IMG/VR virus record: IMGVR_UViG_3300011934_000017
Location: 156,238-220,237 of that record
Length of the DNA: 64,000 nt
From: a virus
Direction: 5' to 3' (one strand)
Positions within the stretch are counted from its first letter, which is position 1. Each line of letters opens with the position of its first letter. Of the stretch, positions 1-64,000 are shown piece after piece. The position numbers were made by a program, and so were the translations under genes. The notes below the pieces were generated by a model, which had not been told where the DNA came from, ran no database searches, and saw nothing but the letters and a program-made list of their open reading frames with translations.

Positions 1-377
1 AGAAAGTTTTGGACATTGTTCACATACTGAGGAACAGTAGGGAGCTTAGCTACCTGTAAAAACGCTCTCACATGTTGAGGCTCAATAGGCACATCGACGC
101 CAACAGTACCCTTGTCACTCCATACGACTTTTTGAAAACGTTTCCAGATAACGTCTCGGAAGAATTGATGTACCATAGCTTGAAAGCGTTTATCTTTGGC
201 CACCAAGCTGTATGTACGTCCTATAAAGTCGAGCACATCAGGCGCTTGCTTGGGCTTTATGGTGCCGTTTCTAAGATCGAGGAGGGTATCTTTATCTTTT
301 GCGGAGGAACACTCTGCAATAAAGTCAAGGGAGCCGTCAATATTGTTGCTCGCCTGAATTGTTCTAGTTTTAGCCAT
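1..377 (-). CDS. Hypothetical protein, 3' end cut by window edge
   Basis: A reading frame opens at an ATG at 377 (minus strand; the protein begins MAKTRTIQASNN) and stays open for 125 codons to the left edge, so the C-terminus lies outside the window. It starts 7 bases after the stop of the acidic gene before it and so belongs to the same minus-strand operon. The visible part is mixed hydrophilic (for example DVLDFIGRTYSLVAKDKRF) with no motif I recognise and no membrane segment. The plus strand here also has an open frame, but it encodes an implausible His/Leu-rich string. I regard the minus-strand gene as real and of unknown function. Confidence 0.7.
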   Translation of the reverse strand, partial: MAKTRTIQASNNIDGSLDFIAECSSAKDKDTLLDLRNGTIKPKQAPDVLDFIGRTYSLVAKDKRFQAMVHQFFRDVIWKRFQKVVWSDKGTVGVDVPIEPQHVRAFLQVAKLPTVPQYVNNVQNF

Positions 378-384
378 GCTAAGT

Positions 385-879
385 TCAATCTGCATCTTCT
401 TCTCCTTCGTCTTCTGAGTCTTCTTCTAGGTCTGCATCCTCGTCTTCCTCTTCTCCTAGGTCTGCATCCTCGTCAGCATCTTCGTCTGGCTCGTCATCAT
501 CTGCATCGTCATCTGACTCGCCATCATCGTCCCCATCATTGGCATCGCCGCCATCAGCATCATCGGCATCATCGTCGGCATCATCATCACCAGCATCGTC
601 ATCACCTTTTTCTTTGGAATCATCGTCATCAAGATCAAGACCTTTAGTAAGATCGTCACCTTCTTCTTCGGGCTTCTCTTCACCATCTTTCTTTTCTTCA
701 CCTTTTTCTTTTTGCTCTTTCTTAGCTTCTTCTTTCTTCTGCTCTCGGTCTTCTTTCTTTTCTTCTGCCTCTTCTTCTTCGGAAGGCTCAGTTTGAATAG
801 CCGTTCCAGGATCGGTAGGTCCATAAGAAGCTAACACTTCGCGCATGGAGTTTTCATCAAATGATATGGAAATAAACAT
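385..879 (-). CDS. Asp/Glu-rich acidic protein
   Basis: This is a 164-residue protein. I place the start at the ATG at 879 rather than the GTG at 888, because AGGTG lies six bases before the ATG and would overlap the GTG. The first ~30 residues (MFISISFDENSMREVLASYG) are ordinary. They are followed by a Glu/Lys-rich stretch and then about 100 residues that are almost only Asp, Glu, Ala and Gly. It lies directly after the RecB/Cas4-like nuclease with 12 bases between them. Extreme acidity is seen in DNA mimics and in polymerase or SSB tails, but nothing here proves either role. The other frames across this low-complexity DNA give Met/Lys- or Ser-rich strings and are shadows. Confidence 0.75.
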   Translation of the reverse strand: MFISISFDENSMREVLASYGPTDPGTAIQTEPSEEEEAEEKKEDREQKKEEAKKEQKEKGEEKKDGEEKPEEEGDDLTKGLDLDDDDSKEKGDDDAGDDDADDDADDADGGDANDGDDDGESDDDADDDEPDEDADEDADLGEEEDEDADLEEDSEDEGEEDAD

Positions 880-891
880 GTTCTTCACCTG

Positions 892-1929
892 CTATTCGAT
901 ATTTATGGCTGAAATAAGCTCTTGCTTATCTTCCTCGTCGGAAGGGTGTTCAGACATAAAATCTTTGAGTGTTTTTCGGAGTTTCTTATCGTTAAAGCAG
1001 ACACCTAACATAGGACATTCCTTATAGTAGGCAATCTCTTTCTCATAAAACGCCAACGTCTTGCAAGGTTTATGCTTTATTGCCTTATCTGGATTTTGTT
1101 GTTTGAAGCTTTCTACTCCAGCCTTAAACTTCAATCTTTCGTTCTTTATGAGCGCCGCGCATTCTTCGTCCCACTTGTCTGTCCAGGTTTCTGAGTATTC
1201 GAAGAAATTAAACGGGTTGTCGCGGCTAAAATAAATCAGACTAAATCCTGCAATATCCATGTTGTACTTCTTCTTCAGAACCCAACAGTATGTAGGAAGC
1301 TGCTTTAAGTGACCTCTCTGAGGAAGCTTACCGCTGTCCATTTTATTCTTGGTGGTAGTCTTATAATCCGCTACCCAGTATCTTCCATCTTGCATCTTTA
1401 TGATACAGTCAATATGACCCTTTAAACCGCGGTAATTGATTTCTTTCTCAACGTACTCCATACCGCTTTTGCATATAGGGCACTTATTATTTGTACTATT
1501 CTTCCGTGTGAGCTTTCCTTTACGCACTATTTGACCGTGTTTGTCGTAAAGATCGAGTCCTCTGGCACCTTTTTTGCATTTATGATTAATGCACTTCCAG
1601 TCACCAAAAATCTTTCCAGAAAAACCCATGTGAAATTGAATGTTCTCGTGGGCTTTTGTGCCTATAGAGGTGAAGTAGTCCCCTGAGGCGGAACACTCGC
1701 TCTCGAAATAACCTATAGAGGCTCCTTTTGTAAGCTTCATGAAAACTAATATGCTACACAAAGGAAAAGCAGAGGGTCTATACTCAGGTCTTCTTCCTTC
1801 TTTTGTAGAGTATACGTTTTCCATAGCGTTCTCGTAGAGCTTGCCCGCTATAGATGTGGCTTTTGATCGTCTCGGAGGAAAACCACCTTTGGTAAACGTT
1901 TTCTTCTTAGGGATACGTGAATTAAACAC
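892..1929 (-). CDS. RecB/Cas4-like PD-(D/E)XK nuclease
   Basis: 345 residues, started by a GTG with GAGGA seven bases upstream. The nuclease core is visible: GHID (Asp174), then WVADYKT (Asp188, Lys190), then a QLPTY motif (Gln210). These match motifs II, III and the QxxxY motif of RecB-family exonucleases. An early SAFPLC segment (Cys58) and late cysteines (KPC, ECPMLGVC) resemble the split cysteine set that holds an Fe-S cluster in Cas4 and AddB. Two further pairs (C113/C118 and CPIC at 150-153) look like an inserted zinc ribbon. It leads the minus-strand operon from the promoter at 1958-1965 and is divergent from primase, so a role in phage DNA recombination or end processing is likely. 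The nuclease class is well supported; the Fe-S cluster is inferred. Confidence 0.8.
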   Translation of the reverse strand: MFNSRIPKKKTFTKGGFPPRRSKATSIAGKLYENAMENVYSTKEGRRPEYRPSAFPLCSILVFMKLTKGASIGYFESECSASGDYFTSIGTKAHENIQFHMGFSGKIFGDWKCINHKCKKGARGLDLYDKHGQIVRKGKLTRKNSTNNKCPICKSGMEYVEKEINYRGLKGHIDCIIKMQDGRYWVADYKTTTKNKMDSGKLPQRGHLKQLPTYCWVLKKKYNMDIAGFSLIYFSRDNPFNFFEYSETWTDKWDEECAALIKNERLKFKAGVESFKQQNPDKAIKHKPCKTLAFYEKEIAYYKECPMLGVCFNDKKLRKTLKDFMSEHPSDEEDKQELISAINIE

Positions 1930-1957
1930 AAGTGAATCCTCGTGTAAATATAGTCAT

Positions 1958-1965
1958 TATTTACA
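1958..1965 (-). promoter_or_regulatory. TGTAAATA promoter element, nuclease operon
   Basis: TGTAAATA on the minus strand is followed after four bases by CTATATT. It lies 28 bases before the GTG of the nuclease gene. It is back-to-back with the plus-strand copy at 1972, so one 15-base gap drives both directions. Confidence 0.6.
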
Positions 1966-1971
1966 CATAAA

Positions 1972-1979
1972 TGTAAATA
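1972..1979 (+). promoter_or_regulatory. TGTAAATA promoter element, primase
   Basis: TGTAAATAG is followed by CATCTATATAAAT, 33 bases before the primase ATG. This is the best-formed copy of the element that precedes ten units in the window. Confidence 0.6.
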
Positions 1980-2012
1980 GCATCTATATAAATTACAGCT
2001 TGGGATGTTTGC

Positions 2013-2993
2013 ATGAGCGATGCCCGTCAAATAATATTCGATGAAATAACGTCCAAGATAGGTGGTAGCAAAAAGCTGGCTGGCGACACCTATATGATAT
2101 GTTGCCCTTACCACAGCGACAGCACACCGTCTGGAGGTATCAACCTGGCGGTAGAGTCGAACATACCACTAGGCTACTATCACTGCTTTGGTTGTGGAGA
2201 GAAACGTCATTGGAACTCATTGGCTGAGACGCTAGGTCTTCACCAGTTCAAAGATTGGGAATTGTCTTTCAAAGGAAATGGAGGCACAGAAAAGAGAAAA
2301 TCAAAGACGGTAACCTATGAGACACATAAACAAGAATTGCGTCGGTCACTCAACACGTATGAAAGCATCGACTGGCCTGCGAATATGTCATGGCGAGGCT
2401 ATAACGGTACCCTACTGCGTAAGCTTGGTGGCGTCTTTTATAATGATCCGATGACAGATCAAGTAATGCTGTTCTTTCCTGTGTACATAAATAAAAAGTA
2501 CAAAGGTGGCGTAAGAGCTTACCTAGAAAAACAAACAAACGGCCTTAGCTATCTGACAACGAAAGGAGAGTGGGTAAAAGACTACGGTCTTCTTGGTTAC
2601 GAGTACATAAAACGTATTATGCGAAAGCGACAGTATACTGCGGTCGTGCTTGTTGAAGGACCAAGAGATATGCTTCGACTGATAGACAACAAGATACCTG
2701 CATTGGCTGTACTAGGTTCCGAAAACTTCTCAGAGAAAAAGCTTTTACGTGTGCTGGCGCTTAATTCTTATATAGAAACAATATACGTGATGCCAGATAA
2801 CGATAAAGCAGGAACCAAGATGTACTCAATCGTTAAACGAGTAGCCAAAGATATGGTAAAAGTGAAAAGACTGAAGCTGCCTCGTGAGAAAGACATGGAA
2901 GGCAATCTGATTAAAATGGATCCAGATGATGCACCGATCGGTCTTATTCAGCAAGTGAAAAAGATTATAGAAGCAAGCCGAAAAGCCGCGTAA
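2013..2993 (+). CDS. DnaG-type DNA primase
   Basis: 326 residues. The N-terminal CHC2-type zinc finger is visible as C31-P-Y-H34 ... C58-x2-C61. A TOPRIM domain follows, with LVEGPRD (Glu about residue 214) and MPDNDKAG (Asp261, Asp263), the metal-binding acidic residues of primases and topoisomerases. It is shorter than bacterial DnaG (about 580) because no helicase-binding C-terminal domain is present. Its length is closer to phage primases of the T7 gp4 N-terminal type. It would make RNA primers for the phage replisome encoded further right. It is a single-gene unit: its own promoter lies at 1972 and a strong terminator follows at 3011. It sits head-to-head with the nuclease operon. Confidence 0.9.
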   Translation: MSDARQIIFDEITSKIGGSKKLAGDTYMICCPYHSDSTPSGGINLAVESNIPLGYYHCFGCGEKRHWNSLAETLGLHQFKDWELSFKGNGGTEKRKSKTVTYETHKQELRRSLNTYESIDWPANMSWRGYNGTLLRKLGGVFYNDPMTDQVMLFFPVYINKKYKGGVRAYLEKQTNGLSYLTTKGEWVKDYGLLGYEYIKRIMRKRQYTAVVLVEGPRDMLRLIDNKIPALAVLGSENFSEKKLLRVLALNSYIETIYVMPDNDKAGTKMYSIVKRVAKDMVKVKRLKLPREKDMEGNLIKMDPDDAPIGLIQQVKKIIEASRKAA

Positions 2994-3010
2994 TAAAAAC
3001 ACACAGTTCA

Positions 3011-3048
3011 GACACAAAAAAGGCCGCATTTGCGGCCTTTTTTGTGTC
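3011..3048. terminator. Bidirectional intrinsic terminator
   Basis: A perfect 18-base inverted repeat (3011-3028 and 3031-3048) has a GC core GGCCGCA around a 2-base loop and runs of A and T on the two sides. It sits between convergent genes, ending primase on the plus strand and the 4850-3070 operon on the minus strand. Confidence 0.93.
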
Positions 3049-3069
3049 TATGGTAAATGCTTAGAAGAT

Positions 3070-3672
3070 TTATTCGTCTTCCATTACATCCATAGCTTCG
3101 ACACACCATGCTTTCAGCTCGGCACTGGATGTGTTATCCATGAGGTACTGGACGTCTTTTGCGTTCATTGTATCAAGCTTAGTCTCAAGCTCTACAATCA
3201 AGTCCTCAACGCCTTCTTCTGAAGCGCGTAGCAGAATGTTTTGTACAAACTGGCTAACGTCATCTTTGGCTTTCGGAGGCTCTGCGTTAACGCTTTCTTC
3301 GACAGGTGCTTGGAAGCTCAGGTCGTTGTCTTCTTGCAGAACGTCGAAGATGCGGTCGTATTCTTTCTGGGCACGAGGATCTTGTAGAAATTCCTCTGCG
3401 CTTTCGCTGCTAACGATATGTACGAAACCGCGAGCAACCAAACGACGGAAGTTAGGGTTGCGAAGAACGTCTTCTTTGGTAGCAAAGGTAGATAGATCGA
3501 CCGGAATGAAAGTAACCGGTACCTGTACAGAAATTTTCTGTTGACCAGAATCTACCACAACAAAGTTTACGTTGCCGCGCGGATTGCTTTTGTTCAGCAC
3601 GTAAATTTGTGAAGAGTCAGACTTTTCAGCCTGTGCTACGTTTTGACGATCCATTTTTACTTTAATAGGCAT
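3070..3672 (-). CDS. Hypothetical protein, possibly structural
   Basis: 200 residues. The start is the ATG at 3672 (MPIKVKMDRQ), preceded by GAGGAGA at ideal spacing. A TTG 18 bases upstream is less likely. The N-terminal half is rich in beta-prone stretches (VNFVVVDSG, KISVQVPVTFIPVD). The C-terminal half is acidic and helical, ending in EDE. It is the last gene of the minus-strand operon that starts with the RuvC-like resolvase and stops 22 bases before the shared terminator. No motif I can name is present. The beta-rich start and acidic tail suggest an oligomerising or virion-associated protein, but that is a guess. Confidence 0.7.
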   Translation of the reverse strand: MPIKVKMDRQNVAQAEKSDSSQIYVLNKSNPRGNVNFVVVDSGQQKISVQVPVTFIPVDLSTFATKEDVLRNPNFRRLVARGFVHIVSSESAEEFLQDPRAQKEYDRIFDVLQEDNDLSFQAPVEESVNAEPPKAKDDVSQFVQNILLRASEEGVEDLIVELETKLDTMNAKDVQYLMDNTSSAELKAWCVEAMDVMEDE

Positions 3673-3682
3673 TATTGTCTCC

Positions 3683-4237
3683 TCAGACAACGTTATTGAA
3701 AAGGGTGTTTCCAGAGTCCAGAATCTTCAAAGCTTTTTGTGCAGCTAGAAAATCCTTATTGCTAAGTTGAAGGGCGTCTTTGAGTTTGAATTTGGCTCCT
3801 ACTATTGAGGTTGTAAGGCTTTCATCAAATATCAGAGTAAGCATCCAAGTTTCGAAATGAAGCTTTTTCAGAGTCAAAGGTTCAGAGGTTATCAGGTCGT
3901 CGATTATATTGGATTTGCCTTCTACATAATTGAAACCATCTGTCTCTGTTTTTGTTTCAGTCAGAACAGAAATAATCCGCTGTAACATAATCAAATGTTT
4001 AACCTGCTCAACAGCCCTTTTTCTCAGTTTAGTAACGTCTTTTACCGAAAGCTCCTTGTGCGGAAACTTGTAGTGTAAGAGTTCATGGTCCGAAAAAGGC
4101 TTGTCTTCAGAACTAAACGTTATGTCTAGCCCTAAACAGTTATTCCGTGTTCGTGTTGAGTGGAACTTGCACGTAGTAACGCAACACTTGGTCTTAAACT
4201 TGTAACCTGAATGCAAAGGGCACGTCTTTATTTCCAT
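3683..4237 (-). CDS. Cys-rich hypothetical protein
   Basis: 184 residues with GGAGG just before the ATG. The first 35 residues carry six Cys and two His (CPLHSGYKF, CCVTTCKFH, NNC), a pattern that could bind one or two zinc ions. The rest is helical and charged, without a known fold that I recognise. It follows its own TGTAAATA element, which overlaps the stop codon of the RuvC-like gene upstream, and precedes the 3070-3672 gene closely. Context suggests a role in DNA metabolism, but this is not shown. Confidence 0.7.
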   Translation of the reverse strand: MEIKTCPLHSGYKFKTKCCVTTCKFHSTRTRNNCLGLDITFSSEDKPFSDHELLHYKFPHKELSVKDVTKLRKRAVEQVKHLIMLQRIISVLTETKTETDGFNYVEGKSNIIDDLITSEPLTLKKLHFETWMLTLIFDESLTTSIVGAKFKLKDALQLSNKDFLAAQKALKILDSGNTLFNNVV

Positions 4238-4262
4238 GAAACCTCCAGTCCGCGTAGTAGTG

Positions 4263-4270
4263 TATTTACA
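4263..4270 (-). promoter_or_regulatory. TGTAAATA promoter element, minus strand
   Basis: TGTAAATACACTACTACG lies 25 bases before the ATG at 4237. The TAA inside the element (4266-4268) is also the stop codon of the RuvC-like gene, so the promoter sits at the operon joint. Confidence 0.5.
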
Positions 4271-4850
4271 ACTTTGGACTAGATTCGAAGTGGTTTAGGA
4301 AAGAGTTTAGTCTGTTAGGTCCTTCCAAACATTCAAATGGTTCTAAGTCAAAATGCTTGCAAGCATGATAGATTCCCATAAGCGAACAGTCCAGTTCGTG
4401 CACCGTTTTTCTTTCAGCTTTTGGCAGAGGTTTTACCAGCTCTTTGAGTTCATCGTAAAGCTCATTCAGAGGTTTAACGTCTTCCTCTTTGAACCTTCGG
4501 TTGAAGCTGTTCTTCCAGGTCGATGCGGTGTACAGATGGAGTTGCGGGTACAAAGTCACAAGAATACCGAGCATCATGTTGATGGACTCTATGGTAATTC
4601 CTTTGAGACCTCTTGATTGAAAGCGTTCAGCAACAACCAAATCAAAAGGACCGAACTCGCTTTCCAGACTAAGAATTTCTGCCATGAAGCTGCGATACTC
4701 GTTACGAATCGTAGCAGGGTTTTTAATCGTGTCGTAAACAAGCTTGGTTCCCATAACGCGAATTTTTAAGCGGGAGCTTGATGCGAGTTTAATAACGGAT
4801 GCGGCGTAGTTTGTGGTGCCGGGGTCCATTGAGAGTACAGTTATTGTCAT
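4266..4850 (-). CDS. RuvC-like Holliday junction resolvase
   Basis: 194 residues starting at the ATG at 4850 (MTITVLSMDPGTTNYA). GGAGGG lies seven bases upstream, and the in-frame start further upstream lacks a ribosome site. The RNase H-fold active site is readable: Asp9 in MDPGTTN, Glu75 in VVAERFQSRG, and Asp154 in HELDCSLMGIYHA, the order and spacing of RuvC and its phage and poxvirus relatives. It would cut branched recombination or replication intermediates before packaging. It heads a minus-strand operon, is divergent from the 4936 gene, and is close to the RecB-like nuclease and primase. Confidence 0.82.
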   Translation of the reverse strand: MTITVLSMDPGTTNYAASVIKLASSSRLKIRVMGTKLVYDTIKNPATIRNEYRSFMAEILSLESEFGPFDLVVAERFQSRGLKGITIESINMMLGILVTLYPQLHLYTASTWKNSFNRRFKEEDVKPLNELYDELKELVKPLPKAERKTVHELDCSLMGIYHACKHFDLEPFECLEGPNRLNSFLNHFESSPKL

Positions 4851-4866
4851 GGGGACCCTCCATAGG

Positions 4867-4884
4867 TATATAGCGCAAATTACT
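4867..4884 (-). promoter_or_regulatory. Possible promoter for the resolvase operon
   Basis: On the minus strand AGTAATTTGCGCTATATA resembles the TGTAAATA...CTATATA arrangement of the other promoters and ends 16 bases before the resolvase start. It is only a partial match. Confidence 0.3.
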
Positions 4885-4935
4885 AAACGAAGGTCTGATA
4901 ATTTCAATTACATGCTAGAGTCTCAGGAGAATGAC

Positions 4936-6090
4936 ATGGCTAGAATACGCAGAGGTACGGGAGGCAAGCTCCGTAAAAATGCAAAGAACTTTACGCACAA
5001 ACAAGCGCAAGCACGTTTGCAAGAAACGGTAGCACCCTTTAACAAACAGGTAGATAACTCGCTACGAGTAAATGCTGTAGAGATTGATTATTACCAGACA
5101 CAAAACAAAATAGGCAGACCATGTACTTGCGACAAGATACAAATATATGATGAACAAAAGACGCGAGACGGTGGCAGCAATTCAAATCATATAGAACCAG
5201 TTGTACCTACCGTAGACGAAGACAGTAGCTCAAGATTAGATATTGAGCTTCAGGACGACAATCTGTTTGGTGATGGGCCTGCTGAAAAGCTGTACGGTGA
5301 AAACGTATATGATGTTAGTGGTTCCGACAATCTGAAAGACGACGATATTCCTGACGAAATATATCGAAACATGTTGGCAGGCGAAGGCGACGTAGCCATG
5401 TCTGAAACCTCCATGTTCGGTTCAAATGCTAACTGTGGAATATGCTATCGTGTAGGTTTCCAGCCGGGGTACAAGTCATACGGCAAACAGCGTACATTGT
5501 TGACCACGTGGGACATTAAAGACATAAGCAGTTATAATGTTGTCACGACCGAGACACCTAATAAGATGCGGCGTCAAGGCCCCAAAACAGACTACACGTT
5601 TGTTGAGTTCACCTTGTTCGTTCCGAAGTATTTCAAGTCTTGTATTTTCAGCATTCGAAACAACACACAGATTCTACAAGGTGAGCGGATTCGAGCGTTT
5701 AACCAACCGCTGACTTTGAAAACGTTGAAAGACAATGCAGGCAAAGAAATTGTGGTTCGAGTGGATGCGTTGGAGTTCACGCATATTGTTGTCGAGTTTG
5801 ATCTAGGTGTTCAAAAGACATATGCCAATCTAGGACCAGAAAGCCAAGCGCTTGACTATTCCAAGATGGATGCGCTTTCAAACTTTCCTTTAGTTCTTCC
5901 TCCTTCTATTCACGAGGTCAATACAGGTGATGTTATAGTCATCAAAGACCGAAAACTGGTACTAAAAATCATAGACCTGGAGAGAAAGATAACAGCAGAT
6001 AAGAGGCAATTAGAATGGACAGTTCAAACTCGACTAATCCAAAAAACAGAACCCTTGAGAGACATTGCGAAGGGCATGAAGATTCTGTAG
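4936..6090 (+). CDS. Hypothetical virion-type protein
   Basis: 384 residues. The start is the ATG at 4936 (MARIRRGTGGKLRKN), with AGGAGA five bases upstream. Upstream in-frame codons lack a ribosome site and would run into the divergent gene. The N-terminus is very basic, the middle (about residues 90-150) acidic. Two small cysteine groups occur (PCTCDK and NCGICYRVGFQPGYKSYG). The C-terminal half is beta-rich, with alternating hydrophobic stretches. It overlaps the protease gene by 76 bases. I cannot name a family. The layout (basic tail, flexible acidic linker, beta domain) would fit a tail or baseplate part. Confidence 0.75.
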   Translation: MARIRRGTGGKLRKNAKNFTHKQAQARLQETVAPFNKQVDNSLRVNAVEIDYYQTQNKIGRPCTCDKIQIYDEQKTRDGGSNSNHIEPVVPTVDEDSSSRLDIELQDDNLFGDGPAEKLYGENVYDVSGSDNLKDDDIPDEIYRNMLAGEGDVAMSETSMFGSNANCGICYRVGFQPGYKSYGKQRTLLTTWDIKDISSYNVVTTETPNKMRRQGPKTDYTFVEFTLFVPKYFKSCIFSIRNNTQILQGERIRAFNQPLTLKTLKDNAGKEIVVRVDALEFTHIVVEFDLGVQKTYANLGPESQALDYSKMDALSNFPLVLPPSIHEVNTGDVIVIKDRKLVLKIIDLERKITADKRQLEWTVQTRLIQKTEPLRDIAKGMKIL

Positions 6091-7505
6091 GAAGAAAGAA
6101 TTACATTGTCACCGTAAAAAGAAATGTCGTCAAAGAAGACGTGCTGGATGAATTACAGCGCCCAGAATGCGGATGCGTCCATCGAAGCGTCGAAGTAACC
6201 GACTTCCAATCGTTGAGCAGAAGGAATTTCACAGTAGCTTTGACTGTGGAAGAGCGGGATATCCTGAGAGAAAGCGACAATGTGGTTGATGTTGTTTTGG
6301 AAGAAGGCTTCAATAGAATGAAGCCTGTGCTTGAAGAGCAACTGATTAATCCTGCTTTTGAGAATAGCGCTTCAAGCACCCACGACAACTGGGCTCTGGA
6401 TCATTGTGCGTTTCGAAACGGATACAAGTACATTTACTCGCACACCGGAAAGAACGTAGACATAATCTTCATTGACTCAGGTGTGGACCCTAATCACTCT
6501 GAGTTCGAACAGAACGGTGTATCCAGAGTCCGCGTTATTGAATGGGAAGCTGGACAGTTCAGCACTAAGCCAGATCAATACGTAGACACGGAGGGTCATG
6601 GGACTGGTGTGTCTAGCTGTGGTGTAGGCAAAAGACAAGGCTTCGCAAAAGACAGTGACATATATAGCATAAAGATTTTTGATAATGATGCCTACAGCCC
6701 GTTAAAAGCGTTGCAGCTTGCGCGTACTTGGCACAATCAAAAGACGAACGGTCGTCCTACCATAGTGAACAATAGCTGGGGATATTCAGCGGAGTATCCA
6801 CCTGGGCATCCTAAAGCAGGACAAAAGCATCCTGTTCAAGTAGCTGTGATAGATGCTGAAATCGAATCCATGATAGACGCGGGCATTATAGTAGTAAGCG
6901 CAGCAGGAAATGAAAATCACCACGTAGCCGCAGAAGGCACTGCCGAATACGATGATTTTTACTACACAGACAGCAGCGGTAACTACACCGAAATTATGGA
7001 GGATGCTGCATACTTTGATAGGAACAATCGATACACGCCGGGCGGTTCTGCCGAGACGATATGCGTTGGTTCAATAGGTGAGTTCTATCCTACTTCCAGA
7101 TTCATAAGGTCATGGTTTTCTAATTTTGGAAGTAGGGTAGACATATTTGCTCCAGGACGTGTGATTCAGTGTGCTCAGTCCTTAACAACAAACGATCTAA
7201 AGAAAACCAATGGTACTTCTTTTTCTTCCGGCATTCTGAGCGGTATAATTGCGCTTTGGTTAGAGATAAACCCGACTGCGAATCAAATGGATGTTAGAAA
7301 ATGGCTGAGTAGGCATGCCTTTTCAAGCGAGGTCGTAGGCAGTTTAGAAGGTGCAGAAAATCAAACAGCCAGAGTATTGTTCAACGGTGTCAGAGCAGCT
7401 AAAGACACTCCTCATACAATACTGTTGAAGCAAGGTAATCAATGGTATCCAGTACAACATATAACCAGCAATAAACGAGCCGTATATGGCAGGAGAATTT
7501 CATGA
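6015..7505 (+). CDS. Subtilisin-like serine protease (S8 family)
   Basis: 496 residues with a complete subtilase catalytic set: Asp154 in IIFIDSGVDPNHSEF, His195 in EGHGTGVS, oxyanion Asn299 in SAAGNENH, and Ser402 in NGTSFSSGILSG. About 130 residues precede the catalytic domain and may be a propeptide or targeting part (contains RPECGCVHRSVEVTDF). No signal peptide is seen, so it probably acts in the infected cell or inside the virion. The start at 6015 overlaps the upstream gene by 76 bases, and GAGG lies nine bases before it. The gene ends in an ATGA overlap with the next gene. Possible roles are maturation of phage proteins or cleavage of host proteins; the substrate is unknown. Confidence 0.9.
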   Translation: MDSSNSTNPKNRTLERHCEGHEDSVGRKNYIVTVKRNVVKEDVLDELQRPECGCVHRSVEVTDFQSLSRRNFTVALTVEERDILRESDNVVDVVLEEGFNRMKPVLEEQLINPAFENSASSTHDNWALDHCAFRNGYKYIYSHTGKNVDIIFIDSGVDPNHSEFEQNGVSRVRVIEWEAGQFSTKPDQYVDTEGHGTGVSSCGVGKRQGFAKDSDIYSIKIFDNDAYSPLKALQLARTWHNQKTNGRPTIVNNSWGYSAEYPPGHPKAGQKHPVQVAVIDAEIESMIDAGIIVVSAAGNENHHVAAEGTAEYDDFYYTDSSGNYTEIMEDAAYFDRNNRYTPGGSAETICVGSIGEFYPTSRFIRSWFSNFGSRVDIFAPGRVIQCAQSLTTNDLKKTNGTSFSSGILSGIIALWLEINPTANQMDVRKWLSRHAFSSEVVGSLEGAENQTARVLFNGVRAAKDTPHTILLKQGNQWYPVQHITSNKRAVYGRRIS

Positions 7506-8119
7506 ACGACAAGAGCCTAGAAATTTCAAAGAACATGGTAGTATTAGCACGTCGTCGCAAAGGTAAAGGAAAGAAGCGTGGTTCAGCGCGTAGCCAGATG
7601 CTAAAGATGGTCATGCCTATGCTTTCCCGTGAACATGGAGAGAAACTAGCAGAAGCTATCGAACACAATAACGTAAGTCTGCTACGCCGCACATGGGATT
7701 CAATTAAACATGATCTATCGGAAAAGCTGGCGAATGAAGCTACTGCCAGCGACTTTGCTTCTGAAGTCCAAGAAATCTTTGATAAAGTCTTTAAAGACCT
7801 TGAAGAAGAGTTTCTTTCACAATCAGCGTCTAAGAACAGAGGACGTTTGTTAACAGGCACCGCGCGTATTCCCTCTTTGACTCGTGATCTAATTGCAGAT
7901 GGTTATGTTGAATTTACCGATGCAAAAAATAACGTCTATACTGTGACTATCACGCAGCTTGGTGTTAAGAAAGTTGGAAATCCTCAACCAATAATCTATG
8001 CAGGCGCTTTAATTACCTCTGATTCCGGAATGAAAGAAGGTATATCTGCTTCTGGAATTTATGCTGACGTTTGTTCGGAGATTATTATTTCTGCTATGTC
8101 GCTGTCAGAAAACGATTAA
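7502..8119 (+). CDS. Basic N-terminus hypothetical protein
   Basis: 205 residues, started by an ATG that shares ATGA with the stop of the protease gene, with AGGAG upstream. The N-terminus is strongly basic (ARRRKGKGKKRGSARSQ), followed by a helical region of about 80 residues and then a beta-rich end (VYTVTITQLGVKK, PIIYAGALITS). Translational coupling to the protease suggests a shared task; it could even be a substrate. A terminator follows at 8136. Function unknown. Confidence 0.75.
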   Translation: MNDKSLEISKNMVVLARRRKGKGKKRGSARSQMLKMVMPMLSREHGEKLAEAIEHNNVSLLRRTWDSIKHDLSEKLANEATASDFASEVQEIFDKVFKDLEEEFLSQSASKNRGRLLTGTARIPSLTRDLIADGYVEFTDAKNNVYTVTITQLGVKKVGNPQPIIYAGALITSDSGMKEGISASGIYADVCSEIIISAMSLSEND

Positions 8120-8135
8120 ACCTACCGAAACCTCT

Positions 8136-8163
8136 AAAAAGGGCGGCAAATGCTGCCTTTTTT
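8136..8163 (+). terminator. Intrinsic terminator
   Basis: The stem GGCGGCA/TGCTGCC (one G-T pair) has a 2-base loop, with AAAAAG before and CTTTTTT after. It ends the 4936-8119 operon. Confidence 0.85.
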
Positions 8164-8211
8164 CGTGTCTGAAGCGTGACGCTGAAACATCAAATGTAAC
8201 AGAGTGTTAAC

Positions 8212-8285
8212 CATGCAAAAGCACTCTACAGGGCTGTTTGAAAGCATTGGGGGCGTCATCCATGCAAAACCAATGCTTTTGCATG
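8212..8285. repeat. Cluster of competing inverted repeats
   Basis: A 12-base perfect inverted repeat (8212-8223 with 8274-8285) competes with CATGCAAAA/TTTTGCATG (8261-8269 with 8277-8285) and with AGCATTGG/CCAATGCT (8243-8250 with 8270-8277). Only one of these folds can form at a time. Confidence 0.7.
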
Positions 8286-8680
8286 TCTGTAAGCAAAATA
8301 CCTTGTTACAATTCGTTACAAAAAAGTTTTGTGTGGAAGAAATGCGTTTTTAGACCGTTTGGAGCCTCTGTCCTGTTAAAAAACGTCAAAATATCAACCT
8401 TGTTTTTTAGACGCCTTAAAATCAGGCTAAAAATCACTCATTTTTAACGATTTCCTCAAAACCAAAAAGTGTCAATACGCAGTATTGGCGCAGATTGCGT
8501 TGAGCAGCAAAGCGTGAAGAGCTAAGCGAGGCGCAGCCGAGCATTAGCGATGATGCTTGAGTAATGCCTCAGCAAACAAGAGACGCTAGGCGGCGCGAAC
8601 ACTTAGAGCCCGTCTCGTCCAGAAGCGTTGAGCGCAGCGAATAAGCGAAGGGGTTCCAAGCGAAGCGTTAAGCGTTCCAA

Positions 8681-8975
8681 GCGCTGCGAGGCAGCGCGAT
8701 AGCAACGAGCGTAGCGAGTTGCTTAAAAGAACCTATCCTACGCGATCCTACGACTGATTCATTTAAAGAACGTTAAGCAATTAAAAATTGCATTCTTTTG
8801 GATCATGTTAAAACAGGCCGAACTCTGTCTTTGCTAAGACCATAGCAGACCTTAAAACAAGGTGAATTAATAGGACGTGTGGAATTAAATGAGCCAGTCG
8901 TAGGACTGCGTAGTGTTGTATAATGTTAAAGGTCCAACTCGCTACGCTCGTCGTCCCTAACGCTGCTTCGCAGCG
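8681..8975. repeat. Large imperfect inverted repeat
   Basis: Three matched blocks are symmetric about position 8828. The hairpin 8681-8697 mirrors 8961-8975. The 15-base block 8706-8720 has its exact reverse complement at 8936-8950. The 18-base block 8747-8764 matches the reverse complement of 8887-8904 at 16 positions. The loop of about 120 bases holds smaller hairpins such as GCAATT/AATTGC. Confidence 0.8.
8919..8924 (+). promoter_or_regulatory. Possible sigma-70 -10 box
   Basis: TATAAT preceded by TGTTG lies inside the right arm of the inverted repeat. No clear -35 box is present 17 bases upstream, so this is weak. Confidence 0.25.
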
Positions 8976-9131
8976 TTTCTCTAATCCTTTCCGCTTCGCG
9001 GTACCGCGGGCTAACGCCCGCTCTCGCTCACTTCGTTCGCTCACCTTAAAAAACCTAATTTGTCAGTTCAAAAATCAAAGTCTTTTCAAGACAAACTTTT
9101 TAAATGAAAAACTTTTGTTGCGCGCTTTAAG

Positions 9132-9139
9132 TGTAAATA
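9132..9139 (+). promoter_or_regulatory. TGTAAATA promoter element, modification operon
   Basis: TGTAAATATTGAACAGATTATATGG lies 33 bases before the methyltransferase ATG. It is the only promoter-like element seen for the six-gene operon. Confidence 0.55.
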
Positions 9140-9172
9140 TTGAACAGATTATATGGAAAACCGGAGATTACG

Positions 9173-10648
9173 ATGGGAAAACAGTTACCCGAAGAGCTAA
9201 GGTATCAGCTTCTTGTTTTCGACTATAAGAAAGCTAACAAGGCACGCAAGCTCTGGAAAAAACGTAAAGGAGATAAGGATAAAGAAGCCCATAAAAAGTT
9301 TTGCTATGGATTAGGAGCAAAGCTAGACGTTTCTCCGAAAGTAGTTAGCTTCATCGTCAAAAACAATAAATGGGCAGATCAAAAGCCCGCAGAGCATGTA
9401 AAATCATTACCAACAGGCCTTCAAGAATACGATAAACCTTCTTTGAAGCCTGAAGCCTTAGTCAGAGGAAGAGAATTATACATATCTCCTAAAAACTGGC
9501 GCAGGCTCAACGAGCATTACACCAAAGGAAAAATAAAGAAAGCTATTGTTCGCGCTGTTAGAAAGCTAGATTTACCTGCACCTGTTCAACCTATAAGCCA
9601 AGAGCAAGCAGATGATAGCTTTCGAGCACTGAAAAAGTTGCGTTCTGACAGCATGATAAAACGTATGCCTACCTGCACACGGTGGGATTATAAATACGGT
9701 ATTTCCGACGTTGTTATTGACGCACCTCGAACAGGAAACGAATGCTCAAACTTTTATCATCAGGAGTCACGTTGGTGGTGCGACTATCAGAGTATTCCGT
9801 CACCGATGAAAGTATGGAATTCTGATCTTCACATGTATTCCATGATGAATGCTTTATGGACGTTGAAGTTTAAGAAGATTACAGGACCAGAGCTTCGCAC
9901 AGCTATAAGTGTCCGTAAATATGTGGCTAGTCAGTTTAAACCTTCTGCCGCCAAAGCGTTTTACGAGCTATTTGACTGCAAGCACGTTTACGATCCTTCC
10001 AGTGGCTGGGGAGACCGTCTAGCAGGCTTCATGGCAGCTAAATGCACCAAGTCCTATTGCTCTACGGATCCCAACAGCAGACTGTACGACGACTATGAAT
10101 TGCAGAAAAATCGGTACGGTGGAAAGAAAGAAATAAACATGTACTGTCACGGTAGTGAAATCAAAGGTGGTGTTCGCAAGATGTACGGACACAGAGTTGA
10201 TACTGTCTTTACTTCGCCTCCTTATTTCAATGCCGAACGCTACAGCGAAGACGAAGGCCAAAGCTTTAGGCAGTTTGATGAAATAAGTGCGTGGCGTGAA
10301 AATTTCCTGTTTCCTTCTTTGAAAAATGCGTGGAATGCTTTGACTTCAGAAGGTGAACGCGGTGGCATTCTAGCAATCAATATTTCGGACATATACAACT
10401 CTTCGGATAAAACTCGCGGTGAGATATGCGACCCTATGAACGATTACATATCTTCGCTGAAAGGTGCTCGATACATCGGTTGTATTGGTTTGCGTCTAGC
10501 TAAACGTCCTGAGAGCGGTGCACTTGAAGGTAAACAAGGTGCAAGTATCGAACCTATCTGGGTCTGGGCTAAAGGTGGCTCTTGGGAGCTAGACGATTAT
10601 ATAGATAACGGATTTAAGACTAAGAAAGTAAAAGGTCTTTGGGGATAA
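9173..10648 (+). CDS. DNA methyltransferase with N-terminal extension
   Basis: 491 residues. The start at 9173 has GGAG seven bases upstream. A SAM-binding motif I (VYDPSSGWGDRLAGF, from residue 273) is followed by the catalytic motif IV TSPPYF (residues 347-352), as in amino-methyltransferases that act on N6-adenine or N4-cytosine. About 270 residues precede motif I. The first 130 are Lys/Arg-rich and probably bind DNA; a Cys/Trp-rich stretch (NECSNFYHQESRWWCDYQ) comes next. No restriction enzyme is nearby, so this is not a restriction-modification pair. It leads an operon with a thymidylate-synthase fold, a PLP enzyme and a PP-loop ATPase, which suggests it takes part in, or transfers a group in, a larger DNA modification path. 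Confidence 0.87.
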   Translation: MGKQLPEELRYQLLVFDYKKANKARKLWKKRKGDKDKEAHKKFCYGLGAKLDVSPKVVSFIVKNNKWADQKPAEHVKSLPTGLQEYDKPSLKPEALVRGRELYISPKNWRRLNEHYTKGKIKKAIVRAVRKLDLPAPVQPISQEQADDSFRALKKLRSDSMIKRMPTCTRWDYKYGISDVVIDAPRTGNECSNFYHQESRWWCDYQSIPSPMKVWNSDLHMYSMMNALWTLKFKKITGPELRTAISVRKYVASQFKPSAAKAFYELFDCKHVYDPSSGWGDRLAGFMAAKCTKSYCSTDPNSRLYDDYELQKNRYGGKKEINMYCHGSEIKGGVRKMYGHRVDTVFTSPPYFNAERYSEDEGQSFRQFDEISAWRENFLFPSLKNAWNALTSEGERGGILAINISDIYNSSDKTRGEICDPMNDYISSLKGARYIGCIGLRLAKRPESGALEGKQGASIEPIWVWAKGGSWELDDYIDNGFKTKKVKGLWG

Positions 10649-10649
10649 T

Positions 10650-11360
10650 ATGGCACATATCATTGAAGCAAACAGTATCGACAGTCTTTGGTATCGTACT
10701 ATGAATACCTTACTGACTGAAGGCGATAAGATTAGCGGTATTCAAGAAATTCCTAATCTGATCTTGGTTCTTAAAAAGAATTTTCGATCCTCTGAGTTTT
10801 TCGATAAAGAGTTTCGTCGTATTTTTGGAGACGAACGAATAGACTTTGCATCTTCTGTAACGTTTGTTCCTCCGAAAGAAGGCATGGTAAGTCCTTCATA
10901 CGAACAGAATGAGCCCAAAGCTAAGTGGACGAAAACTTACTGGGGTCGTATGATCAGTTTTGACGGAAGTGTTAATCAGATTGAGGAAGCAATCAAAAAG
11001 CTTTCTAAAGGTAAGAATACCAAGATGATTTCTATAGGTATTTATGCGCCTTCTTCCGATCATCGCAAAGTCATGGGTGGTGTGCCTTGTATGACTGCTA
11101 TCGATATAAAGCCTAGAAATGGAAAGATTGATCTATCTGTTTTCATGAGGTCTATGCGATTCTCTAAGTCGGGTTATGGAGACGTTCATGCCTTGTGTGA
11201 ACTAGGTAAATATATCTGTGAGCGCTCTAACATGGAAATGAACAGCCTCACCATGTTTGCGACCTCTGGACACACTTTTTACTCTGGTGAAGAGTTTACA
11301 AACTGTAAAGCTCTTATGGAATCAATGAAAGAACGCAAAGCAGAGAAGGTAAGAATATGA
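10650..11360 (+). CDS. Thymidylate synthase-fold protein, dCMP (hydroxy)methylase-like
   Basis: 236 residues, about the size of T4 dCMP hydroxymethylase (246) and a little shorter than ThyA (264). Visible landmarks are TYWGRM (like the ThyA YGxxxR region), GGVPCMTAIDI with the nucleophile Cys147, GKIDLSVFMRSMRF (like the QRSxD block, with Arg-Ser kept but the Asp replaced by Arg), SGYGDVHALCELG (Asp where ThyA has the Asn that selects dUMP), and a late SGHTFY like the GDxHxY block. An Asn-to-Asp change is the known switch to dCMP in hydroxymethylases. The gene begins two bases after the methyltransferase stop and overlaps the next gene. The substrate is inferred; the fold assignment is by motif order only. 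Confidence 0.7.
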   Translation: MAHIIEANSIDSLWYRTMNTLLTEGDKISGIQEIPNLILVLKKNFRSSEFFDKEFRRIFGDERIDFASSVTFVPPKEGMVSPSYEQNEPKAKWTKTYWGRMISFDGSVNQIEEAIKKLSKGKNTKMISIGIYAPSSDHRKVMGGVPCMTAIDIKPRNGKIDLSVFMRSMRFSKSGYGDVHALCELGKYICERSNMEMNSLTMFATSGHTFYSGEEFTNCKALMESMKERKAEKVRI

Positions 11361-12172
11361 AGCTCAGCCTTAATAATCCAGTTGAAACCCATCGTATTGG
11401 CAAATACGAAGTCTTTGTCAAGCGTGATGATATGATGGGTGATAATAAAATTCTTCCACCTTGGGGAAAGATGGACGCCATTGATAGTATTCTTCAAAGA
11501 ATGGATCTTAGCGTACCTCTTATACAACTGAATGTCTTTGGTTCTTGGAGTGGTTGGGCACTCGCACGTCTCGCTAAAAAGTATGATTGCGAAGTACATG
11601 TGGTTCATCCTAAGACGAAGAAAATCACTGACGACTATATAGGTGTGATGGAAGAAGCAGGTGCTATCATTCATCCTATTCGACATAATATGATGCGCGT
11701 TTTGTACGCTCAGACGAACAACAGGGCGAAAGAAGAAGGTATGAGAATGCTGCCGTATGCATTCAACACACCGAAATATCTAAACGCTATGGCAAGACGT
11801 TTACGCGCTACTTTAGAAGAGCTGGGTCCCATAGATAACTTGGTGGTAAGCTCTGGTAGTGGTGTGACTGTTACGGGACTGTCTAAACCTTTTCTTGATC
11901 TAAATCCTAAAGGTCAAGTCTACACTGTTTGCGTTTCGTCCGAAAATTCGATTCGTAAAACGTTTAACAGTCGTGAAGTCAGCACTGATCCTGTTCACAT
12001 TATCAAGTCACCGTATGAGTTTGGTGATACGATGCCTAAAGTTGAAGTTCCTTTCTCTTGTAATCAGTTTTGGGATAAGAAAGCTTGGCATTGGTTGACG
12101 GAGAACAAGAGCATTCTTAAAGGTAAGCGTACACTGTTCTGGAATCTAGGTGGTGAGTATACATTTTTGTGA
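11357..12172 (+). CDS. PLP-dependent fold-type II enzyme (ACC deaminase/D-Cys desulfhydrase-like)
   Basis: 271 residues, in an ATGA overlap with the gene before. The start contains VKRDDMMGDNKILP. It aligns by eye with the KRDD...GNK segment of ACC deaminase and D-cysteine desulfhydrase, making Lys31 the candidate PLP Schiff-base lysine. LIQLNVFGSWSGWALARLA follows as the substrate/PLP helix. VVSSGSGVTVTGL (165-177) is the Gly/Ser loop that holds the PLP phosphate. At 271 residues it is shorter than usual (about 330), missing mainly C-terminal parts. It could release ammonia or sulfide from an amino acid, or add an amino-acid-derived group. Placed between the synthase-fold and PP-loop genes, it probably supplies the group that is installed. 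Confidence 0.75.
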   Translation: MKLSLNNPVETHRIGKYEVFVKRDDMMGDNKILPPWGKMDAIDSILQRMDLSVPLIQLNVFGSWSGWALARLAKKYDCEVHVVHPKTKKITDDYIGVMEEAGAIIHPIRHNMMRVLYAQTNNRAKEEGMRMLPYAFNTPKYLNAMARRLRATLEELGPIDNLVVSSGSGVTVTGLSKPFLDLNPKGQVYTVCVSSENSIRKTFNSREVSTDPVHIIKSPYEFGDTMPKVEVPFSCNQFWDKKAWHWLTENKSILKGKRTLFWNLGGEYTFL

Positions 12173-12183
12173 GGATTGAATAA

Positions 12184-13026
12184 ATGGGCAAGCCGAAAGT
12201 TAAAGAATGTTTGATACGTAACCTGGAAAGATATGACGGACCTTTTGCTGTTCTTCTGTCGGGTGGTGCAGACAGTCACGCTAATCTTTTCGCATTACTT
12301 GAGATGGGCGCAGACGTACACGTATATAGCTGCACCTTAGAAGACAGGGAAAGCAGGGATTTTATTTGTGCTCGCAGGACTGCTGAAATCTTTGATCTAC
12401 CTTTCACACCTGTTATTTTACCTACAGACCTCGACCAGCTCCTTGTAGATATTCGAGAGAACATGAGTCTTATCGGAACAAAAGGCAAGGTAGAGGTAGA
12501 AGCTTTATGGGCGTTTCGTAAAGCCGTTGATATTATAACAGAACCTAGTATCGTCAGCGGTCTGTCAGCAGGTATGTATTTTTGTTTGACCAAGAAAGGC
12601 AGCATACACTACGCACATACAGGAAGAATCGACGAATATCGTAGAGAGACATTTAAAAGAGCCTCTAATCCTAATAATCAAGGGGCCAAGATGAAACGAT
12701 ATTCGAAAAGCGTTGGAAAGAAGTGGATAAATCCTTGGATAACCCGAGGAATGCTAAAGACGTTCTTAGGAACTACATGGGAAGATGTAAATAAACCACG
12801 ACAAAAAGAAGCGATCCGCGCAGACTTTGAAAAATACTTTGCAAAAACCAAAGTGTTTAATCAACGAGACATGCACAAAGGTGATAGCGGTATGTCTGAG
12901 CTATTCGCTAAATTGTTGGAAGACCCTAAGGTAAATGTTAGGAATCATAAATCTGTTGTTGGTATCTACAATATGATACGAGCAGAAGAGCTGGCCAGAG
13001 TAAATAAAGGCCCTGGCTTGTTCTAG
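12184..13026 (+). CDS. PP-loop ATPase, asparagine synthetase-like
   Basis: 280 residues with GAGGA before the start. AVLLSGGADSHANL (Ser26-Ser31) is the PP-loop SGGxDS signature that binds and cleaves ATP to AMP and PPi. The following DRESRDFICARRTAEIFDLPFTPVIL resembles the segment after the loop in asparagine synthetase C-terminal domains. No glutaminase domain is attached, so a separate ammonia or sulfur source would be needed; the PLP enzyme encoded just upstream could provide it. The likely role is adenylation of a carbonyl or carboxyl group followed by amide or thio-group formation. The target, a nucleotide or a DNA base, is inferred from the operon only. Confidence 0.8.
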   Translation: MGKPKVKECLIRNLERYDGPFAVLLSGGADSHANLFALLEMGADVHVYSCTLEDRESRDFICARRTAEIFDLPFTPVILPTDLDQLLVDIRENMSLIGTKGKVEVEALWAFRKAVDIITEPSIVSGLSAGMYFCLTKKGSIHYAHTGRIDEYRRETFKRASNPNNQGAKMKRYSKSVGKKWINPWITRGMLKTFLGTTWEDVNKPRQKEAIRADFEKYFAKTKVFNQRDMHKGDSGMSELFAKLLEDPKVNVRNHKSVVGIYNMIRAEELARVNKGPGLF

Positions 13027-13038
13027 TCGGAGAATGCA

Positions 13039-13701
13039 ATGCTTACTTTCCAACATTTAGATAAACTCACCATAAACGAATTTTTTGAAAGCGACTTGTT
13101 TTTTGAGTTGCACTCTCTGTCTGGTATGAGCATATTTAGCGGTAGTACGGAAACAGTAAAAGAGAAATTGCTAGATTCTGTACACAACCAACAAGAAAAG
13201 GTTTCACACAACCTCGTATGTTCGAATGGAAAACCTGTTGGTTTCTTTTCTTTGAAGACGCACAGTACCTACTTTTACTACGACACCTTTACAGATACAG
13301 TAGAAGACTTAGGTAATGCGGTAGAGTTTTCTAGTTGGTTTGTTTCTAGTAGCTATAAAAATCTAGTTTCTCCTACCGCCGCTATAATGAGAAAAAGCTT
13401 AGAAATGGCAAGTGACATTGGACGCATTGCTGTGTTTGGTGTGCGAGCACAGTATTACGAAGACGGTACTCCAATGTTTCTTTCTGCGAATAGAGATTGT
13501 TGGAGTCACGAACCGCGACCAGACTACAATATATCTAATGGGCCTAAAAACTTGTCTGTGACGCATCCTTCTTTTCATCCTGATTCTTTTGGTATTTTAA
13601 AAGCTGCTCACCTGTTTGGCTTTAATATGTTTGGTTTAGATGCTTACGACGGGAGTCCTAAATATCGCAAGTTTCTTTCTTCAATGAAATCTGTTGAATG
13701 A
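13039..13701 (+). CDS. Hypothetical protein, weakly GNAT-like
   Basis: 220 residues, 12 bases after the PP-loop gene with GGAG upstream of the ATG. SNGKPVGFFSLK followed by a beta-rich stretch, SSWFVSSSYKNLVS, and a helix (PTAAIMRKSLEMASDIG) recalls the order of strands in GCN5-type acyltransferases, but no clear acetyl-CoA loop (Q/RxxGxG/A) is present. It ends with Tyr/Pro/Gly-rich segments. Its position inside the cassette suggests a late tailoring step or a structural partner. I would not call it an acetyltransferase without a structure search. Confidence 0.7.
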   Translation: MLTFQHLDKLTINEFFESDLFFELHSLSGMSIFSGSTETVKEKLLDSVHNQQEKVSHNLVCSNGKPVGFFSLKTHSTYFYYDTFTDTVEDLGNAVEFSSWFVSSSYKNLVSPTAAIMRKSLEMASDIGRIAVFGVRAQYYEDGTPMFLSANRDCWSHEPRPDYNISNGPKNLSVTHPSFHPDSFGILKAAHLFGFNMFGLDAYDGSPKYRKFLSSMKSVE

Positions 13702-13745
13702 GATTCTGCAATATCCACTATGTAATGGTTTGATGAGGATAAATA

Positions 13746-14726
13746 ATGTCGATTACCGTAGAAAAAGACGATTATATAATCGTTCGTTACCGCAACAAGT
13801 CCGTTCTTTGTTTTGTGTTGAATGGAAAAAGCTGTAGAGGCGTTATAGAAAAAACGCTTCATACCGATGATCCTGAGAATATCACTTACGAAAGTGAAAA
13901 CGTTCTCTGTAATCTGGGTCCCAACCCACAAAATGGCAAAATCTACGGCATTGATGTTACACCGTATCGAAGCACCATAGATACAAAGACGTTTGGCCCC
14001 ATTCATCTATTCCGTGACGTTCCTAAAAAGGAGCTTAAAGCGCTTCGTTCTGCAATGAAGACGGTGCACAAGAAATTTGAGAAAGAGGCGAGCACTGCCT
14101 TTCTACCTTTGTATCAAATGCACATTCTACCGAAGAAGGGCAAGTATGCAGGGTCATATCTAGCCAAGTCTAAAGGCAGTGAAGTATGGGACCAGATTAA
14201 ACTGCATCCCGACACATTCGTTGATCCTATCTATAACGAATACCTGATTGCCCACGAGTTTGCACACGGCCTCTGGTACCGCTGTGTGCCTATGGATATC
14301 CGAGCTAAGTGGATCAATCTATATCAAAAGCGTCGTAAGCTAAACTCTATTAATCAAAAGCATCTGGACGAGCTTTACCAAGAGCTTATGCGTTATGAAG
14401 GTGGTATTCGTGATTACATCAAAGAAGTAGCCGACGATGAAGAAAAACTGGTAATCAAGGAAGTGTTGAACTACTTCAAGCGTTACCAGAGTATGTCTTC
14501 AGATGATGTGGAGCTCTTGTTGTTACATGATAGTGGCAAGCTTGCTGATATGTGGCCGAGCCGTGCTCTACTATCAGAGACCAGTCCCGACATTTCCACC
14601 TATTCTATGGTCAAGGTAGAAGAATTTTTTGCAGAGGCTGTGGCTTATCATTTTACAGGAAGAACGTTACCTAAAGATGTTCAGAAAGGCATTTCTATCA
14701 CCTTCAAAAAGTGCAAACAAGCTTAA
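13746..14726 (+). CDS. Zinc metallopeptidase-like protein (HExxH)
   Basis: 326 residues. YLIAHEFAHGLWY gives HEFAH (His170, Glu171, His174), and a glutamate-rich helix EEFFAEAVAYHF about 120 residues later can give the third zinc ligand, as in gluzincin-type peptidases. The first 100 residues are beta-rich (MSITVEKDDYIIVRYRNKS). No signal peptide is visible. It is the last gene of the modification operon and is followed directly by a terminator. A 44-base gap separates it from the 13039 gene. It may be unrelated to modification, for example a virion or processing protease. The motif is clear but the substrate is unknown. Confidence 0.75.
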   Translation: MSITVEKDDYIIVRYRNKSVLCFVLNGKSCRGVIEKTLHTDDPENITYESENVLCNLGPNPQNGKIYGIDVTPYRSTIDTKTFGPIHLFRDVPKKELKALRSAMKTVHKKFEKEASTAFLPLYQMHILPKKGKYAGSYLAKSKGSEVWDQIKLHPDTFVDPIYNEYLIAHEFAHGLWYRCVPMDIRAKWINLYQKRRKLNSINQKHLDELYQELMRYEGGIRDYIKEVADDEEKLVIKEVLNYFKRYQSMSSDDVELLLLHDSGKLADMWPSRALLSETSPDISTYSMVKVEEFFAEAVAYHFTGRTLPKDVQKGISITFKKCKQA

Positions 14727-14734
14727 TTCTAGCA

Positions 14735-14760
14735 GGGAAGCTTTTTAGCTTCCCTTTTTT
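14735..14760 (+). terminator. Intrinsic terminator
   Basis: The perfect stem GGGAAGCT/AGCTTCCC around a TTTT loop is followed by six T. It ends the 9173-14726 operon. Confidence 0.92.
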
Positions 14761-14772
14761 AGGTTCAAATAG

Positions 14773-14780
14773 TGTAAATA
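14773..14780 (+). promoter_or_regulatory. TGTAAATA promoter element, clamp loader operon
   Basis: TGTAAATATTACTCAATATAA starts 12 bases after the terminator T-run and ends 35 bases before the ATG at 14816. Confidence 0.55.
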
Positions 14781-14815
14781 TTACTCAATATAACGCTATA
14801 CTTAAGGCAATACTC

Positions 14816-15529
14816 ATGAACCTAACTAAAATCATGGAAAACAATTCAAGGCTGTTCTCTCACGTTATAATCCCTAGACGAAGCGCTCCTACAAAAATTC
14901 GTCCCATTTTACCTCTCAAGATTAAGTTTCTAACAAAACCTAATTCTAAGCAAATCCTTTATTCTGGTTTGTACTTTTGCATTCCAGATAATCTTCTGTT
15001 TTACGAAATGGACTTACTAGAAAAGGCAATTATAAGCAGGTTGCCTGACATTTCTCAACCTTTGAACATACCGTATAGTCTGGTTACGAAACTAGATCCG
15101 TCATTTTATGGATACATAAATGGATTTCACGTCGAAGACAATAAGGCTTATATAGAATCTGCGAATTGTCTTTTTGTTAATCCTGACTCACCTTTATTAC
15201 CTACGTCGCTCGAAGACCCTGCTTATGGTGTACTGCTTCCCCTTTATGAGGCGTCTGCTTGCTTATCTTATCTGTTAGCTTCCATATCCCTATATAGAGC
15301 TGGTGACTTTGATACTCTACCTACGATGCTAGAGAAGACTTGGAGTAAAGTAGAAAAAGCTTCAGGTGTAAATATGACTAAAGCATCTTTCATCGACGGT
15401 ATGTTTAGAATCGGTCCTGACTTATTTGGTAACTCTATAGAAGATGATTGTGTGGCTCCCGGACTTGCGCATCTTCTAGGTAGCTTTTTGTCTTTAGATA
15501 CTGACGTGTCGAAACATTTGGAGTGGTAA
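14816..15529 (+). CDS. Hypothetical protein
   Basis: 237 residues from the ATG at 14816 (MNLTKIMENNSR), the first good start after the promoter at 14773. It is rich in hydrophobic and aromatic residues (SGLYFCIPDNLLFYEMD, LPLYEASACLSYLLASISLY) but has no convincing membrane helix. The end is acidic. It is the first gene of the operon with the clamp loader and SbcC-like genes and its stop is two bases before the clamp loader ATG. A role in replication or repair is suggested by position only. Confidence 0.7.
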   Translation: MNLTKIMENNSRLFSHVIIPRRSAPTKIRPILPLKIKFLTKPNSKQILYSGLYFCIPDNLLFYEMDLLEKAIISRLPDISQPLNIPYSLVTKLDPSFYGYINGFHVEDNKAYIESANCLFVNPDSPLLPTSLEDPAYGVLLPLYEASACLSYLLASISLYRAGDFDTLPTMLEKTWSKVEKASGVNMTKASFIDGMFRIGPDLFGNSIEDDCVAPGLAHLLGSFLSLDTDVSKHLEW

Positions 15530-15531
15530 TC

Positions 15532-16677
15532 ATGGCTAAGAAAGCAAAAGCAGCACCAATTGAGACAACTACTAGCGGTGCACTGGCTGTAAAATACAGA
15601 CCTGCAAAACTGAAAGACTTGTCTGGTCAACCACATATCACTACTCAGCTAAAAGGCATGTTCAAGTCTCGAAAAGTACCTGGCGCTTTTTTGATTGAAG
15701 GTCAAACAGGCGGCGGTAAGACGACTCTAGCGCGTATCATTCATAGGTACTTGAACTGCGAGAAAGGTACGGCTTGCGGTAAATGTGAGTCATGCCGTAT
15801 TGACCCTAAGAACCATCCTGATCTTGTTGCTATAAACGCAGGTACTGATGGTAAAGTAGACGACATTCGAAAGCTTGTCAAAGGTGCGCGTGTTGCTCCT
15901 TACCACAACAAACGTATTATCCTGATCGACGAGGCACATAAGCTAACAGGTGCTGCGGCAGAAGCTTTGCTGGTACCTTTGGAAGAACCAAGTCGTGATA
16001 CCATCTGGATTTTGTGTACAACGAATCCTGAAAAGATGCTACCTACGATGATCAATCGTTGTGTGCATTTCACAATGAAGCCAGTCGAGCACCAAGATAT
16101 CGTTAGTCGCCTTACTTTCATTGCAGAGAAAGAGAAAGTAGATTTAAGCGGGGAAGACGGTCAAGAAGCTTTGAGCCTGATCGCTGACTTTTCCAACGGC
16201 AGTATGCGTCATGCTGTAGCGCTTCTGGAGTCTGTGCTTTATGCTGTCGCTGGCGGTGCAGATATCAGTAACAAAGAGGTACTGTCGGCGTTTATTCAAA
16301 ACTCCGAAGTTGATTTAGACAAGGCTGCCGTCAGTCTAGTCGCTGCACTAATGAATAATGATCTTAAAGGTGCTATTCGCTTTGTACGTAAAGCAGGTAA
16401 CACACGCGGTCTTGTAAGCAAGTCACGTTGGTTAATTGACTACTGTATAGGCGCTAAGACTAAGACAGCCAAGTTCAAGCCGTACTCCGGTCGATTGTTT
16501 GAGAAGCTGGTCTCCGACAAAGGTATTGACGTTCGATTGGATGCTTTGCTGTTGCTTCAGATGACCATTGTCGATGCTGAAATGAAGATGAATAGCACGT
16601 CCATCGATGAATCCGTTATTCTCCAAACAGCTATCGCCAAATACGCCTTCGATAATGTTGAGGAAGAGGAAGAGTAA
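15532..16677 (+). CDS. Clamp loader subunit, DnaX (gamma/tau)-like
   Basis: 381 residues, AAA+ ATPase. In order: KYRPAKLKDLSGQ (the classic DnaX/RFC start), Walker A GQTGGGKT (57-64), a DnaX-type zinc module (C76, C82, C85, C88), Walker B IILIDEAHK (129-137), and NRC with the arginine finger near residue 176. The C-terminal third is the helical collar. The start at 15532 is chosen because GGAG is eight bases upstream; the GTG at 15523 overlaps that site. It would load the sliding clamp encoded at 48333. No separate small loader subunit was recognised. Its stop overlaps the next start by one base (TAATG). Confidence 0.9.
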   Translation: MAKKAKAAPIETTTSGALAVKYRPAKLKDLSGQPHITTQLKGMFKSRKVPGAFLIEGQTGGGKTTLARIIHRYLNCEKGTACGKCESCRIDPKNHPDLVAINAGTDGKVDDIRKLVKGARVAPYHNKRIILIDEAHKLTGAAAEALLVPLEEPSRDTIWILCTTNPEKMLPTMINRCVHFTMKPVEHQDIVSRLTFIAEKEKVDLSGEDGQEALSLIADFSNGSMRHAVALLESVLYAVAGGADISNKEVLSAFIQNSEVDLDKAAVSLVAALMNNDLKGAIRFVRKAGNTRGLVSKSRWLIDYCIGAKTKTAKFKPYSGRLFEKLVSDKGIDVRLDALLLLQMTIVDAEMKMNSTSIDESVILQTAIAKYAFDNVEEEEE

Positions 16678-19055
16678 TGATAGAAGTCGATTCCTTTATT
16701 CTCCGAAATATCGTCTACTTCAACGAAGCCAAAGTTCCTGTACGTAAGAATAATGGTTTCGTTATCATTTCTGGTCTAAACAAAGACAGTCGTATTGCAG
16801 AAGATCAAAACAACGGTGCAGGTAAGTCATTGCTTTGGTCGGCGTTTCCTAACGCATTGTACGCGGCTGCTCCTTCTAGCACAGCTAAGAACACAAAGAA
16901 GGACATGCTGGACAGTTCTAAGTCTGAGATTGAAATACGTTTTAAGAACAACAGGCAGCAGAAGGTAAAGGTAGTTCAAAAGCCTTCTAAGTGGCTAGTG
17001 TACGAAGAAGAACCTGATGGTTCCCTGAAAGATATCAAGTCACACCGCGTATCTAATCAGCAAGAAAAAATAGCAGAACACTTTCCTCTTTCACAGGACG
17101 AGTTCTATGCTTACACATACCTATCCAGTATTCAAGGCCAGCGCCTGCACTTTCAAGTAGAAAAGCCTGCTGAACGCCTTAAGTTTATCACTTCTATTTT
17201 TCAGTTAGATGCTTATGACAAGCTGAAGAAATATTTTACCAACATGCTTGGTAGAATCAAGGATGAACAGACTAGGTTCTCCGTTCTTGAGTCGAAGCTT
17301 TTAAACGCTAACGTCCAGCTTGAAAGAATCCAATGGACTGAAGAATCAGTAGAGAAAGCCAAGAGAGCCAAGGAAAGCTTTGCTGATCTAAAAGTGAGGC
17401 GTGATAGTATAGCAAGAAGCGTTTCTAAAGGTGAGACACGAGTAGGTCAAATAAAGTCTTTGGTTCGTCTGCTAGAAAAGAAAGAAGCGTTAGGTATTCC
17501 AGAAGATACCGATGTTGACGATATGAAAGCCAAGCTTTGTGTACGGATGAAAATCATTCGAGACTATGAAGCTTACCTCAAGGAGCTAAAATCGTACCAA
17601 AAGCGTGTGTCTAAAATCGAAGAGGCTTTGGAAGAACTCAACACCAAAGACTTGACCGATAAAAAGACGTTGAACAAAAAGCTTCCTAAGCTTCACAGTA
17701 AAGCAGAAGATTTGGTTGCTGATATTGAAAGGGCGCGGGAAAGCGAACGTAAAAGAAGCAGGCTTGCCGATAAAGTAAAAGAGTGCCGTAAAGAACTCAA
17801 AAGCTTAGGCTTCTCCTCTGCTGATGACGTTGATACAGATACCGATTTGGACGATGATATTTCTATCTGTCGTACCACACTCCAGTTAAAGAAGCTTTTA
17901 GACTCCAGCTCCGACTCTACTTGTCCTACCTGTATGCAGTCAGTAGACCTGAAGTCCATCAAGACCAGTGTTAAGAAAGCAGAAAAGCGTCTGAAGAAAC
18001 TGGAGACATTGAACAAGGCACGGCGTGTTCTTACCGAGCTGCAAGACTTTGAAACAGAGCTAGAGTCTGTGGAGAAAGTTGATTCTGTCGATAGTCTAAA
18101 AGAAACATTGAATGATACCAAATCGAAAATTCAAGCTGCCGAGAAAGAACTCAAATTGCACGGTCGCTTGCAAGAATTAAAAGAACAGCTTGCGGAAGAG
18201 GAAGAACCTAAGGCACCTAAAAAGACGCCACCTAAAAACGCCTCCATAGATGACATAGATGAAAAGCTGGCGCTGTTGAATGAGTTTGCCAAGATCGACC
18301 ATTCTATCGAAGTGTTGATCGACGGTAGTAGCTTTTTGCTAAAGGCTTCCAAGAGTCCTGAGAAAGCATTGTCTAAGACCAAGATACAGTTAGATGATCT
18401 TTCGGCACAACTGGCTAAGCTTGATGCCGCCTATAAGATGGTGTCTAAACTTGTTAGTGAGTACGACCTGCGTCTCGGCGAATACAGGGTTCTTTCAAAA
18501 CAGAAGATTGAGCTGGAAGCCGAGTTAGAAGAGATTAAACCTATTCTTGAAAAGAGGGACCTGTACAAAGCACTAGAAAAAGCGTATAGCGCAAAAGGCT
18601 TGAAAGTATCTAAGGCTAATGAGATTGTACGTCTATTGGAAGCCAACCTGAATCGTTACTCTAATCTGATCTTTGCAGAACCATTTACGTTCAAAGTATA
18701 CGCGACTGAGCAAGGTGTCTTTTGCGACGTAGACCGAAACTCTGGTAAAGATTCTGATGTGCGCCTGCTTTCCGGCTCCGAGTCTGATAGTTTCCGTCTG
18801 CTGTTTATGCTAAGTCTATTACTTATGGTTCCGTCAGATCGCCGTACAAACTTCGTGGTGTTAGATGAACCTGAGTCACACATGGATCCCAGAACGCGCA
18901 ATCTGTTTGCAGAGCGTTACATTCCTTTTCTACGCGAAGTAGTTCCACACCTATTCTTGATTACTCCACAAGACCATCATATCTATAGTGACTTTGATCA
19001 TTGGACTGTCGAGAAAGCTAACGGTGTTTCTACTCTCAAAATCAATTCACTGTAA
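16677..19055 (+). CDS. SbcC/gp46-like recombination nuclease ATPase
   Basis: 792 residues. Walker A is NNGAGKS (45-51). Two long Lys/Glu-rich coiled-coil arms flank a zinc hook CPTC (416-419). The C-terminal lobe has LSGSESDSFRLLF (ABC signature) and FVVLDEPESHMDP (Walker B). This is the standard SMC/Rad50 layout, with the size of T4 gp46 or a short SbcC. It works with the SbcD-like subunit (20354) in processing double-strand ends and recombination-dependent replication. It starts on the stop codon of the clamp loader gene, so the two are translationally coupled. Confidence 0.93.
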   Translation: MIEVDSFILRNIVYFNEAKVPVRKNNGFVIISGLNKDSRIAEDQNNGAGKSLLWSAFPNALYAAAPSSTAKNTKKDMLDSSKSEIEIRFKNNRQQKVKVVQKPSKWLVYEEEPDGSLKDIKSHRVSNQQEKIAEHFPLSQDEFYAYTYLSSIQGQRLHFQVEKPAERLKFITSIFQLDAYDKLKKYFTNMLGRIKDEQTRFSVLESKLLNANVQLERIQWTEESVEKAKRAKESFADLKVRRDSIARSVSKGETRVGQIKSLVRLLEKKEALGIPEDTDVDDMKAKLCVRMKIIRDYEAYLKELKSYQKRVSKIEEALEELNTKDLTDKKTLNKKLPKLHSKAEDLVADIERARESERKRSRLADKVKECRKELKSLGFSSADDVDTDTDLDDDISICRTTLQLKKLLDSSSDSTCPTCMQSVDLKSIKTSVKKAEKRLKKLETLNKARRVLTELQDFETELESVEKVDSVDSLKETLNDTKSKIQAAEKELKLHGRLQELKEQLAEEEEPKAPKKTPPKNASIDDIDEKLALLNEFAKIDHSIEVLIDGSSFLLKASKSPEKALSKTKIQLDDLSAQLAKLDAAYKMVSKLVSEYDLRLGEYRVLSKQKIELEAELEEIKPILEKRDLYKALEKAYSAKGLKVSKANEIVRLLEANLNRYSNLIFAEPFTFKVYATEQGVFCDVDRNSGKDSDVRLLSGSESDSFRLLFMLSLLLMVPSDRRTNFVVLDEPESHMDPRTRNLFAERYIPFLREVVPHLFLITPQDHHIYSDFDHWTVEKANGVSTLKINSL

Positions 19056-19065
19056 GGGTACCACC

Positions 19066-19398
19066 ATGTTCCGTCAGCGATTTTCTTGTCTGAATCTTCC
19101 TCAGCACCAGTTCAACGATACGTTTCGACTTTGGTTATCGGACTTGGATATCGCTAGACCCTTTTTGTTGGATGCTGATTGTGAAGAGTATTTTGTAATA
19201 GGTCAAAACGCTTTCAGCTTCATTGTACGTATGGAAGATCGAAGCTACCATTCTGTGCCTGCACAAGGATTAGATAATTATCTAGGCTTGCTAAACAATG
19301 TAAAAGTCTACGGTAACGCATTAAGCAAATCCGATAATAAAAAAGCTTTTGACCTACACGACAACGACATTGAATATAGGATAGAATACAAATGTTAG
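19066..19398 (+). CDS. Hypothetical protein
   Basis: 110 residues from the ATG at 19066 (MFRQRFSCLNL), with AAGGG upstream; the longer upstream frame would overlap SbcC and lacks a site. A small mixed alpha/beta protein without a known motif. It sits between the two recombination subunits and overlaps the next gene by seven bases. Confidence 0.65.
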   Translation: MFRQRFSCLNLPQHQFNDTFRLWLSDLDIARPFLLDADCEEYFVIGQNAFSFIVRMEDRSYHSVPAQGLDNYLGLLNNVKVYGNALSKSDNKKAFDLHDNDIEYRIEYKC

Positions 19399-20150
19399 TT
19401 CTTGGTTCCGCTAACCACTCTCCCGATTTTATTTTGGTTTACCTGAAAAAGAAACTCAAAGCAGAAGAAAACAGAATAGCGCTGATAGCCTCCGAGACAC
19501 GTATAGTAAACAAACGAAAGCCTTTCGACTTCTATATTTTTCTGAATCCTAAGGCGTTGCGTCGGAACCTGAAAATCGTGAATAAATTGGACAGTGTAGG
19601 TATTGTTTGCGGTCCACCTATTGAGCTAAACAACTTCGAAAATTTAATGCCTTTAGATCACGAAGAGTCTGACTCTCCACATCTGGAGGCTTTTTTGTTG
19701 GACACAATAGATAGAAACTCCTTTAAGCCGAAACAGTCACAACCTATTGTGTATCGTTCTATTGACTATGCTATGGTTGTGCAGGACAAAGTGGAGTCTT
19801 TTACAGGTATCCTCACGTCTTTTATGACGTTTGTTTATACGATGCCTAGCTCTTCGCACCAGAAACCCGTTAAAGAATTGGCGTGTAAATGGTTGGTCAG
19901 CGGAGCGTCTTTGGAGCAGCTAGAGAAAAAGCTCCAAGAGCTAACGAAAGACGTATACCTTACAGATAAGCAGAAGGCCCGATTCCTTTCGTTGTTGAGT
20001 TCTGAATCGGCATTGGCATACAAGGACGCCTTACAAGAAGCTAAACAATACTCCATAGACAGCATAGATTTCCGCAATATTGCAGACAAGCATTCCGTGT
20101 CAGCTTACGAAATGCGCTATATGCTGTCCGTTGTAAAAGCTCTGAAGTAG
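19392..20150 (+). CDS. Hypothetical protein in SbcC/SbcD operon
   Basis: 252 residues, overlapping the gene before by seven bases. The first 100 residues look like a Rossmann-type alpha/beta fold (MLVLGSANHSPDFILVYLKKK; ALIASETRIV; DSVGIVCGPP). The C-terminal half is helical (SLEQLEKKLQELTKD...). The whole could be a degenerate AAA+ or clamp-loader-like protein without a Walker A motif, but I cannot confirm that. Its place between SbcC-like and SbcD-like genes suggests a replication or recombination role. Confidence 0.7.
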   Translation: MLVLGSANHSPDFILVYLKKKLKAEENRIALIASETRIVNKRKPFDFYIFLNPKALRRNLKIVNKLDSVGIVCGPPIELNNFENLMPLDHEESDSPHLEAFLLDTIDRNSFKPKQSQPIVYRSIDYAMVVQDKVESFTGILTSFMTFVYTMPSSSHQKPVKELACKWLVSGASLEQLEKKLQELTKDVYLTDKQKARFLSLLSSESALAYKDALQEAKQYSIDSIDFRNIADKHSVSAYEMRYMLSVVKALK

Positions 20151-20158
20151 TGTAAATA
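20151..20158 (+). promoter_or_regulatory. TGTAAATA promoter element, SbcD unit
   Basis: TGTAAATAGTTTCTACACAAGGAG starts on the base after the stop codon of the 19392 gene. It ends 23 bases before the ATG at 20182, the shortest spacing of the set. Confidence 0.55.
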
Positions 20159-20181
20159 GTTTCTACACAAGGAGATTAATA

Positions 20182-20367
20182 ATGCCTAAAAATTGCTGTA
20201 ACGAATCGCTTGCTCTTGTATCGGTATACGATGCTCCTGAATCGGGCTATGCGTATAATCTGTTTGTCTGCCAGTCTTGCGGCACCATAATCAAAGAAGA
20301 TGTTTGGAGCAATTCAGGCACCTTGACAGTAAAGACAAACGGTGAGGTAGTACATGAGCGTTCTTGA
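20182..20367 (+). CDS. Small zinc-ribbon-like protein
   Basis: 61 residues with AAGGAG upstream. Cys5-Cys6 and CQSCG (Cys29, Cys32) could form a small zinc ribbon (FVCQSCGTIIKED). It overlaps the SbcD-like gene by 14 bases. Function unknown; small zinc ribbons of this kind often sit on larger DNA enzymes. Confidence 0.7.
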   Translation: MPKNCCNESLALVSVYDAPESGYAYNLFVCQSCGTIIKEDVWSNSGTLTVKTNGEVVHERS

Positions 20368-21418
20368 GGGTATTGCAACTGCGGACTGGCATTTTGGTGG
20401 ACTAGCTAAGCACTTTCCAGATCACGTTCAACGGACCATATACGAAATAGACAAGGTATATCGGTACGCTATAGAGAACGGTATTCAACACGTATTTATG
20501 CCGGGTGATGTTAGCGATACACCACACATGCCTTACGAAGTGTATATCGCGCTTGTCCTGTTCCTTAAGAAATACGACGGTCTGATTAATACCTATTACA
20601 TTCCTGGCAATCACGATTTTTCAGACGTTAAGAAAACAAGCATGGACCTTCTTAACGTTCTTTACCAAAATCAGTTCTTCGAGACATTCCATCTACATCT
20701 ACAGTACAAAGAAGATGAAATTGATGGGGTGCCTATTAATTTCCTTCCTTATCCTATGAAAGAAGCGCCTGCTTCTAATATTCCTCACCTAAATTTCTCT
20801 CACATAACATATAACGGCGCCATTGGTGATAACGGACGCAAGCTTAGGGTAAACGACGAGTTTATACAGAATCCCGGTGATTTTAATATAAGTGGGCATA
20901 TTCACCAGTACCAGTATATGAAGTCTAAGCGAGCCGTTTATTGTGGTAATCCATTTCAGAAAAACTTTGGAGAGAAACTGCCAAAAGGCTCCATTCATTT
21001 CAAAGCTTCTGGTGGAAAAGAGAAGATTGGATTTAAGCACAAATTTGTAGACAACAAACCTGACTTCAAGCTTCTTAACATCAAGATAGAAAGCAGGGAT
21101 GACTTTGCAAAACTATCTACATCCGATGCTTATCGCTACAAACTATGGATAGCTCCGGGTATCGAACTTCCCAAAGACTTGCGTGTTCGCTTCCCTAACA
21201 TAACAGGTGGCATTTTCGATCTTGAGTCCAAGGTAAAAACAAAAGAGATTGAAGCCGCTAGAGATTTGGCTACGGGTTCTGTTTCGAACAGAGTAGACCT
21301 TACTTCTGGTCTTAAAACTTATATGAAGAAATCTGGCTTCAAAAAGAGAGAATACCAAGAAGCCAAGTCTATAGTCAAGCAAGCCGCCAACGAACTCGGT
21401 TTAGATTTAGGAGAATGA
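20354..21418 (+). CDS. SbcD/gp47-like recombination nuclease
   Basis: 354 residues with the calcineurin-type metallophosphoesterase motifs in order: TADWHFG (Asp11, His13), MPGDVSD, IPGNHDF, LNFSHITY and NISGHIHQYQ. The length fits T4 gp47 and Mre11/SbcD cores. It forms the nuclease subunit with the SbcC-like ATPase at 16677. Unlike T4, the two genes are separated by two unknown genes, a promoter and a zinc-ribbon gene. The C-terminus is Lys-rich and helical and probably binds the ATPase or DNA. Confidence 0.92.
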   Translation: MSVLEGIATADWHFGGLAKHFPDHVQRTIYEIDKVYRYAIENGIQHVFMPGDVSDTPHMPYEVYIALVLFLKKYDGLINTYYIPGNHDFSDVKKTSMDLLNVLYQNQFFETFHLHLQYKEDEIDGVPINFLPYPMKEAPASNIPHLNFSHITYNGAIGDNGRKLRVNDEFIQNPGDFNISGHIHQYQYMKSKRAVYCGNPFQKNFGEKLPKGSIHFKASGGKEKIGFKHKFVDNKPDFKLLNIKIESRDDFAKLSTSDAYRYKLWIAPGIELPKDLRVRFPNITGGIFDLESKVKTKEIEAARDLATGSVSNRVDLTSGLKTYMKKSGFKKREYQEAKSIVKQAANELGLDLGE

Positions 21419-21419
21419 A

Positions 21420-21767
21420 ATGCCAAAACGTCTTTATTATATCTGCGATCCTAATTTACCCGTAGCGACTCCTAAACGTATTCAGCTTTCGGGTCGTTGT
21501 CTTCATTTTTTCGATCTGAAGGACCTAACGTACATAGGACAATCTTATGGAGCTTTAGCTCTATCGCATAGAGGTATTTCTATCTGTGTAGGTCTTGAAA
21601 TGGCTAAGAAACTTTCCAGCCGGAACAAAGATTACGTGTACGTGTTTGACACATTAAATATAGAAGTAAGCGATACTGAAGCCTTTTGTCGATCCATAAT
21701 AGAAATGTTACGTGATAGAATGGAGGCGACTTGGTATCCGCCTGCAGGATTTGAAAGAGGAGTCTGA
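21420..21767 (+). CDS. Hypothetical protein
   Basis: 115 residues, starting two bases after the SbcD-like stop. A small alpha/beta protein (RLYYICDPNLPVATP; ISICVGLEMAKKL; DYVYVFDTLNIEV). No family recognised. It ends this transcription unit; no clear terminator follows. Confidence 0.65.
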   Translation: MPKRLYYICDPNLPVATPKRIQLSGRCLHFFDLKDLTYIGQSYGALALSHRGISICVGLEMAKKLSSRNKDYVYVFDTLNIEVSDTEAFCRSIIEMLRDRMEATWYPPAGFERGV

Positions 21768-21869
21768 TTTATATAAATGTAGGAGTTTCTTTGGTTTTGT
21801 AATTTATCTATGAAAAGTCGCTATATACTTTTCCTACTTTATCCGACAAATAGTAATTTGTTAATGTCA

Positions 21870-21910
21870 CTGAAGCATAGAGTGACCCGGGCGCAAGCTC
21901 TATGTTTCAG
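21870..21910 (+). promoter_or_regulatory. Leader hairpin of the histone-like gene
   Basis: In the 186-base gap before 21954, a 13-base stem (21870-21882 with 21898-21910, one G-T pair) encloses a 15-base GC-rich loop (TGACCCGGGCGCAAG). It lies about 45 bases before the start codon. It is probably an mRNA stabiliser or regulatory site, as no T-run follows. Upstream the gap is AT-rich, with TGTAATTTA and CTATATA (21798-21830) as possible promoter parts. Confidence 0.6.
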
Positions 21911-21953
21911 AAGCATTGCTCATTGATAAGTTTCAAAAACTGGAGGCTCCAAC

Positions 21954-22847
21954 ATGGCCACTCGTAATAAAGTAAAAGATCCGCTTGACAAGAAAAAGCG
22001 GAAAAAGGTAGACAATAGTCCTGAAGCCAAAAAGCGTCGTAAAGACGCGAAAAAGGACTACAACAAAAACAAGAACAAGGCCAAGCAATCGCGTAAGAAA
22101 GCTGAAGCCAAAATGACGCCTAAGCAGGAACGTCTGAAGAAAGAACGTGGTTACGTCCTACGTCTTCGGAATAAAGGCGTCAGTGAAGCTGAAGTTAAGC
22201 GCAAGCTGAAAGATTACCGTGCCAAGCTGAAAGGCGAGCCTACTTCTGCGGCCAAACGCAAAGCAGCTACAAAAGCTCTACGTGAAAAATTCGGCGCAGC
22301 CCGTAAAAAGATCATTTCCGATCGTCGGGAAGCTCGCGGTATTTACAAGAAAGCTCGTGAAGCCAACAAGAAGTTGGAGTCACCGGCCAAGCGTAAAGCC
22401 GCTAACTTGAAAGCTAAAGGTAAGTTCCAGAAAAAGCTTGCTGCTCTGACTAAGCGCCGTACTAAGCTTATCGAGTCTCGCAAGAAAGCTTCTGAGAATA
22501 TTAAGGCCAAGTATCCTCGTGCCCCTCGTGCAACGGGCGGTAAGAAGCCTACTCCTACGAAGCCGAAGCCGGGACGCAAGCCTGGCAGTCGCAAGCCTGC
22601 TGATAAACTTCCGCCGAAGAAAGATGGCCGTAAAAAGCCGAAAACCGGTGATAAGAAGCCAAAAGCTGGAGGCACAGGCAAGAAAGGCGGAGACCGTAAG
22701 CCAAAAGCTGGAGGCAAGAAGCCAACTTTGAAGACTGATGGACCGAAGCCCGGCGGCAAGAAGCCGAAAGCTGGAGGCACAGGCAAGAAAGGTGGAGATC
22801 GTAAGCCGAAAGCTGGCGCTAAAGTACCACGTCGCGCCAAGAAGTAA
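21954..22847 (+). CDS. Histone-like Lys/Pro-rich basic protein
   Basis: 297 residues, about a third Lys or Arg. Residues 1-190 are a highly charged helical region (MATRNKVKDPLDKKKRKK...). The last 100 residues are a Pro/Gly/Lys tail with a duplicated 21-residue unit (KKPKAGGTGKKGGDRKPKAG, twice). The make-up resembles histone H1 or AlgP-type tails and suits binding to DNA or RNA or filling the capsid. It is a lone transcription unit with GGAGG before the ATG, a structured leader, and a terminator at 22886, which suggests high expression. It is not a known HU or H-NS fold. Confidence 0.85.
   Translation: MATRNKVKDPLDKKKRKKVDNSPEAKKRRKDAKKDYNKNKNKAKQSRKKAEAKMTPKQERLKKERGYVLRLRNKGVSEAEVKRKLKDYRAKLKGEPTSAAKRKAATKALREKFGAARKKIISDRREARGIYKKAREANKKLESPAKRKAANLKAKGKFQKKLAALTKRRTKLIESRKKASENIKAKYPRAPRATGGKKPTPTKPKPGRKPGSRKPADKLPPKKDGRKKPKTGDKKPKAGGTGKKGGDRKPKAGGKKPTLKTDGPKPGGKKPKAGGTGKKGGDRKPKAGAKVPRRAKK
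22653..22820 (+). repeat. Duplicated segment coding Lys/Pro/Gly tail
   Basis: The 63-base segments 22653-22715 and 22758-22820 are near-identical and encode the same 20-21 residues. They differ mainly at third positions, so the protein repeat is being kept. Confidence 0.8.
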
Positions 22848-22885
22848 AACGCTATCAAGCTTAGTTAAGTACGGCTAATGCCGTG

Positions 22886-22925
22886 AAACGCGCAATAAGG
22901 CCGAGCCCTGTTGCGCGTTTTTTTT
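22886..22925 (+). terminator. Intrinsic terminator
   Basis: The stem AAACGCGCAA/TTGCGCGTTT (22886-22895 with 22911-22920) has a 15-base loop and runs into eight T. It ends the histone-like unit and lies just before the next gene. Confidence 0.9.
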
Positions 22926-22943
22926 GTTTCCAAGGAATTTTTT

Positions 22944-24044
22944 ATGAGCACACCACTAAAAATTGCAGACCAGAGTCAGAATATGGAAGACCTGCGCAAT
23001 GCCCGTTCTTATAATGATATTGTGGTTGTTTTAACTCGCATAATGACAGCATCAAATTCTATTCGCTCTAAAGTATCCAAATATCTGCTAAAAGTTTCCA
23101 ATACTGATCTTGATATTGATTCTGGTGAAATTCAATTTGATAGAGGTGATCTACGTAAGGTACATGCGGATCTAACTACACTCGAAGTGGCTGTTTATGA
23201 AGTGCGTTATGCCCGATCTATAGTCCACATTGTACCTTCCGACGAAAAGCTAAGTAAGCTGGAAACTTTATTCACTCGACTAGACAATCAGTTGGTTCGT
23301 TCGAAAAACACTTGCTTTAAATACTTGGACGAGGTAGGTAAACGTTTAGAGCCTGAAAAACTTCAAGATTTCTATACCTTTGTTACCAAGGTTCTGTCTC
23401 GCAGTCTTCCTCAAGTACGTATTTCTACGTTTTTGATTCCTACACCTGATGATAAGACTTCCATCGTTCGTTACATAGTTCTCAGAGGCTTGACCACAAA
23501 AGGCGGTTATACTGTCCCAGAGTTTCTGATAGCGCTTCATGCCCAAAACAATTTTGATGACTCTTATTCCTATCTCATTTCTTTTCCTGTTCGTCCGCTA
23601 GATACGGAGAACAAGGTATCGATAGCTTCGAAAGGTAAACTGGAAAGTCTGTTGAGAGATAAGATATCTAACCTATTTCAGGTGAAAAAAGTAAAGTCTA
23701 TCTCCATTAAGACTCGCAGACCTATTGAATTGTTGTCCAGTGTACGTTCTGTGGAAGTTGACAGAGGGGAAGTAAGAGTGAACCTCGAATCAGGCTCAAC
23801 AGGTTCTGACATAAACCAGATTCTAAGTCGTTGCCTGCCTTTACTTCATGCTGCCTTTGAGACAAAAGACCCTAGAATTGACATTCTACACAGGGTAGAG
23901 GCCAAGTCTGACGGTTCAAAACTGATCACATTTCTTGTGGCTAATCGTAATTTTCATGATAAGAAGGCTCTTGATGCGTTTCGAGACGTTTTGAATCTTG
24001 GAAACGAATCTTACACCAATCTACTCAATTCACTGGACGACTAA
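22944..24044 (+). CDS. Hypothetical virion-type protein
   Basis: 366 residues from the ATG at 22944, with AAGGAA upstream; the longer frame runs into the terminator stem. The N-terminal third is helical, followed by an alpha/beta part (IVRYIVLRGL; PEFLIALHA; YSYLISFPVRPLD) and a C-terminal DKKALDAFRDVLNLG. The order of elements resembles the next gene product, so the two may be old paralogs. It starts a long co-directional block to 30484. No known family recognised. Confidence 0.75.
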   Translation: MSTPLKIADQSQNMEDLRNARSYNDIVVVLTRIMTASNSIRSKVSKYLLKVSNTDLDIDSGEIQFDRGDLRKVHADLTTLEVAVYEVRYARSIVHIVPSDEKLSKLETLFTRLDNQLVRSKNTCFKYLDEVGKRLEPEKLQDFYTFVTKVLSRSLPQVRISTFLIPTPDDKTSIVRYIVLRGLTTKGGYTVPEFLIALHAQNNFDDSYSYLISFPVRPLDTENKVSIASKGKLESLLRDKISNLFQVKKVKSISIKTRRPIELLSSVRSVEVDRGEVRVNLESGSTGSDINQILSRCLPLLHAAFETKDPRIDILHRVEAKSDGSKLITFLVANRNFHDKKALDAFRDVLNLGNESYTNLLNSLDD

Positions 24045-24045
24045 T

Positions 24046-25233
24046 ATGCTACCCAATTTCATGAAAAAATTGCGGTCTTTCCGCGATGTTTTGAACTTCA
24101 TTCGCACGGCTCCTGCTGCTGCTATAATGCGTCTTTTTACTTCGCGTAAAAGCAAATATGATGAACTAATGCGCAAGGTAGATGGATTCGTTACTATCCT
24201 TGAGGCCAGCGACAACGTAACTACTCTCGATGTGTCTGGAGGACCTGTAAAGAAAGGCGGAAAGACTGTAAGCTTTAAAGACCGTGCTGCCGTACCTATC
24301 GACAACTTCAAGGTACCGAATCGGAGTAAGCTTGCCGAAGACGTTCAACTGTTTGAAGGATTGGAGCAGTCCCTCGAAGAGCTTGAAGCAATGATGCTTG
24401 GTATCAGAAACCGAAAAGATCCTGCATCCCGCAAGTTTATGAAAGAAATGAAAGAATATCACGTTAACATGACCAAACAACGGGATAAACTTCACGATGC
24501 TATGGATGACCTGTCCAATAAGCATCTTCCGCCTGAAATGAAAAAGCTGATTGCGGCACTGCTTCGACACGTCGATGCCACTATTCCTAAGGATTCTTAC
24601 GAAGGCATGAGTCGTGACGTGTATGTTACCTCTCACAATTCTTTAGGTAACGACAAAGACAACGAGCCTATAGAGTTTACCTGTTATCTGTATATAGAAG
24701 GTCTGATGGAAGATGCTTTTAGAACAAAAGAGTTGATTTTGGTACTTACAGGTACTGTTCATGAAGACGTATCGAAAGCAGGTTCTTCCTTCTATCTGAC
24801 ATTCAACCTCACTGCTCTGACACGTTTTGCTAATCCAGGTGCTTTCAAAGAAGGCAAAGATTTAGCAGGTACCAATCTATCTAGTCTGATCAAGTCTATG
24901 GAGAAAGAAGCTACTCGCCTTATTTCTATGAACTCTATGATGCCGCATATTGGACGTAGAAAGCTGAAAGCAACACCTCAGCAGATTCAATACAGCGGCA
25001 TTATGGACGTTGACGGTGTACTGGACGTTGGTGTTGAAGAGGACAATGTTGTTATCAAAGTCATCGATATGGACGACGATGTTATCAACGAAGATCTGTG
25101 GCCCGAAATCATCGTCTATCTGCGCAAGGTACTTCGTGCGCCTCGCAAGTCCTCTTTCGTATACACAATAGAGAAAGCAAAAGGCGTTAAGTATATTCGG
25201 GTATCCAGCGTAAACAACCCAGCGAGTGTTTAA
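24046..25233 (+). CDS. Hypothetical protein, possible paralog of 22944 product
   Basis: 395 residues from the ATG at 24046, two bases after the previous stop; the earlier in-frame start lies inside the previous gene. It has a helical N-terminus, a beta segment (EFTCYLYIEGL; ELILVLTGTV; SSFYLTFNL) and a helix with repeated Ser/Leu/Lys (LSSLIKSMEKEATRL), in the same order as the upstream protein. The end is acidic, then basic. Function unknown; the neighbours suggest a virion part. Confidence 0.75.
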   Translation: MLPNFMKKLRSFRDVLNFIRTAPAAAIMRLFTSRKSKYDELMRKVDGFVTILEASDNVTTLDVSGGPVKKGGKTVSFKDRAAVPIDNFKVPNRSKLAEDVQLFEGLEQSLEELEAMMLGIRNRKDPASRKFMKEMKEYHVNMTKQRDKLHDAMDDLSNKHLPPEMKKLIAALLRHVDATIPKDSYEGMSRDVYVTSHNSLGNDKDNEPIEFTCYLYIEGLMEDAFRTKELILVLTGTVHEDVSKAGSSFYLTFNLTALTRFANPGAFKEGKDLAGTNLSSLIKSMEKEATRLISMNSMMPHIGRRKLKATPQQIQYSGIMDVDGVLDVGVEEDNVVIKVIDMDDDVINEDLWPEIIVYLRKVLRAPRKSSFVYTIEKAKGVKYIRVSSVNNPASV

Positions 25234-25253
25234 GTCACCGCTCAGGAGGTGAC
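25234..25253 (+). promoter_or_regulatory. Hairpin overlapping a ribosome binding site
   Basis: GTCACC (25234-25239) pairs with GGTGAC (25248-25253). The second arm includes the end of the AGGAGGTGA site of the next gene, so folding would hide the site until ribosomes from the previous gene open it. Confidence 0.45.
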
Positions 25254-25256
25254 ATA

Positions 25257-26261
25257 ATGTATATTCATCAAAGAGCTGGGTTCATCCATCAAAGAACTGG
25301 CTCAAACTTTCGAGTAACACCTTGGCCGACTTCTGGCGCAGGGCATTTTCGACTATTTAACAAACCTAAGCTAAGCACCGATCTATCTGTTATTGCGGAG
25401 TATATAGCGGAAGCCCTTTTCAATACTAACAGAGCGTTCGTTAGGCATTCCACTTTCACACTGGTCAATGTTGTGTCACCTATCGCTAATCTCAGCTATG
25501 GGTACAACAAAGAACCGTATGAATCCATACGTCGTTTTCATCCCCTGTCATTTACGTTCGCGTTTACTCGACGTGATACTTACAACGGTGTGTATCGCCC
25601 TCGTTTTATGCTGCGTCCGTATCCTCAAACTACATTCTGGGGATTCACGTTATTAGGAAATTCTGACTTTCTCACAGTCAATATTCCTAAGCGTGTTATG
25701 AGAGAAGCGGGACTACTCATTCCCAACATGCGTGAAATGGAATGGCTGTACATGGCGATAGGAGCTTTCTCTAAAGGCTTTGCACGACAGTTTGATTTCT
25801 ATACGACGAAAGGAATGTTTCGACAGAAGCCTATTTCCGTAGAAGTAGCTAAAAGTAGATTCTATCACGCTCGCTTTCAAGCCATGTTAAAGCGGGTGCC
25901 TTATAACTACTGGGGCTACAACAGGGATATGTGGCAGCTTGCTCCCAACTTCATTAGTCCTCGTGCTGCAAACGAAGACTTTCTGGACTTCTACTGCCGC
26001 TATCTGTCGGAAGAGTTTTACGAACAGTACAAGACCAACAATGTTAAACGCATTGAACGTGCAGCCCGTGATTACCTGAAGCCAGGTGTACAGCAAGCGA
26101 TTAATGCTGTTAACGCACAGTCGATTCCTGATAACCCTAGTAGAAATTTCTTGACCGTTCAACACATGCTAGACAACAATATCAGCAGTCTAGGCAGAAA
26201 AACTGGTGTGGATAACATCGTTCAAGATTTACTATCCAACAACTTTGGAGAAGATTCATGA
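25257..26261 (+). CDS. Hypothetical virion-type protein
   Basis: 334 residues with a very strong AGGAGGTGA site. It is rich in Phe, Tyr and Arg (TFWGFTLLGNSDF; NYWGYNRDMWQLAPNF; FYCRYLSEEFYEQY) and ends in an Asn/Ser-rich helical tail. The aromatic-rich composition is common in head or tail-completion proteins. It overlaps the next gene by four bases (ATGA). No family recognised. Confidence 0.75.
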   Translation: MYIHQRAGFIHQRTGSNFRVTPWPTSGAGHFRLFNKPKLSTDLSVIAEYIAEALFNTNRAFVRHSTFTLVNVVSPIANLSYGYNKEPYESIRRFHPLSFTFAFTRRDTYNGVYRPRFMLRPYPQTTFWGFTLLGNSDFLTVNIPKRVMREAGLLIPNMREMEWLYMAIGAFSKGFARQFDFYTTKGMFRQKPISVEVAKSRFYHARFQAMLKRVPYNYWGYNRDMWQLAPNFISPRAANEDFLDFYCRYLSEEFYEQYKTNNVKRIERAARDYLKPGVQQAINAVNAQSIPDNPSRNFLTVQHMLDNNISSLGRKTGVDNIVQDLLSNNFGEDS

Positions 26262-27493
26262 GTAACGTTGTTTCCGTACTAGAAGGTGATACGTGTACGC
26301 TTGTTGAGCAGTTTGTGGATGACTTTGAGGATCCACTGTCGCTTGCCAACACTGAAGCGGGTCCAATGATTCGGGTGTACGATGATGATCATGACTTGAT
26401 TGTAGAGCAGATTGCTGTACCAGATCATAAAGGTCAACCTGGTGATTGGTCTGTTGATATCACAATTCCTCAGATCGGTCTGACTGAAAAGAAACAGTTC
26501 ACTGTCATTTGGACGTTCAAGACTTCAGACAATGAGGTGCACCGCTCCAAGCAAGCCATCTTTGTTGAACCCGATAGCGAAACCCGTGAGTCGGATATAA
26601 TCGTTGTGGTAGGGCGTGATCGTATCATGCAGGTAGCACTGCCTGTAGACTTCACACCAACCGTAGTTGAGACACCTGGTGATCCTGCAACAAAGACTCC
26701 TGCTGTTCGAGGTGTAGAAGGTGACACTCTTCGATTCTCATTATTCCGCAACAATATTCCTTTGTTCGGCGAAGAGGGTCTTATTTATGGCGCCAAAGAC
26801 TCGGGTATTAAGCTTACGCAGCATATAGGTAAGACCGTTGCTACGCTGCCTGCTTCAGTAGGAAAAGCTAAGCTTGAACCTCTGATTTTGATGGTAGACT
26901 ATTCAAAGCCCGGCATGATCATACCCACTACGTTGACGTACAAGGTGTGGCCTATAACGCCTCAAGTTTTGATTGCTGCTTCTCAGATGGAAGACTTCAT
27001 CAACAAGGCGCGTATTCAAAACGTCATTCCAGAGCTTGATTACACTCAGCCTGATTTGATTCAATACCTGTATCGAGGTCTAGCGTTACTTAATTCGTTT
27101 CCTCCTCACACAACGAATTTTACTGGTACCAACATGCAGGGTATTTTGTTGGATGCTTGGTTGCAGTGTAGTTCTTACTACGCATTAGCCTCACAGCTTC
27201 AGGCAGAAGGCGCAATGGCTTTTGACTTCTCAGGTCAAACCGTAAGCCTTAACATTGACCGTACTCCTGCTATCGAAAGTGCGTTAGGTCGGGTAGAGAC
27301 CGCATTAGATCAAAACGTTAAACCACTTAAAAAGCTACTTGCTAAAGCAGGCGTTCTTGATGGTGACGGTTCAGCAGGCGGTCAAGCTATAAACGGTGCG
27401 CATCATCTGGGTACTTTGGGCGTTATGAATGCTCCTACTACACGTCTTCCACATGCTGGGCACAAAGGTTCCTGGTTCCGTCCATTCTATTAA
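26258..27493 (+). CDS. Hypothetical structural protein with beta domains
   Basis: 411 residues, ATGA-coupled to the gene before. Residues 1-220 look like two beta-sandwich domains (DTCTLVEQFVDDFEDPLSL; DWSVDITIPQIGLTEKKQFTVIWTF; DTLRFSLFRNNIPLF). Residues 230-360 are helical, and the Gly/Ala/His-rich end reads GGQAINGAHHLG. The mix fits a neck, tail-completion or decoration protein. This is an inference; no motif is diagnostic. Confidence 0.75.
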   Translation: MSNVVSVLEGDTCTLVEQFVDDFEDPLSLANTEAGPMIRVYDDDHDLIVEQIAVPDHKGQPGDWSVDITIPQIGLTEKKQFTVIWTFKTSDNEVHRSKQAIFVEPDSETRESDIIVVVGRDRIMQVALPVDFTPTVVETPGDPATKTPAVRGVEGDTLRFSLFRNNIPLFGEEGLIYGAKDSGIKLTQHIGKTVATLPASVGKAKLEPLILMVDYSKPGMIIPTTLTYKVWPITPQVLIAASQMEDFINKARIQNVIPELDYTQPDLIQYLYRGLALLNSFPPHTTNFTGTNMQGILLDAWLQCSSYYALASQLQAEGAMAFDFSGQTVSLNIDRTPAIESALGRVETALDQNVKPLKKLLAKAGVLDGDGSAGGQAINGAHHLGTLGVMNAPTTRLPHAGHKGSWFRPFY

Positions 27494-27505
27494 TAGGTAT
27501 TTACT

Positions 27506-28840
27506 ATGATTATTCATCACGATAACACTGTCCTCGCTGCTGCCAATAAGGATCCGCGCAATTATGGTTGGTACGAACTCACGGGCGCAAAAGCTACCTT
27601 CGAACATGCTCACAAGACACATGAGCTAATTCTATCTCGCGGTGAGAAATATGGCCTTAAGGAGTACCGAGGTAAAGTATTTCTAGTAGACGGCAGTGAT
27701 TTGAGTATTCAATTCAGTCTTACACTGGATGAAGCTACTAAGCTTGTTAAGAAGTCTAAGCCTTGGTCAGGAAAGATCAGTCGCTACAAAGTAAATGCTG
27801 GCGCTCCTAAGCTGTCTGGACCTAAAGCTTCTGGACCTAAAACGATTGTTACAACGCCTAGTTCTGCTCCCAGCGATTCGCTAAAAGGCTTAGACATTCT
27901 AAAAGCATTAGGCAAAAGTAAACCAGAAAGTGACAAAGAAAACGGTATTTCGTTTAAGCGCGTTGTCGCTTCTGGTACTCCATCTACTGTAATGCGTAAG
28001 CTCACTAAGATGGGTTTGGCTAAAGCGCAAAAACATAATGAGGAGCCTTTTGTTGAGTGCGATGACGGTGTTCTGCTCGTCAAACGTCACGAGTTGAAAG
28101 AATCGCTTATCATGTTCTTCAAGCCTACGACATGGAAAAAGTATAAGAACCTAGAAGCACAGCCTGTTAAGACTCCGAAGACGCCTAAGACTCCTAAAGA
28201 GCCCGTGTCCGCTCGTCCTCCAAAGCCACCTAAGACTACAACTACTAATTCAGGTCAAAAGGTACAGCACACACCTCGTACGGAAGCTGTCAAACTGATG
28301 GATTCTGTTAACGGAGCACCTCTAAGTGCAACGTCTATGCCTGTAGAGCTAAAAGACCCTGAAGTTTATGCAGCGTCCTTGTACGGTCGTGAAGTTAGCA
28401 CAGGGCGTCGAACATCTCCTAGATCCGTGACTACTGTAGGTTATGCTCACATCAAAGGCAAATTCTGTCTTGTCGGAGTCTCCACCAGTATGAAAGGTGT
28501 CAATATTGTAGGCTTTCCCCTCACTGATGTAGAGAAACATGCTACAAAACGACTTCAGGATCCTCAGCTTTCTTATAAAGATTTCTTGTATATGAGGAAT
28601 TTAGCTTCAAATGAAATAAACAACATTCATGAGCGCAGAGCCAACACCAAAGAGGAATCCCACGAGAAGTTTGAACGTATGAATCCGCAACCGGGTATGC
28701 GAGCCACTATTAAGTTTTCCAACGGAACGCAGTCTACGACTATCGTAGATGTACGACGTTCTGACGCTACTATTGGAATTAAGGGAAGTGGCAAGAAGCT
28801 TCGTTGGATTCCAATGAGCATGGTAAAGTTTGTTGAATAA
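27506..28840 (+). CDS. Protein with shared GEKxG domain (copy 1)
   Basis: 444 residues. Residues about 15-95 form a domain that is also found at the N-termini of the 28856 and 42686 products: DPRNYGWYEL, then LILSRGEKYGLKEYRG, then FLVDGSDLS and a SGKI motif. A Ser/Pro/Lys linker follows (PKLSGPKASGPK), then a middle domain (150-215), another TPKTPKTPKEP linker, and a C-terminal part ending with an SH3-like stretch (MRATIKFSNGTQSTTIVDV). No catalytic motif is visible. The shared front domain suggests a common targeting or assembly signal. Confidence 0.8.
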   Translation: MIIHHDNTVLAAANKDPRNYGWYELTGAKATFEHAHKTHELILSRGEKYGLKEYRGKVFLVDGSDLSIQFSLTLDEATKLVKKSKPWSGKISRYKVNAGAPKLSGPKASGPKTIVTTPSSAPSDSLKGLDILKALGKSKPESDKENGISFKRVVASGTPSTVMRKLTKMGLAKAQKHNEEPFVECDDGVLLVKRHELKESLIMFFKPTTWKKYKNLEAQPVKTPKTPKTPKEPVSARPPKPPKTTTTNSGQKVQHTPRTEAVKLMDSVNGAPLSATSMPVELKDPEVYAASLYGREVSTGRRTSPRSVTTVGYAHIKGKFCLVGVSTSMKGVNIVGFPLTDVEKHATKRLQDPQLSYKDFLYMRNLASNEINNIHERRANTKEESHEKFERMNPQPGMRATIKFSNGTQSTTIVDVRRSDATIGIKGSGKKLRWIPMSMVKFVE

Positions 28841-28855
28841 CTCTGGGATTCCATT

Positions 28856-30484
28856 ATGATAACGCAAATGTATAGAGAGGTTCTTTCTGCTTCTAATCGA
28901 GATCCTCTACAGTATGATTGGTACAAGGTAGTTTCTGACACAAAGACCAAGATTGATCTTGGCACTGTCGTCATGGAGCTATCTAAGGGTGAGAAGTTTG
29001 GCATCAAGAAGACACGCGGCTCATTCTTCATTATTGACGAAGACAACCTCGCTAAGCAGTATAAGGTAGAAGAACGTCACGTCAACCGTATTTTGAAACG
29101 TTCGAATTCTTTCCGAGGTAAAATCGACGGAATTAAGGTGGGCGGAGCTTCGAGTTCTGCTAAAGAGCCTCGTGCTCCGAAGCAACCCAAAGAGCCTGTA
29201 ACACCTAAAGCACCTAGTGCCCCGAAGCGACCTAAAGAGTCTGCAACACCTAAAGCACCTAGAGAGACTTCAGGTATAATACGAAGAAGGCCCAAACAGC
29301 CTAAACAACCTGAATCTTCTGATGGACCTAAGGCACCTAAACAACCTAACGCACCGAAGCAGCCTCGTGCTCCTAAGCAGCCCAAAGAACCTAAGCAGCC
29401 CAAAGAACCTAAGTCGTCTACTATAACACGTAGAGCACCTAAAGAGCCTGTTATCGACGACGAGCTGGATACGGACATTGATGACGAGCTGGACGAAGAC
29501 TGGGAAGAAGAAGACCTCGATCTTGAAGGGGATGAGGACTTAGAGGATGAGGACTTAGAGGATGAGGACTTAGAGGAAACTGTTAACGCAAAGCCTGATA
29601 TCAACGACGATGACGACGCTTTGTTAGCAGCTTTTCCTAAAGCTAGAGGGCGTATAAGAAAGAAAACTCCTTATCAGAAAATGTTAGAAGAGGACGCAGC
29701 AGAAGAACAAGCGGCCCGTGAGGTTAGGAAAGAAGAAGTCAAGCCGTCTCCTGTATATGATGCTCCCGCACCTGTGAAGCGCGATATATCGAAGATTAAA
29801 GTTCCTTCTGTTTCCGAACTTCCACAACCTATTGACGATGCCGATTTTAAAAGGCTCGCAAAGGCCGCGCAAGCCCTTTCTATTGCATTGTCTCGTAAAG
29901 AAAATTCTTTGCCGAAAGAGTCTCAAGAAGTTTTAACTTGGCTCAACGCTTTGACTTCCAATATCTCTCCGCTTGAAGAGGAATTTGCAGTCAAATTCCC
30001 TAAGAGAAGCATGTGGCCTTCCATCGAAGAGTTTAGAAACTTCCTTAACGACTGTCTGCAAAACGCCTTAAATCGCACAGTGTCTTTGGCTGTGGGTAAC
30101 ATTGAAAACGAAGTTGACCTTCTTTTGGGCGAGTATGCTGAGCATAAATTCCAAGAAAGCGCTTGGCGAGCCAACATCACCAAGACAGAGTACCATATCG
30201 AAGATGTGCTAAGCAATCTAGGCTTTGAACAGAAAGACGACTCTGCCGTTCTAACTTTGGATTCGTCCTCTTTTATTCAAGCAGCGTATAACCCAGAAGG
30301 CAAAGGCATCAAATTAGAGGTTCAGAAACACAGCTTGCAGCAGGTAGAGACTCAACCCGATGATGAAGGTCTTGTTAAGAAAACCGAGAAGATTTTACCT
30401 GACGGTCCAGCTAAAAAGCTTCTAATTCCTTTCTCAAAAACTGCTAAAGCCAATATAGAGCGCCTAGTAAACGCTGTTCGGTAA
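28856..30484 (+). CDS. Protein with shared GEKxG domain (copy 2)
   Basis: 542 residues. The front domain (DPLQYDWYKV, LSKGEKFGIKKTRG, FIIDEDNLA, FRGKIDGIKV) matches the 27506 and 42686 products. Residues 100-195 are a long Lys/Pro linker built from KEPKQPK- and APKQP-type units. An acidic block follows (195-250), with three tandem DEDLE units. The C-terminal ~220 residues are helical (ADFKRLAKAAQALSIALS). The charge pattern, basic then acidic, is like an intrinsically disordered tether. Probably a virion protein; function unknown. Confidence 0.8.
   Translation: MITQMYREVLSASNRDPLQYDWYKVVSDTKTKIDLGTVVMELSKGEKFGIKKTRGSFFIIDEDNLAKQYKVEERHVNRILKRSNSFRGKIDGIKVGGASSSAKEPRAPKQPKEPVTPKAPSAPKRPKESATPKAPRETSGIIRRRPKQPKQPESSDGPKAPKQPNAPKQPRAPKQPKEPKQPKEPKSSTITRRAPKEPVIDDELDTDIDDELDEDWEEEDLDLEGDEDLEDEDLEDEDLEETVNAKPDINDDDDALLAAFPKARGRIRKKTPYQKMLEEDAAEEQAAREVRKEEVKPSPVYDAPAPVKRDISKIKVPSVSELPQPIDDADFKRLAKAAQALSIALSRKENSLPKESQEVLTWLNALTSNISPLEEEFAVKFPKRSMWPSIEEFRNFLNDCLQNALNRTVSLAVGNIENEVDLLLGEYAEHKFQESAWRANITKTEYHIEDVLSNLGFEQKDDSAVLTLDSSSFIQAAYNPEGKGIKLEVQKHSLQQVETQPDDEGLVKKTEKILPDGPAKKLLIPFSKTAKANIERLVNAVR
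29531..29575 (+). repeat. Tandem 15-base repeat, three copies
   Basis: GATGAGGACTTAGAG is repeated three times without change inside the acidic block of the 28856 gene. It encodes Asp-Glu-Asp-Leu-Glu units and suggests recent slippage growth. Confidence 0.9.
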
Positions 30485-30577
30485 TCCTGCCCTATGTTGT
30501 GCTGTTGAAAACCTGTCCAATATCGTAATTTAACTTGCTATAGCAAGCATTTACCTTCCTATGTAGGAGAATCAAAA

Positions 30578-31456
30578 ATGAGTAACCACTCACGTTCCGT
30601 TGTGAACACCATGGTATCCGAACTCAATCGCAGCAAGAAGCCGCGTATCAATATTGTTGATGTTCAGCGTACCGCAAACGAAGGCTACGCTCGAATCACC
30701 GCCTCCGTTACCCACACTACTGCCAGCCGAAACGACCACGATCTGGTCATGCAGGCTATCAGTGATGTTGCTGGCGCTAAAGTTCGTCCAGTCGAAGGGT
30801 CTTTTCACGCACTGGCCTCCAGCGATGTTGGTGACACCATTACAGGTATCGTTACGTCAAATCCTGAGACTGTTGCATACGATGAAGCCGACTCGCAATT
30901 CAAGGCTGTATCAAGCAACATGTTTATGGATGAAGAAGAACAGCTTTGGGCACTTCGTACTACCGAAGCTGGTGATCTGCTGGTCAAGAGTCGCGGCAAA
31001 GAAGACGCTGATATCATTGCAGACCTAATGACCAGCCTTTCAAGCTCCGATGTTGGCACTCTGGCGTTCGAAGCAACCGCTTCTGCTAACCGTGACAAGG
31101 GTGTACGTAACAGTGTAGAAGGCGGTGACTTTCTTTCATTCGTTAATCCGCAGACTGAGCAAGTTGAGTTCGGTGCTGTTGTTGCATCCGTGTTAGATTA
31201 TAACGGCTCTGAAATGAATCAACTGGTTGTCCAATCTTCGAACGGATCCTCTCCTGTTCAGATTGACCGTGCTTTGGCTCTTGGTGTGTTCGACGACGTA
31301 GACTACGATGATTCTGGTCTGATCGACGAAAATAGTGTCGAGGCTTCTGCTCACACGTTGGACTTCATTGCGTCTTACTACCAGAAAGTCTTTCAGCGCG
31401 ATCCTTCGTACTTCGATAAGTTCATGGAACGTTGGATGAACCACAAGTTCTGCTAA
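30578..31456 (+). CDS. Probable abundant virion protein
   Basis: 292 residues. It is a unit by itself: a 93-base leader with GTAATTTA and CTTGCTATAGCAAG (a perfect 14-base palindrome), GTAGGAGA before the ATG, and a strong terminator after. The codons look better adapted than those of the neighbours (many CTG, CGT, ATC). The protein is Ser/Asp/Val-rich, with an alpha/beta N-terminus (RINIVDVQRTANEGYARITASV) and a helical end (YYQKVFQRDPSYFDKFMERW). No homolog is recognised. Single-gene control and codon use suggest high expression, as for a capsid, decoration or tube protein. Confidence 0.75.
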   Translation: MSNHSRSVVNTMVSELNRSKKPRINIVDVQRTANEGYARITASVTHTTASRNDHDLVMQAISDVAGAKVRPVEGSFHALASSDVGDTITGIVTSNPETVAYDEADSQFKAVSSNMFMDEEEQLWALRTTEAGDLLVKSRGKEDADIIADLMTSLSSSDVGTLAFEATASANRDKGVRNSVEGGDFLSFVNPQTEQVEFGAVVASVLDYNGSEMNQLVVQSSNGSSPVQIDRALALGVFDDVDYDDSGLIDENSVEASAHTLDFIASYYQKVFQRDPSYFDKFMERWMNHKFC

Positions 31457-31463
31457 GTCTACT

Positions 31464-31490
31464 GGGGGAACTTTTCGTTCCCCCTCTTTT
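31464..31490 (+). terminator. Intrinsic terminator
   Basis: The stem GGGGGAAC/GTTCCCCC (31464-31471 with 31477-31484), loop TTTTC, is followed by TCTTTT. It isolates the 30578 gene. Confidence 0.9.
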
Positions 31491-31505
31491 GGAGGTTAGT
31501 CGCCT

Positions 31506-32462
31506 ATGGCTCGCAAAAAAGGAGCAACTGAGATAGATGTATCAGGCAGTGGGTTTATTGATGATCGAGGTCGTCATGTTAACACTGATATACCTGAAGA
31601 CGCGCGCCGTTCTAGCTCTGGTAAATCCAACTCGAAGCAACGCTTAAAGGATAAGCAAAGCAAGGCGGCTAAACGCAAAAAGGAGATTGAAGAGGAGAAC
31701 GAGCAAGCTAAAGCACCTTCACAGCGTAAGAAGAAAAAGAAGAAAGAAGACACGTATTCCTTAGATCCAGAGAAAGAAAAAGCACGAAAGCGCAAGAAGA
31801 AAGACTCAGATACTAAGAAGAAAGAAAAAGAGGCTGAAAAAGCCGACGGGAAGAAAAAGAAGAGAAAGAAGAAAACAGTAGGCCAACTGTTGAAAGAAGG
31901 TAAAACCGAGCAGGCTAGAAAGAAAGCCAGCAAGCTATCTTCAAAAGCTTTGACCGTTGCAAATGAAAGTGAAAGCGGTGAGTTAATTCAAGCGGAATCT
32001 GCGGGAGATTTAATGCCTTCTGCTTTAAACTCCGAAGCTGAATTTCTCCAAGAATACTATCACATATATGGTACACTAGGTTCCATTATTCGTAACCTAG
32101 AAAAGCGCATGACTGAACCTAACAGTCAGGTTAACAGTAAAGACGTTTATGCGCTAATGACCATGTATAGCCAGATGCGTGAAACAATCGCGGATCTACG
32201 TTCTATTAAGGATATGAATGAACAAGCGGAAGAGCTTGCGAAGCATGTTTTTGATCCTGCTGCTAAAAGCGCGGGTGAGTCACTTGTAGGGCTTTACTTT
32301 AAAGTGTCCTCCTCTATACGTCAAAGTGTTAACGATCCTGCCGTTGTCGAAGCCTTGATTGAGTCGTTAAAAGGTGATGTAGGAGAGCAAGCCTCTAACT
32401 TACAGGATCAGTTCGACGTTGCTCGAAGCCGCATTGTTGACATTCTAAACGGCGGTGCCTAG
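31506..32462 (+). CDS. Lys-rich protein with helical C-terminal domain
   Basis: 318 residues with GGAGG before the ATG. Residues 40-140 are almost all Lys, Arg, Glu and Ser (QRKKKKKKEDTYSLDPEKEK), disordered and DNA- or RNA-binding in character. Residues 165-318 form a helical domain (AEFLQEYYHIYGTLGSIIRNLEKRM). The order, a basic arm plus a helical bundle just before an HNH gene, recalls packaging modules, but no terminase motif is visible. Function unknown. Confidence 0.75.
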   Translation: MARKKGATEIDVSGSGFIDDRGRHVNTDIPEDARRSSSGKSNSKQRLKDKQSKAAKRKKEIEEENEQAKAPSQRKKKKKKEDTYSLDPEKEKARKRKKKDSDTKKKEKEAEKADGKKKKRKKKTVGQLLKEGKTEQARKKASKLSSKALTVANESESGELIQAESAGDLMPSALNSEAEFLQEYYHIYGTLGSIIRNLEKRMTEPNSQVNSKDVYALMTMYSQMRETIADLRSIKDMNEQAEELAKHVFDPAAKSAGESLVGLYFKVSSSIRQSVNDPAVVEALIESLKGDVGEQASNLQDQFDVARSRIVDILNGGA

Positions 32463-32470
32463 GAGTCAAC

Positions 32471-32797
32471 ATGGGAAAGAAAGTCAGAGTAGGACCACCT
32501 AGAGTGGGACCTAAGATTGTATCTAAGATAAGACGCACTCAAAAGCAGGCTTATGGTACGTTAAAAGAATGGTCTGTTATCACAGCGGCAGTTAAGCGCA
32601 GAGACAACCACAGATGCAGGAAGTGCAATTCTACGTCCTATCTCCAGGTCGACCACATAGTACCAGTGTCTCGCGGTGGACGGTCTGTAATGTCTAATCT
32701 TTGGACGCTTTGCGATTACTGCCACTCAAAAAGACCAGGACACAAAAACGCAAAGTCACTAATAATGCACCGGAGAAGAAAGGAGACTAAAAAATGA
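32471..32797 (+). CDS. HNH endonuclease
   Basis: 108 residues. It is a compact HNH domain: CRKC (49-52), LQVDHIVPVSRGG (Asp61, His62), Asn76 in MSNLWTL, and CDYCHSKRPG (Cys81, Cys84, His85). The two Cys pairs bind structural zinc. A basic N-terminus precedes the domain. Small HNH proteins work either as homing endonucleases or as partners of the terminase in packaging; nothing here decides. It overlaps the next gene by four bases (ATGA) and follows the previous by eight, so it is integrated in the operon rather than a loose insertion. Confidence 0.9.
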   Translation: MGKKVRVGPPRVGPKIVSKIRRTQKQAYGTLKEWSVITAAVKRRDNHRCRKCNSTSYLQVDHIVPVSRGGRSVMSNLWTLCDYCHSKRPGHKNAKSLIMHRRRKETKK

Positions 32798-33576
32798 TGC
32801 TTTCTATTTCCGGTAAAATGAGGACACTTCTAAAGAAACTGAAGTCCAAACCCTCTTTACGTATCGAAGACTGCTTTCCACATTGTCTGTCTGATCAATT
32901 TCGAGAAGTGTGGAATGAGTTTCTATCTTCGTTAATGGTCAAGAATATTCTATCGAGGCATGGTACCAATATAATAGGTCAGTATTATGTTGTCGCCTTG
33001 TTTCTATCGTACATGTCACGATTTACTAAGGTACCCAGTAATCTAGGTGCTTTTGATCTGTATGAGCCGTCTCCTATTTATAAGAGAATGACAACAGAAA
33101 TAAATCACTTAAAGCTTTTAAGCAAGCTGAACCTGACATTCCATTCGCATTCGTTCAAACTTCAAGCGGAAGATGTAGCATGGGCAAGATGCTTGATTGA
33201 CGTGCGGTGCACAGGTATTCTTACGTACAAACTAAATGGCAGAACGCCTTTAGAAGCCTACCTGTCTTCCCTCAGCCCTTCTGTCTTCAAGACTTTGCCT
33301 AAAGAGCTTTATTCGGACAAATCTAAAGACAAGAAAAAGCGAAGAGACCAAAAGCTTGTGACGCCAGAACAGCAAATAAACTCTTCCTATGGTTGGGTGC
33401 CGTTATTTTCGAATAACGAAGTCCGCGTTGAAGTGGCTCGTGCTCGATACAGTACCATAATTTTAAGGTACTTTTTCACAATTCCCGGATTCTTTTGTTA
33501 CGGCAGTGGTGACCCAGCACGGTTTTCAAGGCAATTACGTACAAAGCACGAGGCCAGTGCTTTTATTCCCAAATAA
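32794..33576 (+). CDS. Hypothetical protein
   Basis: 260 residues, with AGGAG before an ATG that overlaps the HNH stop. It has a basic N-terminal helix (MRTLLKKLKSKPSLRIED), hydrophobic and Tyr-rich segments (IIGQYYVVALFLSYMSRF), and a Lys-rich loop (KSKDKKKRRDQK). No membrane protein pattern and no known motif are seen. Its stop touches the promoter element of the following unit. Confidence 0.7.
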   Translation: MMLSISGKMRTLLKKLKSKPSLRIEDCFPHCLSDQFREVWNEFLSSLMVKNILSRHGTNIIGQYYVVALFLSYMSRFTKVPSNLGAFDLYEPSPIYKRMTTEINHLKLLSKLNLTFHSHSFKLQAEDVAWARCLIDVRCTGILTYKLNGRTPLEAYLSSLSPSVFKTLPKELYSDKSKDKKKRRDQKLVTPEQQINSSYGWVPLFSNNEVRVEVARARYSTIILRYFFTIPGFFCYGSGDPARFSRQLRTKHEASAFIPK

Positions 33577-33584
33577 TGTAAATA
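33577..33584 (+). promoter_or_regulatory. TGTAAATA promoter element, SNF2 unit
   Basis: TGTAAATAGTGTTATATGAATAG begins on the base after the stop codon of the 32794 gene and ends 26 bases before the ATG at 33611. Confidence 0.55.
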
Positions 33585-33610
33585 GTGTTATATGAATAGA
33601 GAGGTATGAT

Positions 33611-34120
33611 ATGGATCTTATTGATGCGTTACACAGCGTATCGGGCAAATCGTCTTTGGCCGACTACATAATCAAAAATAGGTTCGGAGATATGGTGTCC
33701 GAGTCTTCTTCTTCTGACATTGCGCTAATTTTGGATGAAGACGAAAGGCAAGATATCATCGAAGCTGTAACCCGAGCAACCTACAATAAAACTGGTGATA
33801 AAGCAGTTCAGGAGCTTTCTGCTGTTATTCTGGCGTTGTTGGACCAATTGGCAATGTCTTACGATGCAAACTCCTCTAAAGAAGAGGATAACGAAGACGA
33901 CGCAGAAGCAACTAACACTCAGATGGAGCTTTTTCGAGCATCCTTGGTAGGTGCCAGAGTGTGGGACTTGAAGCATTACTATACACCTGAGCGTCTGAAG
34001 TCGATGAAACAAGAAACTCGTGCTTTGGTAGCCATAGAGCTTGTTAATTATTCTATAGAGAACAGCAAGGAGCCCGCGTATATTTGGGCGCTTCTGGCTC
34101 AAAACAACGGTCAAATGTAG
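33611..34120 (+). CDS. Hypothetical protein
   Basis: 169 residues, mostly helical and acidic, with a Glu/Asp-rich loop (KEEDNEDDAEATN). First gene of the long unit that holds the SNF2-type protein. It stops nine bases before it, so it may be a small partner of that protein. No motif recognised. Confidence 0.7.
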   Translation: MDLIDALHSVSGKSSLADYIIKNRFGDMVSESSSSDIALILDEDERQDIIEAVTRATYNKTGDKAVQELSAVILALLDQLAMSYDANSSKEEDNEDDAEATNTQMELFRASLVGARVWDLKHYYTPERLKSMKQETRALVAIELVNYSIENSKEPAYIWALLAQNNGQM

Positions 34121-34129
34121 GAGACCCAA

Positions 34130-37100
34130 ATGACACTTTCTTTTGAAGACGGACTCAAGCAACTGCATAAAATCTTGCAGGAAAGCAATAGTAGTTCCGA
34201 AGATCAAGATGATCAAAACCCCGATACTTTGCCTGTGAATTATGGACTGGCGTACCCTTTTTCTTCTTTGTCTGCCAGTAAAGATGATTCCGATTCTATT
34301 ATCTCGCAACAGCTAACCTCTGTTCGCCTCGATAAGGATCGAGCCGCAGAGTACAATAAAACCTTTTATCCTAAAGGCTCTGAAGCTTTTCAACCTATTA
34401 TCGAAGAGCTTGTTAAGGTTTCTGCTCAAGTTAACGGCATGTTTTCGCTGTTGCGCTATTGCCTTGCGTCCTCTCGTCGGCTGTCTTTGATGGGCCCTAT
34501 GGAACGCGCTGATGCAATCAACCGCGAAGCCGAACGTATTTTACGCAATGTTTCTGGAGGCGACCGCTCTGAAATCATTGACAACTTCCTTAGCTCAACC
34601 AACTCCGGTAAGAATCACGTAATCAAACCCTCTACTCGCTATGAAGGTGGTTACGATATTCGATTTATTGGTTCTCCTGCTTCTCCAAGTTCTTCTGTAG
34701 AAGCTAGTCTTCCTTCTATCCATGTTCCTTACGGCGAAAACTCCGTAATTGATATTGCACCAGGCGGAAAAAGCAATAGCCCTCATTATCAGCGTGAATA
34801 TTTAGAAGCCTATGCTACCGAGTTTGCTCAGAATGCTGTGGCAGCGGGTGAAGAAATTCTGCAAATGTTGGTAGGCGAGAAAGCGTCTGATTACGGAAGT
34901 GCGGCTCAACGACTGGTTCGCACAGTACCTTTTGACTTTGATTTTCGTTCCGCTAACGAGATTTTCTTCAAGCATACTGGTATTGTTCTTACCGTAGATA
35001 TGATGGAAGATATTGATAAGAGTATCGTTCAGAAATACGGAGAGTTCTTTAGCGCTTGTGTTATTCGGACACCAAAAAGCTCCTTGATCAATCTTGTTTA
35101 CCGTAAGATGGAAAAAGACCGGGCTGAAGCTCAAGAGGGTGCTGAAGCTCCGCCTGTATCTGCTTCATATATTGAAGACTATGTTACAAAAGAAGGCATG
35201 GCGCTTTCTCAAGTAGTTTCTCTGTCTTTTGCTATTACGCTTCCAGCCGACATTACTCGGTACATCACTCAAACAGAAACCAGTGAGCGTGTACCTATCG
35301 CATCGCTGCATAACTGGGCATCTATCTGGACTCGCGTCTTCATTCGTAAGAAAGGCGCGAAAATGTCTGGTGGACGTATTCGTAACCGCGAAATTCCTCG
35401 TTTCGTTCCGCCTCTGTCGAAGACTCAGAATATTACGAATCTACGTGCTCAAAATGGTTTTCACGTAGAGCCTGGTAAGGGCGATGACAACGGAATTTTT
35501 ATTGCACCTGACGGTACGTTGCAGTACGGTCTTCCTACAGAAGCAAAAGCGGACATTAACGAAAACCTAATCAATTACGAGCGTGACCTAGATACATATC
35601 TCGCTTTTTGTTTTGATCATGATATTCCGCCTCAGAGCACTATGGCTTTGCCTAATGAGGTTCAAGTAGGCTCTGCTGATCCAAACGTTAATGAACAATA
35701 CAAGAAGCTCTTTAATAATGTCCGTAAGTATAGTGGTAAGCTGTTGTCCTATGATTGGGACTACAACAATATCATCACAGCACATGTTACGGACCCTACG
35801 AGCATTGTACCTCGCGATCTGGTAGGTGCAGCTAAAGTCGATAGTTTGGCTATTGCGGATTACTTGGGTTACAACTTCGCAGACGAAGGCGAAAGTCCGA
35901 TTCGTAAAGGCTTTGCAGACGCAATGGTCTTGATGACACAGCCAAACTCGGAAGATTCCGACATTGCTCTTTCTCGTGTGTCATCCAGTTCGAATCCTGC
36001 TGCCTTCATGGAGCCTGGAGGTGTATCGCCTTCTCTGTTGGAGTTCTATGCCTTTCAAATGATGAAAGAGCGTGTACCTGACGGTGAAAAGCTGTTTGAA
36101 ATGGCGAAAAGCGAGCTTGGTATCACCGAGCTATCCGAATATGACCAGTATATCTATCCCAATCTGTTTCTTAACGGATATCCCGATCCTGACGGCTCAA
36201 TTAGAAGTTCGCGCGGGACTGTAAACTTTCTGCTGTCGTGCGTAAGCCACACGATGCGCCATTGTAATCGTGGTCCTATTTTACGTCAGATGGTCGCTAA
36301 TGAGAACCCTGGTATCTCCCCAGGTGACTTGGCTGAAGAGGTAGAGAATCATCCTCACTTCTTCAATCCGTCTTCTTCTCCCGCTGCTGACTTTGGGCGT
36401 CTGTACAACTACATCGGTGGTATGATTTTCCGTATCGCTATGGAAAGTCTGACCAAAGTTGCACGAAAAGACCTATTCAGCGTAGAAGAGCCGATTCCTG
36501 TAGGCGGGTACGGCAATGCGCTGTTGCACAAGTCCAACCATAGCCAGGTATCTCGTACTATATTGCCTCTTGCTATCATGTTTTCGAAGTATATTCCGAA
36601 TAAAGATTTATACTTCCGTGAGGCCGAAGAGCTGGTTGAGTCGAACAAAGGTGATCCTTCTGTTGACGAATCGGATATTCAAATAGCAGGTTCTGTAGAC
36701 GGTGCGCAGATGTTCCCGCACCAGGTACGTGCTCACGGTAGCCTACGTAAGCGTCCTGCTTTCTCAATTCTTGACATTGCTCCAGGTGGCGGTAAGACTA
36801 CTCTAGGTGTTACTGACATTGCATCTATGGTCACGGAGTTAAATGAACTCGGTCAAGACAAAATCAAGCCCATCATCTTATGCCCAGACGGTCTCATTAA
36901 GAACTGGGTAGACGATATGAAGATTTTCACAGGCAACAACTGGAACATGCTTCCTGTGAACAGTACGATTTTGTCACGTTGGGGATACGAAAAGCTTGAA
37001 GAGACTATTCGAAATGCTCCGCCTAATACCATAGTAGTTTGTGGCTTCCAGTTCCTTAACAACAAGAAAGAAACTATTGTTGTGGGAACACACTCAGTTA

Positions 37101-40100
37101 ATATCTCCAATAACCTGGAGTTTATGAAACGTTTCGGCTTCGATTATATCTGTATTGATGAATCGCACAAGCTGAAAAAGAAAAGCTCGCAGCGCCACAA
37201 AAACATTAAGCAGTTTACCACAGGTTCACACGTTCGCTTCTTGCGTCTGGCCACAGGTACTTTGATTAGTGACCGTGTCAGCGATATTGTAGGGCAAGCA
37301 AGTCTCTATAATGGACACATTTTCCGTGACGGTGAAGTATCAAGAACAGCCGTCTCTGATGTGTCTCCCAGCGTGAGTGTTAACGGCGATGAAGTCCCGT
37401 TGTGGCAAGTAGATAGCCCTCAACGTGCTCGCCAGAAGCTTGGTCGTTATGCGTCTGTTATCACAATGAAGAAAAAGGAATGGGCATTCATGCTGCCCAG
37501 TCCTATTGAAACCTTCATTGCAGTACCTATGGTACCGGATAACGAAGGTGCTACCGCCGCTGAGCGTGAAGCCGTTGAGCTGGGTGAAATGCACAAGCAG
37601 CTTTATGATGCTGTACTTCAGGAGTCTGTCGAAGAGCTGGAAGAGCTTTTAAAGAAAGCCAAAGGTCGAGGTGCAGGCGAAGGTGATGACGACGAGGAAG
37701 AAGAAGCAGATAGCGATGGTTCGCCTGAAGGTGCTGATGTTGATCTGGACGATGCGGATGATTTAGCGGCACTAGGCGCTACCGCCCTTCATCCTTATCT
37801 GGCACGTATCGAGCGTTTGGTCACTAACCCTATGGCAGACCCGCTTGCTCCTCAAATCTTCGGTGCTGCGGGTGTTGAACACTACCATAGTACCAAAGCG
37901 CTTTACGTTGCTAAGCGAATCGACGACCACTTCAATCCTACGAAGTGGGAGAAAGACAAAATCTACAAGGAATACACACTTGTAGATTTTGAAGGTCGTT
38001 TATTCTTGAGTCGCAAGAAAGACAAGGGTTCTCCTACTCCAACAGTTCTTCCAGAGACTACTCGCGGTGTTACGCCTCTGGACGATACAGATACTTGGAA
38101 AGAAGAGCCGGAAGGTAAGATCGTTATTTTCTGTCGCTATACTAACAGCGTAAACGGTATTTATAACGCTTTGCCTTCTGAGTACAAGAAAATCGCTGTT
38201 AAGTTTACTGGTCAAGAACAAGACAAGTGGGCAAATCTTGATGGTTTCATGAACGATCCTAAAATCAAGATTCTGGTCGCTAACGAAATGGGTATTGCGG
38301 AAGGCCATAACATGCAGTTGGCTTCTCGTATTATTCGTATCGAGAGTCCTTGGGCGCCGGGTGATCTTGACCAAGCATCTTCACGTATCTTCCGTCCTGA
38401 TCCGAAAGCTCAGAAAGACATGGTTAAATCAGGTAAGCCTGGCGAGCTTGCGCGTGAAGCTATCTTCCTTGACTGGATTCTTTGCGATAACACAATGGAG
38501 GTTGCTAAGCAGGCACGTTTGATTTCCAAGATTTTCAACAAGGCACGTTTTGACGAAGCCGAAAACGCGACCTACGATGACGTGTTGAATGAGTACGACC
38601 TTGATGAAATTCGAATGAGTCTGGACACGCTTCGGTCTCGTGCGTCTCTGAGTGAATATACCGATTACGTTGAAGCTTATGCTGCGCTTAACGGTATTCA
38701 GCGTGAAGAGTTCCACGAAATGCGGGCTACCATGGATCACACCATGAAGAGCCTTGAAGTTACTCCGCCTACTCCTGGTTTTGCCAAGATTCAAACTCCT
38801 TTTGTTGCGAATCAAAAGCCCGACGATAGCGAGGGTCTAAATCTTGTTACGCTTCGGAACATGTTGCGCAGCGACGAGTACAGGAAGTTTAAAGATGATC
38901 CTTCTTTATTGAAAGGCATGCCCATTGTAACAGATATGGGTAAAGGACGCATCGCTTCTGTTCGAGTTCGCTACTTAAATCAAACAGTGTTGGATGAAGA
39001 AGGTAATCCTGTTCGTAACAAGCCTACTAGGGCTAATCCTTTAGGTACAATCAAGAAAGAACCTGTTCTTGACTCTCAAGGCCGCAAAGTTATCGACCCT
39101 GACAAGCCTATTAGTAGTATGAAAGTGAAGCTTTCTGGCTCGAATGATGTTATTGATATTAAGGGAACTGGCGATGTGTTTATGCCTACCACTCTTGATT
39201 CGAAAACAGCTAAGAAAGACTTCAAGGTTAACAATCTGAATACTACAGCGACACAGGAGCGTAAAACAGCCCGAGAAGAGGAGCGCATTCGCCAAGAGGA
39301 AGAGGAAGAGCGTAAGCAGAAGGAGAAAGAGGAAGAGAAAGCATTGCTCAGAGAAGAGCGACGTCGGAAGAGGGAAGCACAGCAAGCCAAAGAACGTGCT
39401 GCCGCTGCTGAAGACGGTAAGAAGCGTGAAGAAAACATCAAAGACGGCAAGCCAATCAACACAGGTATTCGCCCGAAGGACAATGTTCCTCCGATTAAGC
39501 GTGGTCGCATTCAAGACGAAGATGGTGACAAGGTAGTTACCGTATCTCCTGCTTACTTCCACGGCTATCTAACGCTCGAAATGGACAGCGACGATACTGA
39601 TCCTAAACTAGCCAAGAAGCTTGGGTTCAAGACTTCAGGACCCTATGCTTACGTTACTGCGGATCGTTACAATCGTTTCGATAAGGTTCTGGATTACCTC
39701 GAAAGTAACTTCTATCTATCGGATGCAAGTGCTCGCCGCTTGGAAGAAGTTCAAGATGCTTTCGATACAGGTCCGAAAGAAATCTATCGTATGGAGCTGC
39801 TGCCAAACACTTCTCTTCCGATGTTCTTCGCTGTTAGCAAGCGCAAGGTCACCAAGCGTAATGAGATTCGTCCATACCCAATCATTATGCCGGATGCTTT
39901 GCATATTGCTGTTGATAAGCTGACAAGTCCTGCCATTGTTAAGCACATCAATAAAGCGATTCCGGGTGCCGTGACCAAATGGAAAGAGCATCCTGGACAC
40001 TACCTGTTCTTTGCAACAACGAAAGCAGAACTTCGCAACAAAATTCGTGAACTGAAAAAGGCAGGACTCACTATAGCAAATGAGGCCGAAGCTAAAGCGG

Positions 40101-40144
40101 AAATCACCAACATCAAATTCCGTGCTGCTAAAGGCAAGAAGTAA
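34130..40144 (+). CDS. Very large SNF2-family helicase-like protein
   Basis: 2004 residues, the largest gene in the window. The motor lies at about 870-1450. It shows Walker A ILDIAPGGGKTTLG (near 884-891), motif II DESHKLKKKSSQRH (near 1009), LRLATGTLIS (motif III), an acidic insert (near 1180-1210) and KIVIFCRYTN (motif IV). LVANEMGIAEGHNMQ and LDQASSRIFRP (motif VI, near 1413) follow. The residues before 870 have no motif I know. After 1500 come a Glu/Lys coiled coil (EEERIRQEEEEERKQK, near 1720) and a C-terminal alpha/beta region. SNF2 motors move along DNA and displace proteins. The size and unit with virion-like genes suggest it could be packaged and injected, as with the P1 defence protein DarB, but this is only an analogy. 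Confidence 0.9.
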   Translation: MTLSFEDGLKQLHKILQESNSSSEDQDDQNPDTLPVNYGLAYPFSSLSASKDDSDSIISQQLTSVRLDKDRAAEYNKTFYPKGSEAFQPIIEELVKVSAQVNGMFSLLRYCLASSRRLSLMGPMERADAINREAERILRNVSGGDRSEIIDNFLSSTNSGKNHVIKPSTRYEGGYDIRFIGSPASPSSSVEASLPSIHVPYGENSVIDIAPGGKSNSPHYQREYLEAYATEFAQNAVAAGEEILQMLVGEKASDYGSAAQRLVRTVPFDFDFRSANEIFFKHTGIVLTVDMMEDIDKSIVQKYGEFFSACVIRTPKSSLINLVYRKMEKDRAEAQEGAEAPPVSASYIEDYVTKEGMALSQVVSLSFAITLPADITRYITQTETSERVPIASLHNWASIWTRVFIRKKGAKMSGGRIRNREIPRFVPPLSKTQNITNLRAQNGFHVEPGKGDDNGIFIAPDGTLQYGLPTEAKADINENLINYERDLDTYLAFCFDHDIPPQSTMALPNEVQVGSADPNVNEQYKKLFNNVRKYSGKLLSYDWDYNNIITAHVTDPTSIVPRDLVGAAKVDSLAIADYLGYNFADEGESPIRKGFADAMVLMTQPNSEDSDIALSRVSSSSNPAAFMEPGGVSPSLLEFYAFQMMKERVPDGEKLFEMAKSELGITELSEYDQYIYPNLFLNGYPDPDGSIRSSRGTVNFLLSCVSHTMRHCNRGPILRQMVANENPGISPGDLAEEVENHPHFFNPSSSPAADFGRLYNYIGGMIFRIAMESLTKVARKDLFSVEEPIPVGGYGNALLHKSNHSQVSRTILPLAIMFSKYIPNKDLYFREAEELVESNKGDPSVDESDIQIAGSVDGAQMFPHQVRAHGSLRKRPAFSILDIAPGGGKTTLGVTDIASMVTELNELGQDKIKPIILCPDGLIKNWVDDMKIFTGNNWNMLPVNSTILSRWGYEKLEETIRNAPPNTIVVCGFQFLNNKKETIVVGTHSVNISNNLEFMKRFGFDYICIDESHKLKKKSSQRHKNIKQFTTGSHVRFLRLATGTLISDRVSDIVGQASLYNGHIFRDGEVSRTAVSDVSPSVSVNGDEVPLWQVDSPQRARQKLGRYASVITMKKKEWAFMLPSPIETFIAVPMVPDNEGATAAEREAVELGEMHKQLYDAVLQESVEELEELLKKAKGRGAGEGDDDEEEEADSDGSPEGADVDLDDADDLAALGATALHPYLARIERLVTNPMADPLAPQIFGAAGVEHYHSTKALYVAKRIDDHFNPTKWEKDKIYKEYTLVDFEGRLFLSRKKDKGSPTPTVLPETTRGVTPLDDTDTWKEEPEGKIVIFCRYTNSVNGIYNALPSEYKKIAVKFTGQEQDKWANLDGFMNDPKIKILVANEMGIAEGHNMQLASRIIRIESPWAPGDLDQASSRIFRPDPKAQKDMVKSGKPGELAREAIFLDWILCDNTMEVAKQARLISKIFNKARFDEAENATYDDVLNEYDLDEIRMSLDTLRSRASLSEYTDYVEAYAALNGIQREEFHEMRATMDHTMKSLEVTPPTPGFAKIQTPFVANQKPDDSEGLNLVTLRNMLRSDEYRKFKDDPSLLKGMPIVTDMGKGRIASVRVRYLNQTVLDEEGNPVRNKPTRANPLGTIKKEPVLDSQGRKVIDPDKPISSMKVKLSGSNDVIDIKGTGDVFMPTTLDSKTAKKDFKVNNLNTTATQERKTAREEERIRQEEEEERKQKEKEEEKALLREERRRKREAQQAKERAAAAEDGKKREENIKDGKPINTGIRPKDNVPPIKRGRIQDEDGDKVVTVSPAYFHGYLTLEMDSDDTDPKLAKKLGFKTSGPYAYVTADRYNRFDKVLDYLESNFYLSDASARRLEEVQDAFDTGPKEIYRMELLPNTSLPMFFAVSKRKVTKRNEIRPYPIIMPDALHIAVDKLTSPAIVKHINKAIPGAVTKWKEHPGHYLFFATTKAELRNKIRELKKAGLTIANEAEAKAEITNIKFRAAKGKK

Positions 40145-40185
40145 GTAATCTATCGGACAGGGACGTCCTTTTAGGAGTTAAGCTC

Positions 40186-40791
40186 ATGATTATAGTAGTG
40201 ACAGGACCAGCATTTAGCGGTCGCATGGAGATGGCTGAAAAGCTTCTATTGCATTTACCGGAAGCTGAACCATTTCCCTTAATAACACACTCTAAAAAGC
40301 TTTTTGCTTGGGACAAAGAATCAATGTTGTCCTACTCTACAAAAGCCGATTTTGAAGCTATGTCCGAAAACTCGGAATTCCTTTATGAGTTTGAAAGTGG
40401 TGGTACATCGTTTGGTATTTCCAGAGACTTAGTTAGTGATCCGAAGAAAATCTACATAGTTACTTGCGATCCAGATGTGGCTCTGATGGTTTCTAAGCTA
40501 TTTCAAGAACTGGATGTGGTTTCCCTGTGTGTATACATGCATTGCTCTCTAAGAACCCTGATGTTTCGACGTTCCGGTGAAGTAAGAGCTTCCGCCTCCA
40601 GCGATCTTCACTTTATTCAGGACATATATGGAGATCATTCCTTGAAGTTTGGTCAGCTTTTAGCAGACACCGAGAAAGGTCGTGGATTCAATAAGATCAT
40701 TCCTGTTAACTCTGATCGCCTAGCTTCAAGCTCATATTGGAACGAAGTAGTTAAACCACTTACATCCCGATTAATTTCAGAAGCCGTTTAA
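40186..40791 (+). CDS. Guanylate kinase-like protein with altered P-loop
   Basis: 201 residues, TTAGGAG before the ATG. MIIVVTGPAFSGRMEMAEKLL looks like the GPSGxGK start of guanylate kinases, but the P-loop Lys is Arg here and the next Ser/Thr is Met. The later FLYEFESGGTSFGISRDLV matches the YGTS region of guanylate kinases, and MHCSLRTLMFRRSGE matches the PSxxxLxxRL helix. It is either a nucleotide kinase with unusual chemistry or an inactive guanylate kinase fold used for binding. It follows the SNF2 gene by 41 bases. Confidence 0.65.
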   Translation: MIIVVTGPAFSGRMEMAEKLLLHLPEAEPFPLITHSKKLFAWDKESMLSYSTKADFEAMSENSEFLYEFESGGTSFGISRDLVSDPKKIYIVTCDPDVALMVSKLFQELDVVSLCVYMHCSLRTLMFRRSGEVRASASSDLHFIQDIYGDHSLKFGQLLADTEKGRGFNKIIPVNSDRLASSSYWNEVVKPLTSRLISEAV

Positions 40792-40800
40792 GGAATCAGT

Positions 40801-41238
40801 ATGCAAATCAAAAAGACCCAACTTCAACGACAGCAAGTTATTATGTCGAAGCTCGGTTTCTATAAGAGTGCCTGTGAAGGTATCTGGGGACCCGAAGCCA
40901 TCGCAGCTAAGAGCGCATGGGAGCGTGATCCGTCTTTCATTCCAGGACTGCCTACTAACGGTCTCCCTCTAGGTGATCGAGATCCGCTTCCTCAAGGTGT
41001 TTCGTTTGATAAAGCCACACGCTTGTTTCGTCTCGAAGGTATGACAGACGAGGAGATGGATAAGTACGTAGAAAAAGCTTCTCCTAAGCCTGAGAAAGAG
41101 AATCCACCTCAAGAGACGGTAGATTCTGAAACAGTTACAGAAGCCGAAAATGAACCTACTGTATATTCACCAGAGCAAAAGAACGAGCACACCAACTCCA
41201 ATCAGAGTTTTGGTAAACACAATAAAAAGAAACGATAG
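40801..41238 (+). CDS. Peptidoglycan-binding-like small protein
   Basis: 145 residues. The N-terminal 55 residues (LQRQQVIMSKLGFYKSACEGIWGPEAIAA...) follow the pattern of PG_binding_1 domains: a paired helix, Leu..Gly-Phe/Tyr, then a GxWGP turn. The rest is a flexible Pro/Glu/Asn-rich tail ending KHNKKKR. No enzymatic domain is attached, so it may be a virion part that contacts the cell wall, or a decoy. Conserved turn and length support the assignment moderately. Confidence 0.6.
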   Translation: MQIKKTQLQRQQVIMSKLGFYKSACEGIWGPEAIAAKSAWERDPSFIPGLPTNGLPLGDRDPLPQGVSFDKATRLFRLEGMTDEEMDKYVEKASPKPEKENPPQETVDSETVTEAENEPTVYSPEQKNEHTNSNQSFGKHNKKKR

Positions 41239-41246
41239 GAGGTTGT

Positions 41247-41999
41247 ATGCTTGATTTAAAGCTATCTACCTTATATCTAAAATCTTCTCGATTCCAAGAC
41301 TCCTTTTTGATTGCACATCTGGAGAAGCCCGAAGAATTTGTACCAGGTTCTTATATGTCCGATCTACTTGGCTACTTTGGAATCGGTGCTGGAATCTATC
41401 GACGCGATATAAAGAGTCCTCCAGATTGGGCATATCGTTATCGATTCTCTCAATTTCCCGACGTGCTTAAAAGGCTAAACGAGCTAGAAAGCAGAATAGG
41501 AGTGGAAAAGGCGAAGATTATTGTCTTTTCAGATATTGTTAAATGGTTTCAAGGCCTTCTAGGTTTCTACGCATATCACGGTATTCATTTTGCTATTCCT
41601 GATCTGCGCATGTTCATAGATATGACCGCTTCCTACTTAAACATACCTGTTTCTCCTGATCTACGACTACAGCTTATAGGACCTGACGCTCCTCCAGATA
41701 AACCTGTAGTAGAAAGCGTTATTCTTTTTGAAGTTACGGAAGACAAGGATGTGCTGTTAGGTTTTGGAGCGCCAGCTTTTGAACCGAAGCTTGATTCTAC
41801 TTATGAGTTCTTTGACCTGAGCATAGATAACCATCGGTTTGATTGGGAGCATAGCTCGCAGCTTGGAACACCTTCGAATCTTGTGGGAACTCTGCTGAGT
41901 CTAAAGCACTACAATTTTTCAGCTTCGCCCAAGGAAGAGCAAGAAGAAGAGCTGGATTTCCACATAGAGCATTTAAATAAGATTAGGAGAGCAGTATGA
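41247..41999 (+). CDS. Hypothetical protein
   Basis: 250 residues with a strong AGGAGG site. Aromatic-rich alpha/beta composition (LLGYFGIGAGIYRRD; WFQGLLGFYAYHGIHFAIPDLRMF) and a Glu-rich end. It overlaps the next gene by four bases (ATGA). No known motif; probably a virion protein by context. Confidence 0.7.
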   Translation: MLDLKLSTLYLKSSRFQDSFLIAHLEKPEEFVPGSYMSDLLGYFGIGAGIYRRDIKSPPDWAYRYRFSQFPDVLKRLNELESRIGVEKAKIIVFSDIVKWFQGLLGFYAYHGIHFAIPDLRMFIDMTASYLNIPVSPDLRLQLIGPDAPPDKPVVESVILFEVTEDKDVLLGFGAPAFEPKLDSTYEFFDLSIDNHRFDWEHSSQLGTPSNLVGTLLSLKHYNFSASPKEEQEEELDFHIEHLNKIRRAV

Positions 42000-42358
42000 C
42001 ACCTATTGTTCATGGTGCGATGGAATTACCGCAAGGCGTAGGTACAAAAGCAAAGCTTCAGGATTTAAAGGGTCCTATACGTGCTGTTATTCATCCTGAA
42101 GATGATTCGTATCACGTATTTGCCTTGCCTTGGACATTCGCTTGGAATACAATCAGTATTGCACCGGAAGGTACAGCTACTATCTACTTCACCATCAGTT
42201 CACCCGAGTCTATTCGAAGCGATACTGCTATCTGGCATGAATGGGGTCAAGGCACTATTTCTGAACCTTCTTGGCACGAGTGGGAAAATCCTTGGTTAGC
42301 CATGCGTGTTGACTGCGACGCTACCACAATCGTTGAAATTGCAGGCAAATACGGATAA
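41996..42358 (+). CDS. Hypothetical small beta protein
   Basis: 120 residues, ATGA-coupled to the gene before. It reads as a single beta-sandwich (AVIHPEDDSYHVFALPWTF; GTATIYFTISSPES) with several Trp. It stops three bases before the thioredoxin-fold gene. Possibly a capsid or tail decoration domain; not recognised. Confidence 0.65.
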   Translation: MTPIVHGAMELPQGVGTKAKLQDLKGPIRAVIHPEDDSYHVFALPWTFAWNTISIAPEGTATIYFTISSPESIRSDTAIWHEWGQGTISEPSWHEWENPWLAMRVDCDATTIVEIAGKYG

Positions 42359-42361
42359 TTT

Positions 42362-42682
42362 ATGTCAAACATCATCGAAGTAACAGACGACACTTTTTCA
42401 GGTGCTCTAATGTCTAACGCTAAAGCTGCTGTACTGTTCCATGCACCTTGGAGTGGACACTCTCAGCTAATGCATCCTATCATGGAGAGCGTGGCAGAAG
42501 ACTCCACTGTTACCGTTTGTTTTGCTCAAGCAGAATTGAACACGTCGTTCATAGCTAAATTTGGTATTCGCACAGTTCCAACCTTAGCGCTGTTTGAAAA
42601 CGGAAAACTGCAAGGCGTTCGTATCGGGCGACAAACCCGAGAAGACGTTTTATCCTTTTTAGAAAGCTCTTCCCAGGAATAA
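42362..42682 (+). CDS. Thioredoxin-fold protein lacking both active-site Cys
   Basis: 106 residues, exactly thioredoxin length. AAVLFHAPWSGHSQLMHPIM aligns with the VDFWAxWCGPC active-site region, but both Cys are Ser (Ser31, Ser34) and Pro is His. The cis-Pro loop RTVPTLALFENGK (Pro73) and GRQTREDVLSFL helix are intact, so the fold should be kept while redox activity is lost. T7 uses host thioredoxin, without needing its redox function, as a clamp for its family A polymerase. This phage has a family A polymerase 2.2 kb downstream. That link is my inference. It may equally be a virion or chaperone-like protein of the surrounding operon. Confidence 0.85.
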   Translation: MSNIIEVTDDTFSGALMSNAKAAVLFHAPWSGHSQLMHPIMESVAEDSTVTVCFAQAELNTSFIAKFGIRTVPTLALFENGKLQGVRIGRQTREDVLSFLESSSQE

Positions 42683-42685
42683 ATC

Positions 42686-44617
42686 ATGACTATAAAATTT
42701 TCTCCGCAAACGTCTTTGTCAGCAGGACGCAAAAGCGATCCCACCAAATTCAAATGGTTCGAGGTCTCTAAAGGTAAAATTCTTTTAGATAATCACCATA
42801 AAGAGTTCGAAGTCGAGCTTAAAAAAGGTGAGAAATTCGGTATCAAAAAAGGTCGGGGAAAATTCATTCTTGTCGATGAAGACGACCTTTCTCTGACCTT
42901 CTCTCTGACTTTGGATGACGTTTCTGCTATTCTGTCGAAGGCTAAAAGCTTTTCTGGTATGATAGATGGTAAGAAAGTGATGCCTGGTAGTCCTAAAGAC
43001 TTTGCAGGCGCGAAGTCTGCACCGTCTGCTTCAAGACGTGTGCCTCCGGAAATGTCCCTGACATACTACAGAGCCTTAGAAAATGTTTTTGGGGTTCTAT
43101 GGCGACCTTTTGCAGGCTACATAAATAAAGGTGAAGGTAAGGGTAAGCCTGCAAAAGGAATGCTTAACAGAATGCTTAAAAGCGCCTACAAGAGTGCTCA
43201 GGAGATTAAGTCTTACGGAGGCAAACTTCCTAAATACCAACATTCTTACCTGGAAAAGTATTACGACTTCTACAATAACACGTTAGCAGAAGTTCTCAAA
43301 AAGCCTGTTCCCGACATTTTGGAGATTAGCGCGCCAGCACGAAGTACCTATAAATTCACTGTTAAAGAATACCGTGAAGATATCAAGTATTTCGCAGACA
43401 TTTTTCTGCTGGATGAAGAGAAATCAACAAAACAAACCCAGAAAATTTTAGCGCAGAAAAAGAACGATGCCGCTCATGGTGTAAAAATGCTTAAATTCCT
43501 GGGAGAGAAACTGCCTTCCACTAAAAAGCATCAGCGTGTTATCGAGGAAGTCCTTGAACCTGCTACGAAAAGTCGTGCTTCGAAAACGCCATCTAATACA
43601 ACTAAGCCACATCCCGGTTTAGAAGTAAAGCAAGGTGCTACACCCAAGCAAGATCGTTCAGGTGAAGCAGCCAAGCGCATCACAGATAAGAACGTCGTTA
43701 CTGCTTTGAAGCGTATGGGTGTAGAGCTTGAGAAGGATCCTTCCGATAAGGCATATCGCGGTGAGGTGACTCCGAAGCTTACTCGTGAGATTAAAAGCGC
43801 TTTTGAAAATGCAGGTTGGGATACCAGCTATCGTAAAGGCGGTTCTAACACTAGAAAGCGAGGGTCGTTTACCGTTCTTTATATGGAGCTGCCTGGCGGA
43901 AAGCGTCATGTTACCATAGCGACTACAGGACGTTCTAAAGGTCGCGTAACAGTAATGCCTCCTACTACCAAAGCTGCGCCTAAAGCTGCTGCGCCTAAAG
44001 CTGCTGCGCCTAAAGCTGCTCCTGCTAAAAAATCGGCTTCTAGTGTTACAAACTACAATGACTATGTAGCTCTTCTGGAACGTAATAGTGACGAACTGGA
44101 TCAAAACGGTATTGATCCTGCGGAAGTAGCACCAGACTTTTTGCGTAATATTAAAGGCTTGCGTTCCTTTATGAATAAAAAGTTTGGTTTAAAGGGCGAA
44201 GATGCTGCTAGAGCCTTAGCCGACGATATCTATATGGGCAGACCTGCTAATCTGCGCCGGGACGAAGGTGTTTCCGACGCGATAGATAATTACGAAGAGG
44301 AAATAGAAGCCACATTCATTCAGGACGTCGCCCGTAACCTGAGACACATGAAAAAGCACAGTAAAGCGATAACCGAAATAAAGCAGAAAGAGATAATAGA
44401 AGGGATGGCGTCGTTCACCTGTAAGTTCGAAGGAACGCCCTTCCAGATAGATGTTGTCTTCCAAGACGTTGTGAAAGGTAAGATATCTGCTCGTGTGTCT
44501 ATCTCCAGTTCCACAATGCGCGGTAGTGTGAGCAAGCGGGCGTTAGGCGCAAAAGCAGAACCTGAAGCTTTGGTTAAGCGCATTGTGAACTTCTTTGAGA
44601 CAGGTGGCAAGTGGTAG
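42686..44617 (+). CDS. Protein with shared GEKxG domain (copy 3)
   Basis: 643 residues. Its front domain (DPTKFKWFEV, LKKGEKFGIKKGRG, FILVDEDDLSLTFSLTLDD, FSGMIDGKKV) is close to copies 1 and 2. After it come a helical domain (120-290), a Pro/Lys linker, a domain at 325-420 (KRMGVELEKDPSDKAYRG), a linker of three PKAAA units, and a C-terminal helical/beta domain. The gene starts three bases after the thioredoxin-fold gene and ends just before a promoter element. No enzyme motif is visible. Confidence 0.8.
   Translation: MTIKFSPQTSLSAGRKSDPTKFKWFEVSKGKILLDNHHKEFEVELKKGEKFGIKKGRGKFILVDEDDLSLTFSLTLDDVSAILSKAKSFSGMIDGKKVMPGSPKDFAGAKSAPSASRRVPPEMSLTYYRALENVFGVLWRPFAGYINKGEGKGKPAKGMLNRMLKSAYKSAQEIKSYGGKLPKYQHSYLEKYYDFYNNTLAEVLKKPVPDILEISAPARSTYKFTVKEYREDIKYFADIFLLDEEKSTKQTQKILAQKKNDAAHGVKMLKFLGEKLPSTKKHQRVIEEVLEPATKSRASKTPSNTTKPHPGLEVKQGATPKQDRSGEAAKRITDKNVVTALKRMGVELEKDPSDKAYRGEVTPKLTREIKSAFENAGWDTSYRKGGSNTRKRGSFTVLYMELPGGKRHVTIATTGRSKGRVTVMPPTTKAAPKAAAPKAAAPKAAPAKKSASSVTNYNDYVALLERNSDELDQNGIDPAEVAPDFLRNIKGLRSFMNKKFGLKGEDAARALADDIYMGRPANLRRDEGVSDAIDNYEEEIEATFIQDVARNLRHMKKHSKAITEIKQKEIIEGMASFTCKFEGTPFQIDVVFQDVVKGKISARVSISSSTMRGSVSKRALGAKAEPEALVKRIVNFFETGGKW
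43976..44020 (+). repeat. Tandem 15-base repeat, three copies
   Basis: GCGCCTAAAGCTGCT occurs three times in a row in the 42686 gene, encoding Ala-Pro-Lys-Ala-Ala. It is the same linker type (Pro/Lys) as in the other two proteins with the shared front domain. Confidence 0.9.
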
Positions 44618-44622
44618 TAAAC

Positions 44623-44630
44623 TGTAAATA
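44623..44630 (+). promoter_or_regulatory. TGTAAATA promoter element, small gene
   Basis: TGTAAATATGAAGCATCAATC lies five bases after the stop of the 42686 gene and ends 30 bases before the ATG at 44661. No CTATA follows at the usual spacing. Confidence 0.5.
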
Positions 44631-44660
44631 TGAAGCATCAATCATGTCTATAGGTGCTTC

Positions 44661-44828
44661 ATGTTCGACAACTCTGTGATACAACCTCCTGTTCTTGATA
44701 AGCCTCATATTGTTCTCATTGACCGATACTGGCGTGTTAGCAAGCTTAAAAAGCCGTATAGGCAGCGTGAAAGATTTAAACTTGCTCATGACTTCGTAAC
44801 AAGGTTAAATCGTGATCTACATTACTGA
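44661..44828 (+). CDS. Small basic hypothetical protein
   Basis: 55 residues (starts MFDNSVIQPPVLDKP, ends TRLNRDLHY). AGGTG lies five bases before the ATG. It has its own promoter element upstream and its own terminator downstream, which makes it a complete single-gene unit just ahead of DNA polymerase. The middle is basic (KLKKPYRQRERFK) and may bind nucleic acid. Function unknown. Confidence 0.65.
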   Translation: MFDNSVIQPPVLDKPHIVLIDRYWRVSKLKKPYRQRERFKLAHDFVTRLNRDLHY

Positions 44829-44837
44829 CGACTTGGA

Positions 44838-44869
44838 CCCTGAAAGCCTAATCGGTTTTCGGGGTTTTT
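44838..44869 (+). terminator. Intrinsic terminator
   Basis: An 11-base stem (44838-44848 with 44854-44864, two G-T pairs) is followed by TTTTT. It ends the 55-residue gene's unit and precedes the polymerase promoter. Confidence 0.75.
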
Positions 44870-44882
44870 CGGTTTCTAAAAC

Positions 44883-44890
44883 TGTAAATA
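44883..44890 (+). promoter_or_regulatory. TGTAAATA promoter element, DNA polymerase operon
   Basis: TGTAAATAGTGATTATAG lies 35 bases before the DNA polymerase ATG and drives an operon that runs to the helicase at 52452. Confidence 0.6.
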
Positions 44891-44925
44891 GTGATTATAG
44901 AACGTTATTCTAGTTTGAGGTCATC

Positions 44926-47900
44926 ATGGGTAAACCGAAACACGTTAGTCTTCCTTACAAGTATTCACCTTCTTATAGAGACGTACAAAATGACTTCGGA
45001 TATGTTCAATTAGCCAAACACCAAACCAAGAAGACCGATAAGAAGATTCTAATCGTATTAGACTATGTGCCTACAGAAGACCTGGCTTCAGGTAGATTGC
45101 TTTCTGGTGCTACAGGTTCCTTACTGAAAAGAATCGATCAAGTCACTTCCCAGTACTATGGAAGCAAGTATAAGATCAATGATCATAATTGGCTCGCTGT
45201 TACGTTCCATACGTTTAAGACAATAGGTCAGTCGGATGCTTTTCGTGAAGGTGCAAAGAAAGAGTTTAAAAATAGGCTTCAGCACATCATTTTAAAGTAC
45301 AAGCCGGATGTTGTACTTACGTTTGGTCCTGATCCTTACAAAGCTTTGAATGCAAGCAAGATAAGCAAATACAACGGAAAGATGCAGCATTTGTTTGGTG
45401 TGCCTATTCCTACAAAGATTAAAAGTAAAAACAAAGAACACAAGTTTAAGCACGTTCCTTCACTGAGTCTGAACACTCTGGTAAACGATCAAGGCAAAGG
45501 CAGCGAGATGGCTTTGACCGGCTACGTTGCACGTAATCTGCTAACGGCTGTAGAAGGCGATCTTCGATATAGAATACCAAAGCGTCCTGAGTATAGCACC
45601 GTTCTTGTTGATACCGTAGAAAAATTCGACAAGATGCTAAAACTCATGGCTCGATCCAAGTATGTTGCTATTGATACAGAGACCGAGAATCTAAATCGTC
45701 GCGCCAACAAAATGCTTACGCTCCAGTTTGCAGCCAGTACCAAGCGCGCCTTTGTATTACCGTTTTTGCATAAAGACAGTCCATTTACAGCAAAAGAGCT
45801 TCAGTACATACGAAAAAAGCTCCGCAAGTATTTTGAGTCAAAGAACAACAACACGTACCAAATATATGCCAACGCCACTTTCGATCTAACCGTACTGCGT
45901 AACGCCTTAGACATTCGTTTCTTCAAAGCAAGTATCTGGGACCTGTTCGCTGCCGAATTTGCCTTAGATGAAAACATGAAGTTTCTTAGCGGTGTCACAG
46001 GTCACTATTACTACAGCCTGTTGAACCTGAGTATGCAATACGGTTGTACGGCATACTATGAGGCAGAGTTTGGTAAAGAGAATCGTAAGACCATTTCGAC
46101 GGCAGACCTGAACGATGCCTTGCTTGAATACTGTTCGCTAGACGTTGTGATTCCTCTCCATATTATGAGAGAACAGATGCAACGTGCCGTTGACATAGGC
46201 TATGATAAGTTTGAGTCTGTGGTTGCCGAACAAATAAGTGATATGCTCCACACGTTCTCCACACTTGAGTACAACGGTGCATACACTGACATTGACTACC
46301 TGTTCTACTTGATGACAAAAGACAGTCCGATCCATGGTGAGATTTTGAAGATCATGGATCGCCTGAAAGAGACGAAAGGCGTTAAGAAAGCCAATCAGTT
46401 ATTGAGCAAAAGCAAAGGCGTACCTACTGTCGGTCTTTGGGGTAAGTCCGATGTTGATATGTTTAATATTAGCAAGCAAGACCATCAGCGTCTTTTGTTC
46501 TTTGATGTGTTGAAACTGAAACCTATTCAAGTAGGTAAAGCAGGTCATGGTAAGATAGATAAGACGTTCCAAGCTAAGTATAGCGACGTAGAAGAGGTAA
46601 AGCTATACACAGAACTTCAGAAAGCCAAGAAGCTTTTCAACGCCTATGTTAAGTCCTTCATTAAGAACTGGGGTGTGGATGAAGATATGCGTTTCGATAG
46701 ACGCATTCGTCCTCACTTTAAGTTTCTTGACGTTGTAACAGGTCGTACTTCAGCACAAAAACCTTCGCTTCACCAGATACCTTCACGTTCCGAGCTTGGT
46801 AAGCACATTAAGCGCCTCTTCATAACAGAAGAAGGCCGCATAATGATCAAGGTCGATTACTCTGCTCACGAGGTTCGCTGTTGGAGTCTGTTCACAGGCG
46901 ATAAAGATGTAGCAGGTCTTTTCGATAATGGTCGCCAGTTGCGTAGTGACTTCAAGCTCGCTCCTGATGCTGATCTTCTCAAAAGAGTAGAACTTGAAGG
47001 TGACGTTCACAAGATAAATGCCAGCTACTTCTTCGGTGTTCCCATCGATCAAGTAGACAAGAAAACACGTAACGCCGTAAAGACAGTAATATTCGGTTTG
47101 ATTTATCAGCAAGGTATCAAAGGTCTTGCAAAATCTACAGGTCAGACCATAGAAGCAATGGAAAAACTGACTAAAGAGTTCAAGAAGAAATATCCTGTAG
47201 GTGTTTCTTGGTTCGACGACATTAAGCAGTTTGCTCGTGAGCACCTGTATGTTGAATCGCCACTTGGTCGTCGTCGTCATGTTTGGGGCCTGTTGATTCC
47301 TGATGATGCTAAAAACGCCGACTCCTGTATTGCACGTAATGAACGTCAAAGCGTTAACAGTCCCATTCAAGGCATGGGTTCTGACTTCTTGATTAATGGA
47401 AGCCGCCAGATTGAACGTCTGAAGTATGATCACTTCGAAGCATCAGGTCACTATCCTGATTTCTACCAAGCAAACTCAGTGCATGACTCCATCATCTTCA
47501 GTTGCGCTAAGGAAGATTTATGGCTTGCTATTCGCATCATTGAAGAGGGACTCACCTCTGCCGTTAGCGATGTATCCAAGAAACGTCATGATATGGACTT
47601 TGTTGTGCCTCTTGAGATTGATTTTGAAATTGGTAGTAACGAGCGAGACGTTGAAGGTTGGGACTATAGCATCGAAAGCCTTGAGCGTATCATGCGAGGT
47701 ACGTTAAAGACACAGAAAGAATGGGGTCACAATGTCGATGTTGAAAAAGACTTACATAGCTCGGTATTCGGACATTATGAAGATATGCCAGAGTGGGCAC
47801 AAAAGCAAGCTTGGAACTACAAGCTCAAGCTCAGAGGCATGAAGAAAGATCCTAGAAGTAAGAAAGAAAAGCGCCTTGCTGTGCCTGAGCATTCTGATAG

Positions 47901-47928
47901 CTTTTCTTCCGTTAAACGTGTCGCTTAG
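44926..47928 (+). CDS. Family A DNA polymerase with UDG-like N-terminal domain
   Basis: 1000 residues. Residues about 40-190 look like a uracil-DNA glycosylase fold: ILIVLDYVPTED, GRLLSGATGSLL (cf. the GxPFVGxAGxLL block of family 4/5 enzymes), DVVLTFGPDPYKAL, and HVPSLSLN in the place of the HPS motif. Next is a 3'-5' exonuclease domain (AIDTETENL near 250; LLEYCSLDVVIPL). The polymerase domain has motif A DYSAHEVRCW (near 644), motif B RNAVKTVIFGLIYQQG (near 715) and motif C SVHDSII (near 851), where the usual HDE is HDS. The catalytic aspartates are present. A UDG-like domain in front of a PolA polymerase is known from SPO1-type phages. It is the main replicative polymerase of this phage. 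Confidence 0.95.
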   Translation: MGKPKHVSLPYKYSPSYRDVQNDFGYVQLAKHQTKKTDKKILIVLDYVPTEDLASGRLLSGATGSLLKRIDQVTSQYYGSKYKINDHNWLAVTFHTFKTIGQSDAFREGAKKEFKNRLQHIILKYKPDVVLTFGPDPYKALNASKISKYNGKMQHLFGVPIPTKIKSKNKEHKFKHVPSLSLNTLVNDQGKGSEMALTGYVARNLLTAVEGDLRYRIPKRPEYSTVLVDTVEKFDKMLKLMARSKYVAIDTETENLNRRANKMLTLQFAASTKRAFVLPFLHKDSPFTAKELQYIRKKLRKYFESKNNNTYQIYANATFDLTVLRNALDIRFFKASIWDLFAAEFALDENMKFLSGVTGHYYYSLLNLSMQYGCTAYYEAEFGKENRKTISTADLNDALLEYCSLDVVIPLHIMREQMQRAVDIGYDKFESVVAEQISDMLHTFSTLEYNGAYTDIDYLFYLMTKDSPIHGEILKIMDRLKETKGVKKANQLLSKSKGVPTVGLWGKSDVDMFNISKQDHQRLLFFDVLKLKPIQVGKAGHGKIDKTFQAKYSDVEEVKLYTELQKAKKLFNAYVKSFIKNWGVDEDMRFDRRIRPHFKFLDVVTGRTSAQKPSLHQIPSRSELGKHIKRLFITEEGRIMIKVDYSAHEVRCWSLFTGDKDVAGLFDNGRQLRSDFKLAPDADLLKRVELEGDVHKINASYFFGVPIDQVDKKTRNAVKTVIFGLIYQQGIKGLAKSTGQTIEAMEKLTKEFKKKYPVGVSWFDDIKQFAREHLYVESPLGRRRHVWGLLIPDDAKNADSCIARNERQSVNSPIQGMGSDFLINGSRQIERLKYDHFEASGHYPDFYQANSVHDSIIFSCAKEDLWLAIRIIEEGLTSAVSDVSKKRHDMDFVVPLEIDFEIGSNERDVEGWDYSIESLERIMRGTLKTQKEWGHNVDVEKDLHSSVFGHYEDMPEWAQKQAWNYKLKLRGMKKDPRSKKEKRLAVPEHSDSFSSVKRVA

Positions 47929-47939
47929 GAGGAGCCACT

Positions 47940-48323
47940 ATGTCAGGTATAAAATTCGAACTGATCGTAAACGCAGAGCTAGATAGGCAATTAAAAGGAA
48001 CCGATGTTTATGAATCCGAGCTTTACGATGTACTGACTGCAATCCCTAGGGATTGTTTGGAAGAATGCGCGTATAGTATGCCAGATGACGTTCCTGTGCT
48101 GGACCTTTTGCTGCTAGAGAAATTTTTATACACGTTGGAAAACACTGTAAATAAACTTCTAAGAGAGAGTGATTTGAATACGAGAGCCTTGGTTCTTTGC
48201 TTTCACTTACCACAATCTTCTCCCCCTGTTTTAAGCTTCTTTTTGTTCCCATTTATTTCGGAACAAATGATTTCTGAGACCCGAGTTATCTGTCCCTTCA
48301 GCAACCAAACTGTATATCATTAA
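47940..48323 (+). CDS. Hypothetical protein
   Basis: 127 residues with AGGAGGAG before the ATG, between polymerase and clamp genes. Acidic helical N-terminus, hydrophobic end (VLSFFLFPFISEQM). No motif recognised; perhaps a small replication partner. Confidence 0.65.
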   Translation: MSGIKFELIVNAELDRQLKGTDVYESELYDVLTAIPRDCLEECAYSMPDDVPVLDLLLLEKFLYTLENTVNKLLRESDLNTRALVLCFHLPQSSPPVLSFFLFPFISEQMISETRVICPFSNQTVYH

Positions 48324-48332
48324 GGATTCGCA

Positions 48333-49523
48333 ATGTTTCACAATATTAATATTGAAACCCAGACCTCATTTTCCTTTTCTTGCGACTCTAAGTCCTTAAT
48401 GAGCGCTGTTAATAAAGCCACTACTGTTTCTGCATTTTCAAACAGCGGTGAAGCAGAAAAGCACCACTTTATAATCGCTTCTTCTGGTAACCTTTTCGTT
48501 GTAGGTTATTCAACTGAGACATTTATCTGTCTTAAGGTATCTAACGTAGAAGTAGATGGTAATGGCTCTATTGGCTTTGTACCTACAATTCTACTAGGTC
48601 TTATCAAGAACAGAAAAGAATTGTCTTTTGAGTTTGATAGTGGTGTGCTGTCTATTTCGGCTGTTCAAGGCAAGTATAACGCTCGCATGAATACAATGGC
48701 TGTAACAGATGATCATACACCTCATATTGATCGCATGTTGAGAGCCAAGTCTAAAGGTGAAGGCAGCTCCATGTCCGGTACCTTGCTAGAAGAGATACGA
48801 AAGGGTGTCAAGCTCGCCGATCTTAAAGACTACTACAATGATGAACAGATTCTTTGTGCTATCCGTGTTAAGTCCGGTATGTTGGACGTTTCATCGCACG
48901 ATAACTTCCACATGGCTTACTATAAAGCCAAGGTGCCTTCAAAAGACACGTTCGAGCTGGCTATTCCTGTTACTACGTTCAAGCTACTTGACCGTTTCAT
49001 TACAGACGAAGGTGAAGATGCTGATTTCTTCCTTGACAGTAAGCATTTCCGTATTGTTGGTGCTACTTATATGGTCAGCTTGCCTCCAGTACAGGTAGAT
49101 GAAGACTACTTCGACCGCGTTCCAGGCTACGTTAAGTCTCTGAAGAATCCTATGGTAGAACTCAAGTTTGAAGGTTCTGCTATTCAAACCGTAGATAACA
49201 TGTTTACAATTTCCGACGATGACACGCGACTGTCATTGTCTGTTTCCGACAAAGGTAATGTAGGTATTTCACTGTCTACAGATAACGGTAAGATCAGCGA
49301 CGGTTTTAAATCTAAGTCTGTGAAGATTGACGGTGCCAAGAAAGTAGATTTCATGATTGATCCTCGCATCTTCGCCGACCTGTTTAGCAAGGTGCGTGAT
49401 AGAAAAGAAGTGCCTATGCGTTTGTTCAGTAAGCGAAACAAAGGCGTTAGTTCTTGCTTTATGATTTCCGCATCTTCTGGAGACTCTAAGGCTTTCCTTG
49501 TAGGTACGTACTATGAAGAGTAA
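48333..49523 (+). CDS. Sliding clamp, DnaN (beta)-like
   Basis: 396 residues, close to bacterial beta clamps (366). The start (FSFSCDSKSLMSAVNKATTVS) resembles the first helix of DnaN, followed by repeated beta-alpha-beta units (FIIASSGNLFVVGYSTETFICLKV; LSFEFDSGVLSISAVQGKYNARM; FELAIPVTTFKLLDRFI). The Gly/Ser-rich end CFMISASSGDSKAFLVGTYYEE is like the clamp C-terminal strand. Its location next to polymerase, and a clamp loader gene in the window, supports the call. It overlaps the next gene by 11 bases. Sequence identity to DnaN must be low. Confidence 0.75.
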   Translation: MFHNINIETQTSFSFSCDSKSLMSAVNKATTVSAFSNSGEAEKHHFIIASSGNLFVVGYSTETFICLKVSNVEVDGNGSIGFVPTILLGLIKNRKELSFEFDSGVLSISAVQGKYNARMNTMAVTDDHTPHIDRMLRAKSKGEGSSMSGTLLEEIRKGVKLADLKDYYNDEQILCAIRVKSGMLDVSSHDNFHMAYYKAKVPSKDTFELAIPVTTFKLLDRFITDEGEDADFFLDSKHFRIVGATYMVSLPPVQVDEDYFDRVPGYVKSLKNPMVELKFEGSAIQTVDNMFTISDDDTRLSLSVSDKGNVGISLSTDNGKISDGFKSKSVKIDGAKKVDFMIDPRIFADLFSKVRDRKEVPMRLFSKRNKGVSSCFMISASSGDSKAFLVGTYYEE

Positions 49524-49956
49524 AGAAGACATTAGCTGTATACATTCTTTAGCTTCACCGTTCGAGTACAATCCCAAGTCGTTAGGTAGATTCGAATGCT
49601 TAGGACACGGTTCTCAAGGTGATTATCATATAGCCGTGTTCTTTCGAAACATTGTAGACTCTATTCTGTCCGTTAACACCAAAGTACCTATACTGACAAC
49701 AAAGCGTTCTGCAATCTATGAGCTTACGGGCGCTAAGGGTTCTGTTTATGGTATTCTAATGGTCATTGATAAGGATGCTTATTCTCTCAAAGAAACCCAT
49801 TTGACCGTTCAAGGAGACGCACCTTCTACAGGTGATTTTTCTATGCTGCCTGTGAGCGTAGATCGTTACTCCATACAAATCTATATCGACAGCGTGGATA
49901 CCCTTTTAATAAACAAGGGTACCTTAAATTCTAAACTCGTTGTGGTGGATGAATAA
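49513..49956 (+). CDS. Hypothetical protein
   Basis: 147 residues, overlapping the clamp gene by 11 bases and touching the next start (TAATG). Beta-rich (GDYHIAVFFRNIVDSILSV; SVYGILMVIDKDAYSL). No motif; coupled translation suggests a replication role. Confidence 0.7.
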   Translation: MKSKEDISCIHSLASPFEYNPKSLGRFECLGHGSQGDYHIAVFFRNIVDSILSVNTKVPILTTKRSAIYELTGAKGSVYGILMVIDKDAYSLKETHLTVQGDAPSTGDFSMLPVSVDRYSIQIYIDSVDTLLINKGTLNSKLVVVDE

Positions 49957-50498
49957 TGCCAGATAAACACGACTTACTTAAAATCAAGCGTATCATTGCC
50001 AAGGATAAGCGAGTAGGAAAACTGGACGATGCGTTTCAGGAGCTTTCGGAGTTCAATCTCCCTATTCGGGATATGTACGAAGAGATTGAGCGTATCCACA
50101 TGACTAGGAAGACAAGGCATTTGGATAAATCAAGCGACACGTTCGTTCAAGACGTAATTGAAGGTATGCTTAACGATCAGGCTAATCGTTCGAGGCTTAC
50201 CGAGATTCTGATGACCTGTCTTCATGCTAAACGTAATCTATCTTCTTCCTTGGAAAGCCTCCAAGGTTACATAATGATTGAATACTCGGCGCAGCTTAGC
50301 ACCATCAGGACAAAAGGCGAAAGAGTTAATTTCATTGAACATCATGTTTTTAGTAAATACCACAAATACATCGACCGCGTTACTCGCATCAAAGAAGCGG
50401 CAGAGCTGGTAACCACTGATATTGATAAAGCTGGTTACATGTACAAAGGTCTTATTGAGGCCGTCAAGCTTGCTGCGGGTCGTCGTGAGGTAATGTAA
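49956..50498 (+). CDS. Hypothetical helical protein
   Basis: 180 residues, almost all helical and basic (KIKRIIAKDKRVGKLDDAFQEL; HVFSKYHKYIDRVTRIKEAAEL). It starts on the stop codon of the gene before. It has the size and character of a replication accessory (helicase loader or recombination mediator) but no family can be named. Confidence 0.7.
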   Translation: MPDKHDLLKIKRIIAKDKRVGKLDDAFQELSEFNLPIRDMYEEIERIHMTRKTRHLDKSSDTFVQDVIEGMLNDQANRSRLTEILMTCLHAKRNLSSSLESLQGYIMIEYSAQLSTIRTKGERVNFIEHHVFSKYHKYIDRVTRIKEAAELVTTDIDKAGYMYKGLIEAVKLAAGRREVM

Positions 50499-50516
50499 TC
50501 AAAAGAGGATTTAGTA

Positions 50517-50765
50517 ATGCTTTCCGTTATTCCTGTTGAAAAATTTGAGGAAACCTATTTCTCCTTAGTTTACGAAGGTCTTGAGAACTACCTAACCTTC
50601 GACTCTTCTGGTCTTATCATTGATATACCTTCAAACGAATTTGATTTCTTGGACTTCACAAACAAGCTACGCAGAAGAAACCTAAAGCCTTTCAATATAT
50701 CGTATAGACAAGACTCTGTACGTGGTTACCTATGCTTTGCTGATACTGTAAATGATTCAGCGTAG
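50517..50765 (+). CDS. Small hypothetical protein
   Basis: 82 residues with GAGG before the ATG. It has alternating hydrophobic and acidic segments (YFSLVYEGLENYLTFDSSG). It lies just before the helicase gene. Unknown. Confidence 0.6.
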   Translation: MLSVIPVEKFEETYFSLVYEGLENYLTFDSSGLIIDIPSNEFDFLDFTNKLRRRNLKPFNISYRQDSVRGYLCFADTVNDSA

Positions 50766-50784
50766 AATACTCTAGGAGTCTAAA

Positions 50785-52452
50785 GTGGCTAAGCCTAAGT
50801 ACGACGAGTCCACTATCGTGGTCCGTGATAAGCTATACATTCCTGCTGAGACCATCGACGTTGAACATGTGAGCGATACCTACACGCATTACATGTATGA
50901 AAATAACGTTTGCGCTCGGTGTCCTAATCGACCTATGCGCCACAATTTTGAATGTGACCAGTGTGAGGCATTTAAGGGAGCAATCAGTACCAGCAGTACC
51001 GTGTATAAAAACGGAATCGAATACGTAGGTTTGCCTCTCGGTGACAGGCTGAATTTCGAAAAGAAAATCGGTTTTGATCTTGATGAATACGATATTATAG
51101 ACAAGCGCGTTAAAAAGAAGTTCGATTATCCTATTAAGATGAAGAAAAGCTTTAAACTGCGTGATTACCAAGAAGAGGCGGTAGAAAGCTGGTGGGATTA
51201 CAAACACGGCCTTATAATTGCCCCACCTCGTTCTGGTAAGACACCTACATTGCTCCATCTGTTCATTCGCATTGGCTTCAGAGCTATACTGTTGGCGAAT
51301 CAGCATGAATTTCTTCAACAGTTTGTTGATCACATCGAAGAGCTTACCAATCTTCCTGAGCTTGAAAAGAAAACAGGTAAAAAGCTATACGGCTTCCCTA
51401 AGAAAGACGAAGACTTTGACACGCTTCAGATAGCCGTTTGTACTTATCAGCAATTCACCAGCGCTACACGAGGTAGTGAACGTTATAAGCGAGCAACTAA
51501 AAACTTCGGTACTGTAGGTGTTGATGAAGCCCATCGATCTGCATCTAATGAGTTTGCCCGCGTCTTAAACCGATGGCCTTCTCGTGTAAAAGTCGGTGTG
51601 ACAGGTACTGACAAGCGCAAAGACGGTCGCCACAAGATCCTTTATGAGATTGTAGGTCCTGCACACACTAGGGTCGAAATTGATCAGCTTCAACCAAAAG
51701 TCACTGTCCACATTTGTGACTATGTTAAGTCACGCGCCGCTTATCGTGGACCTGCTGGTTTTGTATACGCCTGTAAGTTCTTGGCTAATCATAAGAAGCG
51801 TATGGATGACATTCTCACTTTCGTCCTCAAGGATTTAGAAAAAGGCCATAGTATTGTTATTCCTGTGCATTTTCGTGATCATGTTTGGGACTTAGTGAAA
51901 CGTATCAACGATCTTGCTGGCAGTAATGTCGCTGAAGGTTTCGTGGGCGGAAACGGTAAGAAAAACAAAGAGCAACGTGAAGGTATACTAGAAAGAGCCA
52001 AGAACGGTAAGACCCGTGTCGTAGTAGGTATTCGAAGCATAATACAGCTTGGCCTAAACATTCCTCGTTGGTCTTGCTTGTATTACATAATGCCTATGAA
52101 CAACGAGTCCAACTGGAAACAAGAATCATCACGTATTCTTACACCGATGGAAGGTAAGAGACAGCCTTTGATTCGCATGTTTGTCGATCCTAACATCGGA
52201 CTATCACTTGGTTGTTTCGTAGGCACGTATAGAACGTCCATGAAATTTAAGCACTCTCCTACTGAGATTGCTAGAGAACGTGCAGGTGAAATGTTTGAGC
52301 TTCAAGGTGCAGGAAGACGCTCTGCCGAAGATCATGGAATAGACATAGACTATGAGGCAGATGACAACTATAGTGCCAAACCTAAGAAGACAAAGAAAGC
52401 CGAATCGCGCTTGAAGAACGATAAGGCACCTAAGGGATTGTTTGGTAAGTGA
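50785..52452 (+). CDS. SF2 helicase with zinc module (UvsW-like)
   Basis: 555 residues with a GTG start and GGAG six bases upstream. A four-Cys zinc module sits first (CARC 43-46, CDQC 57-60). FKLRDYQEEAVESWW follows as the Q-motif-like start of the helicase core, then Walker A IIAPPRSGKTPT (146-153), motif II GVDEAHRSA (near 248), KVGVTGTDKRKDGR (motif III) and GIRSIIQLGLNIPRW with ESSRILTPMEGKR (motif VI). This matches the UvsW/RadD-type DNA helicases used in phage recombination and branch migration. The C-terminus is Lys-rich. It ends the polymerase operon. Confidence 0.9.
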   Translation: MAKPKYDESTIVVRDKLYIPAETIDVEHVSDTYTHYMYENNVCARCPNRPMRHNFECDQCEAFKGAISTSSTVYKNGIEYVGLPLGDRLNFEKKIGFDLDEYDIIDKRVKKKFDYPIKMKKSFKLRDYQEEAVESWWDYKHGLIIAPPRSGKTPTLLHLFIRIGFRAILLANQHEFLQQFVDHIEELTNLPELEKKTGKKLYGFPKKDEDFDTLQIAVCTYQQFTSATRGSERYKRATKNFGTVGVDEAHRSASNEFARVLNRWPSRVKVGVTGTDKRKDGRHKILYEIVGPAHTRVEIDQLQPKVTVHICDYVKSRAAYRGPAGFVYACKFLANHKKRMDDILTFVLKDLEKGHSIVIPVHFRDHVWDLVKRINDLAGSNVAEGFVGGNGKKNKEQREGILERAKNGKTRVVVGIRSIIQLGLNIPRWSCLYYIMPMNNESNWKQESSRILTPMEGKRQPLIRMFVDPNIGLSLGCFVGTYRTSMKFKHSPTEIARERAGEMFELQGAGRRSAEDHGIDIDYEADDNYSAKPKKTKKAESRLKNDKAPKGLFGK

Positions 52453-52479
52453 TTTTACTACCAATATCGCCTCTTTAAC

Positions 52480-52487
52480 TGTAAATA
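52480..52487 (+). promoter_or_regulatory. TGTAAATA promoter element
   Basis: TGTAAATACACTGTATATTTTAATCGAGG lies in the 61-base gap after the helicase and ends 26 bases before the ATG at 52514. Confidence 0.6.
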
Positions 52488-52513
52488 CACTGTATATTTT
52501 AATCGAGGCGCGT

Positions 52514-53173
52514 ATGGCTCCAAAAGCTTTAGATACTCCAGCATTACGATTTAAGTTTGAAGGTAAACGTCAACGTATTATGAAGTCGCGTGGTGCTGAC
52601 GGTGTACTATTTTCAGGAAGTAGAAATTCATTCGAGTTTGATGTTGCGGCAGTAAGAATTAAGCCTGATATTCCGGGTATCGTTGTTCGAGGCATATCTG
52701 TTAAAAAGCAAGCACGTCATTTAGCTACCTTGTTTCGAAATCCTTTACGTGGTCATCCTATTATTGGTATTGGTAGCTTTCCTTCTGACTTACGTGCAAG
52801 AATGTTGGCCTTAAATATCATGGAACGTGCAATAGCAGTGCAAGATATGGCCAAGAGAGGTCGTTTAGCGATTCGTGACTATCCTCTTTGGCACAAAGTA
52901 TACGGTGGTCTCGGTGATCCTCTTCGTGACAAAGGACTGCCTGATAACCCAAGTATGCTAATTATATCCAACGTCGATATAGACAGCACTGCTTTCAAGA
53001 TAGAAAAAGTCCGCGACATTCTTGAAAAGAACACTCACATACCTAGGGTCGTTGTTGTAAGTGGCAGCGATCCGATGACCTTCTTTGCTCGCAAGCTTCA
53101 TCTTCCTATGGACTATGGGTTTTATATTGGCGCAGACAATAGAGAAGGTAAATCAAATATCCTAGACATATAA
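52514..53173 (+). CDS. Hypothetical protein, possibly degenerate AAA+ fold
   Basis: 219 residues from the ATG at 52514 (MAPKALDTPALRFKFEGKRQR), with GAGG upstream; the longer frame overlaps the helicase end. The C-terminal half reads like a P-loop NTPase without Walker A: SMLIISNVDIDSTAFKIEKVRDILEK, then IPRVVVVSGSDPMTFFARKL. This resembles the Walker B/sensor 1 region of helicase loaders such as DnaC. A loader role beside replication genes is possible but unproven. Confidence 0.7.
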   Translation: MAPKALDTPALRFKFEGKRQRIMKSRGADGVLFSGSRNSFEFDVAAVRIKPDIPGIVVRGISVKKQARHLATLFRNPLRGHPIIGIGSFPSDLRARMLALNIMERAIAVQDMAKRGRLAIRDYPLWHKVYGGLGDPLRDKGLPDNPSMLIISNVDIDSTAFKIEKVRDILEKNTHIPRVVVVSGSDPMTFFARKLHLPMDYGFYIGADNREGKSNILDI

Positions 53174-53182
53174 GGCAGTACC

Positions 53183-53722
53183 ATGAATCCTCTACGACAA
53201 TTAATTAACTCTCTATTACCAAAGTCAAAAGCTTATAGAAATTCAGGAATTGAATCTTTAGACAAAGCTACAGCTCAGGCAGTTGTGTCTATCCTGCACA
53301 GTCTGGAAAGTGACACACTCCAACTTTTAAGCGAACACTGGATTTCTAATCAGTCTCGAATTATTTCTCCGCACAACAGTGATATTAAATTCTTCCACCT
53401 AAGTTATGAAAGACCTTCAGGGTTTAACGCCGTTTTTAGCGCCCATCTGCGCTTAACTCTGATATGCAAAAAAGATGGAGTTGTTGATGACGCTCTTCAT
53501 AGTTGGATAAAAAAGTTTTTCTCTGTACAACAAAACCTTTCTAATCCTGCCTATCTTCAGGAGCTGAAGCTGTCTTCCGATCGCCTGATCGGTGTGTTTC
53601 CAGAGAGCAGGCAAGTTGACACTTTGACCGTTCATTCTGATCTTGAAGGACATTTAGTTACACGACCTACCGGAATCGTCACGTGGAGCCTTTTATGCGA
53701 TCTAGTGAAGACACACAGATAG
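53183..53722 (+). CDS. Hypothetical protein
   Basis: 179 residues. A helical start (MNPLRQLINSLLPKSKAYRN) is followed by a beta-rich part (GFNAVFSAHLRLTLICKKDG). Its last 28 bases overlap the SLOG gene. No motif recognised. Confidence 0.65.
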   Translation: MNPLRQLINSLLPKSKAYRNSGIESLDKATAQAVVSILHSLESDTLQLLSEHWISNQSRIISPHNSDIKFFHLSYERPSGFNAVFSAHLRLTLICKKDGVVDDALHSWIKKFFSVQQNLSNPAYLQELKLSSDRLIGVFPESRQVDTLTVHSDLEGHLVTRPTGIVTWSLLCDLVKTHR

Positions 53723-54120
53723 ACTGTTTAGCTATAATAGGTTCCCGTTCTTTGGATCCTAAATCTAACGTTCAAAGCGACCAAGCTAAACGCAACAAGA
53801 AGAGAGCATTCAAACTGCTGGACAACATTCACGCACGGCGTCCTGTGTTGAGCGTAGTCTCAGGAGGCGGGCAAGGACCAGACCAGTGGGGAGAAGAGTG
53901 GGCTAATCTCAATTCTATTCCTTGTTGGGTTATCTATCCTGAATGGGACAAGTACGGAAGAGCAGCAGGTTTTATTCGAAACAGTGATATCATAAATGCC
54001 GGTACTAGAGTTATTGCTTTTTGGGATGGGACTTCTAAAGGTACGTCCGATTCTTTATCAAAAGCAAGGCAATTAAAGCTGCCTAGAAAGGTCATTATAA
54101 TGCAAGCACCACTAAACTAA
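53695..54120 (+). CDS. SLOG-superfamily (DUF2493/YspA-like) nucleotide-binding protein
   Basis: 141 residues from the ATG at 53695 with GGAG upstream. AIIGSRSLD (GSR 16-18), VVSGGGQGPDQWGEEWA (SGGGQGPD 56-63), YPEWDKYGRAAGFIRN and AFWDGTSKGTSDSLSKA are the landmark blocks of the SLOG Rossmann family (LOG, DprA, YspA). Such proteins bind or process nucleotide-derived ligands, and several are linked to anti-phage defence signalling. A phage copy could destroy or sequester such a signal, or act in its own nucleotide metabolism. The fold is well supported; the ligand is unknown. Confidence 0.82.
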   Translation: MRSSEDTQIDCLAIIGSRSLDPKSNVQSDQAKRNKKRAFKLLDNIHARRPVLSVVSGGGQGPDQWGEEWANLNSIPCWVIYPEWDKYGRAAGFIRNSDIINAGTRVIAFWDGTSKGTSDSLSKARQLKLPRKVIIMQAPLN

Positions 54121-54132
54121 GGAAGCTACACG

Positions 54133-54909
54133 ATGAACACTTCTCTTGCTGTAATTGATGATTATAATCCTGAAACGGAAATTCATCTTTCATTTAAGCT
54201 AAGTGAAGCCACACGTCAAGAAAAGGAGTTGAAAGAGAGAGTCGATACTCTGCATCAAGGCATGGAAAAGGTAGGTACTTCGTATCGTTCTTATTTTCCG
54301 AATATGTTACACATACTATTCGAGTTGGACGAGGCTATTCGGGAAACAGAAGCCCAGCTATTCGACTTAAATTCCGATGAAAATGAGTCTGAAGAGCAAC
54401 CGTTCAGTTCCGAGCTTCCTGAGCCAGACAAGAAAACTAAAAAGCAAACAGGCAAAGCCATTAGAGAGTCTTACGGTAAGATAAGTAAGCTATGTCATCC
54501 AGATAAAACTTCGAACCGAAGTGAAAGTATGAGGATACGATTGAAAGACCTTTTTATCGCGGCTCGACAAGCTTACAAGGATAAAGACATAGACACCTTG
54601 CTCGATATTGAAGCTACAGTGACGTTGCTTTTAAGTGGAAGAACGGAGCAGCAGGTTAAAGTCGATAAGAAGAAAAGGCTGGAGCACCTACAAAGTCGCA
54701 TAAACTCTTTGTACTTCCAACTTGAAGACGTAAAAACCTCTCCTATTTATTTCGTGTATGATTTTGATAGAAAAGGAGATAAGTTGAATGCAAAGTCCAT
54801 TTATGCACAAGTGTTGGAATTTAACATTCAACAAAAACGTAGAGCGCTTCATGATCTAAAAGGTCGCATACACTCCAAGCAAAATGACCAATACTGGTCA
54901 ACAATCTAA
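54133..54909 (+). CDS. J-domain protein
   Basis: 258 residues. Residues 108-170 hold a J domain with IRESYGKISKLCHPDKT (HPD at 122-124) between its helices, so it could stimulate the host DnaK chaperone. In front is a coiled segment and an acidic linker (NSDENESEEQP). Behind is a Lys-rich helical pair. No Gly/Phe or Cys-rich DnaJ regions are present. It may recruit host chaperone to the phage replication or assembly complex, as the host chaperones do for phage lambda. Confidence 0.85.
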   Translation: MNTSLAVIDDYNPETEIHLSFKLSEATRQEKELKERVDTLHQGMEKVGTSYRSYFPNMLHILFELDEAIRETEAQLFDLNSDENESEEQPFSSELPEPDKKTKKQTGKAIRESYGKISKLCHPDKTSNRSESMRIRLKDLFIAARQAYKDKDIDTLLDIEATVTLLLSGRTEQQVKVDKKKRLEHLQSRINSLYFQLEDVKTSPIYFVYDFDRKGDKLNAKSIYAQVLEFNIQQKRRALHDLKGRIHSKQNDQYWSTI

Positions 54910-54919
54910 AGAGGACAAC

Positions 54920-55867
54920 ATGTCTAAGAAAAAAGTGAAACTTCCTACAAAAAAGCTCGTCACACTGTACGAATCTGTAGGACTGTATGATGCCTTCTAT
55001 AATCGCAGTTTAGGTTACAAAGTAGGTGAAGCGGGTGCATTTTCTCGTATTCTGGAAGCCGAAGAAAAGCGGCCTACTAGCATTCTTGAACTGTTTGCTA
55101 ACACTGGTTCTCGCCATAAAAATTTCTTCGAGCTACAGTACAACTACATCAACGAAATCCAAACATATAAAGGACTTGACGGCTTAGCGCCTCCAAGTCC
55201 TGATGTTATCAGTGCCGATGCTGGTCGTGGTGATTTCGGTGAGAAATTCGATGCCGTATTCGCCTATTATTATTCCGTCTCTTCTGCTATTGATCTTGAA
55301 AGTGAGACAGGTAATATTACTTGGGAATACATGCGCAAGATTTTCGAAAACGTGCGTAAGCACCTAAATCCTGGAGGTATCTTCGTCATTGATAGTGCTA
55401 TCGATGGTTACCGTCTTAGCCTAGGTTCTGTTGTTGACAGGGAAGACGACACAGACACCACTACTACCGCCATCCCACTCGGTCATTCTTTACGTGCAGA
55501 GCTAAAAGCTGAAGGAATTAAGATCGAAGATAAAGACGAAGTGGAAGCCAAGTACAAACATACGACGATCTATAAACGTCTGACAGGCAATACGGAAGAC
55601 TGGGTTGATCACGTTAAAATTTACGTTAATGAAAAGCCTGTCTTCAAATACATGGTAAAGCAACCTTTCTGCCAGCGCTACTTTTCTGAACCTGAAGTTG
55701 TTCGCATGTTACAGGAAGCAGGCTTCGACGATATTGATTTTTGGTCATGCGATTACTCTGACGGTGACGCAGATAAGCTAACTCAAAGCGTCCAACCTTC
55801 TGATTGTCCCAATGAAGAAGAAGAAATGATCATGGCTAATGTGTTTGTGGCTCGCGTTAAGGAATGA
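54920..55867 (+). CDS. SAM-dependent methyltransferase (class I)
   Basis: 315 residues from the ATG at 54920 with GAGGA upstream. TSILELFANTGSRHKNFF is motif I, DAVFAYYYSVSSAI is the motif IV region, VRKHLNPGGIFVID is motif V-like, and CQRYFSEPEVVRMLQEAGFDDI is the typical post-core strand of small-molecule or protein methyltransferases. There is no PPY motif, so this is not a DNA amino-methyltransferase. About 40 basic residues precede the fold. It overlaps the exonuclease gene by four bases. The substrate is unknown. Confidence 0.8.
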   Translation: MSKKKVKLPTKKLVTLYESVGLYDAFYNRSLGYKVGEAGAFSRILEAEEKRPTSILELFANTGSRHKNFFELQYNYINEIQTYKGLDGLAPPSPDVISADAGRGDFGEKFDAVFAYYYSVSSAIDLESETGNITWEYMRKIFENVRKHLNPGGIFVIDSAIDGYRLSLGSVVDREDDTDTTTTAIPLGHSLRAELKAEGIKIEDKDEVEAKYKHTTIYKRLTGNTEDWVDHVKIYVNEKPVFKYMVKQPFCQRYFSEPEVVRMLQEAGFDDIDFWSCDYSDGDADKLTQSVQPSDCPNEEEEMIMANVFVARVKE

Positions 55868-56439
55868 CTATGGACTTCGCTTTAGACTTAGAAACGTTAG
55901 GCTTAAAACAAAACAGCGTTATTGTGAACGTAGGAATTACCTACTTCGATCCTGCAAAAGTGGATTCTTTTGACACTCTACTTAAAAGGTCAAAGATATT
56001 TACTTTGGATAGAAGCGTACAGAAGCTTCTAGGTAGAATCGAATATGCTGCTACTTTAGAGTGGTGGAAAAAGCAAGGTGAAGAAGCGAAACGACAACTG
56101 GACGTTGCAGGGAATCCTCCTGATGTTGTTGCACGTTATTTAAAGGACTACCTACGATCTTACGGGGATAAACGTTCTCGAATTTATTGCCGTGGCACCC
56201 ACTTTGATATTGCTTTGCTTGAAAGCCTGTTTCTTCAGTTCAATGTCGATCATCCTTGGCATTACCGAAAACCTCGTTGTTCTCGCACTGTTTTGGATGA
56301 GTGGGGAATTACGGACGATATGCTAGTTGAGCGTCCTGAAAACATGGTAGCACACAACTCCGCTGCGGATGCTGCTTTCGAAGCTTACATGCTACAGCGT
56401 GTGCGTAACGGCGTAGAACTTCCAATAAGAACCAAATGA
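55864..56439 (+). CDS. DexA-like 3'-5' exonuclease (DEDD)
   Basis: 191 residues, ATGA-type overlap with the methyltransferase gene. DFALDLETLGLKQNSVIVNVG carries the first DxE (Asp8, Glu10). RGTHFDIALLESLF holds the second Asp, and SRTVLDEWG and AHNSAADAAFEAYM hold the last His/Asp pair. This is the DEDD order of T4 DexA-type exonucleases. It could degrade host nucleic acid or act in mRNA/DNA turnover. It ends the operon; a terminator follows eight bases later. Confidence 0.83.
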   Translation: MTMDFALDLETLGLKQNSVIVNVGITYFDPAKVDSFDTLLKRSKIFTLDRSVQKLLGRIEYAATLEWWKKQGEEAKRQLDVAGNPPDVVARYLKDYLRSYGDKRSRIYCRGTHFDIALLESLFLQFNVDHPWHYRKPRCSRTVLDEWGITDDMLVERPENMVAHNSAADAAFEAYMLQRVRNGVELPIRTK

Positions 56440-56447
56440 TACGTACA

Positions 56448-56479
56448 GGGTACTTCCTTTATTAGGAGTACCCTTTTTT
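56448..56479 (+). terminator. Intrinsic terminator
   Basis: The stem GGGTACTTCCT/AGGAGTACCC (one bulge, 56448-56458 with 56464-56473) is followed by TTTTTT. It ends the 52514-56439 operon. Confidence 0.87.
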
Positions 56480-56522
56480 CGTTCTTACTCTTCTAGCCTA
56501 TATAATTTATGTAGTGGGAAAG

Positions 56523-56577
56523 CGAAACTGGCCGAGTTTCGATAACGACCATATAAGAAACGCTAGAAGGAGTTTCG
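56523..56577 (+). promoter_or_regulatory. Alternative hairpins in the tail sheath leader
   Basis: CGAAACT (56523-56529) can pair with AGTTTCG at 56535-56541 or with a second copy at 56571-56577. The second copy starts right after AAGG of the sheath ribosome site, so the choice of partner could open or close it. CTATATAATTTA (56498-56509) upstream is a possible promoter part. Confidence 0.5.
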
Positions 56578-56580
56578 ATA

Positions 56581-58212
56581 ATGAAATCAGTACATCCAAG
56601 TGCGGGTGTTTACGCGAATGAGATTGATCTTTCTCAGCGCGTAGCTTCCGCTTCTACCAGCATCGGTGCAGTTATCGGTGCAGCACAAAAAGGTCCTGTG
56701 GGCGAACGTACCTTAGTTACAGATAATACGGAGTTACGTCAGAAGTTTGGTAATCCAGACGCTCGTAAATATCAGTACATGATGTATAGTGCTGATGCAT
56801 TTATTCAACGCAGTAGCCAGCTTTATGTTACCCGTTTGGTTAACGGTGCTTTGACTGCAGGTGCTTATCTGACAGTGGATGATCCGCAAGCTAATACACC
56901 TATTCTGTCTCTTCGCAACTTCGACGACGGGAATAATTATCCGAAAGGTGTTGATGCGCCTATGGACAATCTGTACTTTAATCTTGGCGATCAAGGCTTA
57001 GATAGTACAATGTTCTTTGTCGCTGCACACAATCCAGGTGAGTGGAATAACCGTATTGCTGTTCGCATTACGCCGTCTACACCTAAAGGTCTTCCAGTAG
57101 GTCAAGGTCACGATACAAAACACTTTATCATCGAAGTCTACTACGACTACACGGGCCCTGCAAACATGCCTGTGGAGAAGTTCGTTGTTGGTCGTAAAAT
57201 TGGTGAAGTTGACGGTAATGGTAAGCCTCTGTTTATCGAGGACGTTATCAATCGCAACTCTGCTTACATTCAAGTGCGTAATAATCCTCATTGCCCCGAG
57301 TATCCTGTTCTTAATCCTGTATTTGAGTTCTTGAATGGTGGTACTGATGGTAATCGCGTTACAGACGATCAGGTCGCAGAAGCTTGGTCTTTGTATGACG
57401 ATCCAGAAGAAATCGACGTTAATATCCTGATCAACGGTGGTTACGCTACTCCCTTTGTTCAACGGGCTATGGTTGTTTTGGCTGAGAGTCGTCAAGATGC
57501 TACAGCGATTCTGGACGTTCCTGATGAAGACTACGAAGTAGCTAACGCTGTTAACTACCGCCGTAATACTTTGAACGTTAATTCTAGTTATGGTGCTATT
57601 TACGGTCCGTGGGTTCAGATTCGTGACACGTACAACAACAAGAAGATTTTCGTTCCACCGAGTGGTCTTGTTGCTGGCGCTTATTCTGCTACAGACTCCG
57701 ATCGTGCTCTTTGGTTCGCACCTGCTGGCTTGAATCGCGGTGGCCTAAACATTCTGGCTGTTCGCAAGAAGTACAATCAAGGCGCGCGGGATGCTTTGGA
57801 TCGTGCTCAGATCAACGCTATTCGCTTTCTGCCGGGTCGTGGTTATGTGGTTTGGGGTCAAGAGACAATGCAAGCGCATTCCAGCTCCCTGTCCAACGTC
57901 AACGTTCGCCGTCTTATCAACTTCATTAAGAAGTCTATCAGCACATCGGCAAATACTGGCGTGTTCGATCCGAACGATACGTTCTTGCGCCTGAAGCTAA
58001 GCTCCATGGCTTCTGGTTTCCTTGAGCCTATTAAGAATGGTCGTGGTCTATACGAATATGATGTTGTCTGTGACGAACGCAACAATCCGCCCGAATCCAT
58101 TGCTAACGGCATTCTGGTGCTTGATGTTTATGCTGATCCTGTTATTCCGGCTAAACGTATTCACTTAACTGCTCACATTCAACCGACCGGTTCTTACTTT
58201 GATGAAGGATAA
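56581..58212 (+). CDS. Contractile tail sheath protein
   Basis: 543 residues. The start, HPSAGVYANEIDLSQRVASAS and GAVIGAAQKGPVGERTLVTDN, is the typical sheath N-terminus (gp18/FI family). The end (YVVWGQETMQ, NVRRLINFIKKSISTSANTGVFDPND, IHLTAHIQPTGSYFDEG) is the conserved sheath C-terminal region. It forms the contractile outer tube and identifies the phage as a myovirus. The codons look well adapted and the leader is structured, fitting high expression. A tail tube gene would be expected next but is not recognised before the adhesin genes. Confidence 0.95.
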   Translation: MKSVHPSAGVYANEIDLSQRVASASTSIGAVIGAAQKGPVGERTLVTDNTELRQKFGNPDARKYQYMMYSADAFIQRSSQLYVTRLVNGALTAGAYLTVDDPQANTPILSLRNFDDGNNYPKGVDAPMDNLYFNLGDQGLDSTMFFVAAHNPGEWNNRIAVRITPSTPKGLPVGQGHDTKHFIIEVYYDYTGPANMPVEKFVVGRKIGEVDGNGKPLFIEDVINRNSAYIQVRNNPHCPEYPVLNPVFEFLNGGTDGNRVTDDQVAEAWSLYDDPEEIDVNILINGGYATPFVQRAMVVLAESRQDATAILDVPDEDYEVANAVNYRRNTLNVNSSYGAIYGPWVQIRDTYNNKKIFVPPSGLVAGAYSATDSDRALWFAPAGLNRGGLNILAVRKKYNQGARDALDRAQINAIRFLPGRGYVVWGQETMQAHSSSLSNVNVRRLINFIKKSISTSANTGVFDPNDTFLRLKLSSMASGFLEPIKNGRGLYEYDVVCDERNNPPESIANGILVLDVYADPVIPAKRIHLTAHIQPTGSYFDEG

Positions 58213-58315
58213 TCAACAGTTACTTGAGCGGGCTTTGGTTATCGCTCGCAACGTAAACACCCTTCTCGACAAAGCCTATGCGGCCCACGTCGAAGCCGTC
58301 CAAACACGAGGTTAA
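58202..58315 (+). CDS. Possible 37-residue protein
   Basis: An ATG 11 bases inside the sheath gene's end opens a frame of 37 codons (MKDNQQLLERALVIARNVN...) that fills the gap exactly up to the ribosome site of the next gene. It is helical and amphipathic. No good ribosome site precedes it, so translation would rely on coupling with the sheath gene. Confidence 0.45.
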   Translation: MKDNQQLLERALVIARNVNTLLDKAYAAHVEAVQTRG

Positions 58316-58318
58316 ATC

Positions 58319-58957
58319 ATGGAACGTCGTCTACAGCAACTCATTGAGGACTTCGAGCGCGTCTCAAACGTCCGTAATCTTGATTCTAATAACCCTATTG
58401 TTATGCGAATCAGTCATCCCACAAACGCCAGTGTTCACGTTATTGTCTGTGCGCTAGAAGAACCTACAACTCTGGTACTTCCGCTTAATGTCACTTGGTT
58501 CGTTTACGATCCTATGAGCGCGGACTACCGCCAGGCTCTTCGTCGTGAAAGCAAAAACGATGATCCTTCTGGTATCTACGAGCAAGAATGGATTACCGTA
58601 TCTACGTATGATGAAGTCTTTGTTGACCAGTTCTACGATGAAGCGGATACAGAGCTTCTTAGCGACAATTCAGGTCCTTCACCTGCTCAGACCGACGCTT
58701 TGGGTATTGCACGTCTGTCTTATCCTGCTGAAGTGAAATCAAACCCCGTTGTAGTTGTTGAGGGTGATCCACGTCTGTCTGATGCACGAGTTCCTTTGGC
58801 GCATACGCACCCTGAGCGTCCTGCACGACAGCTAAAGACTTCGGAAGGTGTTGTCACTATCGAAGGTTCTGATGCTCCTACTTCTGGATCAGTGTTGGTA
58901 GCCACCTCTGCTACTACAGCCGAATGGCGTAAACTGCGCACTTCTGACATTCGTTAA
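58319..58957 (+). CDS. Short adhesin-related virion protein
   Basis: 212 residues with GAGG before the ATG. Residues 1-80 (ISHPTNASVHVIVCALEEPT, LVLPLNVTWFVYDP, ALRRES) match the first 80 residues of the following 1501-residue protein. The DPRLSDARVPLAHTHP block near 150 also recurs there as DPRMSNERQPLPHTHP. It lacks the Ig repeats. It is probably a tail fibre or baseplate-attached protein that arose by duplication of the front of the large adhesin. Confidence 0.78.
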   Translation: MERRLQQLIEDFERVSNVRNLDSNNPIVMRISHPTNASVHVIVCALEEPTTLVLPLNVTWFVYDPMSADYRQALRRESKNDDPSGIYEQEWITVSTYDEVFVDQFYDEADTELLSDNSGPSPAQTDALGIARLSYPAEVKSNPVVVVEGDPRLSDARVPLAHTHPERPARQLKTSEGVVTIEGSDAPTSGSVLVATSATTAEWRKLRTSDIR

Positions 58958-58972
58958 TTGAGGAGCCCTGCT

Positions 58973-61900
58973 ATGACAAGGCTTGAACAATTTATCGACC
59001 GCGTAGTGACTGTGGCAGAACGGCGCAATCTTGCTCCTGAAAACCCTATCACTATCATGATCGATGTAGGAAACTCGCAGTATTATACTGTGGTTTCACA
59101 CGGTGAACCTAATCACGTTACGCTTCCACTTAACGTCACTTGGGTAGTAGCCGATCCTGATAGCCCTCATTACATGAAAGCTTTGCGCCGTGCTTCTGCA
59201 TTGCCTTTTGATGGTTATCGAAACACATGGGCAGAGCTTCGTACCTACGAAGACTTTGAAGACGAACCACAATTCTGGGATTTGAGTGCTACGTTCCAGT
59301 TCGGTGAGGTTCAAGTAGCAGGTGTTCAGCCTGCTACTGATACGATGCGCGGTGTGTTCATGCTTAATCGTGAACCTGCCGATCCTGCTGATCCGATTAT
59401 CGTGTCTAGCGATGATCCGCGCATGAGCAACGAGCGTCAGCCACTTCCGCATACGCATCCTCTTTTACCTTCGACAATGCTACAAGGCAGTCAAGGTACT
59501 CATGAGTTCTTTGTGCATATCGGAAACAATCGCAGTCCTAAAGCAGGTGAGCTTCTTGCTCTTACTCGTCCTGCGACAGAACCTGGCGAATGGCACGGCG
59601 AATGGCGTTACGTTGAAGAAACCGATCTGGTATATGACGGCCCTGTCGTAACAGATATGGTGATCAACGGTCCTGTGGGAGATACCGTTGACGAAGGAAC
59701 ACCTGTTCCCTTCACTGTCGATGTTACGTTCTCTGACAGTTCTACAATGACGTCCGTTCCTGCTACTTGGGAAGTCATTGCTAACACTGCGGCAGGTACG
59801 ATTCGCACGAGCACAGGTGTGTTCACATCAAACGATGTGTCTGGCGATCAGGTAGTTCGAGTTAAAGCAACTTGGCGTCACGCTGAAGCAAATGCTGAGC
59901 ATTCCGCTACCTATGATCTGACTGTTGTTGATAACACCGTTACCGCTGTTCTGGATCGTATTGAAATCTCAGGTCCTTCTACTATCACTGAAGGCGGTTT
60001 GAGCGAAGTATATTCTGTCACAGCTTTTTATGATGATGGAAGTTCACGCGGTGTTACGCCGACCACTTTCACTTCTAGCAACGTAGCCGCAGGTACGCTC
60101 AACGCTTCTACCGGTATTTTCACATCTTCCGTTAACGTCGTCAATAACCAGACCACAACGCTTGCTGCTTCTTACACTGAAGCTGGTGTCACTCGCACGG
60201 ATTCGTTGGATCTTACAGTTCAAGATACCACCGTCTATCCTGTTAGTGCTACTATCGTTGGTCCTGATACGGTTAATGAGAATACCGAAATCACGTATGC
60301 ACTGAGTGTTACGTTCTCTGACCTGTCTACCAGCGAAGTTGGTGTGTCTGATTGGGCAACTACCAATCTCGATGCCGGTACTATTGATTCAACGTCTGGT
60401 GTGTTCACAGCACCTATTGACTTGAATGAAAACAAGGTAACCGATATTTCGGCTTCGTTTACATCGAACGGTCGAACAGTCTCCGCAACCAAGACGCTTA
60501 CTGTGTCTGATGCAACTGTTTATCCGCTGAGTGCAGTGATCGAAGGTCCCGATCAGGTTAACGAGTCTGAAGTTGGTAACTATAGCTTCCGTGTTTCGTT
60601 CTCTGATTCTACCAACTCTGTTGTTTCAGTCGATGACTGGGCTATCAGCGACGGTGCTCTTGGTGTTATCGGAAATAACAGCGGTGAGTTTACCGCCGCA
60701 GCCGATATTCCCACCAACTTGACCGGTACAATCTCTGCTTCTTATACACAAGCGGGCGAGACTGTTACGGCGTCTAAGGTTGTATCTATTATCGATACGA
60801 CTAACTACCCTGTCAGCGCAGCTATTGTTGGTTCTCCGACAATGGGCGAAGGGCAGAGTCAAGACCTTGTACTTGAAGTTACCTATCAAGACGGTACTAC
60901 TGAGCCACGCACTGCTTTCGAGTGGGCAAGCTCTAACACCGCCGTAGCTACTGTGAATGCTTCCGGCAAAGTGCAGGCAGTTAACAATCTGCTGTCCAAT
61001 CGTACTCTTATCATTTCAGCCGAGTACAAAGAAAACGGTAAGACGGTAACTGCCAATCTGTCCCTGACTGTGACTGACGACACGAACTATCCTGTGAGTG
61101 CTGCTATCAAAGGTCCTGAAACAGTTAACGAAGATACTACCGTTACGTACACCCTTGAAGTTACCTTCCAAGATAGCTCTAAGGCCGTGCAGCCTGTATC
61201 GTCGTTTACTGTCTCTGACTCAGCGCTTGGTACTATCACAAGCGATGGTCGCCTGACAGCGCCAGCTACAGTTTCTTCCAATGTTACTGGTCAAGTTCTT
61301 GCTGACTACACGCTAGATGGCACCACTGTTTCGGCTGTTCTGGATATCACTGTTACAGACATTACGGTTTATCCTGCGTCTGCTAACATCATCGGTCCGT
61401 CTAACGTCGATGAAGAGTCTTCAACGACCTACATGTTAGAAGTCACCTTCAGCGATGCTACCAAGCGTAACGTAACGGTCTCTGATTGGGCAAGCAGCGA
61501 TAACACAGTCGGTGTTATTGGTGCCTCTACAGGTGTTCTGAATACCCTGACAATCAGCGACGATTCTGCAATTTCGATTTCTGCAAGCTTCACAGAAAAC
61601 GGCGTCACGGTGTCCGATAGCAAGAACATCATTGTTTCGGACACCACGAACTATCCAGTTAGCGCTGTTGTTCAAGGCAACAATGTTCTAACAGAAGGTG
61701 GGGGTGCAGTTACCTACAGCTTGAACGTTAGCTTTAGTGACGGGCAGTCTCAGATAATGCCTGCTGCGTGGACTCAGACCAACACAAACGCAGGTACGCT
61801 AGACGCTTCGACAGGTTCGTTTATTCCCGCTTCCAACATTGTAGGCGGCGATAAGACAACCAAGATCGAAGGCACGTATACGCTGAACGGACAGACCGTG

Positions 61901-63478
61901 AAAGCTTCTGTCAACGTTACTGTTGAAGATTTGACAGCTTATCCGACTAGCGCTACAATCGTTGGGCCTACAAGTGTAGATGAAGAAACAACGGTTACAT
62001 ACGAACTGCGTGTGGACTTTGATGATTCTTCTACATTGACCGTTCCAGCTACCGACTTCACTTCCAGTAATCCTGCTGCGGGTACAATCGACTCTGCTAC
62101 AGGTGAGTTTGTCGCTGCTGTTAACGATACCGGCAGCAACGTATCGACGACGATTTCCGCATCATGGGAAGTTGATGGTGTTGTTCAGACAGGTACGCTG
62201 AACGTTGGTGTTGTTGATACCACAGTGTACGTTGCTTCTACTCAGATCATTGGCCCAACAACACTCAATGAAGGTGAGTCAGCTACATACACCTTTGAAC
62301 TAACCTACGATGATGGTATTTCCGCTATTGTTGTAGTTCGTGATTGGGCTGTAGACAACACTACTGCGGCGACCATTACACAAGATGGTGAGCTTACCGT
62401 AAATAGCATCACTTCTGATCGTAACGTAACGATTACAGCTTCTTATACGGACGATAAGGGTGTGCCGCACGGACAGTCTTTGATCGTTGACCTGAAAGAC
62501 ACGATCCTACGTCCTGTGTCGTTGCAAATCAACGGTCCTGCGACTTTGCTTGAAGGTAGTCCAGGCACGTACTCTTCCGTCGTTACTTACGACAACGGAA
62601 GCACTGCTGGTGCCACTGTGACAGACTGGGCAATCACGCCCACAAGTCTGGGCAACTTCATTGGAAATGACCTTACTTCCAACGATATTGATGCAGACGA
62701 AAGCGGTACTATCACATGTTCCTATACTGAAAATGGAAGCACTGTATTTGGAACCAAGCCTATCACCGTGGAGCATATCTATCCCGATGGTGCTACGGTA
62801 ACAGGCGTTGCTACTGTTAGTTCAGATGAGGTACAGACTTACAAGCTGTCTGTTTCACGTAGTGACGGTTCTAACACAGATGAAGTCGCCGCTTGGTCTA
62901 TCAATTCTCAGATCGACGTTGATGGAAATCCTGTAGTAGCGCCAGCCACCATTGACAGTGCTGGAGTCTTAACTGTTGGTACCGTTACAGAGGACGTTAC
63001 GATTACCATCGAAGGCACATACGTTGAGAACGGTGTTACCGTTTCAAACACTCTTGACGTTGCTTTGGTAGTTAGCTTAGTTTCTGCTACCGCTGTGCCT
63101 AAGTGGGGCTTTGCAGGTTATGTGACGCCTGACTTTAACGTTGGCTTCTCTGGTCCACAAGCTTTCATTGACTCTCTTGTTAATGAAATGCCTGATCGTG
63201 AAAGCGGTCACACAATCACCTATCAGCTTGCTGCTGACGAGTATGCGTATTATGCTTGCCCGAAAGACATGGGTGAACCTACGTTTGTAGACATGGCAAG
63301 CAGCTTCAGCGGTGGTTGGGATGGGGCTTCGTGGTTAGATGATTATTCTAATCTGGATAATAAAGGTCCTGTAGAAGTAATGTACGATGCAGGAAATGGA
63401 CCCGAACCATGGCTTATTTATCGTACCGATTGGACGGGTCCGAATAGCAGTCCCGTCAATTTTCGAATTGACTTTTAA
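58973..63478 (+). CDS. Giant Ig-repeat tail adhesin
   Basis: 1501 residues from the ATG at 58973, with AGGAG upstream. An N-terminal virion-anchoring domain (1-220, shared with the 58319 product, ending near HTHP and LLALTRP) is followed by about twelve Ig-like repeats of ~95 residues. Each starts with a form of YPVSAxIxGPxxVNE, then TYxLxVTFSD, DWAxxN, GTI, and ISASxxxxGxTVSA. This is the BIG2/Ig-like pattern found in phage surface adhesins. A separate C-terminal domain (from VVSLVSATAVPKWGF on) with Trp and Asp clusters may bind the receptor. A terminator follows at 63491. Confidence 0.88.
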   Translation: MTRLEQFIDRVVTVAERRNLAPENPITIMIDVGNSQYYTVVSHGEPNHVTLPLNVTWVVADPDSPHYMKALRRASALPFDGYRNTWAELRTYEDFEDEPQFWDLSATFQFGEVQVAGVQPATDTMRGVFMLNREPADPADPIIVSSDDPRMSNERQPLPHTHPLLPSTMLQGSQGTHEFFVHIGNNRSPKAGELLALTRPATEPGEWHGEWRYVEETDLVYDGPVVTDMVINGPVGDTVDEGTPVPFTVDVTFSDSSTMTSVPATWEVIANTAAGTIRTSTGVFTSNDVSGDQVVRVKATWRHAEANAEHSATYDLTVVDNTVTAVLDRIEISGPSTITEGGLSEVYSVTAFYDDGSSRGVTPTTFTSSNVAAGTLNASTGIFTSSVNVVNNQTTTLAASYTEAGVTRTDSLDLTVQDTTVYPVSATIVGPDTVNENTEITYALSVTFSDLSTSEVGVSDWATTNLDAGTIDSTSGVFTAPIDLNENKVTDISASFTSNGRTVSATKTLTVSDATVYPLSAVIEGPDQVNESEVGNYSFRVSFSDSTNSVVSVDDWAISDGALGVIGNNSGEFTAAADIPTNLTGTISASYTQAGETVTASKVVSIIDTTNYPVSAAIVGSPTMGEGQSQDLVLEVTYQDGTTEPRTAFEWASSNTAVATVNASGKVQAVNNLLSNRTLIISAEYKENGKTVTANLSLTVTDDTNYPVSAAIKGPETVNEDTTVTYTLEVTFQDSSKAVQPVSSFTVSDSALGTITSDGRLTAPATVSSNVTGQVLADYTLDGTTVSAVLDITVTDITVYPASANIIGPSNVDEESSTTYMLEVTFSDATKRNVTVSDWASSDNTVGVIGASTGVLNTLTISDDSAISISASFTENGVTVSDSKNIIVSDTTNYPVSAVVQGNNVLTEGGGAVTYSLNVSFSDGQSQIMPAAWTQTNTNAGTLDASTGSFIPASNIVGGDKTTKIEGTYTLNGQTVKASVNVTVEDLTAYPTSATIVGPTSVDEETTVTYELRVDFDDSSTLTVPATDFTSSNPAAGTIDSATGEFVAAVNDTGSNVSTTISASWEVDGVVQTGTLNVGVVDTTVYVASTQIIGPTTLNEGESATYTFELTYDDGISAIVVVRDWAVDNTTAATITQDGELTVNSITSDRNVTITASYTDDKGVPHGQSLIVDLKDTILRPVSLQINGPATLLEGSPGTYSSVVTYDNGSTAGATVTDWAITPTSLGNFIGNDLTSNDIDADESGTITCSYTENGSTVFGTKPITVEHIYPDGATVTGVATVSSDEVQTYKLSVSRSDGSNTDEVAAWSINSQIDVDGNPVVAPATIDSAGVLTVGTVTEDVTITIEGTYVENGVTVSNTLDVALVVSLVSATAVPKWGFAGYVTPDFNVGFSGPQAFIDSLVNEMPDRESGHTITYQLAADEYAYYACPKDMGEPTFVDMASSFSGGWDGASWLDDYSNLDNKGPVEVMYDAGNGPEPWLIYRTDWTGPNSSPVNFRIDF
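59640..63100 (+). repeat. About twelve ~285-base Ig-domain repeats
   Basis: Coding repeats of the adhesin. The DNA copies are diverged, but the protein landmarks (GPxxVNE, FSD, GTI, ISAS) recur at even spacing. The first two and the last two copies are the most divergent. Confidence 0.8.
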
Positions 63479-63490
63479 TCAGTAACCTAA

Positions 63491-63512
63491 GGGCGAGTAC
63501 GCTCGCCCTTTT
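63491..63512 (+). terminator. Intrinsic terminator
   Basis: The perfect stem GGGCGAG/CTCGCCC (63491-63497 with 63502-63508), loop TACG, is followed by TTTT. It ends the sheath-adhesin block. Confidence 0.87.
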
Positions 63513-63532
63513 ATCTCAAATGAGGTGTTAAA

Positions 63533-64000
63533 ATGGCAGTCCCACTTACGTCGTTTCTTTCGAAAGCTAGTCCGGCAATTCCGTTTCTGTTGAAAGACAC
63601 AGACTTGCGCGGGGGTTATCGCGTTGTGTCTACAGAAGCCGATCGTGACGCTATCCCTACAGGTGCGAAAGCTCCAGGTATGTTGGTGTTCGTAACAGAA
63701 AACTCTACGTTCTTCCAATGGGATGGTGCAGCATTCCAACCGTTGGACGTTACGTCTATGGTAAATACCGGTACCGGTCTTACTATGGAAGCTGACGCTA
63801 TCACTGTTGATACTGCACATCTGGATACGTTGTACGCCCCGGTGACACACGATCATGATGCCAAGTATGCTGATATCAACCACGATCATGATACCCAGTA
63901 TTCGGCGTTGACTCACGACCATGATGGTGATTATGCTCCGGCGACACACGATCATGATGCCAAGTATGCTGATATCAACCACGATCATGATACCCAGTAT
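63533..64000 (+). CDS. Tail fibre-like protein with HDHD repeats, cut by window edge
   Basis: The ATG at 63533 has GAGGTG before it; the frame is open for 156 codons to the window end. It begins MAVPLTSFLSKASPAIPFLL. Residues about 25-75 (STEADRDAIPTGAKAPGMLVFV...FFQWDGAAFQPL) are like the collar segment found in many phage fibre proteins. Then come repeats with THDHDAKYADINHDHDTQY. His-x-His/Asp repeats of this kind bind iron in the trimeric needle of the T4 long tail fibre tip. The minus-strand open frame over the same bases is a shadow of these repeats. Confidence 0.85.
   Translation, partial: MAVPLTSFLSKASPAIPFLLKDTDLRGGYRVVSTEADRDAIPTGAKAPGMLVFVTENSTFFQWDGAAFQPLDVTSMVNTGTGLTMEADAITVDTAHLDTLYAPVTHDHDAKYADINHDHDTQYSALTHDHDGDYAPATHDHDAKYADINHDHDTQY
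63844..64000 (+). repeat. 99-base tandem repeat, runs off the window
   Basis: The block starting at 63844 returns at 63943 (period 99 bases, 33 residues), with at least 56 identical bases. It encodes the HDHD units of the fibre gene. The copy number is unknown because the window ends inside it. Confidence 0.85.

Follow-up and report, generated by a model that had tools for sequence, protein, structure and literature searches.

Hypermodified bases are a main route by which phages get past restriction, and they are a source of enzymes that are used on DNA. Among the systems closest to the one described here is CmoA-CmoX-CmoY, the 5-glycylcarboxymethylcytosine system of Synechococcus phage S-B43. 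CmoA and CmoX make a carboxyl handle, and CmoY amidates the resulting 5-carboxymethylcytosine in the phage DNA (Nat Commun, December 2025; PMC12783734). Another is the hypermodification of thymidine in M6 and other Yuavirus phages (5-NedU), in which a fold-type-II PLP enzyme and a protein of the thymidylate synthase (TS) superfamily take part. A further relative is the flavin-dependent 5-hydroxy-dCMP synthase, AfhB (9iqu/9iqc), of the arabinosyl-hydroxycytosine phages (PMC13390438).

The present locus, five open reading frames (ORFs) in a window of 64,000 nucleotides, resembles each of these in part. Like the CmoA-CmoX-CmoY system, it encodes an asparagine-synthetase-like amide ligase, a CmoY homolog; unlike that system, it encodes an SPPY methyltransferase (MTase), a TS-fold protein, a PLP enzyme and a probable GNAT. 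Like M6, it has a PLP enzyme of fold type II together with a member of the TS superfamily, but it adds the amide ligase and the SPPY MTase, and the M6 TS keeps an aspartate, Asp169, that is absent here. The loss of Asp169, with retention of the cysteine and of a cytosine-type aspartate, is shared with 5-hydroxy-dCMP synthase, whereas the gene here lies among those for ligase, PLP enzyme and MTase, and not beside sugar genes. 

An amide-bearing base is also the end product of phage Mu Mom, a GNAT-related enzyme that makes N6-carbamoylmethyladenine. Mom works without a ligase, PLP or TS-fold partner, and we liken it to the cassette by description only. The literature searched contains no description of the present gene set, and we know of no cultured phage that carries it. 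The best reading is that the cassette is a new DNA hypermodification system, probably cytosine-centred, ending in amide ligation.

Gene layout

The five ORFs lie on the + strand, nearly gapless and packed like an operon, at 9173-13701, inside a 220-kb phage record (a jumbo phage; G000) that is linear and may be incomplete. The first-pass annotation had described five consecutive, tightly coupled genes bearing the motifs TSPPY, PC and SGGADS, and both the arrangement and the motifs are as it said. The first ORF begins with an ATG at 9173 that has GGAG upstream; a longer form starting with TTG at 9140 is unlikely. The start of the PLP ORF overlaps the stop of the TS-fold gene by 4 bases. Megablast against known phages returned no match.

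The thymidylate-synthase-fold protein

The second gene (10650..11360, + strand; 236 aa) encodes a divergent member of the TS fold. It matches PF00303 weakly (E 0.001) and NCBIfam TIGR03283 at E 2.6e-21, which is below the cut-off of that model. Its top profile match is the phage dCMP hydroxylase 9iqu/9iqc (E 2.5e-7), which also provides the best structure matches (TM 0.66, ~19% identity); the nearest structures are this dCMP hydroxylase and CMP hydroxymethylase. Cys147, Arg167, Ser168, Lys173, Asp178 and His208 are invariant in the family (70/70 sequences). All 70 have the catalytic Cys and, at the position of TS Asn177, the Asp of cytosine-type enzymes, which supports the earlier suggestion of cytosine as the likely target. 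TS Asp169, kept by the folate-using members, is replaced by Arg in 63 of the 70 and by Ala in the other 7, and because of this loss the enzyme does not resemble an ordinary hydroxymethylase. Since there is also a separate, canonical TS, the cassette protein has another job. We predict that it modifies C5 of dCMP. One viral locus (L257) encodes a TS-AsnB fusion protein that has lost its glutaminase Cys start; we give it little weight as direct proof of a functional link, deletion or assembly error being possible.

The amide ligase

The fourth gene (12184..13026, + strand; 280 aa) matches PF00733 (E 3.2e-5) and phrog_26038 (E 5.4e-53), and lacks a glutaminase domain. Its product is 27.5% identical to the CmoY homologs of S-B05/S-B43 and 39% identical to PaBG gp306, and finds CmoY relatives with phmmer at E 1e-21 to 1e-48. 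On sequence grounds, it is an ATP-dependent amide ligase of the CmoY/AsnB type. The first-pass annotation had foreseen a base ‘amidated or thiolated’. Amidation is upheld by the likeness to CmoY; thiolation by the PP-loop enzyme is not, as the matches to QueC and PAPS-reductase are weaker than that to Asn_synthase, and the close relatives are CmoY-like.

The partners of CmoY are another matter. The carboxy-SAM synthase CmoA, present in 7 of 8 CmoY-bearing comparators, has no match in G000 (tblastn, HMM) or in the whole 277-kb record of a second cassette virus (L060), and neither record contains a CmoX-like gene. With its defining genes missing, we do not assign the cassette to the CmoA-CmoX-CmoY system. 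Phage PaBG is collinear with the cassette phage, and carries CmoX-CmoA, adjoining CmoY, where MTase-TS-PLP stand here.

The PLP enzyme

The third gene (11357..12172, + strand; 271 aa) encodes a fold-type-II PLP enzyme that matches PF00291 (E 5.8e-11) and phrog_7093 (E 3.3e-25), and whose Schiff-base lysine, Lys38, is invariant. It is related to M6 gp52 (phmmer E 1.9e-17), and TIGR03283 matches both the cassette TS-fold protein and the M6 enzyme. These likenesses could mean that the cassette is a variant of the M6/ViI pathway, in which the TS-fold enzyme would make a 5-hydroxymethyl-pyrimidine, an unrecognised transferase would attach an amino acid, and the PLP enzyme would decarboxylate it in DNA. 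We think this improbable. ADDT (PF18724) and the 5-hmdU kinase (PF18748), the defining genes of the M6 pathway, were not detected in the record, and we therefore reject membership of that pathway; phmmer finds no relatives of M6 gp51, gp53, gp54 or gp55, and no radical SAM relative was detected. In a tree, moreover, the cassette PLPs form their own clade with MTase-linked PLPs, apart from the M6-like ones, and Asp169 is kept in M6 and lost in the cassette. Ten MTase-only loci, L121 and L137 among them, also gave PLP matches, which were left out for their very long branches. At one locus (L096), a C5-MTase that carries GNAVPP, without the CmoX Arg, stands beside a PLP gene.

The SPPY methyltransferase

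The first gene (9173..10648, + strand; 491 aa) encodes an amino-methyltransferase-like protein with the SPPY motif. The match to PF01555 is weak (E 0.0025, below cut-off) and that to phrog_12517 stronger (E 1.3e-8). The protein has the class I fold, with motif I ahead of motif IV. SPPY is kept in 77 of 78 relatives that occur near a TS-fold gene, and Arg282, after the glycine loop, is invariant. CmoX, a C5-carboxymethyltransferase, differs in having SPPC and Arg350. The predicted model (pLDDT 78) matches generic class I structures only, and so does not identify the group transferred. 

We predict that this protein modifies a base in DNA. It may simply methylate: the family is common in phages, and 45 of 80 MTase-seeded loci are without any other cassette gene. 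It may also be something other than a plain methylase. A tentative idea, which we put forward as possible rather than probable, is that it transfers a carboxyl-bearing group to a DNA base. The group could be 3-amino-3-carboxypropyl, with SAM as the donor, or carboxymethyl, with carboxy-SAM of the host as the donor. If so, this would be the first DNA system with an enzyme of the amino-methyltransferase fold that installs a carboxyl or amino-acid handle. The PLP, amide-ligase and GNAT modules would then elaborate the handle in varying combinations, after a TS-fold enzyme with a new electrophile had modified the base. The authors of the CmoX/CmoY work sought amino-group carboxymethyltransferases near CmoA and found none (PMC12783734); the cassette MTases are concrete candidates for such enzymes.

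The fifth gene

The last ORF (13039..13701, + strand; 220 aa), initially described as of ‘unknown fold’, has no direct family match in profile searches. It is 28.7% identical over 150 aa (E 2.6e-15) to the protein encoded at the same place in L060, which is a GNAT acetyltransferase by PF00583 (E 1e-8, above cut-off). Through this relative, the fifth gene probably encodes a GNAT acetyltransferase too, and the earlier description is superseded.

A proposed pathway

The gene set itself is well supported, and from it we infer the chemistry. That the cassette carries out DNA hypermodification including amide ligation seems to us reasonably probable, and cytosine is probably the target. The TS-fold enzyme would activate C5 of dCMP via its Cys and add an oxygen-bearing group, 5-hydroxy being likelier than 5-hydroxymethyl. 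The SPPY transferase would place a SAM-derived, carboxyl-bearing group on the base in DNA, replacing CmoA/CmoX; this might be 3-amino-3-carboxypropyl (from SAM) or carboxymethyl (from carboxy-SAM made by the host). Because CmoA and CmoX were not found, the carboxyl source is a guess. The PLP enzyme would rework the alpha-amino group, the CmoY-like ligase would adenylate the carboxylate and join it to an amine, and the GNAT would cap a free amine. The chance that every step is correct, in this order, is small. The end product is most likely an elaborate, amide-decorated DNA base. Bulky and less charged, it would shield the phage DNA from nucleases, and could hide it from bacterial defences.

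Recurrence among viruses

Relatives in IMG/VR came from alignment-based scans; in single-protein scans for TS and PLP, the peptide patterns were too strict. A scan seeded with the TS-fold family alone yielded 72 viral loci. The ligase gene occurs in 68 of them (60 times within 100 bp), the PLP gene in 64 and the MTase gene in 57, and all four occur together in 51. CmoA/CmoX occur in none of the 72, and the 84,980 prokaryote genomes searched contain no relatives of the TS-fold family. The MTase-TS-ligase-PLP core is thus a recurrent and apparently phage-only cassette. About 60 phage contigs carry it, and some of these contigs are 220-375 kb long. Since the same families co-occur in dozens of viral contigs, their grouping is more than chance. 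The first-pass annotation had treated the genes as one system, and had held that the lack of a conserved neighbourhood in related phages would tell against it; these loci support the first point, and the objection clearly fails.

A rival reading takes the MTase for a common N4-cytosine or N6-adenine methylase of DNA. The genes for the TS-fold protein, PLP enzyme, Asn-synthetase and dehydrogenase would then be auxiliary metabolic genes, adjusting the amino-acid and nucleotide pools of the host. The MTase family is indeed widespread and often stands alone, one full-length AsnB, that of L188, scores above the curated cut-off of TIGR01536 (asparagine synthase), and PLP enzymes and D-2-hydroxyacid dehydrogenases fit general amino-acid/2-oxo-acid chemistry. 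We nevertheless regard this as unlikely: the four genes adjoin in dozens of phages, the ligase is CmoY-like and without glutaminase, the TS fold is without TS Asp169, and the locus lies where syntenic PaBG has a proven type of DNA-modification pair. Quite improbable, too, is a target other than DNA, be it tRNA, protein or a small molecule. It was in tRNA that chemistry of the CmoA type first became known (PMC12783734), and PLP enzyme, dehydrogenase and amide ligase could jointly build a small molecule; yet the transferase shares its SPPY motif with the amino-methylases of DNA, DNA is what the CmoY relative that has been studied acts on, and the cassette lies among replication and nucleotide-metabolism genes, with RNR, thioredoxin and DNA polymerase genes as its neighbours in other phages. 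Hypermodification of DNA remains the best reading, given the conserved gene set, the CmoY-homologous ligase and the M6-related PLP enzyme.

The composition of the cassette varies. The PLP/ligase core has interchangeable partners, either the TS-fold protein or a 2-hydroxyacid dehydrogenase, and a GNAT can be the partner where the ligase occurs without PLP. Such swapping indicates a modular chemistry that has yet to be described in DNA. Some loci comprise AsnB, GNAT and MTase without TS-fold and PLP, and thus no single pathway spans all of the variants.

Gene content and setting

The cassette reads best as a new gene set for DNA hypermodification, its novelty being judged on published papers that lie mostly outside subscription journals. 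It comprises five consecutive plus-strand genes, which the first-pass annotation had called tightly coupled; all of the open reading frames (ORFs) are present as claimed, with operon-like packing, and on follow-up the cassette was judged real and interesting. In order, they encode an SPPY-motif amino-methyltransferase-like protein (MTase; 9173–10648, with GGAG 5' of the ATG at 9173), a divergent thymidylate synthase (TS)-fold protein (10650–11360), a PLP enzyme (11357–12172), an asparagine-synthetase-like ligase of the CmoY/AsnB type (12184–13026) and a probable GNAT protein (13039–13701). Several of the starts are preceded by purine-rich runs resembling ribosome sites. The Pfam family assignments are real and mostly weak, and so family alignments were built from related loci.

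The virus record is 220,237 bp long, and the window is its terminal 64 kb. Profile searches find single copies of the MTase, PLP and ligase genes in the record. They also find a dCMP deaminase gene and, apart from the TS-fold gene, a canonical thymidylate synthase (PF00303, E = 2.6e-70); dTMP synthesis by the divergent TS-fold gene is thus unlikely. The cassette's neighbours in the window are clamp-loader and SbcC homologs; in other phages it lies among genes for ribonucleotide reductase, thioredoxin and family B DNA polymerase. This replication and nucleotide setting suits modification of DNA or nucleotides. A subtilisin-like protease, judged by eye from its GHGTG and GTSFSS motifs, is encoded at 6015–7505.

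Recurrence in viral genomes

The least biased test of the neighbourhood is a TS-seeded scan, because its 72 loci were chosen by TS alignment alone; it relies on two conserved peptides and therefore favours the window's TS subfamily. The ligase occurs in 68 of these loci (within 100 bp in 60), the PLP enzyme in 64 and the MTase in 57. All four genes occur together in 51 of the 72, bearing out the idea of a conserved neighbourhood, and several exceptions are short contigs. The same TS query found no TS-fold relatives across 84,980 species-level genomes of bacteria and archaea. Some contigs recur across scans (e.g. L060/L103/L105 and L059/L104), and the contigs do not each represent a separate lineage.

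A PLP-seeded scan of IMG/VR gave 77 loci. In about 40, the PLP proteins are at 35–64% identity and mostly adjoin an SPPY MTase or a D-2-hydroxyacid dehydrogenase (HADH; PF02826/PF00389); 15 of these also have a full asparagine-synthetase-like protein, with a glutaminase domain in L040, the one tested. An MTase-seeded scan added TS–AsnB–PLP–MTase clusters in seven further loci, AsnB–HADH–PLP–MTase in L158, and contiguous AsnB–GNAT–SPPY MTase genes, without PLP, TS fold or dehydrogenase, in 14 phage loci (L126, L128, L139, L140, L144, L146, L148, L153, L159, L160, L162, L163, L165 and L166).

The ligase and the CmoA–CmoX–CmoY system

In this cytosine-hypermodification system, CmoA produces carboxy-SAM, CmoX adds a carboxymethyl group to C5 of cytosine in DNA, and CmoY, an asparagine-synthetase homolog, ligates glycine to the carboxymethylated base (PMC12783734, December 2025). 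Proteins of Erwinia jumbo phages, PaBG, Yersinia phage fHe-Yen9-02, Staphylococcus phage F1 and Synechococcus phages S-B05 and S-B43 are the closest to the window ligase. In most of these genomes a CmoA-like gene adjoins or is near the ligase relative (PaBG gp308 hits TIGR00740, a model of carboxy-SAM synthase, at E = 7.6e-38, under its curated cut-off); in PaBG, S-B05 and F1 a C5-MTase gene is nearby too. Judged by these relatives, proteins of the CmoA/X/Y system, the window ligase is by sequence a CmoY homolog.

The cassette shares this amide ligase with the system but is not a member of it. Whole-record searches recovered CmoA, together with C5-MTases that fit the CmoX model, in seven of eight CmoY-bearing comparators (the F1 C5-MTase matches weakly and lacks the CmoX Arg), and neither in the window's record nor in the 277-kb L060 and 134-kb L046 contigs; neither occurs in any of the 72 TS-seeded loci. 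Among loci scored together, the ligase is accompanied either by CmoA or by the SPPY MTase and never by both, a pattern that is descriptive because the scans had different seeds.

PaBG is collinear with the window, with homologs in the same order: CmoY (39%), peptidase (42%), clamp loader (53%), SbcC (39%) and gp299 (29%). Upstream of CmoY, PaBG has CmoX–CmoA–gp307, whereas the window has MTase–TS–PLP; PaBG gp309 carries the CmoX signature, SPPC plus an Arg aligned with R350. This positional swap is the strongest hint that MTase, TS fold and PLP enzyme may replace CmoX–CmoA in making the ligase's handle.

In Salmonella phage Sen-NF (L015, 5869–7392), a CmoY-like ligase adjoins a 2OG-Fe(II) oxygenase, and a search of its record found no CmoA or CmoX. 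A relative of the oxygenases adjoining CmoY in phages Y3 and Sen-NF is encoded just beyond the window's left edge (record positions 154805–155617, minus strand; PF13640, E = 4.6e-14). The CmoX-like C5-MTases of Erwinia and Yersinia jumbo phages (L002, L014, L017 and L018) are ORFs of ~700 aa, whose matched halves lie ~0.9–1.7 kb apart, split directly after the SPPC region; we read this as a probable large insert, a domain or an intein.

The TS-fold enzyme

Cys147, Arg167, Ser168, Lys173, Asp178 and His208 are invariant in 70 TS-fold sequences. At the position of TS Asp169, kept in four reference TS-fold proteins, 63 of the 70 have Arg and seven Ala. Asp178 stands in place of TS Asn177, a substitution that shifts specificity from uracil to cytosine nucleotides; PDB 1njc, among the structural matches, is a TS mutant of this type with dCMP. 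The TS fold is common to the cassette and cytosine-nucleotide enzymes. Foldseek with an AlphaFold model (pLDDT 79) placed 9iqu and 9iqc, a phage dCMP hydroxylase (AfhB) and its flavin complex, at the top, and the CMP hydroxymethylase MilA next. A sequence-profile search concurs (9iqu, 9iqc and MilA at ~3e-7; thymidylate synthases from 0.0024 onward), and in the profile alignment AfhB, like the window protein, has no Asp at 169, whereas MilA retains it. A 5-hydroxy-dCMP synthase of the TS superfamily has been described (PMC13390438). We favour dCMP hydroxylation as the predicted activity. The best NCBIfam match is a methanogen model, TIGR03283, which also matches hydroxymethylase-type phage proteins, and so the enzyme may instead hydroxymethylate its substrate or use another electrophile.

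The PLP enzyme and the SPPY transferase

The PLP protein is of fold-type II, its presumed Schiff-base lysine invariant, and is kin to ACC deaminase, cysteine synthase and gp52 of phage M6. M6-type PLP enzymes reportedly decarboxylate amino acids already on 5-hmdU in DNA. The cassette shares this PLP family with M6 but is not a member of its thymidine pathway, which we rejected because neither ADDT nor 5-hmdU kinase was detected in the record. The dehydrogenase partner in marine phages would fit an alternative route, with deamination giving a 2-oxo acid that is then reduced.

By sequence and model, the SPPY protein belongs to the class I fold, with motif I ahead of motif IV and an invariant Arg282 directly following the glycine-rich loop. 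Its family is widespread in phages (at least ~600 relatives in the MTase-seeded scan), often without the other cassette genes, and so in many of them the protein may simply be an amino-methylase. Going by its sequence, it may transfer a methyl, carboxymethyl or aminocarboxypropyl group. For the cassette as a whole, the gene content, conservation and catalytic-residue patterns are direct observations, and we infer the target base, step order, transferred groups and any protection from nucleases.

Variant partners

In a maximum-likelihood tree, MTase-, HADH- and TS-linked PLP proteins form one clade (100/99), separate from M6-like ones; the exception, L097, was labelled M6-like and falls inside the clade, its HADH call having been missed because of the contig edge or the threshold. 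The TS-linked proteins are interleaved with the HADH-linked ones (at least three changes are needed for the TS label), and so the TS fold and the dehydrogenase seem to be interchangeable companions of a single PLP/ligase/MTase core. The dehydrogenase directly adjoins the PLP gene in 33 of 41 marine phage loci (most of L026–L058, and L158). Next to both genes in marine phages L031, L047 and L057 (cluster c15) is a gene with a weak resemblance to glycosyltransferases (PF13524, E = 0.04, below cut-off).

A single 710-aa ORF in L257 (6995–9127) joins TS-fold and asparagine-synthetase domains; it lacks the glutaminase MCG start, and so may reflect a deletion or assembly error. In L059, GIY-YIG-like sequences, recognized by eye, lie upstream of the TS fold within one ORF (3030–4484) and 3' of the PLP gene (6849–7175), which suggests putative homing endonucleases at this cassette locus.

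Follow-up and report, generated by a model that had tools for sequence, protein, structure and literature searches.

A thioredoxin-fold gene in the replication block of a jumbo phage

The window, that is, the whole 64,000-nucleotide stretch of DNA analyzed here, forms the final 64 kb of a 220-kb virus record. It encodes a redox-dead thioredoxin-fold protein (Trx) close to the genes of a family A polymerase and a sliding clamp. Two other viral records, L008 and L028, carry the gene at the same locus. The features considered below are as follows.

15523..16677, + strand: clamp loader AAA+ ATPase (PF13177, E 3.2e-34)
34130..40144, + strand: SF2 helicase of 2004 aa, which starts the syntenic block (by synteny)
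40186..40791, + strand: P-loop kinase-like protein with a weak guanylate kinase resemblance, seen only in the clade that bears trx
40801..41238, + strand: 145-aa protein encoded in the conserved interval between helicase and polymerase, found in most relatives
41247..41999, + strand: 250-aa protein of no family, with a clear relative in L008 and weak ones in L028 and Lu11
41996..42358, + strand: 120-aa protein of no family, otherwise in L008 only
42362..42682, + strand: redox-dead thioredoxin-fold protein, 106 aa (PF00085, E 4.2e-14; AlphaFold2 and Foldseek; same-locus homologues in L008 and L028)
42449..42463, + strand: W30-S31-G32-H33-S34 replacing WCxxC (alignment to E. coli Trx; WSGHS also in L008)
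42578..42580, + strand: Pro73, equivalent of cis-Pro76 (alignment; invariant in the window, L008, and L028)
42686..44617, + strand: 643-aa protein with a KMPT-N-like domain (PF20294 just below threshold; above threshold in L008)
44926..47928, + strand: family A DNA polymerase (58% identity to the PaBG enzyme)
46333..46461, + strand: polymerase residues 470-512 in the thumb, with a short insertion where T7 has its thioredoxin-binding domain, common to the whole phage group
48333..49523, + strand: sliding clamp (DNA polymerase processivity factor; phrog_947, E 4.8e-21)

The open reading frame at 42362-42682 starts with ATG. It is separated by 3 bases from the stop codon of the preceding gene, and the start codon of the next gene lies 3 bases past its end; the gene therefore belongs to a tightly packed operon. 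The product belongs to the Pfam thioredoxin family (PF00085; 52.8 bits against a cut-off of 23.5, residues 4-101), and its sequence matches in the PDB are many thioredoxins and PDI domains. It scores below the cut-offs of the NCBIfam TrxA (TIGR01068) equivalogs (52.1 of 138 and 47.9 of 96.8 bits), and it has WSGHS at the place of the CxxC dithiol of a functional thioredoxin. The AlphaFold2 model, built from three homologues, has a mean pLDDT of 81.7 and a pTM of 0.76; the closest solved structures found by Foldseek are E. coli thioredoxins (TM ~0.85, ~30% identity).

In the alignment with E. coli Trx, W30-S31-G32-H33-S34 lies opposite W31-C32-G33-P34-C35, P73 opposite cis-Pro76, and G89 opposite G92. 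The initial annotation had read WSGHS in place of WCGPC with the cis-Pro loop kept, and this is confirmed by the alignment, the Pfam match, and the model. Its claim that the protein is incapable of dithiol/disulfide exchange is likewise supported by the absence of both active-site cysteines; the sole cysteine, C53, sits in a strand distant from the active site. Judged by its residues, WSGHS is best described as a PDI-type CGHC motif in which both cysteines are replaced by serine, and it is less like CGPC. The same change, WCGHC to WSGHS, has served as a deliberate experimental replacement silencing a PDI domain (PMC5375154).

The polymerase, clamp, clamp loader, and synteny place the window phage in the PaBG/Lu11-like group of jumbo phages, PaBG being a Pseudomonas phage. 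The group shares a conserved block (helicase - small genes - polymerase - clamp - helicase - tail sheath), and in the trx carriers extra genes separate the helicase from the polymerase. All three carriers have the P-loop kinase-like gene and trx, whereas the 120-aa gene and the KMPT-N-like gene are found in the window and L008 only. The last of these and trx are in reversed order in the two records: the L008 relative of the 643-aa protein has 357 aa, and its gene comes before trx, not after it. The window holds three KMPT-N-like paralogues (27506-28840, 28856-30484, and 42686-44617) related at their KMPT-N-like N-terminal part; the first two lie directly after the head-tail connector gene, and the third adjoins trx. 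The 40801-41238 protein has a peptidoglycan-binding-like look (LGFY..GIWGPE) with no Pfam match, and its PaBG counterpart is annotated as lysozyme. A subtilase-family protease gene is also present (6015-7505; PF00082, E 5.7e-27).

Same-locus relatives, distribution, and selection

Single-sequence searches of viral contigs with the window Trx and with the window polymerase gave no matches. A family alignment of the polymerase led to 52 viral loci, and the three-member Trx alignment recovered L008 only among viral contigs and nothing in bacterial genomes. The closest relative found, L008, has a polymerase 77% identical and a Trx 49% identical to those of the window, with WSGHS retained; in L028, the polymerase is 65% identical, the Trx is 29% identical, and the motif reads T-SGH-G. 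In the window and both relatives, trx lies one or two genes 5' of the polymerase gene. A same-locus relative with intact cysteines, which the initial annotation had named as counter-evidence, was looked for and not found, as L008 and L028 both lack them. The known redox-dead clade comprises three sequences.

Among group members, a Pfam thioredoxin is absent from PaBG, HRDY3, Lu11, NCTB, and AD1 and from 26 of 28 further contigs, several of which are fragments in which absence weighs less; among the other searched records of the group, the count is 0/31. On the polymerase tree, the three carriers group together in one clade (support 100/99), and a single acquisition is therefore enough for the pattern.

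Between the window and L008, the shared four-fold degenerate sites of trx agree at 8 of 28, which is about chance, and residues are identical at 51 of 104 positions, among them SGHS and 15 residues in a row around the cis-Pro. Because silent sites are saturated while these residues are kept, the protein has been under purifying selection over a long time. Drift between near-identical copies is rejected on the same saturation, as is recent decay, the L008 protein having kept WSGHS at only 49% identity, and a sequencing error or artefact as the source of the double serine is rejected because the independent contig L008 also encodes WSGHS. The L028 Trx has 90 aa: its Trp is also gone, and it stops at about the expected start of the last helix, with a terminator-like hairpin after it. 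In the L028 lineage, Trx may be decaying or dispensable.

The polymerase and the T7 precedent

T7 polymerase uses thioredoxin independently of its redox capacity (Huber et al. 1986, as cited in PMC5984650 and PMC3997047). The initial annotation drew on this precedent, which is established in those sources, and on a nearby family A polymerase, and it noted a sliding clamp as a reservation; both genes are present. The T7-type polymerase clamp role that it held possible is not borne out: the polymerase is Pol I-like and without the T7 binding domain, and the phage, as has been described for PaBG (PMC7412058), encodes both a clamp and a clamp loader. In T7 gp5, thioredoxin sits on a 71-residue loop that is missing from other Pol I-type enzymes (PMC3997047). 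Nothing in the window phage genome matches T7 gp5 at E<=1e-3, although profile alignment still shows a common family. The structures most similar to the polymerase model are Klenow, Bst, and pol theta, and T7 gp5 is not among the best 50 matches.

The thumb of the window polymerase does not contain the 71-76-residue thioredoxin-binding domain. It has instead a short, partly helical insertion (residues ~470-512) of about the same length in all aligned group members, with or without trx; the same insertion is also found in Motura and BcepSaruman, whose thioredoxins have an intact CGPC. No clade-specific polymerase insertion was found in the trx carriers, except an intein-like one in L028. This 141-aa insertion (polymerase gene 10001-13384) follows YSAHEVR, starts with CLS, and ends with VHN. 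Longer match spans are seen in the polymerases of L042, L044, L045, L049, L050, and L051, which may likewise be interrupted.

On the side of the thioredoxin, we take R73, G74, K90, G92, and A93 to lie near the T7 interface, an assumption as to their importance that draws only partly on PMC5984650. At these positions, R70, R87, and G89 of the window protein keep charge or identity, whereas the equivalents of G74 and A93, next to the groove, are T and R.

Damaged CxxC motifs were also found in five thioredoxins of other phages.

L082:8992-9327: Brevundimonas phage Bajun thioredoxin, WSGPA
L083:8995-9315: DSS3P8 thioredoxin, WAGPC
L069:295-612: MD18 thioredoxin, WAGPC
L098:604-939: RcXuper thioredoxin, WAGPC
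L097:601-918: Erythrobacter phage EliS-L02 thioredoxin, FCGPS

The Bajun protein is annotated as 'exonuclease' (UTC29921.1) and aligns as a thioredoxin fold. In all five phages, the polymerase is T7-like, and its thioredoxin-binding domain measures 74-87 residues. Intact thioredoxins occur in RD-1410W1-01, DFL12phi1, inbricus, phiKT1024, SRILMA, SP-15, FLC9, Motura, and BcepSaruman, where no T7-like polymerase was detected; in ECO319P1 and Syn5, whose polymerase loops are shorter (53 and 34 residues); and in BRock, which has a weak partial T7-like polymerase match only. The motif is damaged in 5/5 phages that have the full domain and in 3/15 that lack it (Fisher p 0.004), these 3 making up the window clade; the pattern was noticed after looking and among comparators picked by similarity to the window or Bajun protein. 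Relatedness among MD18, DSS3P8, and RcXuper brings the independent cases down to about three, and roughly collapsing related phages gives p 0.014. Intact motifs also occur in three uncultured huge phages outside this count. A further WAGPC contig of 98 kb (L106), with no T7-like polymerase detected, is uninformative because it is a fragment, and Roseophage SIO1 yielded no thioredoxin in its first 25 kb. The association between damaged CxxC and full binding domain is a lead, not a result. It suggests that the damaged proteins could be phage thioredoxins specialized as polymerase subunits. Two earlier proposals fit the pattern, namely, that some protein is bound by the polymerase loop of phiCbK-like phages (PMC3556154) and that in DSS3P8 the thioredoxin assists the T7-like polymerase of the phage (PMC4961962). 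By the motifs and polymerases compared here, the window clade is the exception, with a damaged thioredoxin and no T7-like polymerase.

A T7-like processivity subunit that binds the polymerase thumb and tethers the polymerase to DNA would agree with the fixed place of trx upstream of the polymerase gene in all three phages, with an insertion lying where T7 gp5 has its thioredoxin-binding domain, and with the 5/5 pattern above. We nevertheless regard it as unlikely, since T7 gp5 is unmatched in the genome, the polymerase model is Pol I-like, the insertion is shared with trx-less relatives and with two phages that have intact-cysteine thioredoxins, no polymerase insertion is confined to the clade, the phage encodes a clamp and a clamp loader, and the G74 and A93 equivalents are changed. 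More speculatively, and with rather low probability, the redox-dead Trx might serve a non-T7 family A polymerase as an accessory subunit, working beside the sliding clamp and through the short ancestral thumb insertion; if true, the thioredoxin fold would have been recruited to replication a second time, independently.

A binding protein without redox chemistry

We consider that the window Trx is probably a non-catalytic, phage-made thioredoxin kept for stoichiometric binding through its retained groove. The replacement of cysteine by serine would hold it permanently in a reduced-like shape, and the predicted binding site would consist of W30, the SGHS loop, cis-Pro73, G89, and the conserved IAKFGIRTVPTLALF segment. 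This groove would hold a partner protein stoichiometrically, so that the role of Trx would be that of a structural subunit or a chaperone rather than an oxidoreductase. As candidate partners, we would rank a phage replication or DNA-metabolism protein first, the polymerase included, a host thioredoxin client or thioredoxin-binding protein second, and a virion or neighboring phage protein third. Counting against this reading are the absence of trx from most relatives, the loss of the Trp and the last helix in L028, and a clade of only three sequences. The likelihoods given here overlap, the T7-like, host-directed, and virion readings being versions of the general binding statement, and they do not sum to one.

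Competition for host thioredoxin-binding proteins (clients or thioredoxin reductase) without electron transfer would suit a protein whose groove is kept and whose chemistry is gone, encoded among accessory genes confined to one clade; yet no sequence feature indicates a host target and the position of trx is fixed in the replication block, and such a decoy seems quite improbable. It is similarly doubtful that Trx is a virion component or virion-assembly chaperone: the adjoining KMPT-N-like protein has two paralogues encoded next to the head-tail connector gene, but L028 has trx without a KMPT-N-like neighbor, and related isolates such as PaBG have no trx at all. That Trx is a decaying, functionless remnant of an acquired thioredoxin is also improbable, given an open frame and SGHS retained despite saturated silent sites, even though the L028 protein is shorter and more divergent and Trx changes faster than the polymerase between the window and L008 (49% versus 77% identity). 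The window phage genome and L008 encode a ribonucleotide reductase, but Trx as its electron donor is rejected, because thioredoxin-type electron donation is excluded by chemistry in a protein with no dithiol. Trx is the sole Pfam thioredoxin in each of the three carrier records, and none of them has a glutaredoxin over the cut-off. The L008 ribonucleotide reductase (G001:C1:213046-214431) is one open frame with two separate stretches that match its profile.

Phage thioredoxin genes are usually taken as redox helpers, for example, as electron donors for ribonucleotide reductase. A conserved phage thioredoxin incapable of redox chemistry suggests binding alone as the reason why at least some of these genes are retained, and the window clade together with the damaged thioredoxins beside T7-like polymerases provides a sequence signature for finding phage thioredoxins that are possibly structural subunits. 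Redox-inactive thioredoxin folds in cells and the redox-free use of thioredoxin by T7 are already known. What seems new is a conserved phage-encoded thioredoxin at a replication locus with both cysteines gone; in the open-access literature, we found no report of it or of phage thioredoxins with WSGHS, WAGPC, or WSGPA.

HyaE, DIM1, phosducin, and ERp29 are other redox-inactive thioredoxin-fold proteins of cells. The PDI b domains, which bind proteins without a CxxC motif (PMC5375154), have the same kind of fold. These cellular proteins are not phage encoded, and specific homology to the window Trx beyond the fold was not found. The PaBG/Lu11 ('Lupandier') jumbo phages share the syntenic helicase-polymerase-clamp-helicase-tail block and polymerases of 47-58% identity with the window phage, but they have no thioredoxin gene, whereas the window clade has one. 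E. coli TrxA, the partner of T7 polymerase, has the same fold as the window protein; it differs in keeping CGPC as a host redox enzyme, and its T7 partner has a 71-76-residue binding loop that the window polymerase lacks. Bajun, DSS3P8, MD18, RcXuper, and EliS-L02 have T7-like polymerases with the 74-87-residue domain, and their thioredoxins mostly keep G74 and A93, neither of which holds for the window clade. Like the window protein, their thioredoxins are phage encoded and have lost the motif wholly (Bajun) or partly.
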